From positions 13,161,855-13,225,854 of the forward strand of contig OZ038455.1 in NCBI GenBank assembly GCA_964036195.1: a stretch of 64,000 nt of DNA, read 5' to 3'. The position numbers and the translations under genes were made by a program. This document shows positions 1 to 64,000 of the stretch, in pieces (positions within the stretch are counted from its first letter, which is position 1; every line of letters starts with the position of its first letter). The notes under the pieces are model-generated. The model ran no database searches and was not told where the DNA came from. It saw only the letters and a list, made by a program, of their open reading frames with translations. This DNA comes from Sphaerolaimus hirsutus. Its lineage: Eukaryota > Nematoda > Chromadorea > Monhysterida > Sphaerolaimidae.

Positions 1-424
1 CGCCAAGGGCGCCACAGAAAAAGGGCGCCAGGTGCCATGGCACCATTCGTAAAATGGGTACCAGACGCCAGGGGCGCAACGGAAAGAGGGCGCCAAGCGC
101 CAAGGGCACCATGGCCATTTTAAGTGCTCAACCACCAAAATCGGTTGAGAATTTATGGAAATACCCGTGGGAGTTCCGTAGGTGCGGCCGCTAAGAACCC
201 GATAAATACTTCGGAAACTCCAGCCGGTGCGGTGCCTTTCGGTGCTAGCACCGGCAGCGGGCCGGTGCCCCAGGGTGCCGGTGCTATTTTTTTCAAAATG
301 GCACCGGGGCCGGTGCGGTGCGGTGCCATTTTTTTGCCGGTGCCCAAGGTGCCAGGTGCCATTTTGACGCGATGGCACTGGTGCCGGTGCGGTGCCATTT
401 TTTCCGGTGCCTTTTCCATCACTA
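1..424. mobile_element. hAT-like element(s), right part, entering from the left edge
   Basis: Positions 1-120 hold the GCGCC word array and 216-414 the GGTGCC word array. The segment ends with the family terminus TCCATCACTA at 424. It is followed by cttataac, which lies inside a CCGTA-type MITE, so this is a nested insertion. The left end is outside the window. Confidence 0.7.
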
Positions 425-778
425 CTTATAACCCCCCCCCCCCCTCGAAATGCCCCCCCCCAAATTTAGTGTATAGAGAACGTAAATCACAAAGGCACCC
501 GGGCAATGCAGAACACACGTCAAAAACGATGACTCTGTTATGTGAGAACGGTGTTTATATTTACGTCTACACACTTATACAAGCCATTTAAGTCTTATAA
601 ATGGCGACTTTTGCTGCATTTTTCGACGTCTGCATACGTTTCAGACGACAATTTAAGTACTGGGATTTCAACAAATTTCTGGCGAAATAAACCCCCCCCC
701 CCCTCGTTTAACCCCGCCCCCCTCAAAAATCTCACTCTGAAAAAATTAACCCCCTGGGGGTATTTCGAGGAAATACGG
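425..778. mobile_element. CCGTA-type MITE (family A), left end displaced by the hAT insertion
   Basis: The interior matches the copies at 32603-33051 and 33645-34096, and the right terminus is GAGGAAATACGG followed by TA. The left terminus lies beyond the hAT element at 1-424, outside the window. Confidence 0.75.
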
Positions 779-1328
779 TACTCAATGTCACTCAATACAC
801 GTTGATTGATTACGCGAATTGCTCAGTCAATACCTGGGTTGACTGAATTGGCAGCACATTATGTCCTCAATCGTCCGTTTAGTCCGCCACAATCTTTCTG
901 TCTAAATCAATTAAATGATTGATTTGGTGATTTACTCAAAAGATAGTGAGTCCAATGATTGGCCTAAGATAGTGAGTGAGTCCACTGCCAGTTTTTGGTC
1001 TGCCGCTCAGATCACGTTTCCACCAGAGTTGTTAAAAGGTACGTACGTTTACTCGAAGAATACGCGTACGCGAGTACGCGGTAAATACGTTCACATATAC
1101 TTTTAGAAAAAGTAACGTACTCACATGTACGCGTACGTTTATGAAGCATACGCGTAAAGAAAATGTATTTCTGAGAATGCAATGTGGGACATATTTATAA
1201 GGTGATTACACTCCAATGTACTCTATTTCCTCGAAACCTCCCCCCCCCGCGGGCTGGGGGGTGATTCTTTCACAGTGCAAATTTTGAGGGCGGTTAAACA
1301 ATAACGGGTTTTTCGAGGGGGTTATTAC

Positions 1329-2474
1329 CAGAGTTGGAAAAACGTATTTACGTTTACCCGAAATACCCGGTTATTCGGGTATTTATACTTACGTTTACAT
1401 TTACGTTTTCCAAAAATACCATTACGTTTTGTTACGTTTTCCTGACCAAAATACCCGGGTACTAGGGAAAACGTAAAAAACTCGTGATCGTTCACACGTG
1501 CACATGTTCAAATGGGCCGCACCACCTGTAGGCTGTAGCCAACAATATTCTTACGTTTTTGCATAAACGTAACATGTATACATACAAAAAAGCGGTGTAT
1601 GAAAAAAGTGACTGCACGCTTGCACTTACACATGGAATACTGGGTACATAAATATTTATAAATGTGTTCAAATGCTGAACACAGAAACCTTTTTGTCTGT
1701 TTGTGGAGCCTTGCGTTTATAAATTTTTTTGTGATGAATTCCGATGACGCCACTTGCAACAACTGTGAGTAGCACACGTTTTGAAACTGGAGGGGCGAGT
1801 GCAAGCTCTAGTGCCAATCCTAGATTCTGTACGATGGCCTGTAAAATGTAAATTTCATGCAAATGTCAAAACTCATGTAAAATGCCAAGCCTTCCAGGGC
1901 ACTTTGCACGACTTTAGACACTTTGCATGCCATTTGACAATGTCTGGGACTCCCCCAGAAACACCAGCGTATACTCCGGTTACTTTACACCCTGCACGCG
2001 TGGTTCCCGCTGGAAGTGTGCCAACGATGGTTAATGCGTCCGAGTTTCATTAAAAGATGACAAAATTGATTGTTGTTATAATGTTTTTCATTAACATATT
2101 CACATCGATGAATTTTTTTCATATTTTTACGGAAATCGCATGATTGAATAATCATTGACACGCTTCCAACATGAGACATAAATCAGTGCGAGGGCAGAGT
2201 ATCACGTACGCCGAGTATAGTTGGATTTGGCCACACTTACAACAGAAAGTGGTGCAGATTGAACAATTGACCCATATATAGGTAAAAATAATTGTATTTT
2301 GCCAAAGCACAATGGCAAATACTGTGCGTAAATTTTTTTACGTTTACGTTTTTTTTACGTATTCCTTGGTATTTTAAAAATACCTTACGTTTTAGTATTT
2401 ATACTTTTGATTTGGAAAAGGTATTTATGTTTACGTTTACGTTTTCCAAAAATACCAGTATTTGCACAACTCTG
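1329..2474. mobile_element. hAT-like element, CAGAGTTG termini, nested
   Basis: Termini CAGAGTTGG and CAACTCTG with perfect 8-bp duplication gttattac (1321-1328, 2475-2482). The arms use the TTTACGTTTACG word. It encloses a TGTAAAATGTC-type repeat (about 1836-1950) and a TACTC/GAGTA MITE. Confidence 0.9.
1972..2217. mobile_element. TACTC...GAGTA MITE, TA target duplication
   Basis: Ends TACTCCGG and CGCCGAGTA lie between TA dinucleotides. It is a diverged relative of the palindromic copy at 49003-49191. Confidence 0.5.
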
Positions 2475-3021
2475 GTTATTACTTAGCCACAATTTTTTCG
2501 TACTCTCTACTGATCATTGTTTGTAACATACGCCGAGGTAGAAAAATGCAACAATAAGCACCATATAGGTACATATTTATAAGAGTCTATAGACTTATAT
2601 ACCTACGTATGTAAATAGAGATGACATAAACCCTGTTCTAGCGTGACGCAGTCATTGTTTTAACGTGTGTCCTGCATTTCACAAAACACAAACTGGACGT
2701 TTTGATATTTATGTTCTCGTGTCACTCAATTTGGGTGGGGGGGGGGTTCGATGGCGGGTCTTTTAGGTAATTCGTAGTGGCCATTTTGCGGGGGGGGGGG
2801 GTAAATATTTCGAAAACCTACCCAGTTATACATATTCTATGAAGAAAAGTGCTCAGTTTTGCATTTTACTGGGAAAAAAATTTGTACTCGCATTTACACG
2901 TACGTATGAGTAAAAAAAGTATTTTACGTTTTCTATACTTTGTGATGAGTAAAAAAAATACTTTACGTTTACATATACTTTTCAAAAAATGTTCAGTAAT
3001 TCTAACAACTCTGGTTTCCAC

Positions 3022-3834
3022 ACGTTACCTTTTGAGTATATCGCCAATTCGATCATCGAAATAATTCGATGTCCTTTCGTGCGTAGTATTTTTTAGGGCA
3101 GTTTTTTACCTCAATTAAGTAACATAGCGGTAGTAAAATAATAAAGGTAGTTTATATATAAAACCCAGGGCCCTGGTTCGTTTTTTAGGTCTTTTCTTAT
3201 AGCAGTTTTACAGCTATACTGTAGGAATAAAATATGTATCTCTTGCTTGTTTAATGGTATAACTGTTTGTTGATGTGGAGCATGCATATAGCATGCACAT
3301 TTTTGTACTATCGCTCTAGTAATATTAAAACTGTTCTATGTATTTCTTATGCTACATGAGTTCGTAAATGTGTTCTATTTTAGTAAATACATTGCGTTAG
3401 AAGTTGGGTTTATCATCACCGTTATTATACCTGTTCTCAACTATTCATATTGTCCGACTAGACCTCAGTTCTTTATTTTTTCTTATTCGTTTTTGTATTA
3501 TGCCCTTGACTTGTAGAGCCAGCCGTGGTATGTGAGTTAAATAAAAAAGTATAGCGGGCGTTTTTCTAAGTGGCGAATTTTAAGAGGTAGGAGTTATTCG
3601 AAGATTGACGGTAATAAAAATATGTCCCTAACAATTTGGTCCCATTTTTTGGCTTTTTACCATCACGAAAATGTAATAAATACATAAATAATACTGCCAC
3701 CATATACTAGATGTTCCTTTATCGATAAATATGTTGAAATAGCGCCACACACCCTGGATGTCAACGGATTGGGAATATTTATCGTTGTTTTCTGTATGCA
3801 AAGTTGCACTTCTCACAAAAGCAAGATGAGACAT
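3022..3834. other. No feature recognised
   Basis: AT-rich sequence without a supported exon, terminal repeat or array. It lies between the outer CAGAGTTG element and the GAAGCG array. Confidence 0.5.
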
Positions 3835-4448
3835 AGGTACACTCACAGCGAAAAATGCGTTTGTGATGCGTCTGGAAGCGGGCTGGATGCGCGTGAACGG
3901 CGCGCTTCCACACGCTTCCACACGCTTCAGCACGCTTCACCAAGATTCCTTGAATTTTTGGTGAAGTGTCTTCCACACGCTTTACCTAGCTTCACAAACC
4001 TTTCACGCGCTTCCAAAACGTGTGGAAGACACTTCACGCTGCTTGGCGCTTCCACAGCTTCACGCACATATACATTTGCGTGCCAGCAACATATTAAAGC
4101 GTGTCTTCACGGAAAATTTCGTGAAGCGTGTGGAAGCACAGAGCAGCTTCGTGAAGCGTCGGGAAGCGTCAGCGTGAAGACACTTCACGACGCTTCACCG
4201 CGCATCCACACACCTATTTTTTGCTGTGACTGCAAAAAACAGGTTTGCGAAGTGTGTGGAAGCGGGTTGGATGTGTGTGAAGCAGCCTCTGTGAAGGCAC
4301 TTCCATGAGTTCCACACACTTCAACACACTTCACAAGATTTGGGGTGAGGTGTCTTCCACACACTTCACCTATCATCACAACACAAAAAATTCATCAAGC
4401 GCACTTCATGTACCACCCACCACTATACTTTGTGTGATTCGTGAAGTG
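3835..4448. repeat. Array of CACTTCAC/GCTTCCACA words, left part of an interrupted element
   Basis: Dozens of variants of GTGAAGCGTGTGGAAG in both orientations. It is interrupted by the hAT element at 4457-5636, and the same word resumes at 5645-5735. Ends near TCACAGCGAAAAATGCG and its complement suggest a hAT-type element, but no clean target duplication was found. A 179-aa open frame over it is an artefact of the repeat. Confidence 0.6.
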
Positions 4449-4456
4449 TCTGCAGG

Positions 4457-5636
4457 TAGCATTGAAAAAAACGACCGATTTTTAGAAAATATAATTAAAT
4501 ATTATCTCAGAAAATCTCCCAAGAAAAAAATATAATTAAATCTCTTGGGTCATTTTTGAAAATATAATTAAATCTCTGAGAAAATCTCTTGCAGTTCAAA
4601 AAATCTCAGGAAATCTCTCAACTTTAAGTATGATTTCATCAACATTTCAAGATGTTTGAACCATTGAGAGTAGATAGTAAGCACACTATGCGTTGTTTAA
4701 CTTTTTCATTCACAATTTCATATGATAACAGCATATTATCTACTGATGGCACACTTTGTACAACCCTGTATTAAGTATCTGAATAATGAACAAAAATATG
4801 GTTTAGGCACATTTTTCCTCATTGTAGAATACATTACTTTCATGTGTGATGATCCCCACAGAATTTATCAGATGACTTTTTCACCAAAATTTGGTAACAA
4901 TCTTTCCAAAACATGCTGTCAACTTTTTAGTTGTTAAAATGGCTAGAACCCAGTGCATAAGTTTACCTGTTTGCACAAGTAGCAACATCCAGTGCCAATG
5001 TAGACCCACTGCACCCAGTGCAGACCCAGTCATGGGACTGCACGGGTTCAGTATGGTTCAGGGGTTAAAACATATTTACATTTACTCAAAAATACATATA
5101 CTTGAGTATTAAGTAAATACATATAAATCTCCCCTGAAAAAGTACCATTACTCTATTTTATGTATACTTCTTGAAAGTACTTGTGTACAGAAAATGTTTT
5201 TCAGATACCGTATTTCCTCAAAATACCCCTGGGGGGTTTATTTTTTCAGAGTGACAATTTTGAGGGGGGTTAAACTAGGGGGGGGGTATTTCGAGGAAAT
5301 ACAGTAACTTTTTTATTGGCTCTTTCATGCCATAGAACATAAAAAGGGGAAGAAAAACTACAAATAGCGGGAAAATAGCCAAAAATGTGTATATAAGCAA
5401 ATATATCATTCAAATAAGATGAAAATTTGTAAAAAAGCACATGAATTAGTGAATTTGAAGGTGAAAATAGGCAAATATAGAGAGATTTTCTTGTGAGATT
5501 TTCTCAATCAAGAGAAAATATAATTAAATCTCTCTGGAAAATCATGGAAACAATATAAATCTCAGAAAATCTTATATTTTCTGAGATTTTCTGAGATTTT
5601 TTAAATATAAATCTCCCAGAGATTTTTTCAATGCTA
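4457..5636. mobile_element. hAT-like element, TAGCATTGAA termini, GAGATTTTC word
   Basis: Termini TAGCATTGAAA and TTTCAATGCTA with perfect 8-bp duplication tctgcagg (4449-4456, 5637-5644). The arms iterate AAAATCTCTGAGA words. The core (about 4700-5200) is shared, inverted, with the copy at 7511-8339. Confidence 0.92.
5208..5304. mobile_element. Short CCGTA-type MITE (family A), 97 bp
   Basis: CCGTATTTCCTCAAAATACC at the left and TATTTCGAGGAAATACAG at the right, between TA dinucleotides, nested in the TAGCATTGAA element. Confidence 0.8.
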
Positions 5637-5644
5637 TCTGCAGG

Positions 5645-5735
5645 CACAGTGAAGTGTCTTCATGCTGACACTGTGCGTCTGTGTGAAGACACTTCAAGAC
5701 GCTTCACCGCACATCACACACCTATTAATTGCTGT
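5645..5735. repeat. Right part of the CACTTCAC/GCTTCCACA array
   Basis: The GTGAAGTGTCTTCA word resumes after the nested hAT element. The edge cacacctattaattgctgtg matches the edge at about 4209 of the left part. Confidence 0.55.
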
Positions 5736-6187
5736 GGTACCGTATTTCCTAGAATCATTCCTCTAGAATTTATTGACCCTACTCGAAATATACTGTGTAA
5801 TAGTGTAATATTTATACTGTGAAATACAAGAGCCGTATTAAAAAGTCCGTTGCTGTAATATGTTGAAGTGATAACACGAGAGTACGAGACGAGTGCGCAC
5901 AGTAATCCTATGTGTCCTTTGTTGTGAACCTTGTGTCCTATTCCCATTCTACATTGATTTGATCATGATATACTTCTCATTGATATACTTCCACAAGTTC
6001 ATTTACTGTATTTCTTCTAATAGAAGAGTGCCATTCTATTTGTTTCGTCAACTTTTTACCTGCCCTTCTATTTGTTTTCATGAGTGCAAAAAAGGTGCCG
6101 AAAGATGCCGTTAAGATTACATATGTTTTTTTATTAAGATTACATTTTTTTGTCACATAGGTATTTGTACTTGACACAAACAGTGTA

Positions 6188-7067
6188 CCGTATTTCCTCG
6201 AAATACCCTCCGGGGGGTGATTGTTTCAGAGTGAGAATTTTGAGCGGGGTTAAACAAGGGGGGCTTATTATTTCGCCAGAAACTTTTTGAAATCCCAGTA
6301 GTAAATTGTTGCTTTTAACGTACGCAGACGTTAAAAAATGCTACAAAAACCACCTTGTACAAGATTCTTGTAGATTCTTGTACAAGATTCTATACAAGTA
6401 TATATTTAGACGGTATAACCCCTGTCTGACGGAAGAACACGGTCATTGGTTTTAACGTGTGTTCTGCGGGGCAGGCCTGATACGCACATCTGCCCGATAC
6501 GCGCGCATTTGCCCGTTTTTTTTCACTTGACACTTTTTCAAGTGATTTTCACATATGAGTAAAGTGGAAAAAGTTGCGCAATGACATTAATGAACTTTTT
6601 TCACTTCACTCATATCTGAAAATCACTTGAAAATGTGTCAAGTGAAAAACAGTGAAAAATGGCTATTTTTCACTGTTTTTTTTCACTTGACACATTTTCA
6701 AGTGATTTTCAGATGTGAGTGAAGTGAAAAAAGTCCACTAATGTCATTGCGCAACTTTTTTCACTTTACTCATATCTGAAAATCACTTAAAAAAGTGTCA
6801 AGTGAAAAAAACGGGCAAATGTGCGTATCGGGCAGATGTGTATCAGTGCACCCCCGTGTTCTGCACTGTCCGAATCACAAACCATAACTTTTGTCGTATA
6901 CATTCCCTTTACTTACACTACATTTTTTTTTGGGGGGGGGGTATTTTGAGGGGGGGCTAATAAATTCATATTTGCTATTTTGAGGGGGGTATTTCGAGAC
7001 GGGGGTAGTTCGAGGGGGGTATTTCGAGAGGGGGGTATGTCGAGCGGGGTATTTCGAGGAAAAACGG
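6188..7067. mobile_element. CCGTA-type MITE (family A) with a nested palindromic insert
   Basis: Left CCGTATTTCCTCGAAATACC, right TATTTCGAGGAAAAACGG, flanked by TA. It is interrupted at 6477-6846 by an unrelated palindromic element. Confidence 0.8.
6477..6846. mobile_element. Palindromic element with CTGATACGCACATCTGCCCG ends
   Basis: Ends CTGATACGCACATCTG and CAGATGTGTATCAG are inverted repeats. The inside alternates four times between a TTTTCACTTGACAC block and its complement, so the whole 370 bp can fold on itself. The target duplication is unclear. Confidence 0.65.
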
Positions 7068-7247
7068 TACAAACAAAATACAAATGACCTGAGCAATGTC
7101 CACACTGCACCCAAATATCAGACAAATTTGAGTACTAAGTACTTAGTATGCGACTGAATCCAGTACCCAACTTGTAAACTAGTGTGTGGGCTGCAATTCT
7201 ACTTGAAACAAATAATAATATTAAAATTTCAGAACGTCCTGGATATT

Positions 7248-10200
7248 ATGGAAGTGATCACAATATTTTACAACCTCCTTGATATGGTGTTTGCATGGAA
7301 TCCTATCTGGTATATCAAGTAAGTGACAATGTTTTATTACTTCTACATTCTTTCCAAAATGAGTCTTTTAAGTAAGCAGATTTTTTGATGTTTTAGTAGG
7401 CAAAATAGGGGTGGAGGTAAGAACATCTACAGCAAAACATCACAATTAGAATCAAGTCACACTCAAGATGCTTCACATTGTCAACATGATCATTATGTAT
7501 AGATTGTGATTAGCATTGAAAAAATCTCTGGGAGATTTATATTTAAAAAATCTCAGAAAATCTCAGAAAATATAAGATTTTTAGATATTTATATTTTTTC
7601 CACGAATTTCCAGTGAGATTTAATTATATTTTTTCCTGATTGAGAAAATCTCTCAAGAAAATCTCTCTAGGTATATTTGTCAATTTTCACCTTCAAATTC
7701 ACTAGTTCGTGTGCTTTTTTGCTTAATTCCAGCTATTTTTAACTATATATATGTGCTAATATACCCATTTTTGGTTATTTTTGCACCTATTTAAAGTTCT
7801 TATCTCCTTTTTTATGTTCTATAGCATGAAAGAGCCTATAAAAAGTCTATCTGAAATACATACTCTGTACTCGAATACTTTCAACAAGAATTCATAAAAC
7901 ATACATACTGGTACTTTTTTCAGGGGAAATGTGAATGTATTTACTCAGCACTCAAGTATATATATTTTTGAGTAAATATAAATATGTTTTAACAACTATA
8001 AAGTTGACTGGATGCTTTGCAAATACAGTTACCAAAATTTGGTGAAAAATGTCATCTGATAAATACTGTGTCGATCTTCACACATGAAAGTAATGTAATG
8101 TAATATCTACTCAAACAGACGCCTCTGGTTCAAACACCTTGAGATACCTATCGATAAAATCATAGGTAATTTAAGTTGAGAGATTTTATGAGATTTTTTG
8201 AATGGCAAGTGATTTTCTCAGAGATTTAATTATATTTACGAAAATGACCCAAGAGATTTAATTATATTTTTTTCTTGGGAAATTTTCTGAGATAATATTT
8301 AATTATATTTTCTCAAAATCGGCCATTTTTTCAATGCTAATTGTGATTAGCATTGAAAAATTGGTGATTTTAAGAAAATTAGATCAGATAAAATCTCTCA
8401 AAAATAAAATTAAATTTAATCTCTCTGAAAAAAACGCAGACAATCTATAAAAATTTAAGTCTACAATTTGAAAATACAGAAAATTTAAATGAAACATTTG
8501 TTATATTTTCGTCTCATAAAATATAAATAAAACTCTCCCAAATATAAATTAATGAATATGAATTTGAATTTTCCAAGAATTTTGGAATGCTAATTTCAAT
8601 GCAGGCGTTCACTGTGGATCTTTTTTTCGGTTGTGGCAACCAGCATTGGCCGGCTGTTTGGTCTATGGAATGGAATGCATACATTCTTCTACTTTGTTCT
8701 CAGAAGATTGCTGGACGTTACGGATTTGGATATAGATTTTATCAATTTTGGCTTTGTGCCAATTGAACAGGAAGACAAGCTGAGATTGAAGGCTGCAGAA
8801 CCAAAAATACAGCAACTGAAGAGGGTTATTTGAGTGAAAAATGTTTTTCATTCTCATGAAATACCCACTGTTAGATCTCGTGAATGAATAAAAGGGAAAA
8901 TGATGTCCAATTCCTTTCAGCTTGCTCATATTTACTTTATGAGTAAATATGTCAGTGATCACACTCAAGTTTTTTGTATACCGTATTACCTCGAAATACC
9001 CCCAAGGGGTTTATTTTTTCACCAGCACAATTTGAGGGGGGGATAATTCGAGGGGGGTTTATTCGAGGGGGGGGTCTATTATTTCGCTAGAAATTTTCGG
9101 AAATTCCCCATACTCAGACGTAGAAAAATCAAACAATTACATAGACGTATATGTGTTTATAGGCATATATAACTGTATATAAACATAAACCCTACCCTAA
9201 CATCACTCAATCATCAGTATTAACGCGTGTTCTGCATTGTACAGATCATAAACGGTGCTATTTGTCATGTATGTTCTCTTTACACTCAATCTTGGGGGGG
9301 GGGATATTTCGAGGGGGGGGGGGTGATTATGTCCTCAGCCGAATTTTTGGGTGGTATTTCGAGGGGGGTTTATTCAAGGGGGGGGGGTTAATTCGAGGTA
9401 ATACGGTAAATTTATTATGCTGCACATGTGAAATTCGAATTTGAAAGTGAATTTGTCGGTGGTCATCTGCATGCAATGGCCACCAACAAGTTGTTTTTAG
9501 GGACTCACCTAGTTAATTTGATCCACACCGCCTAGCAGTAACACCATTCAACATTCAATGACAAGGCACCGGTCAATTCGCATCGTTAAATTGCAGCAAA
9601 GAAACTGCGCCAGACTGTATGAATTTGTGCTGTCGCAACTACCATTTTACGGCAAGGGCAAATCAAATGTGAACAGGGTGGGTTTTATAAAAATTCTTTG
9701 TATACAAATGTATAAAAATTTTATTTTATTCTTGTTTCATTTTGTTCTGTTTTATTTTATTCCCAAAAGTCATTAATAATATAAAATGACATCATTTTGC
9801 AAAAATTCTATAAAAGAATCAGAATCATGCATGCAAGGACAGAAAACTGTTATCATTAGACTGCTGGGGGCATTTGTAAAATGTCATGCAAAGTGTCAAT
9901 TGTCATGATGAATGTACAGTAAATTGTCAATTGTCATGCAAAATGTCATGTCATGTCAAATGTCACGTAAAATGGCTGTTGTCATGTCAAATGTAACCCA
10001 AATGTAAATTATGTATTCAAATGTTATGATTTCTGTATCCAAAGCTTATGTTTTGTATCCAAATGTTCACATAAGATTCAGATAACAAAACAATTTCTTT
10101 GGAAACAAAACATAACATTTGTATACAAAAAAGAGATGGATACAAGACATAATATTTGCATACAAAAATAAGATTTGGATACAATTTGGATGACAATTGA

Positions 10201-13200
10201 CATGTTAATTTTTTATTTGTCATGACAATTGACACTTTAGATTACATTTGTCATGACAATTGACACTTTGAAAAAATTTTACATGACATTTAACACATTC
10301 AAAGGCTTGGGACTGTCCCCAGTTTTGTGTAAAAACAAATAAAAACATAAGCAACCAGATGAAAATTTTACAAAAAATAAGTGGTTCTATACAATTTTAC
10401 AAAAATATGAATTTTTATACAATTTTACCAAAATTTTACAAAAATTCAAATTTTTACATAATTTTTCTGTTGAAATTTCATATATTATTTTATTCTTAAA
10501 TTTTCCATTATATTTTTTATGGTTTTCTGAGAGTTTGCCAACGCAGGACGTGAATGAGAATGAAGAAGGAATGAATGGATTGACATTGATCGAGCTGGGT
10601 GCTGGCAGGGGCGGTGGTGTGAAGTGGATCAAACGGTCGCATCCTACTTTAAAGTTTATTCAAGGTCTGTATCCTTGGATGATGACAAACCCTTTGATGA
10701 TGACAATGAGGTTTTTCTAAAATGGCTTTTCAAATTTTTGAAATTTGGTTTCAAATTTTCAAATCTTTTTCAAATAACCCCTTGAATATATAATATAACC
10801 ATTTGATACACCTATAACCCTTCTATATATCTTTAACCCCGCTCCAAATACCCCCAGGGGCCAGATTTAATTCTCCCTACAGATTTGTAGGGTAGGGCGT
10901 ATGCCCAATAGATTTTTTAAAGTTCAGCCGCATCGATAGGGTGTCAAATTTTCGTTTTCCGTTTCCGTTTTCCGCAAGCAAATTTTTTCTGTTTTACGTT
11001 CCGTTTTCCGGCTGCTGAATTTTTTTTCTCCATTTTCCGTTCCCTTTTCAACTTTTTTTCTGTTTCCATTTTTCCGGCTCATTTTTCATTTTTCCGGCTA
11101 AATTTTCAGTTTTTCCACCTTTTTTCCGTTTTCCGCCTCAATTTCCAGTTTTTCCACCTTTTTTCCATTTTCTGCCTCAATTTTCCATTTTTCCGCGTCA
11201 TTTTACCTTTTTCTGGCTCAACTTTCTGTTTTCTGATCAGCCAAACTGGCAAAAATTCATGCAGATTGTCAATGATGTAAAAAAATTTCTGTTTCCAGCA
11301 AAATTACTGCAAATTTTGTCCACTTCCAGCAAAATTTCAGCAAATTTTATCCGTTTTCCGGCAAAATTTCAGCAAGTTTTTCCATTTCCGTGCAAATTTG
11401 ATTTTTCCGTTTCCTTTTTTTCCGGCATCTTTTTCCGTTTTCCAGCCGATGAATTTTTTTTCCATTTTTGTTTCCGCCAAGTGCAAATTTTTTTCCGTTT
11501 TCCGGCCGCAGAAAATTTTTTTCCGTTTCCATTTCCGGTATCTGTAAAAAAATTTTTTTGTCACCCTACGCATCGACGCACATGCACCGAGAGCAAGGCG
11601 GTTTGTAAAATATACAAAACCATCCCTTAAGGTCGCCGATATTGCAATATGACGTATATCACTTCAATTTTGGCACGGAAATCATGATTTCGTCATTTCT
11701 TGGCTGTCGGCCAATTCGTTTTTTTATTTTATTTTGTTGGGCGGGTTACTCGCATAAGTCGCGCTTTTGTACGCTCGTGCATGCATTCTTTCTTGTCGCT
11801 GCCCTCTTGGTTTCGGTTGCAGACAGTGAACACTAAAAAGTGACCACCTGACTACACAAAAGCGCGACTTATGCGAGTAACCCGCCCGACAAAATAAAAT
11901 AAAAAAACGAATTGGCGGACGGCCAAGAAATGACGAAATCATGATTTCCGTGCCAAAATCGAAGTGATATACGTCATATTGCAATATCGGCGACCTTAAG
12001 GGATGGTTTCGTATATTTTACAAACCGCCTTGCTCTCGGTGCATGTGCGTCGATGCGGCTGAACTTTAAAAAATCTATCGGGCGTACGCCCTACCCTACA
12101 AATATAGGGAGAAATAAATCTGGCCCCAGGTCTCTGCGAGGAAAGTAGAATGAATCCACCCCCTCGAAATACCCCCCCCCATCTGAAGTGATATACATCA
12201 TGTGTGCAATGTACATGATGTATTGATTGCTGCAAATGAGCACCGCAGCTCCACATAGACTACACCCCTGTTTACCACAGTAGGCACCATTGAAAACTTC
12301 TCAGAAAACAATTCATAACTTCACTATCCACAATTGTATCTTTCCAAGTAGGGTATGCACACTCATAGGGCAACACAAGCCCTACAAGTGCAATCAGAAT
12401 AATCAAAATGCATTTGAAGGCAGAGGCACAGTGCCTTGGCACCCAGATCTGGCTGGGTGCCAAACTCCTTTTAATCTAGCACTTGCTGCAGAATGCAGCC
12501 TTGGGAATCAGATTTTCAACCATGGGACACCAGGGTGCGAACTATGGTAATCAGCTTTAATGAATAAAAGAATTCATCTGTCCCATGAATTGACCACTAT
12601 GAACATTTACTAGGATTTACAGCATAACGATCAATAAGAGGTGATGCGACAGCCGACAAATTCAACATCGCCGAAAATTCAATCAGACAAAAACCGTAAG
12701 AGCTGCAGTTTTCAAAATTGACATGTGGTAAAAGCGCACTCGTGTCATATTGTGTTCGATTTTTTTCTAAAAATCTACAGTGGTTGTCAAGATATTGATC
12801 ATTGAACGAATTTTGCGGCGATATTTGTCAGCCGTCAAATATGTCCACCGTCAAATTGCCGCAAAATCGCCGCAAATTTGGTTGAATCATCAATATCTCA
12901 ACAACCACTGCAGATTTTTCAAAAATTGTTTAACACAATATTGACACGAGTGCGTTCTTTCCACATGTCAATTTTTAAAACCGTAACTCTTACAGTTTTT
13001 GTATAATCGATTTTGTGGCGACGTTGAATTTGTTGCATCACCTCGTATTGATCGTTATGCTGTGTAAATCCGGCTTACCTTCTTCTTAGGCCGGAATTAG
13101 AGCTCAGCAGCAGTCTGACGTGAAATGTCAAGTTGTTCCCTGACACTGTGACGTGAAATGATGATGACGTGAAATGATAAAAATTGAATTTTTCAATTCT

Positions 13201-16200
13201 CTCTAGTTGTGGCTGATAACACTCAGTATTGGACACGATTAGGGTATTGATTCATATATTATCCTTAGAAAATTGTAGACCCGTAGCATGATCCACACTC
13301 GTGTAATTAATTTCACGACGACATTTCACGTCATCATTTCACGTCGAATCGACGCTGAGCTCTAATTCCCGCTTAATAGAAGAGCGCCGTTCTATTTTTT
13401 TCGTCAACTTTTTTACCTGCCGTTCTATCGGAGGTGCCGTTCTATTGGAGGCTGCTGTTCTATTTTTTTCACCAATTCACCAACGTTTTTCATATGAAGA
13501 CTGTTTTATTTTTAATGAAAACTGAGCAAATTCTAATACCGTATTACCTCTTATATAAGGTATACCTTATATTGTTTTCGTCAGATTTTTAGAGCCAAAA
13601 GTTATACCTTGTATTAGAGGGTACATTATATTAGAGGGTACCTTCAATTTATTTCGCCAGATTTTCGTCTGGTCAACGATTCAAAGTTTCTCTTTGAGTG
13701 AAAAGTGCGGCCGTAAACTGACACACTTTTCAGCGGCGGAAGTCGACGAAGAGTCATCGCAGTGCCCTTCGGCACCATTGTCATCATTTTCCGCCATGTT
13801 TAGCAACCGTTTTTATTATTTTGCGTGTTTTGGCACGCAGCCAGCTGTGCCTTATTAGATGTATGCCTTATATTAGAGGGTACCTTATATTTATTTCGTT
13901 GCGTTCAAAATAGTCAAAAGTTATACCTTATATTAGAGGGTACCTTATATTTATTTCGTTGCGTTCAAAATAGTCAAAAGTTATACCTTATATTAGAGGG
14001 TACCTTATTTTAGAGGGATGCCTTATATTGGAGGTAATACGGTATCTAAGGATCAATTTGTAACTTAGCATCTATATTTCAATGGCTTGAACGTACTCAC
14101 CATCAATTTCGTGTTCTGGCACCCTTCCAACGTAGTATCTACCTGCCATTCTATTGGAGGTGCCGTTCTATTGGAGGCTGCCATTCTATATATTTTGTGA
14201 GTGCAAAAAAGGGCCAAAACCTGCCGTTCTATCGGAGGTGCCATTCTATTGGAGGTATGCCGTTCTATTAGAAGAAATATGGTAATAGAAAACACACGTT
14301 ATGTGATGAAGCCAGCGAAGTTAGAGATATCTGCCACCGTTTCCGGCAACTCCAAGACCGTAATGAGCGACGGTCTCTGTCGTGGTCGGATTTTCCTTTG
14401 TAGCCAAAACGTCCACTTGCCGGCAGGCAGCCGAATATATTTATTTCGTTGTTGTGTGTTGAAAGCGTTGTTTCGTTGTTGCGTGTTGGGTTTCAAAGTT
14501 GTTTTACGTACTTCATTGGTGATCAGATACAGCATGTATTACAAAATACGCAAAGTCAGCAAGCTTCCTATTTGAAGTTTCTATTGCTAACTTATTTCCT
14601 GTGGGTCGTATCGAGAGAGTGTCTGAGTTGTGTAGTAAAAACTCTGAAAGTTGCAGAAATGCGGAAAATTGTATAGAAAACATGACTACAGTAATTTCCT
14701 AATTATAATGCACAAATACAGTACATTCACCTAAACAGTTGGCTTGCACAGAGTGCGCACACATTCTAATAATTACGGTACATAAATACAGAGTACAAAT
14801 TGGGCAAAAGGAAACCATTAATCTTGCGAGGCACCGAAATCGGCAAAGTTGAGCTAGTTACTAATCTGTTTCTATTTATCAAAGAGTGTTGATGCAAATT
14901 GGAAACTAATTTGATAGAGATGGAAACTGGAAATAGTGTCGTAAATGTTCCTAAGTAAATATAAGCAGAACAGGGTATTAACTTTAAACTTGGTAATCAC
15001 TTCCTGAAAACATGTAACTAACAAATGAGCAAATTAAGGTTTTAATTGAGGTAAATGGGTATCATAATTAGTTTCAGCTGAAATTCTACTTATAAAACAT
15101 GTCAAATACATAATGCGAACAGGGTTCAAATATAAAGACAAATGCAAATGCAGGACTCTAAATTAATAAAACTATACAACATGTGTTGAGCTAAATATAC
15201 AGGGTACCATTTCTCCAATCAGACGCTGGCCTAAATAAGTTATGTAAAGTAACCACGCATTACAAAACTTGTCTTTTCCATTTTACATGTAAACCATGCA
15301 AATATATATACTGTATTTCCGCGAAATACCCCCAGGGGTGATTGTTTCAGAGTGAGAATTTTGAGAGAAAAATGTGAGAAATGCAACAATAACCACCATT
15401 TATAAGTTTTTACAGCCTTATATAAGGATGTAGATAGTATAAACGATGTTATAATGTAACACAGTAAGTGTTTTGAACATCTGTTGTGCATTTCCCAGAC
15501 CACAAATTCATAGTGCCGATTTTGAGGGGGGGGGGGGTATTTTGAGGGGGGGGGGTATTTTGAGGAAATACAGTATTGAAATAACCAGAAAATTACGGCG
15601 AGTCGAATGAGCCTCATTTTGTGTTTATCAACCTAAATATAACATAATTGACTTTTTAACTTGAACATTCTATATAAACCTCCAAATAACTTATAAATTA
15701 CTTTGCAAACTAAATATTCTCTATGGATAAGTTATATAGTGCATGAAACAAATAAAATAGATAAAATAAACCTAATTATCAAATCTCTGTATTCTCTGCT
15801 TTTCATTCCACCACGGTCAGCACACGTTAAGATAATCATTAAGGCACTTTAGAACAGGGTTTGTATTTACCATGTAAATACATACCGCATTACCTCGAAT
15901 CCCCCCCCCCCTTGAATTAACTCCCCCTTGAATTAACCCCCTTGAATTAACCCCATCTCAAAATGGGCTGGGGAAATAATAAACCCCCCTCAAAATACCC
16001 ACCCCCCGGAATGATGTACATCATGTATGCAATGTACATGATGTATTTATTACTACCGTATTTCCTCGAAATACCCCCAGGGGGTTTATTTTTTCAGAGT
16101 GGAAATTTTGAGGGGGGTATTTCGAGGGGGGGCTTATTCGAGGGGGGGGGGGGTATTCGTCAGAAATTTTCATGAAATTCATAGTAAAGAGTACACTTTT

Positions 16201-19200
16201 ATATACACAAAACAGGTAATCAACGTGTCCAAGTAGGGTATATTTGGACATATCAACGTCTATCGTTACACAAACTAGTTGCAAACTGCAACCAATATTT
16301 ACATAATGTACACTGCATACATCATGTACATAATTACAGACGGGGGTATTTGGTTTCGTGGGGGGCGGGGTTTATTCAAGGGGGGGGGGGTAAATCGAGG
16401 AAATACGGTACTAATTTGCATTGCAGCTACACTTATATGCTCATTTGTGTACAGATGTACATCTATAGCCCCAATATAACCTTTTTCCCACGTTTTTTAC
16501 CATTCTTGTGTATGAAAAAGCGTATTTTTTACTATGAATTTCACGAAATTTCTGATGAAATAATAACCCCCCCTCAAATAAGACCCCGTAGAATTAACAC
16601 CCCTCAAAATTTGCTGGCGAAATAATCAACACCCATGGGGGTATTTCGAGGTGATACTTTACTTATATAAGTCTGCACTCTACAGTAACGATGGCAAAAA
16701 AAGATGCGAAAATTCGAAAACATTTTCGAATTTTCGAATTTTTATTTCACCCCTAGAAAAAACACTTAAAAATCGATTTAATTTTCAAAAAATTCGAAAA
16801 TTCGAAAATTCGAAAATACTTTTCGAATTTTTCAGGCAATTCAAGGCACTCTTAAGTTCAACGTACTAAATACAACGAAAATTGATACGCGGTGCTTATG
16901 AAAAAGCGAAACAAAACAGAAAAAGGTCCAAAAATGTTGAAATGTAAACTGCCCTGTAAAATGTGAAATGTCATGCAAAGTGTCAAAAGTTATGAAAATG
17001 CCCTGGAAAAGTGGCAAACATATTTGCCATTTTCCACAGCATTTCCATGACTTTAGACACTTTGCATAACATTTGACATTTCACAGAGCATTTTACAGGT
17101 GTCAGGGACTGCACATATTTATAAGTAAAAGAGATGTGATCAAAGATATACTCCAGCGTCCAGCGACATTACACTTTATAATGAAACCTACCATATCCCA
17201 TCTGAATGAAAGAACAAACATAAAATTTTGTCATCATATTAATCAAACTGCGTTGATAAATATGATGAAAATTTTTTTGTTTGTTCTTTTATTCAGATGG
17301 GTTATGGTAGATTTCATTGTAGGTGTAATGTCGCTGGAGTATAAGAGTGGTTTTGAGTATTGGTTTGAGAAGTACCCATATTTCGTGCAGTTAGCACTGT
17401 ATGCACTGAGTATGCTCAGTGTGCTATACTCGGGCGAAATTACACCCTACATTTTTCTGGTGGTAACACTCCATCATGACGTCATAACTGCAGTCCGCAG
17501 TGAACTTACGGCTGACTGAACTGGTTCAGAGTCAGGATGAAATGGAGTGCAGTGGTGAATCAGTTCACAAGTTTTCAGTTGGCTGTCTGCCAGCCAAAGA
17601 TATAAATCATATATATTTGTAGATTAGCACGTCTGCCGAGTATAGCCACTTCCAAAACAGTCCAAATTCTGTGTTTAAAGCTTCAGATTCAATATTTTTC
17701 CAAAAAAATTCGAAAAATGGCCAAAAAAATTCGAAAATTGCCAAAAAAGACTTGAAAATTCGAAAATTCGAAAATTAAATTCAAAATTCGAAAATTAATT
17801 TCAGGAAAAATTTGAAAATTCAAAAATTCATTTGGGAAAAACACTTAAAAATTTAAATACTTTTTTTTGGAGGGTTTGCCATCGTTACTCTACAGACGTT
17901 AATATTTACATGTGTAGTATTTGATTGAATTACTACAATATACACATGTCCGTTATCGTTGCATTTTCCTACCTCAGTGTACGTGAACAACGATGAATTA
18001 GTACTGGGAGTTCGCAAAATTTCTGGCGGAATACTACCCCCTCGTTTAACCCCCTCAAAATTCTCACCATGAACAAATAAACCCCCTGGGGGCACTTCGA
18101 GGAAATACGGTAATACATGAGTGAATGCTTTGTTTTGTTGAATGACAATTTTCTGTGCATTTGAGTTGAATATCGTATGCGAGTGTGATTTTATGCAGAA
18201 AATTTAGTTGCCTGTTTCATTTCTGTTGAATATCTCCGGGAGAAAGCGAATGAAGCTGCTGAAGACAGGACAGGAAGAAACATTTTAGAAATAGGCGGGG
18301 TACTGTACACACTGTATATTCTGGCGCCATTGGTACCTGGCGCCGTATTTTCCAAATGGCGCTTGACGCCCTTCTTCCGTGGAACCCTTCGAGCCTGGGA
18401 CTCTTTTTCCGAATGGCGCCATAGTGCTAACGATGGTAAAAAAATTCGAAAATTCAAAAACTACCCAAAAAAGGAAAACTACCCAAAAAATTTGAAAACT
18501 AAATTCGAAAATTCGAAAAGTCATTTTAGAAAAATTACTCAAAGTTTAAATACTTTTTCTGGGAGGTTTGCCATCGCCATTTGCGTTTGTCGCCTGTTAT
18601 ATGGCGCTTTCCATCACTAGTTACGTACACAACATCAACCACCATTCTCAGGTCTCGATCTGCAGCCCTCCGTACATTGTCCTGATGTAGTTCAAGGAGA
18701 TGTGCACAATTTACCATACGCTGATGAATCTGTGGACATTGTCTTGAATGTGGAAAGCAGTCACTGCTATAATGTAAGTGTCTCTCCTCATCTTGAGGAT
18801 TAAGCCGGAGTTACAGCACAACGATAAATTGAAGGTGAAGCGACAAATACATGTCGCTGCAAATTCGATTACACAAGAACGCTTAAAGATTTCCATCAAT
18901 AAATATACATGTTGAAAGCACTAACCGATATCTACATCGTGTCCAAAAATTATCCAAATTATCCAAAAAGCTCCAAAAATGTCGCTTCATCTTCAATTTA
19001 TCGTTGTGCTGTAACTCCGGCTTTAGAATTGGATTACCTTGGGAATGATCTTTGTGTGCAAAATCTTTAGGGAGATTTTCTGCGGAAAGTATCCAGATAT
19101 TTTCTGAGGAAATCTCTCCAATTTATCAAGCTATCATTCCTGATTTTCAGATTCTCTCTGAGATTCAATTGTGTTTTCCAAATAATATGAGAGATTTAAG

Positions 19201-22200
19201 TCTAGTTTTTCAGAGACACTTTCTGAGATTATACCGTATTTCTTCGAATTATCCCCCCTTGCATTAACCCCCCTCGAATTAACCCCCCCCCCTCAATATG
19301 GGCTGGGGAAATAATAACCCCCCCTCGAAATACCCCCCTCTGGAATGATGTACATCATGTATGCCATGTAAATGATGTATTTTTTACTACTAATTTGCAG
19401 AGTTGTTAAAATACCGGTATTTTTGGAAAGCGTAAGCGTAAGCGTAAATACACTTTCCAAATTTTCAGTATGGATACTGAAAGCGTAAGGTATTTTTAAA
19501 ATACCTGGGAAAGCGTAAATAAAAGCGTAAGCGTAAAATTTTTTTTAAGAGACGTTTTCTCAGTGAATTCTTTCCAAATCAAGCTCTCAGCGACATTTTT
19601 CTGATGTCAACTTAGTAGTCTGCCTCATATGTTGTTTGGCAATTCATCGGCAGCGACACTTACCGTATTTCTTCTAATAGAAGAGCACCGTTCAATTTTT
19701 TGGTCAACTTTATTTGCCTGCCGTTCTATGGGAGGTGCCGTTCTATTGGAGGCTGCCGTTCTATTAGAAGAAACACGGTAAGTCATCTTTGTATCTTCCA
19801 ACTTGGAGTTACTGCTGTCGACGGCGACAACATCGTCGTCGGAATCCATTTTCAGCCCAAATTTTTTTATCTGAAGCCACGATTTTGCTCGACGACACAG
19901 TATTAGCAAGACACAATTTGTAAATGTGCCACTATTTCCAGCACATTACTGCATGCACGCAGTAATTTTTTGGTATGCAGTTTTGTTCATTCTTTTTTGT
20001 GGTTTTATGCTTTTTCAAAAGTGTAAAACTGAACCATGTGAAAAGCTTTTTTACGCTTTTAGTACCTGGGTATTTTGGCCGGGAAAGCGTAAAAAAGCGT
20101 ACGGGTATTTTATGAAAGCGTAAGCGTAAGCGTAAGTATAAATACCCATTTACCCAGGTATTTCGGGTAAGCGTAAATACGCTTTCGCAACTCTGCTAAT
20201 TTGCATTGCACATACACTTATATGCTCATTTGTATACAGATCTATAGTCCCAATAAAACCTACCGTAAATCCTCGAATAAGTCCCCCCTCGAACAACTCC
20301 CCCCCTCGAATAACTCCCCCCTGTAAACTGACTGAGGAAAAAATAACTCCCCCCTCGAATAACTCCCCCCTCTTTTATGGGTGGGAACAAAGTCCACGTA
20401 TAAAAAACGTATGTACCTATGTATATGATCATTAAAAGCATTCATTATTTTGCAGTTTATGCACACTAGCATTGATTTTATTGCATGAATTACGGGATTT
20501 CTATTCTGGCTCACACGTTTATGCAGCCTACTTAACCCCATTCAGATGATATACTGATCAAGTATTTTACTCAATATTCCGACGAAGAAATAACTCCCCC
20601 CCCCCCTCGAATAACTCCCCCCCTCGAATAAGTCCCCCTCAAAAAATTCTGAGGAAAAAATAACTCCCCCGGGGACTTATTCGAGGATTTACGGTATTTT
20701 CTCACGTTTTTTACCGTTTTTGTGTACGAAAAAGCACTTCTTAACTTTGAATTTCACGAAAATTTCTGACGAAAAAATAAACCCCCCTCGAATAAGCCAC
20801 CCTCGAATAACCCCCCCCTAAAATTTTGCTGGCGAAATAATAAACCCCCATGGGGGTATTTCGAGGTAATACGGTATTTCCTCAAAATTAGCCATTTTGT
20901 GTGTGGTTTTGGAGCGATAGCTGATCACAAAGAAACCTTTTCAGGATCAAGCCAAAGTTTTCCAGGAAGTTCAACGTGTGCTCAAGCCAGGCGGTCACTT
21001 TGTTTGGTGCGATGCTCAACCAAACTCAGTTATGAAATGCTTCTGGGCTGCGATACATTCGGCTGAACAATTGCACGTTAGCATAATACTCTTTGTTCAT
21101 CGATTACCAACTTATCCTTGTGCGTCTCCCCAGAAAAGGTTTCATTAAGGTGGACTTACAGCATAACGATCAATAGGAGGTGATGCGACAAATTCAGTGC
21201 GGGTGAATTACAAACACTCAAGAACGTTTAGAGATATCCATCCCCAAATTGACATGTTGAAAGCGCTAACCGATATTAGCATTTGATAAATCACCATTTT
21301 TTTGGAAAATATATATAAATATATCACTCCGATTTCTTTGAAAATATAAATATATATAAATCTCTCTAGCTTTTCTGAAAATATATACCGTATTTCCTCG
21401 AATTACCCCCGGGGGGTTTATTTTTTCAGAGTGAAAATTTTGAGAGAAAAAGGTCAAAAATGCAACAATAACCACAATTTACAAGTTTTTACAGCTTTAT
21501 ATAAGGATGTAGATGGTACATATAAACGATGTTCTAACGTAACACAGTAAGTGTTTTGAACGTCTGTTATGCATTTCCCGGACCACAAATTCATAGTGCC
21601 CATTTTGAGGGGGGGGGGGTATTTCGAGGAAATACGGTATAAATCACTGAAAAAATCACTCAAAGCTAAAAAAATTACAAAAAATCACTCATGCTTTATT
21701 TCAACTTTTAGCAATATTGTTGCCTTTATTTACCACTTGCAAGCAAAAGAATGTGTTTAAACATCCCACAATTCATTTATTCTTTCTTAAGCGGGAATTA
21801 GAGCTCAGCGTCGATTCGACGTGAAATGATGACGTGAAATGTTTTCGTGAAATTAATTACACGAGTGTGGATCATGCTACGGGTCTACAATTTTCTAAGG
21901 ATAATATATGAATCAATACCTTAATCGTGTCCAATACTGAGTGTTATCAGCCACAACTAGAGCGAATTGAAAAATTCAATTTTTATCATTCCACGTCATC
22001 ATCATTTCACGTCACAGTGTCAGGGAACAACTTGACATTTCACGTCAGACTTTTGCTTGCAATAGTCTGACGTGAAATGTCAAGTTGTTCCCCGACGTAA
22101 AATGATGACGTGGAATGATAAAAATTGAATTTTTCAATTCGCTCTAGTTGTGGCTGATAACACTCAGTATTGGACACGATTAAGGTATTGATTCATATAT

Positions 22201-25200
22201 TATCCTTAGAAAATTGTAGACCCGTAGCATGATCCACACTCGTGTAATTAATTTCACGAAAACATTTCACGTCATCATTTCACGTCGAATCGACGCTGAG
22301 CTCTAATTCCGGCCTAACACCAGCCTTAAACTCATTAAATACAACATTTGACAGGTTAAAAACATTTATGAACCATTACAACATAAAAAATCGGCCTATG
22401 ACCCTGATGACAATTTCAAACACATTTCGCATTTCAGACATTTTCCACTCAACTTATAGCGCCTATTTGTGGCAATGGTAACGATGGCAAAAAAAGATTC
22501 GAAAATTCGAAAATATTTTCGAATTTTCGAATTTTTTCATAATTTTCGAATTTTTATTTCACCCCTGGAAAAAACACTTAAAAATCGATTTATTTTAAAA
22601 AAAAATCGAAAATTCGAAAATTCAAAAATTCGAAAATAGTTTTCGAATTTTTCAGGTGATTCAAGGCGACAAACCGCACTCTTAAGTTCAGTGTGACATT
22701 TGATCGACATTTGATATGCGGTGGGTCTGAAAACGCCTGATGTAATGAAAAAACCCATTGAAATGGCGTCCGTCCGCGGCTGCCGCGAAGCCCGAGTCAG
22801 ACACATCAGTTGAGGAACTGAATGCACAGAGCTGCCCGAACAATTAGAACCGCGGCGCTCTACTTCCGCGGAAACAGACGCCGGTCCATCAAAAAATTGT
22901 CCGACATATAAGTCCACATACCGTATCCCCCTCGTTTGACCCCCCCCCACCTCTCGAGACCACTATGAGACAATCACCCCCCCCCCCCTCGAAATACCCC
23001 CCAAATTGAGTGTAAAGGGAACGTACACGACAAAAACTGTAGTTTGTGTTCTGTGTAATGCAGAACACACGTTAAAACAATGTCGGTGTCACGTTAGAAC
23101 AGTGTTTATATTTACCATTACCTACTAATATTAGTCACAGAACCTTATATATGTCAGTTATCGTTGCATTTTACTACCTTAGCGTACATTACAAACAACG
23201 AATTTGTACTGGGATTTCAAAAAAAATTTCTAGCGAAATAACCCCCCTCGAAATACCCCTCAAGTATTTCTACCATTTGTCATGTTAAAGTGACCTGAAA
23301 TTGTCATATCATGCTTCACTTACAGTGAAATTACAATTAAAAGGGGCTTTAAACATGAAAACAGTCCAAATACTGTGTTTTAGGCTTAAAATTCAATATT
23401 TTTCTTAAAAAATTCGAAAATTGACAAAAAAGATTCGAAAATTCGAAAATTCGAAAATTAAATTCGAAATTCGAAAATTAATTTGGGAAAAAATTCGAAA
23501 ATTCGAAAATTCATTTTAGAAAAAACACTTAAAAATTTAAATACTTTTTTCTGGGGGGTTTGCCATCGTTAGGCAATGGATATTTGACTAAAGGGGCGCT
23601 CCACACTTGTTGCAGTGCAAGTACACTGAGCAAGTTTAGGGTGAAATTGCCTAGTTTTGGAAACATTATTCTTATCGGTATACTCTGCGGACAGCACTTA
23701 GTATGGAAACCTACCGTAATTTCATGAATACAATCTTGTGATAAATTTCATAATTAATTATTCCGCAGTAAATACAAAATATTATGATGAAAAACTGGAT
23801 AATTTTAGGTTCATTATTCAGGTGGGTTATGGTAGGTCTTCATACTAACTGTCATCTCCGCCGAGTATAAATTAAAAATCAGAACCAGTTAGAATTAGCC
23901 ACCGTTTTAATCAGCTGATTCGTCTGGTCTTGAAACTTCCATGACAATAATCTCTCCTGGCGATAATGTTTTCCCGCTGATCTGCCTCCTCGGCATTTTT
24001 TTACAATGAGGTAATCTTGAGCAAACAAATTTTTCAAATAACCTCATTTATTCACTCAGAAAAGCTATTTTCAATCAATAATGTGCAAAGATATTTTCTG
24101 GAGATAACCTCTTTCGCATATTACACTAGTTAGATGTAACGATGGCAAAAAAAGATTTGAAAATTCGAGAACGTTTTCGAATTTTCGAATTTTTTAAGAC
24201 TTTTCAAAATTTTTGTGCACCCCTAGAAAAAATACTTAAAAATAGATTTTTTTCCTAGAAAAATTAGAAAATTCGAAAACGTTTTCAAATTTTCGAATCA
24301 TTTTCCTATTTTTGGTCCAAAATGCATTGAAAAATGCAAAAACGCAATCCAAAACATCAATTTTACATGAAGTTTTTGTAGCGGTAGAACAATAAATGTG
24401 CAGACGTGTCTGCAGAAATAGCTCGGACGACTGTAAAACATGAAAGTGTATTTAGATTTCACCAGAAAAGTTCGAAAATGCAGTCAATTGATGGAAAAAA
24501 ATTCGAAAAGTCCTTAACAAGATTTGAAAATTCGAAAAGTCATCAAAAAGGTTTGAAAATTCGAAAACTGAATTCGAAAATTCGAAAACTATTTTGGGAA
24601 AAAATTCGAAATTCAAAAAGTCGTTTATAAAAAAACACTTAAAAATCAAAATACTTTTTCCAGAGGGTTGGCCATCGTTAGTTAGATGACACAATGTATC
24701 TAGTATGAGTGATTTTCTCAGTGATTTTTTCTTGAATTTGGAAAATATACATATATAAATATATCACTCAGAATTTGAAAAAATATAAATATATAAATCA
24801 CTGATATATTTATATTTATTGTGATTTTCCAAAATATAAATCACGGGAGATTTTTCGAATGCTAACCGATATCTACATCGTGTTCAAAAATTATTCAAAA
24901 AGCTCCGGTGGTTCTTGAGATATAAATCTAAATTAAAAATTTCCGTATTTGTCCGCAAATACCGTATTTGCTTAAATAATCCCCCTGGGGGATTATTATT
25001 TCGTCAGACTTTTTGTGGGGGGAACTATTCGAGGGGGGAATTATTCGAGGGGAGGAATTATTATTTTGTCAAAGTTTTCAAGCATGTTTCTATCAACACA
25101 TTTGATGAAATATGCTTTATTCACACAAAACGTGCCATTTTTGTTCAAATTGAGCACTATAAATTGAGCAAATCTCTTGAGGGGGGATTATTCGAGGGGG

Positions 25201-27751
25201 GGGGGAATAATTATTTCCTCACTCGTCTTACAGGGGGGGGGGGTATTCGAGGGGGGAATTATACAAGGGGGGGGGTACTATTCAAGCAAATACGGTAGTC
25301 GCTGTCAAATAGCGAAATTTTTATTTTAAATATATACAGGGTGGCCCACGTCAGCCACACGGTTTCAATTGGCTCCCAACACGTCAATTTTGTTTGGAAA
25401 TGGCTGAAATTTGGTATAAGGGTAGATAAATGTACCCCATTTGTTATGTTAAGTGCACGGTTTCATATCACAAGATTTCGTGTTGAACGTGAAGCACAGT
25501 TTCATATTCACACGTTGAAAACAGTCCCAATTTAGGTGGTCCTGTGGAGTCACGTTTTTTGCATATGATGTGATAAATGTGACAAATCTGGTGATATGAA
25601 TGTGTGCGCTTAACATACTAAATAGGGAACATTTATCTACTGCCATGCCAAATTTGGGTTATTTTTATGAAGAATTGGTGATTTGGTAGACAATTGAAGC
25701 TCGTTCGACAGTTCAAACACATACAAAACTGTGTTTCACGTTTCGACATGAATTTTTGTTATGTGGAACCGTGCACTTAACACAACAAATGGGGTACATT
25801 TTTCTACCAACACACTAAATTTGAGCAGTTTTCATTCAAAATTGACGTGTTGGGAGCCAATTGAAACCGTTCGCCTGACGTGGGCCACCCGATATTTCGA
25901 GAACCACTGGAGCTTTTTGAATTATTATTGAACACGATGTAGATAGGTATCCGTTAGCGCTTCCAACCTGTCAATTTGGGAATGGATATCTTGAGTATTT
26001 GCAATTTTTCGGCAGTGAATTTGTCGCATCACCTCCTATTGATCGTTATGCATATGCTGTAAATCCACCTTTATTTTCGCAAAAGGTAAATTATGGAGAA
26101 TTATGCATACGGCTGACAGCAAACGCAAATGAAACGACTCGTTTGCTGAGAAAAAATCTACTGCGAACTATAGATGTGCCATCTGAGTTTACATTAATCA
26201 GTTGATATTCAAAGCACGTGCACACACTAGTTTACTGCCAGATGTTGGTAAACTCATAACTCGGCTTTGAACGCATTTGAGTTCACTGGAATGAGTTATC
26301 CTTAATCCCCATCAACTGCAGTTGACAGACACCTCATCCTGGTCAACTCACATGCATTCAAAGCTGATTTATGAGTTTACCAAAATCTGGCAGTAAACTA
26401 GTGTGCGCAGCGCCAAATAGTGGTGGTACTCATTGTCATTGGTATATACTCTTTATACATTTTATACTATGGGAATGGAATACACGGCTAAAAATCTGAT
26501 AAAAATTCAATTCATTTTATCGGTGGCGTGGCACTGGTTCATTTTTCTGTGTTTCTTTCAGTTTTCGATAAAAGTGTTTGAAGTTGTAAAGAGTAGGAGG
26601 AGCCATCTCCTTTTCGTGAGAGATATTTACATTTATTGCAATTTATTTAAACATGCCAGATGGTACAATTCCGTGACATTGGAAAGGAAGTACTGGCAAG
26701 CTTATCGGAAAGCAATCCACTGGGCGCACTGTCCGATGAGATCAGAGATGCCTTTTCAACAACATACTGGTTTGTTAGTTACTAATGTATAGTGATGGAA
26801 TGGCGCTGGAGCCATTTGAGGGCGCCAAAGTGCGCAACGCCATGGCGCCATTGGCGCCTGGCGCTCTTTTTTCTGGCGCTTTTCCATCACTACTAATGTA
26901 ACAAATTCTTTGGAAAAAAGTATTTTTATTTTTAAGTGTTTTTTCTCAAATGACTTTTCCAATTTCAATCTTTTTCCAAAAACAGTTTTGGAATTTTTGA
27001 TTTTAGTTTTTTGAGTTTTCGAACTTCCATTCCATTTCTAAACTTGCCTAACATGCTATTCTATTATAATAAATATGGTATCTTATTACTGTGGGGCAAA
27101 CATCACGTTGATAGAACTAGATTTCATCTACCGTATTTCCTCGAAATACCCCCCTCCAAATACCCCACTTCGTTTGACCCCCTCCCTCTCGAGACCACTA
27201 TGAAACAATCACCCCCCCCTCGAAATACCCACCAGATTGAGTGTAAAGCTAACGTACATGACAAATACTGCAGTTTGTGTTCTGCGTAGTGCAGAACACA
27301 CCTTAAAACAATGTCGGAATCACGTTAGAACAGTGTCTATACTATCTACGTACTAATATTAGTCTACAGGAGTCTATACATGTCACTTATTGATGCATTT
27401 TTCTACCCCAGCGCACATCGCCAACAACAATTTTGTACTAGGATTTCAAAAAATTTCTGGCGAAATAATAACCCCCCCCCCCTCGAAATACCCCCCTTTG
27501 TTTCACCCCCCCCCCTCTCGGGAGCACTATGAAACAATCACCCCCCGGGGGGTATTTCGAGGAAATACGGTAGATATTTTTCAATGGTTTTAAATGCTGG
27601 TCTACCCACACACAGGAGGTTCATATTTTACGTGTGCACCCCTTACTGGAACTACCACTGTGGCAGCCCAGACTACCCTGGCACGTTCCAGGACCTCAAA
27701 AGTGGCATTTGGAACTACAGCGCCGGTTACTGGCAAAAAAGTGCTGCTTGA
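7248..27751 (+). CDS. SAM-dependent methyltransferase, phthiotriol methyltransferase-like (9 exons, 359 aa)
   Basis: Probable class I S-adenosylmethionine methyltransferase acting on a hydrophobic or lipid substrate. Coding exons: 7248-7318, 8605-8824, 9597-9677, 10547-10664, 18652-18773, 20945-21076, 26086-26175, 26660-26769, 27616-27751. All junctions are GT-AG and the phases agree, giving one 359-aa frame ending in TGA. Residues about 5-60 are hydrophobic and may be membrane-associated. Residues 88-97 and 98-124 lead into the fold. Motif I is ELGAGRGGG (140-148). The acidic loop begins LDLQP (165-169). The second strand region is GDVHNLPYADESVDIV (179-194), followed by NVESSHCY (196-203) and VLKPGG (216-221). 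LTANANETTRLL (about 258-269) fits the helix seen after the core in the mycobacterial phthiotriol methyltransferase family. The substrate is unknown. The first ATG of exon 1 was chosen; an acceptor-like TTTCAG at 7227-7232 suggests an upstream 5' UTR intron. Least certain are the exon 3 acceptor, the exon 6 donor and the exon 7 donor. Introns are filled with transposons, and intron 3 is one. Confidence 0.85.
7511..8339. mobile_element. hAT-like element, TAGCATTGAA termini
   Basis: Perfect 8-bp duplication attgtgat (7503-7510, 8340-8347). Word GAGATTTTC/AAAATCTC. It lies in intron 1 of the methyltransferase. Confidence 0.92.
8348..8592. mobile_element. Older, shorter TAGCATTGAA element
   Basis: It begins TAGCATTGAAAAATT directly after the previous copy's target duplication and ends TTGGAATGCTA. 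The flanks attgtgat and atttcaat agree at only 5 of 8 bases. It lies 12 bp upstream of methyltransferase exon 2. Confidence 0.6.
8981..9406. mobile_element. CCGTA-type MITE (family A) in methyltransferase intron 2
   Basis: CCGTATTACCTCGAAATACC to ATTCGAGGTAATACGG, between TA dinucleotides, with the usual family interior (AACGCGTGTTCTGCATT). Confidence 0.85.
9674..10546. mobile_element. hAT-like element (CAGGGTTGG type) serving as intron 3 of the methyltransferase
   Basis: The left end CAGGGTGGGTTTTATAAAAA and the following roughly 150 bp match the inverted right end of the element at 38776-39826. Its right end (TTTTCTGAGAGTTTGCCAAC) matches that element's inverted left end. Flanks are aatgtgaa (9666-9673) and gacgtgaa (10547-10554), a 6/8 target duplication inside coding sequence. 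The splice donor is CAGG|GTGGGT and the acceptor is the terminal CGCAG|. See the findings. Confidence 0.85.
10859..12125. mobile_element. Foldback element, GGCCAGATTTAATTCTCCC ends
   Basis: The ends GGCCAGATTTA and TAAATCTGGCC continue into arms of roughly 270 bp that are near-perfect inverted repeats (11577-11790 against 11850-12060). The loop is only about 60 bp. It sits in a CCCCCAGG context of a family A MITE; CCAGG may be the target duplication. A hAT element is nested in the left arm. A related left end is seen at 63224. Confidence 0.75.
10937..11568. mobile_element. hAT-like element, TAGGGTGTCA termini, TTTTCCG word
   Basis: Termini TAGGGTGTCAAA and TTTGTCACCCTA with perfect duplication cgcatcga (10929-10936, 11569-11576). 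The interior is TTTTCCGTTTTCCGGC repeats. Confidence 0.93.
12610..13074. mobile_element. PIF/Harbinger-like element, TTA target duplication
   Basis: Inverted repeats GGATTTACAGCATAACGATC and GATCGTTATGCTGTGTAAATC, with TTA at 12607-12609 and 13075-13077. The same termini occur at 21148-26070 and, diverged, at 18803-19022. No transposase is present. Confidence 0.8.
13089..13372. mobile_element. Element with GGAATTAGAGCTCAGC ends, TTA duplication
   Basis: Ends GGCCGGAATTAGAGCTC and GAGCTCTAATTCCCGC, with TTA at 13086-13088 and 13373-13375. It inserted into the terminal repeat of the family B MITE. The word GACGTGAAATG is repeated. The longer copy is at 21791-22314. Confidence 0.8.
13681..13797 (-). 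pseudogene. Possible remnant of a transposase N-terminus in MITE C
   Basis: ATG to TGA, 38 codons. It starts MAENDDNGAEG, is acidic and serine-rich, and ends SLKEKL. MITE H (42611-43056) has a similar start on the same relative strand, MADNDENGAK, at about 42877. Shared coding starts in sibling MITEs suggest leftovers of the parental transposase. The family is not identified. Confidence 0.4.
13869..13988. repeat. Two tandem copies of a 60-bp unit
   Basis: The segment from TATTAGAGGGTACC to AAAATAGTCAAAAGTTATACC is repeated at a period of exactly 60 bp and starts a third time at 13989. Confidence 0.9.
14689..14778. mobile_element. 90-bp CCGTA-type MITE (family I)
   Basis: CAGTAATTTCCTAATTATAA to ACATTCTAATAATTACGG between TA dinucleotides. 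The outer bases match the other CCGTA families and the inner word differs. Confidence 0.55.
14783..15308. other. No feature recognised
   Basis: Part of methyltransferase intron 4. No terminal repeats or exons could be supported. Confidence 0.5.
15311..15573. mobile_element. CCGTA-type MITE (short family A subtype)
   Basis: Left CTGTATTTCCGCGAAATACC, right TATTTTGAGGAAATACAG. Same subtype as 21388-21637 and 57143-57387, with the shared core GAAATGCAACAATAACCACC. Confidence 0.85.
15885..16659. mobile_element. CCGTA-type MITE (family A3) carrying another family A MITE
   Basis: Starts CCGCATTACCTCGAATCC and ends TATTTCGAGGTGATAC. Its interior (ATGTACATCATGTATGC, GGAAATAATAAACCCCC) is shared with the copy at 19234-20875. 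Confidence 0.75.
16056..16408. mobile_element. Family A MITE with an empty site available for comparison
   Basis: CCGTATTTCCTCGAAATACC to AATCGAGGAAATACGG with TA on both sides. The sister copy of the host element at 19376-19397 lacks it and has a single TA there, which proves a TA target duplication. Confidence 0.92.
16686..17887. mobile_element. hAT-like element, TAACGATGGC termini, AATTCGAAAA word
   Basis: Termini TAACGATGGCAAA and TTTGCCATCGTTA with perfect duplication ctctacag (16678-16685, 17888-17895). It encloses a TGTAAAATG-type repeat (about 16935-17105) and a TACTC/GAGTA MITE. Confidence 0.93.
17149..17341. mobile_element. Palindromic TACTC...GAGTA MITE
   Basis: TACTCCAGCG to CGCTGGAGTA. 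The arms ACCTACCATATCCCATCTG and CAGATGGGTTATGGTAG are inverted repeats. A 148-aa open frame crossing it is fortuitous. Confidence 0.75.
18000..18110. mobile_element. Right end of a family A MITE
   Basis: The family interior ACTGGGAGTTCGCAAAATTT continues to the terminus CACTTCGAGGAAATACGG, followed by TA. The left part is disrupted by the hAT element at 16686-17887. Confidence 0.65.
18322..18619. mobile_element. hAT-like GCGCC element, left end eroded
   Basis: GCGCC word array ending TTCCATCACTA. A TAACGATGG element (18428 to about 18578) is nested inside. It lies 32 bp upstream of methyltransferase exon 5. Confidence 0.6.
18428..18578. mobile_element. Small TAACGATGG hAT-like element
   Basis: Starts TAACGATGGTAAAAAAATTC and ends TTTGCCATCG, with AATTCGAAAA words. 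The right terminus is incomplete and no target duplication is visible. Confidence 0.55.
18803..19022. mobile_element. PIF/Harbinger-like MITE, 220 bp, TTA duplication
   Basis: AGCCGGAGTTACAGCACAAC and its inverted partner GTTGTGCTGTAACTCCGGCT, with TTA at 18800-18802 and 19023-19025. It lies in methyltransferase intron 5. Confidence 0.88.
19398..20195. mobile_element. hAT-like element, CAGAGTTG termini, AAGCGTAAGCGT word
   Basis: Perfect duplication ctaatttg (19390-19397, 20196-20203). A minus-strand open frame starting MDSDDDVVAVDSSNSK (about 19849) is interrupted by MITE B and may be a decayed transposase start. Confidence 0.92.
19663..19778. mobile_element. Complete 116-bp CCGTA-type MITE (family B)
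   Basis: CCGTATTTCTTCTAATAGAA to TTCTATTAGAAGAAACACGG between TA dinucleotides. The internal word CCGTTCTATTGGAGG appears twice or more. This is the cleanest copy of the family in the window. Confidence 0.9.
20263..20694. mobile_element. CCGTA-type MITE (family E, CTCGAATAACTCCCC word)
   Basis: CCGTAAATCCTCGAATAAGT to ACTTATTCGAGGATTTACGG with TA on both sides. Fragments of the same family are at 48283-48390 and 63066-63160. Confidence 0.88.
21388..21637. mobile_element. Family A MITE, short subtype, 250 bp
   Basis: CCGTATTTCCTCGAATTACC to TATTTCGAGGAAATACGG between TA dinucleotides. Confidence 0.88.
21791..22314. mobile_element. Palindromic element with GGAATTAGAGCTCAGC ends
   Basis: Nearly perfect 524-bp foldback; TAA at 21788-21790 and 22315-22317. 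Both arms carry GACGTGAAATG words. It looks like two inverted copies of the 13089-13372 element. Confidence 0.85.
22479..23571. mobile_element. hAT-like element, TAACGATGGC termini
   Basis: Perfect duplication ggcaatgg (22471-22478, 23572-23579). AATTCGAAAA words at both ends. A degenerate family A MITE lies inside from 22921. Confidence 0.93.
23681..23867. mobile_element. TACTC...GAGTA MITE
   Basis: TACTCTGCGGACAG to CCGCCGAGTA between TA dinucleotides, with inverted arms around GAAACCTACC and GGTAGGTCTTC. Confidence 0.7.
24137..24680. mobile_element. hAT-like element, TAACGATGGC termini
   Basis: Perfect duplication gttagatg (24129-24136, 24681-24688), with ATTCGAAAA words throughout. Confidence 0.93.
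24962..25295. mobile_element. CCGTA-type MITE (family F, AATTATTCGAGG word)
   Basis: CCGTATTTGCTTAAATAATC to CTATTCAAGCAAATACGG between TA dinucleotides. The interior iterates GGGGGGAATTATTCGAGG. Confidence 0.88.
25337..25890. mobile_element. Foldback element, GGGTGGCCCACGTCAG ends
   Basis: A long inverted repeat starting CAGGGTGGCCCACG and closing CGTGGGCCACCC. The arms include TTGGCTCCCAACACGTCAA. It lies in the centre of the Harbinger-like element. The target duplication is not clear. Confidence 0.7.
26217..26410. mobile_element. Palindromic MITE, ACTAGTTTACTGCCAGAT arms
   Basis: Inverted arms CACTAGTTTACTGCCAG and CTGGCAGTAAACTAGTG meet near ATCAACTGCAGTTGAC. It is in methyltransferase intron 7. 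A close copy lies in M13 intron 10 (43865-44062). Confidence 0.75.
26790..26892. mobile_element. 103-bp hAT-like GCGCC element
   Basis: TAGTGATGGAATGGCGC to GGCGCTTTTCCATCACTA, perfect duplication ctaatgta (26782-26789, 26893-26900). It is 13 bp past the start of methyltransferase intron 8. Confidence 0.93.
27131..27570. mobile_element. Family A MITE in methyltransferase intron 8
   Basis: CCGTATTTCCTCGAAATACC to TATTTCGAGGAAATACGG between TA dinucleotides. Confidence 0.88.
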
Positions 27752-27922
27752 GCTGGACAGGATTTACCTCAAAATTCTGGGAACTTAGCGGATAGGTAGA
27801 TTGTGTATCTTCGTTACCTTTGTAGTGCAAAATTTGTCCATTTCCACTTTCTGGCAAGTGCAAAAAATTTTCAATTGCCATTTCCTTTTTCTGTAAAAAA
27901 AACGTTTTGTGAAACCCTCACC

Positions 27923-28672
27923 CCAGGGGACAGTCCCACCTAGGGTGTCAACAAAAACTTTTTGGCGGAAAACGGAAATGGTAACGAAAATTTTTTTGCA
28001 CTTGCCGGAAAACGGAAACGGAAAAAATTTTGCACTTGCTGGAAAACGGAAAACGGAAAAATGAAAGGCCGGAAAACGGAAACGGAAATGGAAAAATTTA
28101 CCGAATATATGCCGGACACGGAAAAAATTTGCTGAAATTTTGCCGGAAATGGAAAAAAAAATTGCAGAAATTTTGCTAAAAATGGAAATAAATCACATAA
28201 TTGAGAGCCTGCATGCATGTTTACTAGTTTGGCTGAAACAGAAAACAAAAAATTGAGCTGGAAAGTGAAAAAAGTTGGAAAAGCAGACAATTGAACCAGA
28301 AAATGGAAAAAAATCAGAAAAAACTGAAAATTGGAAAATGAGCCGGAAAAAATTGAAACGGAAATATAAAAAAAATTTGCAGCCGGAAAACGGAAATGGA
28401 AACGGAAAAAAATTGCCTTCTGAAAGCGGAAACGAAAAACAGAAAATGGAAAGTTGACACCCTAGTCCCACCCAAGCCCTGTAAAGTTACATGTCAAATG
28501 TGAAGTCAAATGCAAAGTAAAGTGTCAATCAAAAAAAAAGATTTTATTACTGAACTTTGCATGACAATTGACACTTTACTTTAATTGACTTTAATTGACA
28601 ATTTACTTTGCATTTCACTTTACATTTGACACTTTACTTCTTTACAGGGTTTGTTACTGCCACCAGGGGAGT
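27923..28672. mobile_element. CAAGCCCTGTAAAGT-type element with a nested hAT element
   Basis: The left edge GGGGACAGTCCCACC and, after the nested hAT, CAAGCCCTGTAAAG pair with TTTACAGGGTTTGTTACTGC at the right. The words are AAAGTGTCAA and CAAATGCAAAG. A cleaner copy is at 55700-55945. Confidence 0.6.
27941..28464. mobile_element. hAT-like element, TAGGGTGTCA termini, GGAAAACGGAAA word
   Basis: Perfect duplication gtcccacc (27933-27940, 28465-28472). GGAAAACGGAAA words fill the element. Confidence 0.93.
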
Positions 28673-28782
28673 TATTTTTCATCAGAAGTTTTTGAGGGGG
28701 AGTTATTCATGGAGAGGAGTTACTTTTCAGATTATTTAGTAAAATTCATGATCAATACCTATGTTGTATGAATCTGCTTACA

Positions 28783-29505
28783 TTGTGGCCACACAAGCTA
28801 GCTTTCATGGTTCCTCATTGAAAGCTCATTTTGAAACTCATAGCAACTCGTCGCTGTACAGTTATCAAAAGTGTAAATTTTTATTTTTAGTTCTTAAAAA
28901 GTGCAGTCATATGCAATTAGTAGTTCCGGCAAGTTACTGTCAGGTTACTTTTGGCATAGATTTCACATCTGTATACACATTTTGGAAAATGATTGGCAAT
29001 GCATCATCGCCACACACTGGTGATGTGTCGCCATTCACATTCGCCAAAAATGTTTATTTTGGTTTCATTTTGTGTCTTCCAAGGTGAAAACTGGTGATGC
29101 ATGGCAACATGTTGCCTGTATTGCCAGTTTTTAAAACAGTTTACCAATGTTGAATAGTGCCAGAGTCGCCAGAGGGATATCATCTAAAATGAAATACAGA
29201 ATGAAAAAAATATTGACTAAAATCACCTCATTGTACATAAAATGCAGTAACATTTTTTCCATCACATGTCATTTACCACTAGTCCTACAAATGCATAATT
29301 ATTCCACATAAAATTATTTTGTCTGCAGCATTTTTCACAAATGTTTTCATCAAATAAAAACTAGACAAAAAAGAATGGTGGTCTAAGCTACACCCACGTT
29401 TGGCGATTCTGACAGTATTTAACCATTTTGAAAACCAAAAAAATGAGTTTTCAACAAGGAAATGTGCAGACTAGCTTGTGTGGTGCCAGCTTGTGTGGTG
29501 CCATT
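28783..29505. repeat. Inverted-repeat region with TGGCCACACAAGCTAG ends
   Basis: GTGGCCACACAAGCTAGC at the left and GACTAGCTTGTGTGGTGCC at the right. The left end also occurs at about 35103. A 108-aa open frame inside has no recognisable domain. Confidence 0.4.
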
Positions 29506-29909
29506 AGTTTCATAAACCTGTATGTCAGTATAAAATTTCATAATTAGAGGAATAAAATCAATGCTGCATAGTGGGCATAACTTGCAAAAGAACACAAAGG
29601 TCGCATAGTTACATTACAGGTTTATGATAAATACAGATTATGGCTTTTCCCACTAATCAGAGAGGGGGAATGTTTTGGAATTTTATATTGTAGTATGTGT
29701 GTGGAGATTTATGTTGTATATTTAGATGAAAGAGTCAATTATGTTTGTATAAGGTTTATGTATTTGATATTAGGCTCATTTAACTTGGAATTTTCCCCTG
29801 ATTCAGAATATGTATACTTGTCTAAGTATAAATGCATCATAAAACAGGTCATAATTTATCCATTCATACCTCAATTTATTCACTCGAATGTCTCTAAATA
29901 ATATATATA

Positions 29910-30380
29910 CCGTATTTCCTCGAAATACCCCCCGGGGGGTCATTGTTTCATAGTGGTCCCGAGAGGGGGGGGTTAACCGAGGGGGGTATTTCGAGGGGGG
30001 GTTATTGTTTCACAGGAAATTTTTTGAAATCCTAGTAAAAAATCGTGGTTTATGATGTGCGCTGTGGTAGAAAAATGCATCAATAACTGACATGTATCAA
30101 CTCCTGTATACTAATATTAGTACGTAGATGGTATAAACACTGTTCTAATAACGTGATTCCAACATTGTTTTAACGTGTGTTCTGCACTACGCAGAACACA
30201 AACTGCAGTATTTGTCATGTACGTTCTCTTTACACTCAATCTGGGGGGGGGGTATTTCGGGGGGGGGGGGTGTGATTGTTTCATAGTGGTCTCGAGAGGG
30301 GGGGTCAAACGAGGGGGGGAGAGTCAAACGAGGGGGGGGGGGGGTATTTCGAGGGGGGGGGGTATTTCGAGGAAATACGG
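29910..30380. mobile_element. Family A MITE, first of a head-to-head pair
   Basis: CCGTATTTCCTCGAAATACC to TATTTCGAGGAAATACGG, separated by TATATA from an inverted copy at 30387-30842. Confidence 0.88.
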
Positions 30381-30386
30381 TATATA

Positions 30387-30842
30387 CCGTATTTCCTCGA
30401 AATACCCCCCCCCCTTGAAATACCCCCCCCCCCCTCGTTTGACCCCCCCCTCCCGAGACCACTATGAAACAATCACCCCCCCCCTCGAAATACCCCCCCC
30501 AAATTGAGTGTAAAGGGAACGTACATGACAATAACTGTAGTTTGTGTTCAGTGTATTGCAGAACACATGTTAAAACAATGTCGGTGTCACGTTAGAACAG
30601 TGTACATACCATTTACATACTAATATTAGTCTACAGAACGTTATAAATGGCGGTTTTTGTTGCATTTTTCGACGTCTGCGTACGTTTCAGACGACAATTT
30701 CGTACTTGGTTTTCAAAATTTTTCTTGTGAAACAATAACCCCCCCCCCCCCTCGAAATACCCCCCCCCTCGTTTAACCCCCCCCCCCTCTCGGGACCACT
30801 ATGAAACAATCACCCCCCGGGGGGTATTTCGAGGAAATACGG
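30387..30842. mobile_element. Family A MITE, second of the head-to-head pair
   Basis: Complete copy in opposite orientation to 29910-30380, ending 18 bp before the assembly gap. Confidence 0.88.
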
Positions 30843-30860
30843 TATACATATCCAATATTT

Positions 30861-31060
30861 NNNNNNNNNNNNNNNNNNNNNNNNNNNNNNNNNNNNNNNN
30901 NNNNNNNNNNNNNNNNNNNNNNNNNNNNNNNNNNNNNNNNNNNNNNNNNNNNNNNNNNNNNNNNNNNNNNNNNNNNNNNNNNNNNNNNNNNNNNNNNNNN
31001 NNNNNNNNNNNNNNNNNNNNNNNNNNNNNNNNNNNNNNNNNNNNNNNNNNNNNNNNNNNN
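30861..31060. other. Assembly gap, 200 N
   Basis: Exactly 200 N, so probably of nominal length. Open frames across it are meaningless. Confidence 0.99.
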
Positions 31061-31689
31061 AGAGGTTATGTTGTTTACGCAATATTGAACCTAAAACACT
31101 TCTCTATGGGACTTTGTAAACCAACTTTTCAATTGTGAAACAAAAATTTTGGTGTAAAGTGAATTTTTTGTCTGCCATTTAGGGAGGGGGTGAGTGTCCC
31201 ATTCAAGTTTGCCAGTGCCTACAGAGAAAGTTTCGATCAGGAGATCTAGGGTTCAAACTGGATATAATTTTTCTTCTGGGATTGGGATCGTTACTCTAGG
31301 GTTGTCTGGGATCATATTTTTTTCATATTGGGATTTTTTTTTGAGATAGGGATCATGACTGGGGTCTGTGTGCGGTATTGGGGTGGGGGTCATTCTGGAT
31401 AGTTTTTCATTCAGATTTTTCATATTGGATACTTTTTGAATTATTCAAGATTGGGATCAGGACTAGTTCAGGGTCTGAATAGTTTTTTTTCAAATGTTTG
31501 ATGAAATTTTTATAATTATTTGGGATCAGGATTTGTGTTTAGTTTCTGGGTCAGGATTGTGGGCCCCAATGGTGTCTGGCTTCACATTTTTAATCAACCA
31601 AAGCATTTAAAAAAGGTGGTGGACTGCTTTAAAGTTTAAACAACTTTAATTTTTCTTTAAAGTCTAAACCAGTCACTTTTTAAAACGCA
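31061..31689. other. No gene; imperfect TTGGGATC-type repeats
   Basis: Loosely repeated words around GGGATCAGGA and TTTTTCATATTGGG between about 31250 and 31560. No exon or terminal repeat was found. Confidence 0.4.
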
Positions 31690-32130
31690 ATCAGGTGGTG
31701 AACTTGTGTGGGACACTCGAGTCGTTTAAAAAAAAACAACTTTAAACGCAGCGACCGATGCTGTAGTTGGTCGCCGGCGGTCGTCCCGCCGGTGAATAGT
31801 GAGGGGGGTGTTGTCAAGACATCCCCCAAATTTCAGCTTTTTAACCCCCCCACAGCAGGAGATATCGCCCCCGTAGTGCAGCCAATCAAGTGGGTGGCGA
31901 ACTTGTTTGGGACACTAAAAACGCCGGAAAAAAATGTTGCATATACGGCGACCCTTCCTGTAGTTCGTCGCCATGCCTCCCCCCATTGATGCGGAGTAGG
32001 GGATTGTTGAAACTATATATATACAAATTTTCAGCTCTTTAATCCCCCCATAGCCGCAGATATTGCGTCAAGAGTAAAATAAAAAATTGGGTGGTGAACT
32101 TGTCCGGGAAGGTGTTTATTAACGTGTTAA
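31690..32130. repeat. Single arm related to the 60.7-62.2 kb foldback family
   Basis: Two successive units contain GAACTTGTGTGGGACAC, GTCGCC, CAAATTTCAGCT and CACAGCAGGAGATAT, as in the arms of 60744-62222. Confidence 0.55.
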
Positions 32131-32602
32131 AATTTTATAACCGTAGCTTGCCCCTAGCGCGAATGGCGAGCACTGCCCGGGGACTTTTCAGCCCGACCAT
32201 GTATAATTCCAATATTTCCAAGTAAAAATTATATTATTTAGACACAAATAAATGTATTTATTTCATTCTATTTAGCTCTCATCTTTATTTTTATAAATTT
32301 TTATTACTATCATTTTTATTCTTATTCGGGACATTGTTGCATTAACCCTACATTCGAAAAGAGTAACTGTCTCTTATTTAGCTAAAACACAACTGTTTAC
32401 TTTGGGTAGTTAAGTTAAAACCCAGCACGTGTGAGTACTAGTGATGGAAAAGCGCCAGAAAAAAGGGCGCCAAGCGCCAAGGGCGCCATGGCGCCATTCG
32501 AAAAGTGCGCGCCAGGCGCCAATGGCGCCACGGGAAGAGGGCGCCAAGCGCCAAGTGCGCCAGAATAGATAGTTAAATAAAATGCCCTACCTGTGCTCTA
32601 TA

Positions 32603-33051
32603 CCGTATTTCCTCGAAATACCCCCCCTCGAAATACCCCCCCCCCTCGAAATACCCCCCCTCAAAATGGACACTATGAACTTATAAACCCCCCCCCCTCG
32701 AAATACCCCCCCCCCAAATTTAGTGTATAGAGAACGTAAATGACAAAGGCTGCGGTTTGTCATCTGGGTAATGCAAAACACACGTTAAAAACGATGACTC
32801 TGTTATGTGAGAACAGTGATTATACGTCTTCACACTTATAAATGTCTTTAGAGTCTTATAAATGGCGATTTTTGTTGCAATTTCGACGTCTGCGTATGTT
32901 TCAGACGACAATTTAGTACTTGGTTTTCAAAAAATTTCTGGCGAAATAATAAACCCCCCCCCCTCGAAATACCCCCCCCCTCGTTTAACCCCCCCTCAAA
33001 ATTCTCACTCTGAAACAATAAACCCCCTGGGGGTATTTCGAGGAAATACGG
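32603..33051. mobile_element. Family A MITE in duplication unit 1
   Basis: CCGTATTTCCTCGAAATACC to TATTTCGAGGAAATACGG with TA flanks; the best full-length example of the family. Confidence 0.9.
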
Positions 33052-33644
33052 TATATTAATTTCGCACCGTAGTGCACACATTTCACTTGTAAATATGATG
33101 TATTCAATCAAAACGAGACAGGCAACAAATTTTTCTACACAAAAAAGTACTAATTCATATCATAATCAATTCAGAAACGATGAAATACGCGACATACACT
33201 CCCCTTTTCCCATTGATGATTTCTTGAAGTAGACAATAACTGAATTACAACGATTTGAATCGTTTGATTTATGAGTTTGACAGCCCATCATTCTCAGATG
33301 CATCTGATGAGTCGTTGAACAAAAGATTTTTGTCCGCTTGAACCACTTCGTCCATTTTAGGTGGCAAATTTTCATTATCCACGCACGCGCTTCTTTATTT
33401 TTTCATTTTCGCCGTACTCACCTTGAAACCCCGCTGGCGCCATTTTGGCGCCCTTTTTTGGGCAGGGCGCCACGCGATATGGGCGCCATGGCGCTTTTCA
33501 GAAAGCTGGCGCCAGGCGCCAAGGGCGCCATGGCGCCATTCGAAAAGTGCGCGCCAGGCGCCAATGGCGCCACGGGAAGAGGGCGCCAAGCGCCAAGTGC
33601 GCCGGAATAGATAGTTAAATAAAATGCCCTACCTGTGCTCTATA

Positions 33645-34096
33645 CCGTATTTCCTTGAAATACCCCCCCTCGAAATACCCCCCCCCCTCGAAATACCCCC
33701 CCTCAAAATGGACACTATGAACTTATAAACCCCCCCCCCCCCCTCGAAATACCCCCCCCCAAATTTAGTGTATAGAGAACGTAAATGACAAAGGCTGCGG
33801 TTTGTCATCTGGGTAATGCAAAACACACGTTAAAAACGATGACTCTGTTATGTGAGAACAGTGATTATACGTCTTCACACTTATAAATGTCTTTAGAGTC
33901 TTATAAATGGCGATTTTTGTTGCAATTTCGACGTCTGCGTATGTTTCAGACGACAATTTAGTACTTGGTTTTCAAAAAATTTCTGGCGAAATAATAAACC
34001 CCCCCCTCGAAATACCCCCCCCCCCTCGTTTAACCCCCCCTCAAAATTCTCACTCTGAAACAATAAACCCCCTGGGGGTATTTCGAGGAAATACGG
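33645..34096. mobile_element. Family A MITE in duplication unit 2
   Basis: Same element as 32603-33051, copied by the tandem duplication. Confidence 0.9.
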
Positions 34097-35385
34097 TATA
34101 TTAATTTCGCACCGTAGTGCACACATTTCACTTGTAAATATGATGTATTCAATCAAAACGAGACAGGCAACAAATTTTTCTACACAAAAAAGTACTAATT
34201 CATATCATAATCAATTCAGAAACGATGAAATACGCGACATACACTCCCCTTTTCCCATTGATGATTTCTTGAAGTAGACAATAACTGAATTACAACGATT
34301 TGAATCGTTTGATTTATGAGTTTGACAGCCCATCATTCTCAGATGCATCTGATGAGTCGTTGAACAAAATATTTTTGTCCGCTTGAACCACTTCGTCCAT
34401 TTTAGGTGGCAAATTTTCATTATCCACGCACGCGCTTCTTTATTTTTTCATTTTCGCCGTACTCACCTTGAAACCCCGCTGGCGCCATTTTGGCGCCCTT
34501 TTTTGGGCAGGGCGCCAGGCGCCAAGGGCGCCACGCGATATGGGCGCCATGGCGCTTTTCAGAAAGCTGGCGCCAGGCGCCAGGGGCGCCACAGAAAAAT
34601 GGCGCCAAGCGCCAATGGCGCCAGCGCCATGGCGCTATTCCATCACTAGTGAGTTGTTTGTTGGTTGTTGTTGTTGTTCGTTGTTTTTTTTTAATTGACC
34701 CAACATCGTTTCCACAAAATTCTGTGTAGAATTGACACAAAGTAAAGGATGAACGAAACACTTCAAGTAAACTGAACAGACATATCGGTATACAATGTAT
34801 TATACCGTACTTTGATTAATAGGATCACGTAAAACACTGCACCAGATTCACCCAAAGTAAATAGAAGCAATGTGATAAATATGATGAGAAATGTTTAATG
34901 TTTGATTTTTTATTCAAATGGGATATGGTAGATTTCATTGTAAGGTGTAATGTCGCTGACATATAAAAGAGAATACATTTTACAAATATGATCTTGACTA
35001 GCACTTTATATATGGTAATCACAGGATAATTCACAGATATCGCAACATTTGAAAACCGGGGACATCAAAATTTGAGATTCACTACTATCAAGATAAAAAT
35101 CAATGTGGCCACACGAGCTAGTTTTCATGGCTTCAATTTGAAAACTGGTGCAAAAACTGAGTGGCGACGCGAACGTTGATTGACGCTTCCACCATCCCGC
35201 AACTGACCACTTAGACTTAGCGCACCAGTATAAAGATGCAATGATTAGTTTACAGAAATGATCAGTCTACCGTCTAAGGGGGTGGACAATATTTCGATCA
35301 AGTTTTCAGATTGGAACCATGAAAAAAGCTTGTGTAGTGTCGACGCAGTCTCTTCCGACAAACGTTGTCTAAATTCAGTACTCAA

Positions 35386-38300
35386 TCACCATATTTCACA
35401 CTTGTCCACAGGATTCATTGGACTGCCCAGGGGGCATTTAAATGCTTGTGAAAATTCGTGTAAATTTTTCAACGGTTCCACAGCTCGCAGTTTCGCTGGA
35501 GCGTGCAAATCGTGCACCGCCATTTGACGGAGATAATTTTGCCTCGTCAGGGAGCACCAATTCTGAGTGTGAACACAAGCTGAATGTAAATGCATTTCAT
35601 TGTACCTCCGCACACTTGTTTTCACACGAAATTTTGAAAACTCGCAAATCAGCATAGAACGCATTTGAGTTTTCTACAATGAGATGGCCGTCGCGTCAAC
35701 TACAGTTGACGGAGATTGAAAACGACTCATTGTGGAAAACTCAAACACGTTTGAACTATGAAGCTCATTTATGAGTTTTCGAATTTTCCTGTGAAAACTA
35801 GTGTGCTGACACAGATTTTCTGCTTTTTGAGACATACCGTATATCCTCGAAATAGCCACCTCAAAATACCCCTCGAAATACCCCCTCAAATGGGGCAAAA
35901 TGTATAAACAGACAAAATTAAAGTTGTAAAGACAAAATTTTACAACAAGTACCCTTGACTACAACAAACAAATACTGGATTTATAAATAAGAATGCAACA
36001 TGATTTTAGTCTGTGTCACAGTTATGTCATTTCTTTTTCCTTATTATTGTCACATAAAATTTCTTTCTTTTTCCGAACAACTCCACTGAAAATGCCATCA
36101 TGTGAAAAAGGACAAACTTACATTGGTATATGCAATGAAAAACATTTGCTCGGGGCTGTAGTCACCAAAACCAGGTAATTTGCTAGTGTAAGCCCCGCCT
36201 CGCTCCAACTTTTTCTGCCATGCCTAAAGAATAAGTAAGTCACTCACATTTTGATAAAAAATTCAGAAACAAAATCGATGCGTACGGAAAACCAGAGTTG
36301 TTAAAATACCGGTATTTTTGGAAAGTGTAAGTGTAAGTGTAAATACACTTTCCAAATTTTGAGTATGGATACAAAAAGTGTAAGGTATTTTAAAAATACC
36401 TAGGAAAGTGTAAAAAAAAGTGTAAGCGTAAAAATTTTTTTTAGAAAGAGCTCTCACTGTTGAGTAGTGATGGAATGGCGCCATTGGCGCTTGGCGCCCT
36501 TTTTCTGTGGCGCCGTTGGCGCCTGGCGCCCACATTCTGAAAGGCGCCATGGCGCCCTTGGCGCTTGGCGCCCTTTTTCCGTGGCGCCATTGGCGCCTGG
36601 CGCCCTGCTTAAAAAGGGCGCCAAAAAGGCGCCAGCAAGGTTTCAAGGTGAGTGCTGTGAAAATGGAAAAAAATCATGAAAAACGCATCCGTGGATGATC
36701 TAAATTAGCCAGAAAAATGGACGAAGTGGTGTGAGTCGGTGGAAATCTTTCGCCCAACGTTTCATCAGATGTGTCTGACGACGGATCAGAAGATAAGAAT
36801 GATGGACCGTCGAACTTGCAAAATTATAAAAAGGATTCAAATCGTTGCAATTCCGTTTCGTCCATTTTAGGGAAACATTGATTGGAAAAGCCTATTTGAA
36901 GTGAATGGATTGTTATCAAATGACAATTTCCGTTGTGTTTGAATTCGTCATGTGGATTTTTTTGAAATTTTGTTGCTAGATGTGTTTTTGTTCATTACAT
37001 CCTGAAGAACGCGAATTAAAACGTGAATGCGTGTACCACCGTGCTGTAGCAACATTTTTAGCACACGCAGGCACTTATTGATCCTGGAGCCCTTGGCGCC
37101 TGGCGCCCTATTTTCCAGATGGCGCCATGGCGCCTTTGGCGCTTGGCGCCCTCTTTCCGTGGCGCCCCTGGCGCCTGGCGCCCACTTTCCGAATGGCGCC
37201 ATGGCGCCCTTGGCGCCTGGCGCCCTTTTTCTGTGGCGCCCTTGGCGCTTGGCGCCCACATTCCGAATGGCGCCATGGCGCCCTTGGCGCCTGGCGCCAT
37301 TTTTTCTGGCGCTTTTCCATCACTACTGTTGAGCATTAGAAAACACCACTATTTTTACCTTTAGATCAATTTATGTGTCATTTTCATGCATTATTTCACA
37401 TTTTACTGCCTTTTATGAAACATTTCAGACTGTAACAAATACTGTAGTGGTATGAAGTTCCCTAATAATGGCACCTTTTCAGTGTTGATATTTTATTGAT
37501 TACGCAATGCAATACACACTGTTTAAATGCAAGAATGGACATGCAGCAAATGTCAATGCAAAAGCCAGTTGACTTTGTGTCCAGCTGGTGAAATTCCATT
37601 GATTTTGTCCTTTTTACAAAAGTATGATGAAACTGTAGAATACCATGAGTACTGATCAAAGACTAGTTTGCACATTTGCCATATTTTCTACATTCAATAC
37701 ATAACTGCATGTGTGCACTGTGCAGTTATTTGTTGTACATGACCTTATTTTATGCTTTCTCAAAAGCATAAAACAGGGCCATCTGAAAGAAAAAATACAC
37801 TTTCGCAACTCTGCGGAAAACGCACCTTGAATGCAGTCTTCACGCCAGCGTTATCAGCGATATTTTCGCCCAATGAATTTCGCCCATCCAATTTTAGAGT
37901 GGCGCCAGCGCCGAGATCAATAGAACTGAAAGGAGAAGTTTGATATTTTACCTAGATGGGGAAATATCGGGTCAGGCCCAAATGGCATCTAATCCGCTTG
38001 GCATCTGGACCCGGATAGCATGGATTTCTGCCTGCTTGGCATCTAGACCTCCTTGGCATCTATCCAATGCTGGATGCCAAACGGACTGTGGCATAGATGC
38101 CAAACGGGCGGGTAGGGCCAGATGCCAAGCGTGCAGGGGGGTCTACATGTCCAGTGTATCATGTGCACAAAAAATATGACTCCAAAATGTGTAAAAATTT
38201 CAATGTTTTTCCCAATTATTATTTTCAGATGTCAAGTGTCTCTGAATTGTTTTATTTAAATGCAAATATGAGTACCGTTTGAAATGGGGAAGAAGGGTAG

Positions 38301-41300
38301 ATACATGCATGCCCATGTAAATTCATAAATACAATTCTTTAGTAACCCTGTAAGAGTGCATATGGCTAAATTTCAATCAAACACAGTATTTGGATGAACA
38401 CAACACTAAATATATTGATCAATATTTTATTTCACATTTCAAATTGGCTGATTTTGAGAAAATTATATCAAATATGATCACAGAAAATCTGTTAAAAATG
38501 CAAAATTCCCAAAAAATCCCAAAATGCAATTCCTACCAAAAAATGGCTTGATAAAAATTTATTCTAGTAGCCACTCTTACAGGGTTACTAAAGAATTGTA
38601 TGTATGAATTTGCATGGGCGTGCATGTATTTATCTACCCTTCATCCCCATTTCAAACAGTACTCATATTTGCATTTAAATAAAAAATTCAGAGACACTTG
38701 ACATCTGAAAACAATAATTGGGAAAAAAATTGAAATTTTTACACATTTTGTATTCATATTTTTTGTGCACATGATCAGGGTTGGCAAAATCTCAGAAAAA
38801 AATAAAAATAAAATAAAAATAAAATGGAATATTCAAGAATAAAACAAAATAAAATAAAATGGAAAATTTAAGAATAAAAATAAAAATTGTATAAAAATTC
38901 GAATTTTTGTAAAAATTTTGTAAAATTGTATAAAAATTCGTATTTTTGTAAAATTGTATAAAAATTCATATTTTTTGCAAAATTTTGCTCATTGCTTGAG
39001 TCTCTACCTGTTTATTCATGGATCTGGGGGCAGTCCCAAGCATTGTAAAGTGTCAAATGTCATGTAAAATGTCATGCAAAGTGTCAATTGTCATGACAAA
39101 TGTTAAGTAAAGTGTAAATTGTCATGACATAAAAAATTTAAGAATCAATTGTCAAGCAAATTGTGTTCAAATCTCATGTTTTATGTCGAAATCTTATGTT
39201 TTGTATCCAAATTATGTTGTTGTTGACTCCAAATCTTATGTGAACATTTGGATACAAAAACATAAGATTTGGATATAAAACATACTATGGATACAAAAAC
39301 ACAAGATTTGGATACACAATTTACACTTTGCATGACATTTGTCATGACAATTGCCACTTTGCTTGAAATTTAACATGACACTTAACATTTTGCATGACAA
39401 TTGATACTTTACTTTACATTTGTCATGACAATTGACACTTTGCATGACATTTTACAAATGTGCCCAGCACACTCCAGTAGTCCTTCTACTGAAAATGCAA
39501 ACCATTCTTATCAATAATTGTAACTTTACACTTGCAGCTAGATAAGAATACATACTGCATGCAACTTTTGAAAAGTAAGGGAAAAATTTGTCACAGGTTT
39601 ATCATGTATAGGTCTAATTATAACATTTTTCTGGCCTTGCATGCATGTTTCTGATTTTTTGTAAAAATTTTGTACAATTTTTGTAAAATGTGTCATTTTA
39701 TTTTATTTATGACTTTTGGGAATAAAATAAAATAAAATGAACCAAAAATAAAATTAAAATAAAATAAAATTTTTATACAATTTTTATACAATTTTACTAA
39801 AATGAATTTTTATAAAACCAACCCTGCACATGATACACTGGACTGGATAAACAGGTGTACTCCTATAAAAATAAGTTGCAGGGTGACGGGTTCAGCTAGT
39901 AATATTTCAGCTGTGCAAGTAAACCGTGGGCCGTCTCGTGGGTAGTGATGTATCGGCACCGGGGCACCGGTGCCCCGGTGCTGGGCACCGAAGGGCACCA
40001 GCACCGGTGCTGGGCACCGAAGGGCACCAGCACTGGTGCTGGTGTGGTGCCCTTTCGATTTTGAGAGGTGCCCTGTCAGTGCCGGTGCCATGTTTTCCAG
40101 AATAGCACTGGTTCTGGTGCGGTGCCAATTTTCAGCCGGTGCCCATGGTGCTGGCACCAGCTGAAAAAACTGGGGCACCGGGAAAGGCACCGGCAGGGTT
40201 CAAGGGTTTGAAATGTGTGTCATCTTCAGGACATGTCTGTTCATTTTAAAAGTGACCCATTCAAATGCACGTTGAACACGTGCTCTCGGTGAGTTTTTAA
40301 TTGCTATTCTTATTACAAACATAAAAAACTAGCAAAATTAAAAACAAAAAATGATGGATTCGTATCAGATAAGAGTAATTCTATGTATCAGAATAGAGCT
40401 ATTTTAACCAAACAACAAACTTGGCGCTTGTGAAAGAGCTAGCCATTTTGTTGATGCTGGCGCTAACAAAAAGGGTGCCAAGACGCTTTTGGCGCATGGC
40501 GCCATTTTGTTTCGGTACTATTGGTGCTCAGCGCCATGCCAATTAGAAGCGCCATGGCAGTTGGCGTCAGTTAGCGAAATAGGTTTTGACACTAGTGGTC
40601 AGGGATAGTGATGGAAAAAGCGCCAGGCTTTCGGCGCCAAGCGCCAAAAGCGCCATGGCGCTTTTCTGACCCCGGCGCCAAGCGCCAATGGCGCCAGAGG
40701 GTAATGGCGCCAAGCGCCAATAGCGCCAGCGCCAAAAAAATCGTTCTACAATTTGTTGGTAGAAATATGAGTGCATAACTGTGAGTGACGTACCGCTGAA
40801 GTCATAGTAGTCTATTGAACATTTTTGCTCATTCAAACAACCACTAAATCGGGGAAAAATTTCTCAAATAATCGCTCTGGAGAGATACATATCTGGTCGA
40901 TTTGCGGTGGGGGGTGGGGGGGGGGGGCTCGAGGGATAAATAGTAGCCTAAAATTTAGCCTCAGGTTAGATAGATATTTTAGCTGAGTGGCCCGGGAATA
41001 GATAGATAGCTGGAGCATTTGTTGGGGAGGTAACCCCCCCCCCCCGTCCAACCCCCGCCAGACTGAACCCCTGATTTAGACTGCAAGAAAGAATTACGAG
41101 CGAAGCACAAAAGGGGATTTACCGCGATTTTAACACCTCTGCTTTTATTCAATGTATGTATCTATTTATATAAAGTCTACCCTAATATTTATCAACATTT
41201 TTTCAGTTGCCTCAAAATTGATCAACTGCAGTGTCGATTTTACCATATTATAAAAAAATTTTTATTATCATGGTTGGCGCTTTTTTGGCGCCATTTAAAA

Positions 41301-44300
41301 TGCCGGCGCCAGGCGCCAATAGCGCCACCAGAAAATGGCGCCATGGCGCTTTCTCAGATCCCAGCGCCAAGCGCCAATGGCGCCAGAGCGTTTTAGCGCC
41401 AAGCGCCAAAAGCGCCGTGGCGCTTTTTGCTTTGGCGCTAGCGCCAGGCGCCAGCGCCATGGCGCTTTTCCATCACTAGTCAGGGAACAGCGCCAGTGCA
41501 CTTTTGGGACTCTGCGCCAAGTACTGGCGCTTTTTATATCACTACAGCAAATTTGACCCGGTGCGGTGCCTTTCAGTGCTAGCACCGGCAACCCGCTGGT
41601 GCCCTTAGGTGCCGGTGCCATTTTTTTCAGAATGGCACCGGTGCCAGTGCGGTGCAGTGCCATTTTTTGGCCGGTGCCCCAGGGTGCCAGGTGCCCTTTC
41701 CACGCAATGGGAAAGGTGCCGGTGCGGTGCGGTGCCATTTTTCCCGGTGCCTCTAACATCACTACTCGTGGGTGTGTGGGGGGGGGGGGTTCAGCCCGCT
41801 TGGCATCTACACCCACACGGCATGGAGACCGCATGGCATGTGCCGGCATGTAGCCCGCTTGGCATCTATGAGACGATAGATGCCACGCGGGTCTAGATGC
41901 CATGCAGGCAGAAATCCATGCCACGCGGGTCCAGATGCCATGCAGGTTGAGATGCCGAGCGGTGCAGACTCGAAATATCTACCTAATCGGAAATTCGATG
42001 TCTACGAAAAATACAAAAAGTGACAGTTCAGAAGAAAAAATCAAAGGTGACATCGTTCGTGCGTACCACCAACACTAGTTTATTATGAAAATTTTGAAAA
42101 ATGTGCTGAAAACAATGATCGACAGTCGCGATGATAGGGTATTTACTGTAGGAGAAATGGCATTCGTACGGGCTGAAAAATTCCGAGCTTTCAACTATCT
42201 ATCTTTTGTTATGAAAATTGAAGATTTAGAGCGTCAAATATTCCATTGCCAGGGCTGGGACAAACATTTATTCATAGATGGCCTAATCATGCATAGTACC
42301 GTATTTCCTAGAAATACCCCCTGGGGGGCTATTTTTCAGGTGCCGGTGTCGGCAGGTATAAATGAAAACGGTTGGCGCACCTGTATTGCTTAACAAAGCA
42401 TTGGGCTCTCTCGTGGAAGCGTTTTGCTGTTGTTTCATCCCACCAGTTGCGTAAATTGCCCTCGGCGTCATATCGACCGCCTGAAATCGACAAGAAAATG
42501 GTTGAGGACAAAAAACCGGCTCAGGGCATTGATGTTGAAAACACACATAAATTACAAACTCTTTCACCTTGTATCATTGCGTATGTTGCAAAAGACACGG
42601 AAATAACAGACCGTATTACCTCCAATTGTATGTATACCTTCAATTGATTTTGTCACTTTTTTTGTACCTTCAATTATAGTATGGCTTCCATTGTTTTTGC
42701 CAAAGATTGCAAACATTGACCCACCGTGAACGAGGCAATTCATTTTATCAAAATAGGATGTGATAAAATGGTGAACGAATTGACAGAGAGCAGACTTAGT
42801 ACCCTTTTTCACCATTTAGACCATTGCATGTTGCCTTTTGCATTGCATTTTGCACCATTTTCATCATTGTCTGCCATGTTTGGCCACGATTTTTACGATT
42901 GAATGCGTCTTAGCATGGAATGCAGTCTTATTGGAGGTATACGTATATCTTCTATTGGAAATGTGCCTTTTATTTATTTCGTCACATCGAAACACTGTGC
43001 CTACCATTGCAGGGTGCTTTTTATTGGAGGTATGCCTACAATTGGAGTTAATACGGTAAGTATATTCCACCTTACAACTTATCACAGACACCCATACGTC
43101 AAATTAAGGGCATTTAAAAAATTGACATTTTCATCCGAAAAGCGCACCTTGATCATCAAAGGCATGCGACACTTCATGGCCTACCACCGCACCGGCCATG
43201 GCATAGGTCACGTAGTCCGGTACGTGTGACAATAAAAGGGGGTACTGCATTATGCCAGCTGGGAAAACTGCGGAGGGGTGGATTTTGTGGTTACGGTAGG
43301 GTCGGAAATTTAATGATACCTATTCGGGTTCGGTTTGGGTGACGGTTTTACGTTGTCGAAAATGTTTGGTATAAAATCGGGTCTGATAAAATTTGGGGTC
43401 AGGTATTCAGCGAAAAAGACCAATTGAGAAATGGAAAACGACGCGAGCAAAACAAACTTCATCGATTCAATTTACATCAACCGTGATAAATGTCCTCCTT
43501 CATTGAAATTTACACCTGTATCCCCAATCAGTCACACTAAAAACGTCAACCAAAGTAAATACCCCATAGATACTTACTCATCTTACTCATCTCATCAAGT
43601 ACCCCACAAAGTAAACATACTTACTCATCTGATTTGAATTTGGGGCATAATACGCGTCGACTTGGCATGGACATTCAAACCAAATCTGATCACTTCTTCC
43701 AGCTGTCAGGAAATTATTGAATTCCTTTTGATTTTGCAATTTTCTGATTGTCAAGGTGGTTTTTAATATTGCTTCGTCCTCGGGTAATGCTTCCTGAAAT
43801 TGCGACGAAAAAACGTGAACTCGCTTCAACGAAAGACGATGGAAATAAAATGACACATTGCGTGTGCACACACTAGTTTACTGGCAGATATTGGTAAACT
43901 CATAAATCGGCTTTGAACCCATTTCAGTGTACTGGAATTAGCTATTCTTGATCCCTATCAACTGCAGTTGACAGACACTTAATTCTAGTAAACTCAAATG
44001 CTTTCAAAGCCGATTTATGAGTTTACCAAAATCTGGCAGTAAACTAACTAGTGTGCGCAGCGCCATTGGAAGGTAAGGAAAGAAGCAAAAAAACCAACGT
44101 AAGGCCAGTCAATCATCAATCTGGAACTATTAAAAAGCCAATCAGGATAGCCAATTTTATACGTCAACTTTCCAGCTTTTTGAATGGCATATTGTCGCGT
44201 TTTATCATCCATCCAAGAAACGGTGTGCAAGCGATCGATAAACATTTGTCGAATGTCCACTGCGAGTTCAGTCATCTGAAATGAATTTATAATTGTTATA

Positions 44301-47300
44301 TTTAGGTACAAAATGTTTCCTCCCTGGCCAGGAATCGAACCAGGGACCTTTCACTATGCGTGTGAATGCTCTAGCCGACTGAGCTACCAGGAGGCCACAT
44401 TTCGCACCGCTCTAACTCCTTTCCATCAAAGGAAGATACTGTTCGCAGCATTTGAAGTGATAAAACTCACCAATGGCATGACGGCCGTATCGAAGTATCG
44501 TCGCACATACAACGACCCAAGGGGCATGTATAAAATGAGTCGGGTGGCCGATACGCATTCGCGCCACCTGAAACAGAAAGTTAATTTGTATGAGGCTCAC
44601 CCCACCGCTTACTCGTTTGAATGGTGTATTAAACAGACACCCGCTGTGCAACTAAAACAACTTCACTTTACAACTAATGTCTGCATAACTAGTGGTGTAA
44701 AAAGCTCCAAAATTGTGGCGTCATATACCAAACGGGCGAAAGGGCCAGAAGGCCAGTAGGGCCAAAAGTGTCATCACAATTCTTCAAATCGTAAATTACT
44801 CTCAGTCACAAAACTGGCATAGCTTCAAGGTTAAAACCACATATTAAAAGAGTGATAACCTCTGGGCAACTGCGGCGCTTGGCTCTAAGCCAAAGAGTGC
44901 CGCTTGAAACTGATAAAATGGCCGGCGAATGTCCAGCGGCATCATAACTGACATCGCCTGTACCATACGCCACATAGCAACATTGCGAAGTTCGGACAGG
45001 GGTTTCCCATGCAGCAGTTGCCCAATCTTTGTGGGTGGGGATGGGACGCTTTTTCATTGGTGGTAAGGTAAAATGTGCACAAAGGAATTCAAACACTCAC
45101 AGCTCTGGTGTAATTTGGCTCTGTTATGATAACACTGACATTTGGTGGAATCTCGGTTTTGTTATCCAAGGCAGCAGAAATGTAGGTTTGCAATGAAAGC
45201 TGGAAAAAGATTTTTTCAGACACCGAGGAGGCAAGTGCACATCTGTCTGCTTGTTTCGACTTTACCAGATGGTGCAAATTGGCCAACGAGCCAGCAAAGC
45301 AACCATATAAGAAGGGTGCCAAGTAGTGATATAAAAAGCCATAGGCCAAAAGCCAAAGCCAGGGTGCTTAACGCTTTTTCCATAACTAGTGTTAAGTGCC
45401 ACTTGGCAGCTTTCCAACATTATCACTCAAATCAACCCAACACGCACCTCAGGAAACTCTTCTGGCAACTGTCCAAAAGTGTATAAATTATAAGTTCTTG
45501 ATGAATCCCGTCGCAAGTGAGCAGCGGGCATTAATTTCGCCATTTTTTGTTCCAACTTTGCAATTTCTTGCATTTTTTGGTAAAGATACTGTTCGCGTGA
45601 TTCATGATCATGTTCACTTTCAAAATAGGACAATCCATCCGTTATATTATGCATATCTGCGTATTGTTGTTAATAAAAGTTTTCTATCAATGGGAAAGTG
45701 AATGTGTTCACACTAGTGATGGAAAAGCGCCAGAAAAAAGGGCGCCAAGCGCCAATGGCGCCATGGCGTGGCACACTTTGGCGCCCTCAAATGGTGCCAG
45801 CGCCACGGCGCCATTCCATCACTAGTTCGCACGTGTGTTTGGCAAGTGATACGCTAAGGTAAATAGATGAGGATACGCATCAGGTCGATACGCAACTCCC
45901 GTTTTGTTGTGGGTGGATTAACAAAGACAATCCAATGCTCACAAAACGACAAATAACCCAGAGCCAGTGCAGTTGCAGTCATTAATTCAATATACAACTC
46001 CAACGGATCGCCATTTGATTCGTCAAGATAACTCTCGTGATTTTGCATGCCGAGGTCGCCCAGATCAATCTAAATTTCAAAGGATTTTTTAGTTTTGCCT
46101 CCAAGTTTTAAAATTCCAAACTTTTTACCTCCAAGACAGGCCTAGAATTATTCCTTTCATCTTTTGTCACGGCAAAATTGAACAGAAAACCATTCACAGC
46201 ATGTTTATTTAACAAATGGCCAATAAAGTGTTCCCAGGTAATATTTTGATCACTTTCATGTTCACTTTGCACATTTTGCTTAGGGCGAAAGTTATCATCC
46301 ATATCATGAAATAAAGGCCAGCCGCCAGCATGAGTTATTTCGTCCTTAACATGCTGCAATTCTACAGAGGCGAGGCGATCTGAATATGAAAAATGTGTTT
46401 CAAAAATGGAGGAACATAATTGAGGCGTTTGGTTCCGAAACTCGATAGAGACCAAAGTGGGAAAAAATGAGTTAGGTGCGGATCTGATACTTATATACTT
46501 CTTTCTTCAAAATAAAACAAAATTTACGTAAATATCTCATACCGTTCCCGAGATACAGAGACATCGATTTTTGAAAAAATGCAATTATTCATCCGAAACT
46601 TGATATCTCCACACCAAAATAGGTAAATATTCACTCGAAACTCGATATCTCCAAAAAAATTCTTCATGTTATTCACTCGAAACTCGATATCGCCACTGTA
46701 AAAACTTTGCATCCGAAACTCGTTATAAATTTTTACGGAAATGACGATGATCCTGGCATCCCCATACAAAAATGAAGTTTGCATCCGAAACTCGTTATAA
46801 AATTTTGTTAGTAAAATTTGTTGCCGTAATGATGACAGTCAAATGGACCTAACTCTAGCCATATTTGCCGGCCAGAGGATTGTAATTATGGAAAATGTAG
46901 AGAAATTCGTCGGCTTTTCAAAAAGTATTGGGCAAGGATTGTCACTCAAAGCGTGCCCGCTCAGGCCACTCTCAAACTTTCAAATGCAATTTTCACAAAA
47001 CTGAAAAACATGGAGTTATCGAGTTTCGGATGAATAATCTTGATGTTGATACCAAACTCCTCAATTGACATGTTCGGCGAGTGGTGTGGACTGTAGAAGT
47101 AAAACAAAAAAAGAAGTGTTTTTATGATACCGTATTTCCTCGAAATACCCCCCTCAAAATGGGCACTATGAACTTAATTAAACAACAAATTTCAAACAAC
47201 AATTTAGTACCGGGATTTCGAAAAATTACTGGCGAAAAAATAAACCCACCTTGAAATACCCCCCTCAAAATTTCCACTCTAAAAGCATAAACCTCCGGGG

Positions 47301-48759
47301 GGTAATTCGAGGAAATACGGTGTTTCATTCAAAACAAGGAGCGCTTTTTGTTCCGCAAGGATGCTGGCAACGATTTTAAACATGTGGCAACGATATTGGA
47401 AAGAAATTAACATTTCTAGCAATACCATCAACTATTTATTTTTTGCACAAGTTCACCAATTCATTATTTTTTCACAACAATTCTTCAATAAAAACATTCC
47501 ACATGGATCGATAGGTATACTAACTCACCTGCATCAAGACAGCGTTGGTAAAACTGTTTCGATATTATGTCAAGAGCCGAGTCCTTGTCATCGTCAATTG
47601 GCGCCTCAAGGGCAGATTTTAACTGTTTGTCAACTCGGGTTTCCATGTCACCTGCAAATTTTGTTATCTTAACTATAACACCATTTATCATCATTTAGCC
47701 TATCATCATCATACAAATTTATCTACAAAATGCCGAAAATCGTTCTGTCGCATCGCATGCATTCACAATCACACCATCAAGAGTCCATTTCTTTCAGATT
47801 TTGTCGTTTTACATTTTTACTTTTTCACGACTTTTCACATTTTGCATCTGTGCGCTGTTTTCCAGGGGTGTTTGCTGCCCACTACGCGCACATATTTAGT
47901 TGCCCAGCGGTGTTACTTGTCAAGGGGTTATGCGCCGTCCCATTACAACCTTGAAACCAACCAATAGTATCCCTCATCACTTTATTCGGTGGAATATTCC
48001 GATCTCGATCATAATTGCCGCATACAAACTCGTGAAAATCATCGCACGGCTGAACTTGCATATTGATATTTCCCAAGAAAAGCCCGGCAATTCTGGCGCA
48101 CTGAGGTGTGACGCAAAATTCGGATGTATTTTGGTTCGATTTCGACTTGAAATCATCGAAATTTGAATAAATCAAGTGATCATATGGACCAATTTTTCGC
48201 TCGATTTGCCTGCGATCTGGCATCATTGTGCGCACGTGGTGATAAGACGGCAGGCCTGTGAGAATTGTGAAAAGTTCAAATGCCGTATATCCTCCAGTAA
48301 GACCCCCCCTTGAATAACTCCTCCTCGAATAGCTCCTCCACGTTAGCCGAGTTAGGAAAAGTAAGTCCCATCGAATAAATCCCCATTGTGTGATAGGTAG
48401 AAAACATTTCACATGTATTTATTTCCAAAAAAGTTGGTGAAGAAACCAGTATCTAAACTTTGTGCAAAGATCATACCAAAAGATCCAACTCGACCTCGAT
48501 CAATTTTTGCCCGACTTGAGACTGGATTTTCAGTGACTCGTCGACACGACTGGAAAAATTTGATTGTCCAAACTTAATTTTGAAAAAACTCGAGATTTGA
48601 GCCCAAGTCCCAACGCAAAGTCCTACGGATTTCCTCCCACTTACCATCAATAAAAATCTTATAGCCTTCAAGAATTACCAGCCAGAAAACGGCCGTGAAC
48701 ATGAACGCAGACATAAACAGAAGACACGAGGCGAACAGAAATGCCTCCATCTTTGTCAT
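35386..48759 (-). CDS. M13 family zinc metalloprotease, neprilysin/ECE-like (16 exons, 812 aa)
   Basis: Type II membrane endopeptidase cleaving extracellular peptides. Exons (minus strand): 48759-48645, 48255-47950, 47651-47529, 46379-46129, 46069-45943, 45656-45448, 45199-45101, 45026-44860, 44567-44471, 44275-44099, 43793-43625, 43267-43148, 42480-42381, 37925-37826, 36223-36122, 35562-35386. Every phase agrees and the sum is 2439 nt. A signal anchor spans residues about 8-30. The M13 N-terminal Cys signature lies in exon 2 (CVTPQC, then QPCDDFHEFVCG). Zinc ligands and the catalytic Glu are in GHEVSHAFDD (643-652). The third ligand is in GENIAD (706-711). His774 and Arg780 match the family's transition-state and substrate residues, and the end KCEIW has the conserved Cys and Trp. 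The NAY/FY substrate motif reads VDAYY (602-606), with Asp for the usual Asn. The protein is slightly longer than the roughly 700-770 aa norm. Intron 13 (4.45 kb) and intron 14 are inflated by nested transposons. Donors of exons 2, 8 and 10 are non-consensus GTTNNN. It looks catalytically intact. Confidence 0.92.
36293..37813. mobile_element. hAT-like element, CAGAGTTG termini, AAGTGTAAGTGT word, in M13 intron 14
   Basis: Perfect duplication cggaaaac (36285-36292, 37814-37821). The right duplication lies only 4 nt inside the intron from the exon 14 donor. A GCGCC element is nested inside. Confidence 0.93.
36465..37325. mobile_element. hAT-like GCGCC element, 861 bp
   Basis: TAGTGATGG to CCATCACTA with perfect duplication ctgttgag (36457-36464, 37326-37333). 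The arms consist of GGCGCCATGGCGCC variants; the middle is unique. Confidence 0.94.
38148..39847. mobile_element. Foldback element, CCAGTGTATCATGTGCAC ends, split by a hAT element
   Basis: 38150-38360 is mirrored by 38570-38775. The last bases, CACATGATACACTGG, resume after the hAT copy at 38776-39826. Confidence 0.7.
38776..39826. mobile_element. hAT-like element, CAGGGTTGG termini, AATAAAATAAAAT word
   Basis: Perfect duplication cacatgat (38768-38775, 39827-39834). It is the sister copy of the element that forms methyltransferase intron 3, and both carry the same internal TGTCATGCAAAGTG-type insert. Confidence 0.93.
39943..41764. mobile_element. hAT-like element, TAGTGATG termini, GGTGCC word
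   Basis: Perfect duplication ctcgtggg (39935-39942, 41765-41772). The arms use GGTGCCGGTGC words although the termini are those of the GCGCC family. Two GCGCC-type elements are nested inside. Confidence 0.92.
40606..41478. mobile_element. hAT-like GCGCC element
   Basis: TAGTGATGGAAAAAGCGCC to TTCCATCACTA with perfect duplication gtcaggga (40598-40605, 41479-41486). An older GCGCC copy around it ends at 41544 (ATATCACTA). Confidence 0.94.
42611..43056. mobile_element. CCGTA-type MITE (family H, TACCTTCAATTG word) in M13 intron 12
   Basis: CCGTATTACCTCCAATTGTA to ACAATTGGAGTTAATACGG. The word ACCTTCAATT recurs. A short minus-strand start, MADNDENGAK, resembles that in MITE C. Confidence 0.85.
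43865..44062. mobile_element. Palindromic MITE in M13 intron 10
   Basis: Nearly the same sequence as 26217-26410. Inverted arms CACTAGTTTACTGGCAG and CTGGCAGTAAACTAACTAG. Confidence 0.75.
44320..44393 (-). tRNA. tRNA-like sequence, anticodon GCA, probably a pseudogene or SINE head
   Basis: Read on the minus strand it folds as a cloverleaf. It has a mostly paired 7-bp acceptor stem (a C-A mismatch at 1-72), TA at 8-9, D-arm GCTC/GAGC, anticodon stem TTCAC/GTGAA and T-loop TTCGATT. The anticodon loop is ACGCATA, which puts GCA (Cys) in the anticodon but C rather than the near-universal U at position 33. The T-stem has one T-T mismatch. It lies in the 195-bp intron 9 of the M13 gene, in the same orientation. 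These defects argue against a working tRNA. Confidence 0.45.
45324..45388. mobile_element. 65-bp hAT-like element in M13 intron 6
   Basis: TAGTGATATAAAAAGCC to GCTTTTTCCATAACTA. Flanks gtgccaag and gtgttaag agree at 6 of 8 positions. The word here is AAAGCCA rather than GCGCC. Confidence 0.6.
45714..45824. mobile_element. 111-bp hAT-like GCGCC element in M13 intron 5
   Basis: TAGTGATGGAAAAGCGCC to GGCGCCATTCCATCACTA; duplication gttcacac/gttcgcac (7/8). Confidence 0.9.
46437..47035. repeat. Array of CCGAAACTCGATATCTCC words in M13 intron 3
   Basis: At least six direct variants of ATCCGAAACTCGATATC between 46437 and 46800, and an inverted one, TATCGAGTTTCGGATGAAT, near 47020. It is probably a transposable element with the word at both ends, but no target duplication was found. 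Confidence 0.5.
47130..47320. mobile_element. Short family A MITE in M13 intron 3
   Basis: CCGTATTTCCTCGAAATACC to TAATTCGAGGAAATACGG, 191 bp, flanks TA and TG. Confidence 0.82.
48283..48390. mobile_element. Fragment of a family E MITE in M13 intron 1
   Basis: CCGTATATCCTCCAGTAAG followed by CTCGAATAGCTCC words; no right terminus. Confidence 0.5.
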
Positions 48760-49002
48760 TGTACCACAGCATTGCCTGCAAAGGGATATCTCAAACTAGG
48801 TACACATTTCCGCCCGCGCACACCAGTTGACAACCAAAATTTACAAAACTGATAAATCTGTTGTGAACACATTTTAGTTTACCAGAATGAATTAGTTTTG
48901 ATCTCTATCAATAGTATCTATTTGACAAATAGCTCGTTCTGATAAATTAAAATGTGTTTAATTTTTTTTAAATTTTGGAAATTTCAGTTGTCAACTAATG
49001 TA

Positions 49003-49191
49003 TACTCCAGCGACATCACACCTTACAATGACATTTACCATATACCATCTGAATAAAAGAACAAACATAAAAAAATTTCATCATATTTATTCAAAGCCAT
49101 TTGATAAATATGACGAGAACTTATTATGTTTGTTCTTTTATTCAGATGGGATATGGTAGATTTCATGGTAAGGTGTAATGACGCTGGAGTA
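49003..49191. mobile_element. Palindromic TACTC...GAGTA MITE, 189 bp
   Basis: TACTCCAGCGACATCACACC and its inverse ending GACGCTGGAGTA, TA on both sides. Both arms contain CATCTGAATAAAAGAACAAA or its complement. Confidence 0.85.
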
Positions 49192-49193
49192 TA

Positions 49194-50413
49194 TGTGAAG
49201 TCTATTGATTTAAAAGGTTGGGGACACAAAACATCACATATTATTGACTGTTAACTGTTTATAGTGTGCTAATGCGAGCTTCTGCATATGCTGGGAGATA
49301 TTCAGAGAAGTATGCGCTGCGTGCGACCCGTCAACTAAAACTTGAATTGACATAGAAACCAGTTGACACCCACTGTGTGTAGCGCCAATTGTCCAATGTT
49401 AAGTATCCTAAATTCTGTTAATCAAATGTATGCAATGCCTCAAGATAATGCTTTTCAGTCAGGACTCAGGGACACTTGACATACGGTTGTACAAGTAATT
49501 GCTACCGTAATCAGCAAATTCTCAGTGATCAAGATTCGGCCAGTAATATGGTAATCACCATTCAGTAACCTCTGTTTTCGGTAGCGCGACCAGCATCTCA
49601 GGCGGGACAATTTGCATCGATGCACCATATCACTGTCGGGCAACATTCGACTTGTGTGGGCACGGTGCCAACAAAGCACGAATATTCAGGTGACACTTTC
49701 ATACATCAAATGTCATCAAAATTACTTTTTGTCGAGAAAATTTGTCATTATGTTTATGCCCTGTTCGCAACCGCAGAAAATCCACTAAGTGTTTAGGAGG
49801 CGGGCGATTGGAGGACGGCGTCATAACGCTATTGGAGCTCGGCGGCTTTTATTCTGCAGCGGCGGTTCTCAAGTGCCGTGAAAGACCCGTGAATAGTTGA
49901 GGTTTGATGTGTGTCAAATAAGAGCGAAAAATATAATCGAAAAAACTGTAATACGTTTAACCAATTTTTTGTGTATAATTATCAAAATTCGACAAAAGTA
50001 ATTGTTGAAATCAATTTTTCCAATCCGATAAATACGGTAGATTTTTTTGGCATCCGAGGACATTCGGACTTTGTGTGGCGCAGTGCCGTGCTTCCCACAT
50101 TTCAATTCTAGACGCATGCGCGCACTCAGACATCTGTCCAGTTCAATGATACAAGATTTTGACGGTCAGCTTTGATTTTAGCTTGTCGTTTAGACGGCTG
50201 AATGGATGTTTTACACGCTATTATATTGAAGTTATTTATGTAGAGAGCAGGTATTTAGGTGCGTGAAACTGTGGTGGGCGCAGACAAACTTGCACTTTGA
50301 TCAGGCAATTAAACACAGATTTTGAAGAGAAAAAAAACAGTGGAAAACGAGAATGCAATTAAAAGATCGAAATCCCATTCATAACTTTTCTATCCGACAA
50401 TCTTATCCACTTA
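49194..50413. other. No supported feature
   Basis: Some segments (49459-49550, 49602-49689) have splice-like borders and are open, but neither strand nor frame can be fixed. Confidence 0.4.
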
Positions 50414-50682
50414 CCGTATTTCTTCAAATAGAACGGCGCCATTCTTTTATCGGTTCACTTTTTACCTGCCGCACTATTGGAGGTGTCGTTCTATTGGAGG
50501 CTGCCGTACTATTTTTTCATCAAACTTTTTCACACAATTTTCATTTGAACAGAGGATTTTTAGTGAGGCATGAGCGACATTTTAATATAATGCTACGTCT
50601 GCACATTTTTCATTATTTTCCATAAATTCTTTGACCTCACATGCCTATATTACGATTGCCAAAATCGAAATTTTTGGAGAAA

Positions 50683-50910
50683 AATGCAAAGAAATTCGGC
50701 AAGAAGTCCACTTAGTTTTGGGCTGAAAGTCGACAAGTCCATCCTCCGCATCATTTTTTTATGGGAAAAACGCAAGAAATGTGATAAGTCCACTGTGGAC
50801 ACCGATTTCTAAAAGGCGACAAGTCCATAATTTTCCCGTAAGGCAGCTCCATCGCCGCCGGGAACAAAAACGTTCTCGCGTGCATGAAGTCGACAAGTCC
50901 ATTTCCCTTC
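50683..50910. repeat. Dispersed CGACAAGTCCAT words
   Basis: GTCGACAAGTCCAT or close variants (GAAGTCCAC, GATAAGTCCAC, GCGACAAGTCCAT) occur five times in about 220 bp, all in the same direction. Confidence 0.6.
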
Positions 50911-51185
50911 CCAAAACAGTTTTGCTCTGACCAAATGGAACTTTATGAACACCCCATTTTTCACATATACGTTGAGATTAGGGGCTGAAAATCTTAACTG
51001 AAATCTATTGTCAACATATGGAACTTAATGGAAAACATTAGTGAGCCAAATTGGACACGCTCCACGTGCCTGGAACTAGGTCTGAAACTTAAAATGCGAT
51101 TTACTCAAAAATGCATTTTGTGGACCTTTCGACTTTTAGACTTAGACGACTCAATTCTTGTATTCTATTCGTATTCTTTTCTATA

Positions 51186-51362
51186 CCGTATTTCTTCTAA
51201 TAGATCAGCACCATTCTATTTTTTGGTCAGCTTTTTACCTGTCGTTCTATTGGATTTCTATTCGTTTTCTTTTCTTTTTTTTCGTGGGTGAAAATTGCCA
51301 AAAACTGCCAGAGCTGGAGGTAGTTCTATTTGAGGTATTCTGTTCTATTAGAAGAAATACGG
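51186..51362. mobile_element. CCGTA-type MITE (family B), 177 bp
   Basis: CCGTATTTCTTCTAATAGAT to TTCTATTAGAAGAAATACGG between TA dinucleotides. A second, partial family B copy starts at 50414. Confidence 0.85.
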
Positions 51363-51669
51363 TATGGAGTTGCTGTTATGCCAATGAAGTGACTAATGAT
51401 AACGATGTTGGTTCGGGTAAATGGCGCCACACACGCTGGATGTCAACTGAATTCGAGTCAAATAAATTTTAGGCAATTATGTGATTTCAACTTTCCTATC
51501 TGATAGAGCATAGTTAATTTTTCATCATGACATTTAATGTTCATTGTTTCTGTTAAGTGTGATGCTTTTTACAAACTGTTCGTGTCATTTAATTGATATT
51601 GAGTTGACACGAATTTGCGATGTCAACTAGCGTGTGCGAGCCCAATATTACGAGAGAAATAAATAGGTA

Positions 51670-52369
51670 TACTCGGCGGACATCAAGAGTTGTTAGAATT
51701 ACTGAAATTTTTTCAAAAGTATATGTAAATGTAAATATTTATTTTTTACTCACCCAAAAGTATAGAAAATGTAAAATACTTTTTTTTTACTCGTACTCAT
51801 GCGTAAATGTGAGTAAAATACTTTTTTTCCCCAGGAAAATGTAAAAGCGAGTACTTCCCCCTGGAAAACGTAATAGCTACTACTTTTTACAGTCAGTTTT
51901 ACACTAGAGAGTGAGTTTCACACTGGAAGACATAATAGATGTCGATTTTTAGTGATTATTTAGTATTTTTTTAGAAAAATTATATGATTTTTTCAAAATT
52001 TCTTATTTTAGCAACAGAAAATTGGGATTTTAGCAACAAAAATACATGTTCTCCGTACGCGTGTACTTTTAAAATGTACGCGTAAAAGTGAGTACATTAC
52101 TTTTTTCAAAAGTATATGTAAATGTATTTACCGTGTACTCGCGTACGCGTATTTTTCGAGTAAATGTACGTACATTTTAACAACTGTGCATCACACTTCA
52201 TATGGAAACCTACCATAACCAATCTGAAAAATTAACCAAAAATTATACAGTTTTTTTTCTTCAAAATATTTCGTTTTTACTATAGAATAACTTATTACGA
52301 AATTCATCATAAGATTTTATTCATTCAATTATGGTAGGATTCTGCGCATACTTTGCGGTCCGCCGAGTA
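51670..52369. mobile_element. TACTC...GAGTA MITE with a nested CAGAGTTG-like element
   Basis: TACTCGGCGGACATCA to GTCCGCCGAGTA, TA flanked. The middle, about 51688-52188, is an AGAGTTGTTA...TTAACAACT element of GTAAATGTAAAT/TACGCG words without a clean 8-bp duplication. Confidence 0.7.
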
Positions 52370-52442
52370 TAGAAATGTGGTCATCAATCTCAATTGGTCG
52401 GCGCAAACGTTGGTAAAATTGCAAACATTTACATCGCAATTA

Positions 52443-52832
52443 CCGTATTTCCTCGAAATACCCCCTTGAATTAATCCCCCCCTCGAAATACCCCCAGGTG
52501 TTTTTGAGCTGGGGAAAAAATAACCCACCCCCTCGAAATACCCCCAGTCTTCGATTAGGTAAATCATGTATGCAATGAACATGATGTATTTATTGGGGCC
52601 GAATCGCATCGCAGCTATACATAGAGTACTCTGTATGGCTATATCTAAGTTTTTATGTTCTAACATGTCCTCTTTTGTAACATGTATTACCAGTTTATTG
52701 AATGTAAAAGCCATTCTTTACTACGAACTTACCGAAAATTTCTGGCGAAACAATAACCCCCCTCGAAATACCCCCCTCAAAACTTCCACTCTGAAAAAAT
52801 AAACCCCCAGGGGGTATTTCGAGGAAATACGG
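52443..52832. mobile_element. Family A3 MITE
   Basis: CCGTATTTCCTCGAAATACC to TATTTCGAGGAAATACGG between TA dinucleotides. It holds the uninterrupted AAATACCCCCAGGTG segment that the foldback at 10859-12125 interrupts in its own host. Confidence 0.85.
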
Positions 52833-53659
52833 TATGTACATTTTTATATACAATCTACAGCTGTATGATAAATTTACAACTAATGCGTACATGTGAAGGT
52901 TTTGATTTACGAGTACCGATAGAAGCTTATGAAATGCCTACATTTCAGTAAAGTATTCTGAAATGTCACCAGCATTACCTACATCGCACTGATAGGCTGA
53001 AGGCTGGTTGAAATCTATACAGCCACGCCCATTTTGCAGTGAAGTAAATTGTCCAGATTCCAAAAGACACTTTGTATGAATTTTAAAATGCTGATTGCGC
53101 AGTAAACGCTATCATAAATAAAGGGAAATGTAAGGAATGAAGAAATGTGCATTTCCTATTTTGTTATGATCAAAATGATTGAGCTTTTTAAAAACAGGTA
53201 TGAAAAAAACACACAAAAAATACATTTTCCATCTCAAATTTTTATCTACACAAGATCGATGAAAAAATTTTTTGAAAAGTTGGTGGGTATTCTTGTTGTC
53301 TGGTGTAAACTGATTTAAATACATGTGCAAATATGGCATCTCTAGAATGCCTGCATCAGCTTATCAATGTGGTTTTGCATGCTCAGTGGTCAATAGGAAA
53401 AATTAATTTACAATTCTTAAACACAGGCAGGCATTTTATAGACTCCACATATGCAAGTGTTAATCATGCTTCTGATTCAAAATGGCCAATCGACATTTGT
53501 TCAAATTTTGGTCAATAATGGGGGTATGAATGTTCTAACAGTTTCACAATACATTTTGTAACCTTTACAGTCTAGTTTTCGGCATTTTATTCTTTAGCGG
53601 TACTTTTACAGGTGTGAAAATACCTATCACTTTTTATGTTAAAAAAGTCAGTGTGATCT

Positions 53660-54860
53660 TTTTTCACGTAAATATAGGTTGTAAAGTAAATAAGTATAAT
53701 TTTTTTGCGATTTCACATACACATACATTCATGCTTCCCATTATGTTATACATTGGCCAATTTTGATGCCGTTAGAGTATGTTGGGGTTTGCGGTCTGGG
53801 CTATGATTTTTTTTGTTTTGGTTGGCTCGAATGATCCCCCAGTCCCGAGATAAGAGGGGTCAAATAAAAGGTGGTCATTTTGCACGGATGATCTGCACAT
53901 TGAATTTGAAGCTTAATAACTGGGCCAATTCTGGGTCGATTCGGATCGTTCAACACTTAAAATGCTCAGGCCAACCTGCAGATTCAATTTTTGTGGTCGG
54001 ATAAGTGATGTCTGAATTCTGTATGCCGATTTGACCCAGTTTTTGACCATGAAACAATAATTTTTGAACATGCTATCATATACTTCAGACAAAAAGAATA
54101 TATCTGGTGCAAATATATCAAAAGTTATAGCACTTTTTACGTTCGCTTTCCACTCATAAAATAACCACATGAAGAACAGTGCATACAGATAATCGGAACA
54201 TAACAATTCAATCTACATGATCATTTTAAGCATTCATAGGTGAAAATCGGCTGAGCAATAGCAGAGATGTAGAGTTTTAAATTTGCATGTTTTGTTCTTC
54301 ATGCAGTAATTTATATTTTTGGTTTGGTGGTGGAAGTTTGAAGTGATGTAACTTTTGACTGGAAAGAGACATTGAATTCATTTTTGGGCCAGATTTATTC
54401 ATTTTGTCTAAATTATATGATAGCATGTTCAAAAAAACCATCTTGAAATTTTTTATTACAACTATTTTACATGTTCAAAAACCGGGTCAAATCGGCATAC
54501 GGAATTTGGACATGACTAATCCGACCACAAAAATTGGATCTGCAGGTTGTCCTGATCATTTTAAGTGTTGAGCGATCCGAATCGACCCAGAAATCTCCCA
54601 GTTATTAAGCTTCAAAGTCAATGTGCAGATCATCCGTGCAAAACGACCACCTTTTTATAGACCCCCCTTATCTCGGGACTGGGGGATTATTCGAGCAAAC
54701 CAAAACAATTCGTCGTAGCCCAGACCCCAAACCCCAACATACTCGAACGGCATCAAAATCGGCCAATGTATAACAGAATGGGACACATGAATGTATGTGC
54801 ATGTGAGATCGCAAAAAATTAAACTTATTTAGTTTACAACCTAATATAATAAATATAATT
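53660..54860. mobile_element. Large foldback element, about 1.2 kb
   Basis: 53665-54130 is mirrored by 54400-54850. Key words ATGTTGGGGTTTGCGG, CCCCCAGTCCCGAGATAAG and GATTCGGATCGTTCAACAC recur inverted. A fragment of one arm is at 59962-60080. Confidence 0.75.
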
Positions 54861-55699
54861 TTCTGTTATATTCGGTCCAGGAATACGGTCAATGATATTC
54901 TGATTATACTGAATGAAATTGGAGGAATGTTACCATATTTTCATGAATCAATTCATGTGCGATCATTACAGGGCTGGCAATGAAATATGATGACAAATAA
55001 TAAAATCCTAGGTTCTTTATTCAGATGTGATATGGCAGATTTCACCGTTAGACCCTGTAAACGATGCTTAATGTAACTGAATAAGGAGCTATATTACCAT
55101 AGTATCAAATATTTATGTTATGAATTGTCTACCTATCGACTGCACACGTCAGTGACATAAAATGTGGCGGTGATGCAGTGATTGTCACAGCCTGCTTTTC
55201 CGATGTCACCGCCGCAAAATGAGGTGTCATCGCGGTGACAATCACCGCCACATTTTGATCCGTAGTTCAGTTTTAATTGGTGGCACGATTTTTCAGCGCA
55301 TTACATTACCTATATTTTATAAATAGAAGCGTAAAGGAATGGCTGTACATCAGCGCCAAATTTGCATATGACTAGTGATGGAAAAGCGCCAGGAAAAATG
55401 GCGCCAGACACCATTCAAAATAATGGCGCCGGGCGCCAAAGGGCGCCAGCGAAAATGGCGCCAGGCGCCATTCAAAATAATGGCGCCGGGCGCCAAAGGG
55501 CGCCAGAGAAAATGGCGCCAGGCGCCAATGGCGCCACAGCACCATCTGAAAAAATGGCGCCGGGCGCCAAAATTGCGCCAACGATAAAAGTCACTATTTT
55601 AGCATGTATATCATAACAGAGGCGTTGTTAGAAGAGCAATATGTTACCACATTTTCTCCAAATAAACCCTTGAATTAATTCCCCTTCAAAATACCACCA

Positions 55700-55945
55700 G
55701 GGGGCAATTCCAAGCCCTGTAAAGTGTAAAGTAAAGTGTCGAATGTAAAGTCAAATGCAAAGTAAAGTGTCAATCAAAACAAAAAAGAAAAAAATTTATT
55801 ACTGAACTTTGCATGGCAATTGACACTTTACTTTGCATTTGACTTTACATTTGACACTTTACTTTGCATTTGACTTTACATTTGACACTTTACTTTTCAT
55901 TTGGCTTTACATTTGACACTTTACTTTACACTTTACAGGGCTTGG
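55700..55945. mobile_element. CAAGCCCTGTAAAGT-type element
   Basis: GGCAATTCCAAGCCCTGTAA and its inverse ending CAGGGCTTGGGATTGCC. The arms of AAAGTGTCAA and GCAAAGTAAAG words are inverted. It interrupts an A3 MITE at CCACC. Confidence 0.7.
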
Positions 55946-56886
55946 GATTGCCACCTGGTCTGAGCGAGCAGGTGAAAAATTAACCCCTAATCGACACCCC
56001 CGTCTGTAATAAGGTATTATACATCATGTTTGCAAAGAACATGATGTTTCTATGGCTGCCAATTTACATCGCAGCTATACCGTATTTCCTCGAAATACCC
56101 ATAGGGAGTTTATTTTTCAAAGTGAAAATTTCGAGGGGGGGGGGGCATTTTGTGGGGTGTGGGGTTTATTCGAGGGGTAGTTGTATTATTTCCCCAGAAA
56201 TGTCTGAGACAGAGTGTAGTAGGGATGGGCTTTTACCTACCCAAAGCTGGTAATAAAAGTGACAAAACAGGATATATTTAGGTAAGTCTATAGAGTAGTG
56301 ATGGAAAAAGCGCCAGGACTTTGGCGCCAAGCGCCAAAAGCGCCATGGCGCTTTTCCGAACCCCAGCGCCGAGCGCCAATGGCGCCAGAGCAAAATAGCG
56401 CCAAGCGCCAAAAGCGCCATGGCGCTTTTCTTGACTACAGCGCCAAGCGCCAATGGCGCCAGAGGATGTTGGCGCCAAGCGCCAATAGCGCCAGCGCCAA
56501 AAAAATTTTGCTTCTCATATATGCAGCCATGTTAATGCACTGCTTTTAATTGGTTTTTGGGGTAAGATATAAGTCTACTCAAGTCACTTTTGTTATATTT
56601 GTCTTGATATTTTTCAGCTGGGTGTTTGGGCTAACTATAGCAAACCATCTGTAAAAAGTGCTAAGATTTTTAGGTGTTTTTAAAATTACTTTTGGAATTT
56701 AGTAGTTTTTCCCCTAAAATAATTTTCTAATTTTCAAATGAAGTTTTTAATTTTTTTGAATACTTTCGATTTTTCTACTAGGATATTGCAGTTTCGAGTT
56801 TTGCTAGTCACTTTTGAACACATGATTTTGAGGTTTCAAATTTTGGATTGCCATTGTTGGAATGGCTTCAGAAAGTGATTCCACAC

Positions 56887-57057
56887 CCTGTAAAATCAAG
56901 TGTCAAATGTCAAGAAGTAAATGTGATGTAAAATGTCAATCAAAATAAAAAAGAACTTATTTTGGTTGAACTTTTGACATTTCGCATGACACTTAACAAA
57001 GTTGTATTTACGAAATTTTGCATGATGTTTGTTACTTAACTTTACACTTTACAGGGT
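56887..57057. repeat. CCTGTAAAATCAAGTGTC-type element
   Basis: ACCCTGTAAAATCAAG and the inverted end CTTTACACTTTACAGGGT flank TGTCAA words. Confidence 0.55.
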
Positions 57058-57142
57058 CCTTTGACCCTGCTTAAACAAAACTTCAAGGAACGAGCTCAGT
57101 ATAGTGATTGAGCTAAAACCTATGTGACCAGTCCTCTGAATA

Positions 57143-57387
57143 CCGTATTTCCTCCAATTACCCCCCAGGGGTTTATTTTTTCAAAGTGAAAATTTTGAGA
57201 GAAAAACGTGAAAAATGCAACAATAACCACCATTTATAAGTTTTGACAGCCTTATATAAGGATGAAGATGGTATAAACGATGTTCTAACGTAACACAGTA
57301 AGTGTTTTGAATGTCTGTTATGCATTTCCCAGACCACAAACTCATAGTGCCCATTTTGAGGGGGGGGGATATTTCGAGGAAATACGG
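57143..57387. mobile_element. Family A MITE, short subtype
   Basis: CCGTATTTCCTCCAATTACC to TATTTCGAGGAAATACGG between TA dinucleotides, same subtype as 15311-15573 and 21388-21637. Confidence 0.87.
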
Positions 57388-58551
57388 TAGTCACATAAAG
57401 CCTTACATAATTCGGATTAGATGGGACATGTTGTTGTGATTGAAGTGTTGAATGTTGGGAAGTGTTGAATACCGATGCAATCACAGGGACATTGTTTACA
57501 AAGTGATCAAGAATAGGGTATATTGATCCTGGAATACACTTACAGTAGCACATATACTTCTGTAAATTAAATTTAACAGGTCTTTCTGCATAAATTAATA
57601 ATGAATTTTTAGTACTTCTTGGCGCTTTTTAAAACACTAGCGCCAAGCGCCAATGGCGCCACGGTGTCATAGCGCCAAGCGCCAAAAGCGCCATGGTGCT
57701 TTTCCAAACCCCAGCGCCAAGCGCCAATGGCGCCACAGCAAAAAGGCGCCAAGCGCCAAAAGCGCCATGGCGCTTTTTGCTTTGGCGCTAGCGCCAGGCG
57801 CCAGCGCCATGGCGCTTTTCCATCACTACTATAGAGTCTTGGCGGATACATGGTGGTTTTTGTTGCATTTTTCGACGTCTGTGTATGTTACAGACAACAA
57901 CTTAGTACTGGGATTTCAAAAAAATTCTGGCAAAGTAATAACCCCCTCATTTAATCCCCCTCAAAAATCTCACTCTGAAAAAATAAACCCCCTGGGGTTT
58001 TTCGAGGAAATACAGTAGATGTATCAAATTTGTAGATGGCTAAATACATATGGTACCAAATATGGTAAAATACAATGACTACTTTGTGTAACGATCTACG
58101 ATAAAATGTCCAAAAATGTCCTTTTTGGTCACATTTATTCACGGAATTTTGGCGCCATTTCTGGTGCCATCCAAAACAATGGCGCCAGCGAAAATGGCGC
58201 CAAACGCCAAGGGCGCCATGGCGCCATTCGAAATAATGGCGCCAGGCGCCAGATGGCGCCATTAAATGGCGCCAGCGCCATGGCGCCATTCCATCACTAC
58301 ATATGACACGCATAAAAAATATTCACGCGACCCGCTGGGCAGCGGTTCATAGCCGCAGCGGGGGAAGCATTTAAATATTTAGCTTTGTGCACATACCTAA
58401 TACCTAAATCGAATGAAAAAAAACATTTTCCTTACATTTTTAGGATTTCGTTTTCCACATGCTTGCGGTGTTCACACGGTTTCCTGTGAATAGTACCATA
58501 AAAATTAGTGAAAACGTTCCATAATTCCGGAATAAAGTTCCGTATTATATC

Positions 58552-59192
58552 TAGGGTTGGAAAAAAACGTTTTTTTAACTCAATGTTTTTTTATAAAAAA
58601 CATGTTTTTTTAAATAAAAAACGTTGTTTTTTTAAAAGCTCCCAGATGTGACCTTGTGTCAACATATATAGGTATATCAGACAGTGGCAATACTCTGTGA
58701 TGTTATATATGACCATATAATGTCTGTGGAGCCATGGGATAGCAATATAAGTGGTGATTTGTGTCCAAAATATCCATTTTTCATCGACATATCATTCATA
58801 TATCGCCTTATAGTCGAATGTTCGTGACTTCAGGTAAAGTTTGGCATGGAATAGTGATCAACCAAGGTTATAAAAGGAGGTTGTTACTTTGGGAGTGAAG
58901 TTACACACTGTGGAGGTACATGGAAGCACATTACCTCAATATTATATACTACAGCAACATATGACAGCTTATTAACCCATGGTAGCACATATAAATGGAT
59001 ACTTTGATACTAAAAATGCCACAAAACCAATGAAAACAACCACAAATGTCAATTTGTGTGTGAAATTGCGCGCTTGAGCGCAAAAATTTTGCAAAATACC
59101 TGGTGCTTAGTACTAAAAATTTCGGCCGATGTTTTAAAAAAAAAAAACATTTCGGACATCATGTTTAAAAAAAAACCCATCGGCCAACCCTA
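58552..59192. mobile_element. hAT-like element, TAGGGTTGG termini, AACGTTTTTTT word
   Basis: TAGGGTTGGAAAAAAAC to GGCCAACCCTA, perfect duplication attatatc (58544-58551, 59193-59200). Confidence 0.92.
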
Positions 59193-59200
59193 ATTATATC

Positions 59201-59451
59201 TGCAAAGAAAGGCAGTAAAGTGTGCTCACTAGCGTAAATACACACATGCCAATTTGCAGATAATTTGAGCCTGTCATTCAAATTTGAAAACTATGTTCTG
59301 TTTTCGGTTTGGTTTCAAAACAAAAACCGAACCGACAACTGAAATTAGTTTCAAAATGCATATAGGTAAATCTTGAATGACAGGCTCAAATTATCTGCAA
59401 ATTGGCATGTGTGTATTTACGCTAGTGAGCACACTTTACTGTCTTTCTATG
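59201..59451. mobile_element. Foldback element, GTAAAGTGTGCTCACTAGCG ends
   Basis: Arms of about 100 bp (AAATACACACATGCCAATTT and inverse) around a short loop. The end sequence recurs at 59905-59940. Confidence 0.75.
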
Positions 59452-59900
59452 CAAACAACCCCCCCCCCCCATTCGAGACCCCTGATGTGCAAAACATTCG
59501 GATACCGTAGGTGGGTATCCTGGGCAGTGGCGTAGCCAGGGGGGGCGGCGGCCCCCCCCCTTCCCGGGCCGGACATAAAAATTGCCGAGAATGCCACTTT
59601 TCTATACCGATTTTGTAGGTTGTTTTCAAAAATTTTGCGCGCGAGCGCGCATTTCTTTCCTCGCAGTCTCTGTTGTTGTTATGTACGTCGCATTAGAATA
59701 AATACTGTTTCAAATTACTAAATGCGGTACAAATTTTCAGACATTTAGGTATAAATTTTTTCTTATATTGTACCCATTGGCGCCAACGCCGACGCCAATC
59801 ACGCCCCCCCCCCCCTGGCTACGCCACTGCCCAGGATACCCACCTATGGTATCCGAATGTTTTGCACATCAGGGGTCTCGAATGGGGGGGGGGTTGGTTG
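59452..59900. mobile_element. Foldback with CAGTGGCGTAGCCAGG inner ends
   Basis: The outer arms ATTCGAGACCCCTGATGTGC and GGATACCCACC are inverted. Inside them CAGTGGCGTAGCCAGG and CTGGCTACGCCACTG form a hAT terminal pair of a kind common in animal genomes. Confidence 0.7.
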
Positions 59901-60355
59901 CAAAGAAAGACAGTAAAGTGTGCTCACTAGCGTAAATACAGCCCCCCGTACTGATCCTGGGGGTTGGCCAACCGGGTCAAATCGAGATACGGAATTTATA
60001 CATCACTGACTCGACCTCAAACATGGAATTTTCAGGTTGTCCTGATCATTTTAAGTGTTTAATCGGCCCAGAAAGTGTGGTGGACCACCAGCCTACTGTT
60101 TCTCTATAATGAAAACTATTCCCAACTATTCTGCATGGTAGTGTACATCCATGCATCCAAAGCAAAAAGAGCCATGACGCTTTTGGCGCATGGTGTTACC
60201 ATGCTATGGCGCTTAGCGCCATGTCCATGAAAAGTGCCATGGCGCTTTTGGCGCTTTTCGTGGTTGTAAAAAATTGACAAAACCTGCCATTCTATTGGAG
60301 GTATGCCTTTCTATTAGAAGAAATACAGTAAACATAAATATATACATGTACACAA

Positions 60356-60372
60356 TATATATATATATATAT
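60356..60372. repeat. (AT)n microsatellite
   Basis: Uninterrupted TATATATATATATATA run; a shorter one follows near 60395. Confidence 0.85.
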
Positions 60373-60743
60373 ATGCGTACACAAATGTATGTAATATATA
60401 TATGTACACAAACTAGCGTATACTGTGATGCAAAATGGATGCAAATACATCATGTACCTTGAATACATCATGTACCTTATGTCAGACAGAATATTTCATG
60501 GGGGGTTAATTCAAGGGGGGCGAGTATCTCGAGGAAACACAGTATATAATTACATAATGGTGTCACTGCGACAAAATAGCCTGTCACTCACTGTCACCGC
60601 TAGAATTTTGGACCATTTTATGTCTATGGCACACGTACTCTACACAAAATCTACAGTAAATATACCATCAGAATAAAAACCAAACATTAAATATTTTATT
60701 GTTAAAATTAGTGGGAAGGCAACAGCGCACCAGTTTTCGATAG

Positions 60744-62222
60744 GGTACTAAACACTTTCCCTCCCGATCAAGTCCCGGCCCCCCATTTCCATTTTACTTC
60801 TGATGTCCTATCTCCAGTTCTAGGACGCGCCAGAAGCTGAAACTTGGTGTAGATATTGGCGCAACCCCCCTCTACTTCGCATGAATTGGATGGGTCGCGG
60901 CGACCCCCTACAGGGTGAGTCACCCTAAATGCAAAAAATTCGTGGCTTTTTAGTGTCCCACACAGGTCCCGGCCCCCACTGATTACTTGCACTGCGGGTG
61001 CCTTACCTCCAGCTGTGGGAGGGGTAAAAATCTACCATTTTGGGGATGTGTCGCCAACACCCATCCCCTACTATACACTGGCCAGGCGGTTTTTGGCAAC
61101 TCACCACAGTGTGGGGTGCAGCATTCAAAATTATCAAAACATTACTGTCCCACACAGGTCCAGCAGCCAATCGAATTTAAAAAATAAACACTTTTGTGTT
61201 GTTTAACACTAAAGTGATTTATAATGTCAAATAAGCATTAAATATCCTCTATAATTTCTTATCCACCGAAAACTGCACACCACATGAACCCCTACCAAGT
61301 GGCTGACAAAAAATCACTTTTTACAACTTTTTATTAGACACTTGAACTGTTGGTTTACAATATTTTATAGAGGAGGGTTAAGGGTTTTAAGTTTTGTAAA
61401 AAACCTTAGCTCCAAAAAGCCTTCATTAGAAAATTTGCCTGGGGTTAAATTTAAAATTGTAAATTTTACTTATTTTTGTTCCTACAATGATGTCATTTTT
61501 TTAATTCGAAATTCACCCCAAGCAAATTTTCTTATGCAGGCATTTTGGAGGTAAGGTTTTTACAGAACTTGAAACCTTGAACTCTCCCCTAAAAATTATT
61601 GGTAAACCAGCAAGTTCAAGTGTCTAATAAGAAAGTTGTAAAAAGTGATTTTTCGTCAGCCACTGGAAGGATGGGTTCATGCGGTAGGCGGTTTTTGGTG
61701 GGATGTGATATTTATAGAGGATATTTAATGCTTATTTGACATTATCAATCACTTTGGTGTTGAAACGACATAAAAGTGCTTATTTTAAAAAATTCAATTG
61801 GTGCTGGACCTGTGTGGGACAGTAGTGTTTTGATAAATTTTGATTGCTTGCACCCCACACTGTGGTAAGTTCCCAAAAACCGCCTGGCCAGTGTAAAGTA
61901 GGGGAGGGGTGTTGGCAACACATCCCCAAAATTTTAGATTTATATCCCTCCCACAGCTGGAGGTACGGCACCCGCAGTGCAAGAAATCAGTGGGGGCCGG
62001 ACCTGTGTGGGACACATAAAAAGCCACGAAAATTTTGTGCACTTAAGGTGACCCACCCCTGTACAGGGTCGCCGCGACCCCTCCAATCCAAGCGAAGTAG
62101 AGGGGGGTTGCGCCAATTAATCTACCCCAAGTTTCAGCTTCTGGCGCGTCCTAGAACTGGAGATAGGACGTCAGCAGTAAAAAAAAAAATGGGGGGCCGA
62201 ACTTGATCGGGAGGTGTTTTAC
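60744..62222. mobile_element. Large foldback of GTGTGGGACAC-bearing units, about 1.5 kb
   Basis: 60750-61340 is mirrored by 61640-62220. Each arm has units with CCTGTGTGGGACA, GGGGATGTGTCGCCAACACC and GTCGCGGCGACCCC. The ends CTTTCCCTCCCGATCAAG and CTTGATCGGGAGGTG pair. No coding capacity was seen. Confidence 0.75.
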
Positions 62223-62439
62223 ATATTACTTCGGGTAATAAGCTGTCATTCCAGGCTAAATGGCAGCATTTGCCAATTATGTTGGGTCCTCGAACCACGG
62301 AAACATCTACCGATAAAATACACAGAAAGCCTTGCCCAGAAGCGCAGTTTTTTAAAAAACAAAATGAAGTAATTTCAACATCCAAAAATAAATCTTAAAA
62401 ATACCGGCATGCTGCATTATTTTTACACAGTTCACTCAC

Positions 62440-64000
62440 CAATCAGCCTCCTGCCACCTTCACAATCTGTACAAGCACCATGATTTTTCCCACCAAAACC
62501 AATAATTGGCTCTCTGCCAAATGTGTCTGCCATATTGCGCTGTTGCCCTTTGCAAAATGCGGGCGCCAATGGTTGACTTTCGTGACACTGTGCATAGCTC
62601 AATGGCCGATAGACTGAGCCTAAAAATTTTTTATTTACTCTTTTTTTCTAATAGAAGGGTACCACCATAGAACAGTAGGTTTTTGACACGTTTTTGCGCT
62701 CACGACTACATATAACGGCACCCTCCGATAGAACTGCAGGTTAAAATTACGTTTGATGAGTGCCAAAACGAAAAATATATACCTAAATATTTTTGGAAAA
62801 CGAGAGCATTCAAATAGATATTTAAGTTCAAATTATTGGTTGTGGTAGATTTGACAGTAATGTGGGAAATCAGTAATCAGTATTATTTACTACTAAAATA
62901 ATCATATTGATAGACAATTGAAGGACCCCCTCAAACCAGAATACGGTGCATCGATATCATTATTGCGTGAGTCAAGAAAATCTCCGGATACACATGTATT
63001 TGCTCTCAGAATTGGCAGTGGGCTCATGTTGTGCGTGGCGCCTGAAACTGTGAGAAAATCAATACCGTATATCCTCGAATAAAACCCTCTTGAATAACCC
63101 ACCCACTCCTGTTGGCCGAGTAAGGAAAAAATAACTCCCCCCTCTCTGATCGGTGGAAGAGATGTTACGTCGATCAAAAAACAATCAATGATCTTAGACA
63201 GACCAAAAAATCTACGCCTGGGGCCAGATTAAATTCTCCCTACAAATTTTCCTAAGTTATGCACTACACCCTACACGCGTCTCCCTACACGCCAGACAAA
63301 CCCGTGTACAATTGATAGCAGAGTTATGCGTGAAAGGCACCCGACACATCAATTTCTAATTCAATTCACGCGTTTTGTCGGGCGCGTGGCTGACAAAATA
63401 AAAAAAAGAAATAAAAATCTGCCCTCCACAAAAATGCTGTCGGGAGCGGTAAACGTTAGTAAAGATGGACGGTTTTGACTGTACAATTTTGTTCCATTTA
63501 GGTACTTATGTTTTAAATTACTCATGTCTCAAATTCAAAATTGAATGGACGGATTCCGTTCCGTTCACAGTTGATTTCATTCACTATCACCCTATAGTAA
63601 GAAGAGCAATCTTTTTTTATCAGTGCCAACATTTCATTCTTTTTCATTATTTCATTTTTATTCAGATGTTATTCAGCTGATCGACCAAACATTCAGTTTC
63701 TTACCACATTTCTTCTAATAGAAGGGCATACCTTTAGAATGGCAGCCAATAAATAAAACTCCTCTTCTATTAGCAAGGTAGAGTATTCAGATTAATGATG
63801 AAATGCACTGCACACACATCTTATACTCGATCTGCACGACATGCGAAAAGTGGGTGCCAGCGGCGGGACGCGCTTGTTGTCGCTCATCTTTTTTTCTATT
63901 TTGAACATTTTTCTTACGTCCTAAACATTTTGGTGAATATTGGCGCACCACACACTCAAAATTATCAAGGGCAGTTTGAACGTTTTTGAGTTCTGCCAAG
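62440..64000 (-). CDS. Partial unidentified gene, two exons, runs off the right edge
   Basis: Exon a (63999 or beyond to 63918) is open and ends at a GTAAGA donor in phase 1. Exon b (62547-62440) begins after an AAG acceptor and ends at a strong GTGAGT donor, again in phase 1, so the two join in frame. Together they read about 64 residues, with segments NVQTALDNFECVVRQYSP and FGREPIIGFGGKNHGACTDC. I do not recognise the family. An alternative is that exon b is a first exon starting at ATG 62533, with exon a belonging to another gene. No downstream exon could be found; the next intron holds a 1.5-kb foldback element. Confidence 0.4.
63066..63160. mobile_element. Fragment of a family E MITE
   Basis: CCGTATATCCTCGAATAAAA with AATAACTCCCCCCT words; no right terminus recognised. 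Confidence 0.5.
63701..63780. mobile_element. Degenerate family B MITE
   Basis: TACCACATTTCTTCTAATAG to TCTTCTATTAGCAAGGTA, both termini decayed. Confidence 0.5.

Follow-up and report, generated by a model that had tools for sequence, protein, structure and literature searches.

The window analysed here is a stretch of 64,000 nucleotides from the nematode Sphaerolaimus hirsutus (contig OZ038455.1; C7:13161855-13225854 in our search of the genome, which covered 348 Mb in 762 contigs). Its plus strand carries a gene whose product is a class I methyltransferase (Methyltransf_11, E 1.1e-15) and whose best protein relative, among 14 matches, is from another nematode, Plectus sambesii (E 1.4e-31, 35% identity over 95% of 223 residues). 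The predicted exons 2 to 6 span positions 8605 to 21076, with matching phases. Exon 2 (8605..8824; ...FINFGFVPIEQ...QQLKR) is an open frame with AG/GT borders that matches the nematode protein P0002 and is 84% identical, over 175 nt, to the corresponding exon of a paralogous gene. Exon 3 (9597..9677) consists of host sequence to 9673, with which the paralogue exon aligns from 9597 onwards, followed by four bases (CAGG) that belong to a transposable element. Exon 4 (10547..10664), delimited by splice-site scores and by the P0002 and paralogue alignments, encodes the methyltransferase motif I (LIELGAGRGGG). Exon 5 (18652..18773; ...NLPYADESVDIVLNVESSHCYN) was placed by paralogue alignment, and exon 6 (20945..21076; DQAKVFQEVQRVLKPGGHFVWCD...) ends at a GT aligned with the paralogue's AAC|GTGAGC. 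Neither the N-terminal nor the C-terminal part of P0002 had a convincing match within the window. A protein search with the joined exon (exons 3 and 4 read together) returned no outside relative, and a phage tblastn search gave no match. A short loop after motif I had suggested an error in the gene model, an idea that we dropped since P0002 and the paralogue have the same loop.

Exons 3 and 4 are separated by an 873-bp element on the plus strand (9674-10546) with the left end CAGGGTGGG and the right end CCAACGCAG (window letters), which end-to-end alignment with a sister and with other genomic copies indicates to be a hAT-like, non-autonomous (MITE-like) element. It is flanked, also on the plus strand, by the two copies of a putative target-site duplication, AATGTGAA (aatgtgaa, 9666..9673) on the 5' side and GACGTGAA (gacgtgaa, 10547..10554) on the 3' side. 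They agree at six of eight positions, and random 8-mer pairs match at 6/8 or better with a frequency of only 0.007 in the window and 0.009 in exonic sequence. The sister element, on the minus strand (38776..39826), has perfect ends (CAGGGTTGG/CCAACCCTG) and a perfect 8-bp duplication (cacatgat); its reverse complement aligns with 9674-10546 from the first to the last base, with substitutions at 16.1% of the 832 sites aligned. When rechecked in the window, the coordinates and letters of the element, its duplication and the sister were as the earlier note gave them. Counting the sister, the window contains six further elements whose ends are related and whose 8-bp duplications are perfect, versus none in 100 shuffles. 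Weak matches within the window, at 28.5 and 55.8 kb, appear to represent a different family of short elements.

A first look at the whole genome yielded 4140 candidate copies, the best 40 of which were scored, including the one at 9674-10546. Both ends were found in 34 of the 39 others, which were fetched, and the 8-bp duplication was perfect (8/8) in all 34, the end-finding threshold also weighing the duplication. Two pairs of copies had common flanks, leaving 32 distinct insertions; with the sister these form a set of 33 comparison copies, or 34 compared copies when that at 9674-10546 is counted, and the five copies with no clear end were left out of the divergence estimates. At the ends, CAGGGTTGG occurs in 30 and CCAACCCTG in 31 of the 33 distinct copies other than 9674-10546, and the preferred target is close to GTCATGAC, with T at position 2 in 26/33 and A at position 7 in 22/33. 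Members of the hAT superfamily have short inverted ends beginning with CAG and a target preference nTnnnnAn; by its ends and duplications, the family fits a hAT-type non-autonomous one. The target site of the 9674-10546 copy has A at positions 2 and 7 and agrees with nTnnnnAn at one of the two, and its 3' and 5' duplication copies rank at percentiles 99.2 and 85.8, respectively, of random window 8-mers scored with the family target-site profile. Exact-end scans for copies of the element in viral and GTDB contigs detected none.

Several features set the 9674-10546 copy apart. None of the 34 lies further from the majority consensus (13.1%, versus 4.8-11.8% for the others), and no other has a mismatched duplication (6/8), which contradicts the initial view that its insertion was recent. 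Its left end CAGGGTGGG and its terminal AG are likewise unique among the 34 copies compared.

The genome also contains a version of the gene in which the exon is uninterrupted. In our own-genome search with the joined 62-residue exon, all three scored candidates were accounted for by window exon 3, window exon 4 and a paralogue on another contig (C1), which has all 62 residues in one open frame with 84% amino acid identity. At the DNA level, this paralogue exon of 192 nt, the counterpart of exons 3 and 4 together, is 83% identical to them, free of the element and endowed with a single copy of the target site. The C1 paralogue comprises exon 2, the 192-nt exon, exon 5 and exon 6, with introns 2, 4 and 5 at the same places and intron 3 absent; since the other introns are kept, it is not a retrocopy. 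Its site reads GATGAGAA, with the first base as in the 3' duplication copy and the third as in the 5' copy, as expected if each duplicate has changed once since the insertion. Over 224 codons, the last three of them beyond the predicted end of exon 6, the pair shows a dS of 0.461, a dN of 0.126 and a ratio of 0.27; this ratio is a mean over the two copies and is no proof that constraint persisted once the element was in place. The element divergence (0.131) is below half of dS (0.23), as expected for an insertion that followed the gene duplication, although this is a consistency check, as coding and element rates may differ. Two genes with the joined exon were detected in the genome, and the change is polarised by the duplication signature and by comparison with the paralogue instead of by a species tree.

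Taken together, the element, its duplication and the uninterrupted paralogue exon make one exonic insertion after gene duplication the simplest reading. Very probably, a hAT-like element entered one exon of the methyltransferase gene after that duplication and is now its predicted intron 3. The central claim of the earlier note, namely that a hAT-type copy lying in a coding exon acts as this intron, is upheld by the uninterrupted paralogue exon, the coincident ends, the duplication and the kept frame. If one insertion struck the exon and the gene stayed under constraint, the element must be spliced out, and we infer that RNA splicing takes place at the element ends. The boundaries of the element coincide with those of the predicted intron; the acceptor could sit 15 nt inside.

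In the predicted intron 3 (9678..10546, plus strand, 869 nt), element bases 5-6 provide the donor (AGG|GTGGGT) and the last two bases the acceptor (GCAG|). That donor is the best of the 11 GTs in 9600-9760, with a score of 3.45 (98.7 percentile of window GTs) versus -0.45 for the usual donor end of the family, these and the following splice-site scores using assumed site frequencies and having relative value only. The T-to-G change (GTTGGT to GTGGGT), unique among the 34 copies, thus improves the donor, as had been proposed. The acceptor is less clear-cut. Three AGs occur in the last 40 nt of the element, one of them at 10546, where the terminal CAG, with a broken pyrimidine tract, has a mediocre score (-2.59, 62.7 percentile). 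Another, TTTTCTGAG|, whose last base is 10531 (plus strand), 15 nt before the element end, has a pyrimidine tract and a GAG triplet and scores 1.31 (88.5 percentile). Both acceptors keep the frame: the terminal CAG adds 12 nt (RDVN), for which the arithmetic previously given (8 + 4 nt) is correct, and the AG at 10531 adds 27 nt, bringing in SLPTQ.

Splicing of the element with the acceptor at 10531, and hence an addition of 27 instead of 12 nt, is a variant compatible with the exonic insertion and one that we regard as possible, though less likely than not. Beyond its higher score and its frame, it would account for splicing of the element right from its insertion, and an AG is found at the same distance from the right end in 23/33 other copies (8 of these with TTTTCAG at 17 nt), 9 of the 33 having no AG at all in their last 40 nt. 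However, GAG is a poor acceptor triplet and the four other scored acceptors of the methyltransferase gene are all CAG, which favours the terminal acceptor; moreover, a terminal CAG exists in the 9674-10546 copy alone of 34. The acceptor originally assigned to the last two bases is thus one of two candidates: it is in frame and built on an AG found in no other copy compared, but the other in-frame site scores higher.

Under the exonic insertion, the path from transposon to intron may have run as follows. A non-autonomous hAT-like element would have inserted into a single exon of the methyltransferase gene after its duplication, duplicating 8 bp of coding sequence. Its orientation would have been favourable, the left end supplying a 5' splice site (CAGG|GT) and the right end a pyrimidine tract and an AG, with which the spliceosome would be able to remove it. 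After removal, the added bases would have kept the frame, falling within a variable linker directly ahead of motif I. P0002 has 14 residues fewer in this linker, which runs from LYE to motif I, and the paralogue linker is about as long but differs in sequence, in agreement with the earlier placement of the insertion in a non-conserved stretch; 4 or 9 extra residues would plausibly do no harm at this place. Later changes would have improved the donor (GTTGGT to GTGGGT) and created the terminal AG (CCCTG to CGCAG). The intron may have been born with the earlier AG (10531) and have gained the terminal CAG afterwards; birth with the earlier AG is favoured by the 23 of 33 other copies that carry one at that distance. 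This order, that of the end changes in general, and the part played by selection or drift in them are conjectural. The three end changes (3/18 end positions) do not exceed the overall divergence of the 9674-10546 copy, so selection on them is not indicated.

It might be argued that the insertion killed this gene copy and that exons 3 and 4 are the remains of a pseudogene with no functional splicing. Splicing is indeed a prediction from sequence, the gene ends were not found within the window, and the function could come from the other copy. However, the five predicted exons have open frames and GT/AG borders, and frame and splice signals are intact despite the age of the insertion suggested by the 13% element divergence. 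The predicted exons cover 22 of the 24 columns that do not vary among 12 homologues, and both paralogues keep 20 of these, the same 20 in each; the two others (L to K, F to V) show the identical change in both. Nor does the window copy exhibit a consistent excess of change: it has 3 private changes versus 8 in the paralogue when compared with P0002, and with the 12 outgroups its private changes are less numerous than those of the paralogue in 6 comparisons, more numerous in 5 and equal in number in 1. With the dN/dS ratio between the copies also speaking against it, loss of the gene appears improbable.

Entry of the element into a short pre-existing intron, with the splice sites then moving to the element ends and intron remnants becoming exon, could account for a linker 14 residues longer than that of P0002, of which only 4 come from the element and duplication, but it is highly unlikely and largely refuted, given that the C1 paralogue has no intron there and aligns through the site with a linker about equally long, and that none of the 11 in-frame GT-AG pairs of at least 30 nt in the joined exon, which is open and in frame, was judged by eye to be of usable length and to have a pyrimidine-rich acceptor while leaving motif I intact.

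Having retained the exonic insertion as our preferred reading, we considered what it may mean for the element family. In one orientation, the family consensus offers CAGG|GT at the left end and, 15 nt from the right one, an AG accompanied by a strong pyrimidine tract. Splicing from this GT to this AG leaves 4+15+8 = 27 nt, the element-derived part of which is stop-free in any phase. This raises the idea that the family as a whole has a latent capacity to make introns, which we consider doubtful. If it were true, about half of its insertions into exons could be spliced out without effect, and further introns of this origin may exist in the genome, with acceptors that in some cases moved to the element end afterwards, as proposed for intron 3. 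Open stretches read across the empty sites of other copies gave no distinction between coding and non-coding sequence. The first 90 residues of six such stretches had no Pfam match, and neither did the joined exon of the methyltransferase gene itself; since the latter belongs to a known gene, the Pfam test of the flanks has no power. For the methyltransferase gene, the source family, the target duplication, the empty paralogue exon and the altered bases of both ends are all visible in the sequence, which makes the path from insertion to intron directly testable.

In the tunicate Fritillaria borealis, numerous introns, mostly without GT-AG, have reportedly been proposed to derive from transposon-like elements; the present case is similar in being an animal intron proposed to come from such an element but differs in being a single GT-AG intron. 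A literature search for hAT together with "introner" (as a whole word, which misses the plural, and with subscription journals mostly outside its scope) found one fungal genome paper, and related terms, judged by title and abstract start and again with most subscription journals out of scope, revealed no recognisable hAT-type Introner in an animal. An intron made by a transposon is of a known kind, exemplified by Introners and maize Ds1. The Introners of Aureococcus are described as carrying both splice sites and adding 12 bp, of which the element contributes 4 and the duplication 8, and hence four extra amino acids relative to an intron-less relative (PMC9860276). The predicted intron 3 has the same 4+8 nt anatomy and an intron-less relative, here the C1 paralogue, with an empty exon. 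According to the same account, many Introner families have duplications and inverted ends; the size of a family ranges from 5 to more than 2,000 copies in a genome, and its median length lies within 30-654 nt (PMC9860276), whereas we show one predicted 869-nt intron and a family of 4140 first-look candidates that is not known to have made others. A further difference is that the terminal AG and the better donor occur in none of the 33 other copies. The maize hAT element Ds1 offers another parallel: it is reported to be spliced from exons, as in the mutant allele Adh1-Fm335, using three donors near one end and two acceptors near the other (PMC3260210, PMC5432752), and Ac/Ds ends are given as C/TAGGGATGAAA (PMC3260210). 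As far as Ds1 is described there, both cases involve a hAT element with a C/TAGGG-type end and an 8-bp duplication that lies in an exon and is removed like an intron (a prediction in our case); in contrast with the mutant allele Adh1-Fm335, the insertion in the methyltransferase gene appears old and has kept the frame.

Other copies of the intron-3 element family carry potential 3' splice sites of their own. Among the 33 other distinct genomic copies, eight (L015, L017, L019, L021, L022, L025, L027 and L033) have the motif TTTTCAG located 17 nt inside the right end. This motif comes close to an ideal 3' splice site; splicing at this position would leave 4 + 17 + 8 = 29 nt in the mRNA (element-left bases, element-right bases and target duplication, respectively) and shift the reading frame. 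The last 40 nt lack any AG in 9 of the 33.

Both methyltransferase paralogues and the nematode homologue P0002 lack ~10 residues just after motif I, corresponding to the helix following the acidic loop of the methyltransferase fold, which are present in the other 11 homologues aligned. This shared absence suggests that the three proteins form a shortened methyltransferase subfamily.

The window also contains a nested pair of hAT-like elements (1024-3013 and 1329-2474) with perfect 8-bp duplications (GTTTCCAC and GTTATTAC), as well as two elements with CAG/TAG-type ends (36293-37813 and 58552-59192), each likewise flanked by a perfect 8-bp duplication. A different family of short repeats, judged by eye and with CAAGCCCTGTAAAG/CTTTACAGGGCTTGG-like ends, occurs at about 28480-28650 and about 55712-55948. 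Related sequence, also detected by eye, lies inside the intron-3 element, as if it were an older nested copy of this repeat. On the minus strand, 44048-48418 contains partial exons of a gene for a neprilysin-like M13 peptidase; one of the three open frames tested there matched Peptidase_M13_N above the Pfam cut-off (E = 3.6e-12) and the remaining two gave matches below it. Within this span, a minus-strand tRNA match (44320-44393) is possibly a tRNA-derived repeat.

In the methyltransferase gene itself, a large inverted repeat (about 10885-12120; arms AACCATCCCTTAAGGTCGCC... and its complement, found by eye) occupies part of intron 4, and intron 5 harbours a hAT-like element (19398-20195) with ends CAGAGTTGT/GCAACTCTG and a perfect CTAATTTG duplication. 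In contrast with the intron-3 element of the same gene, the latter is an ordinary intronic insertion.
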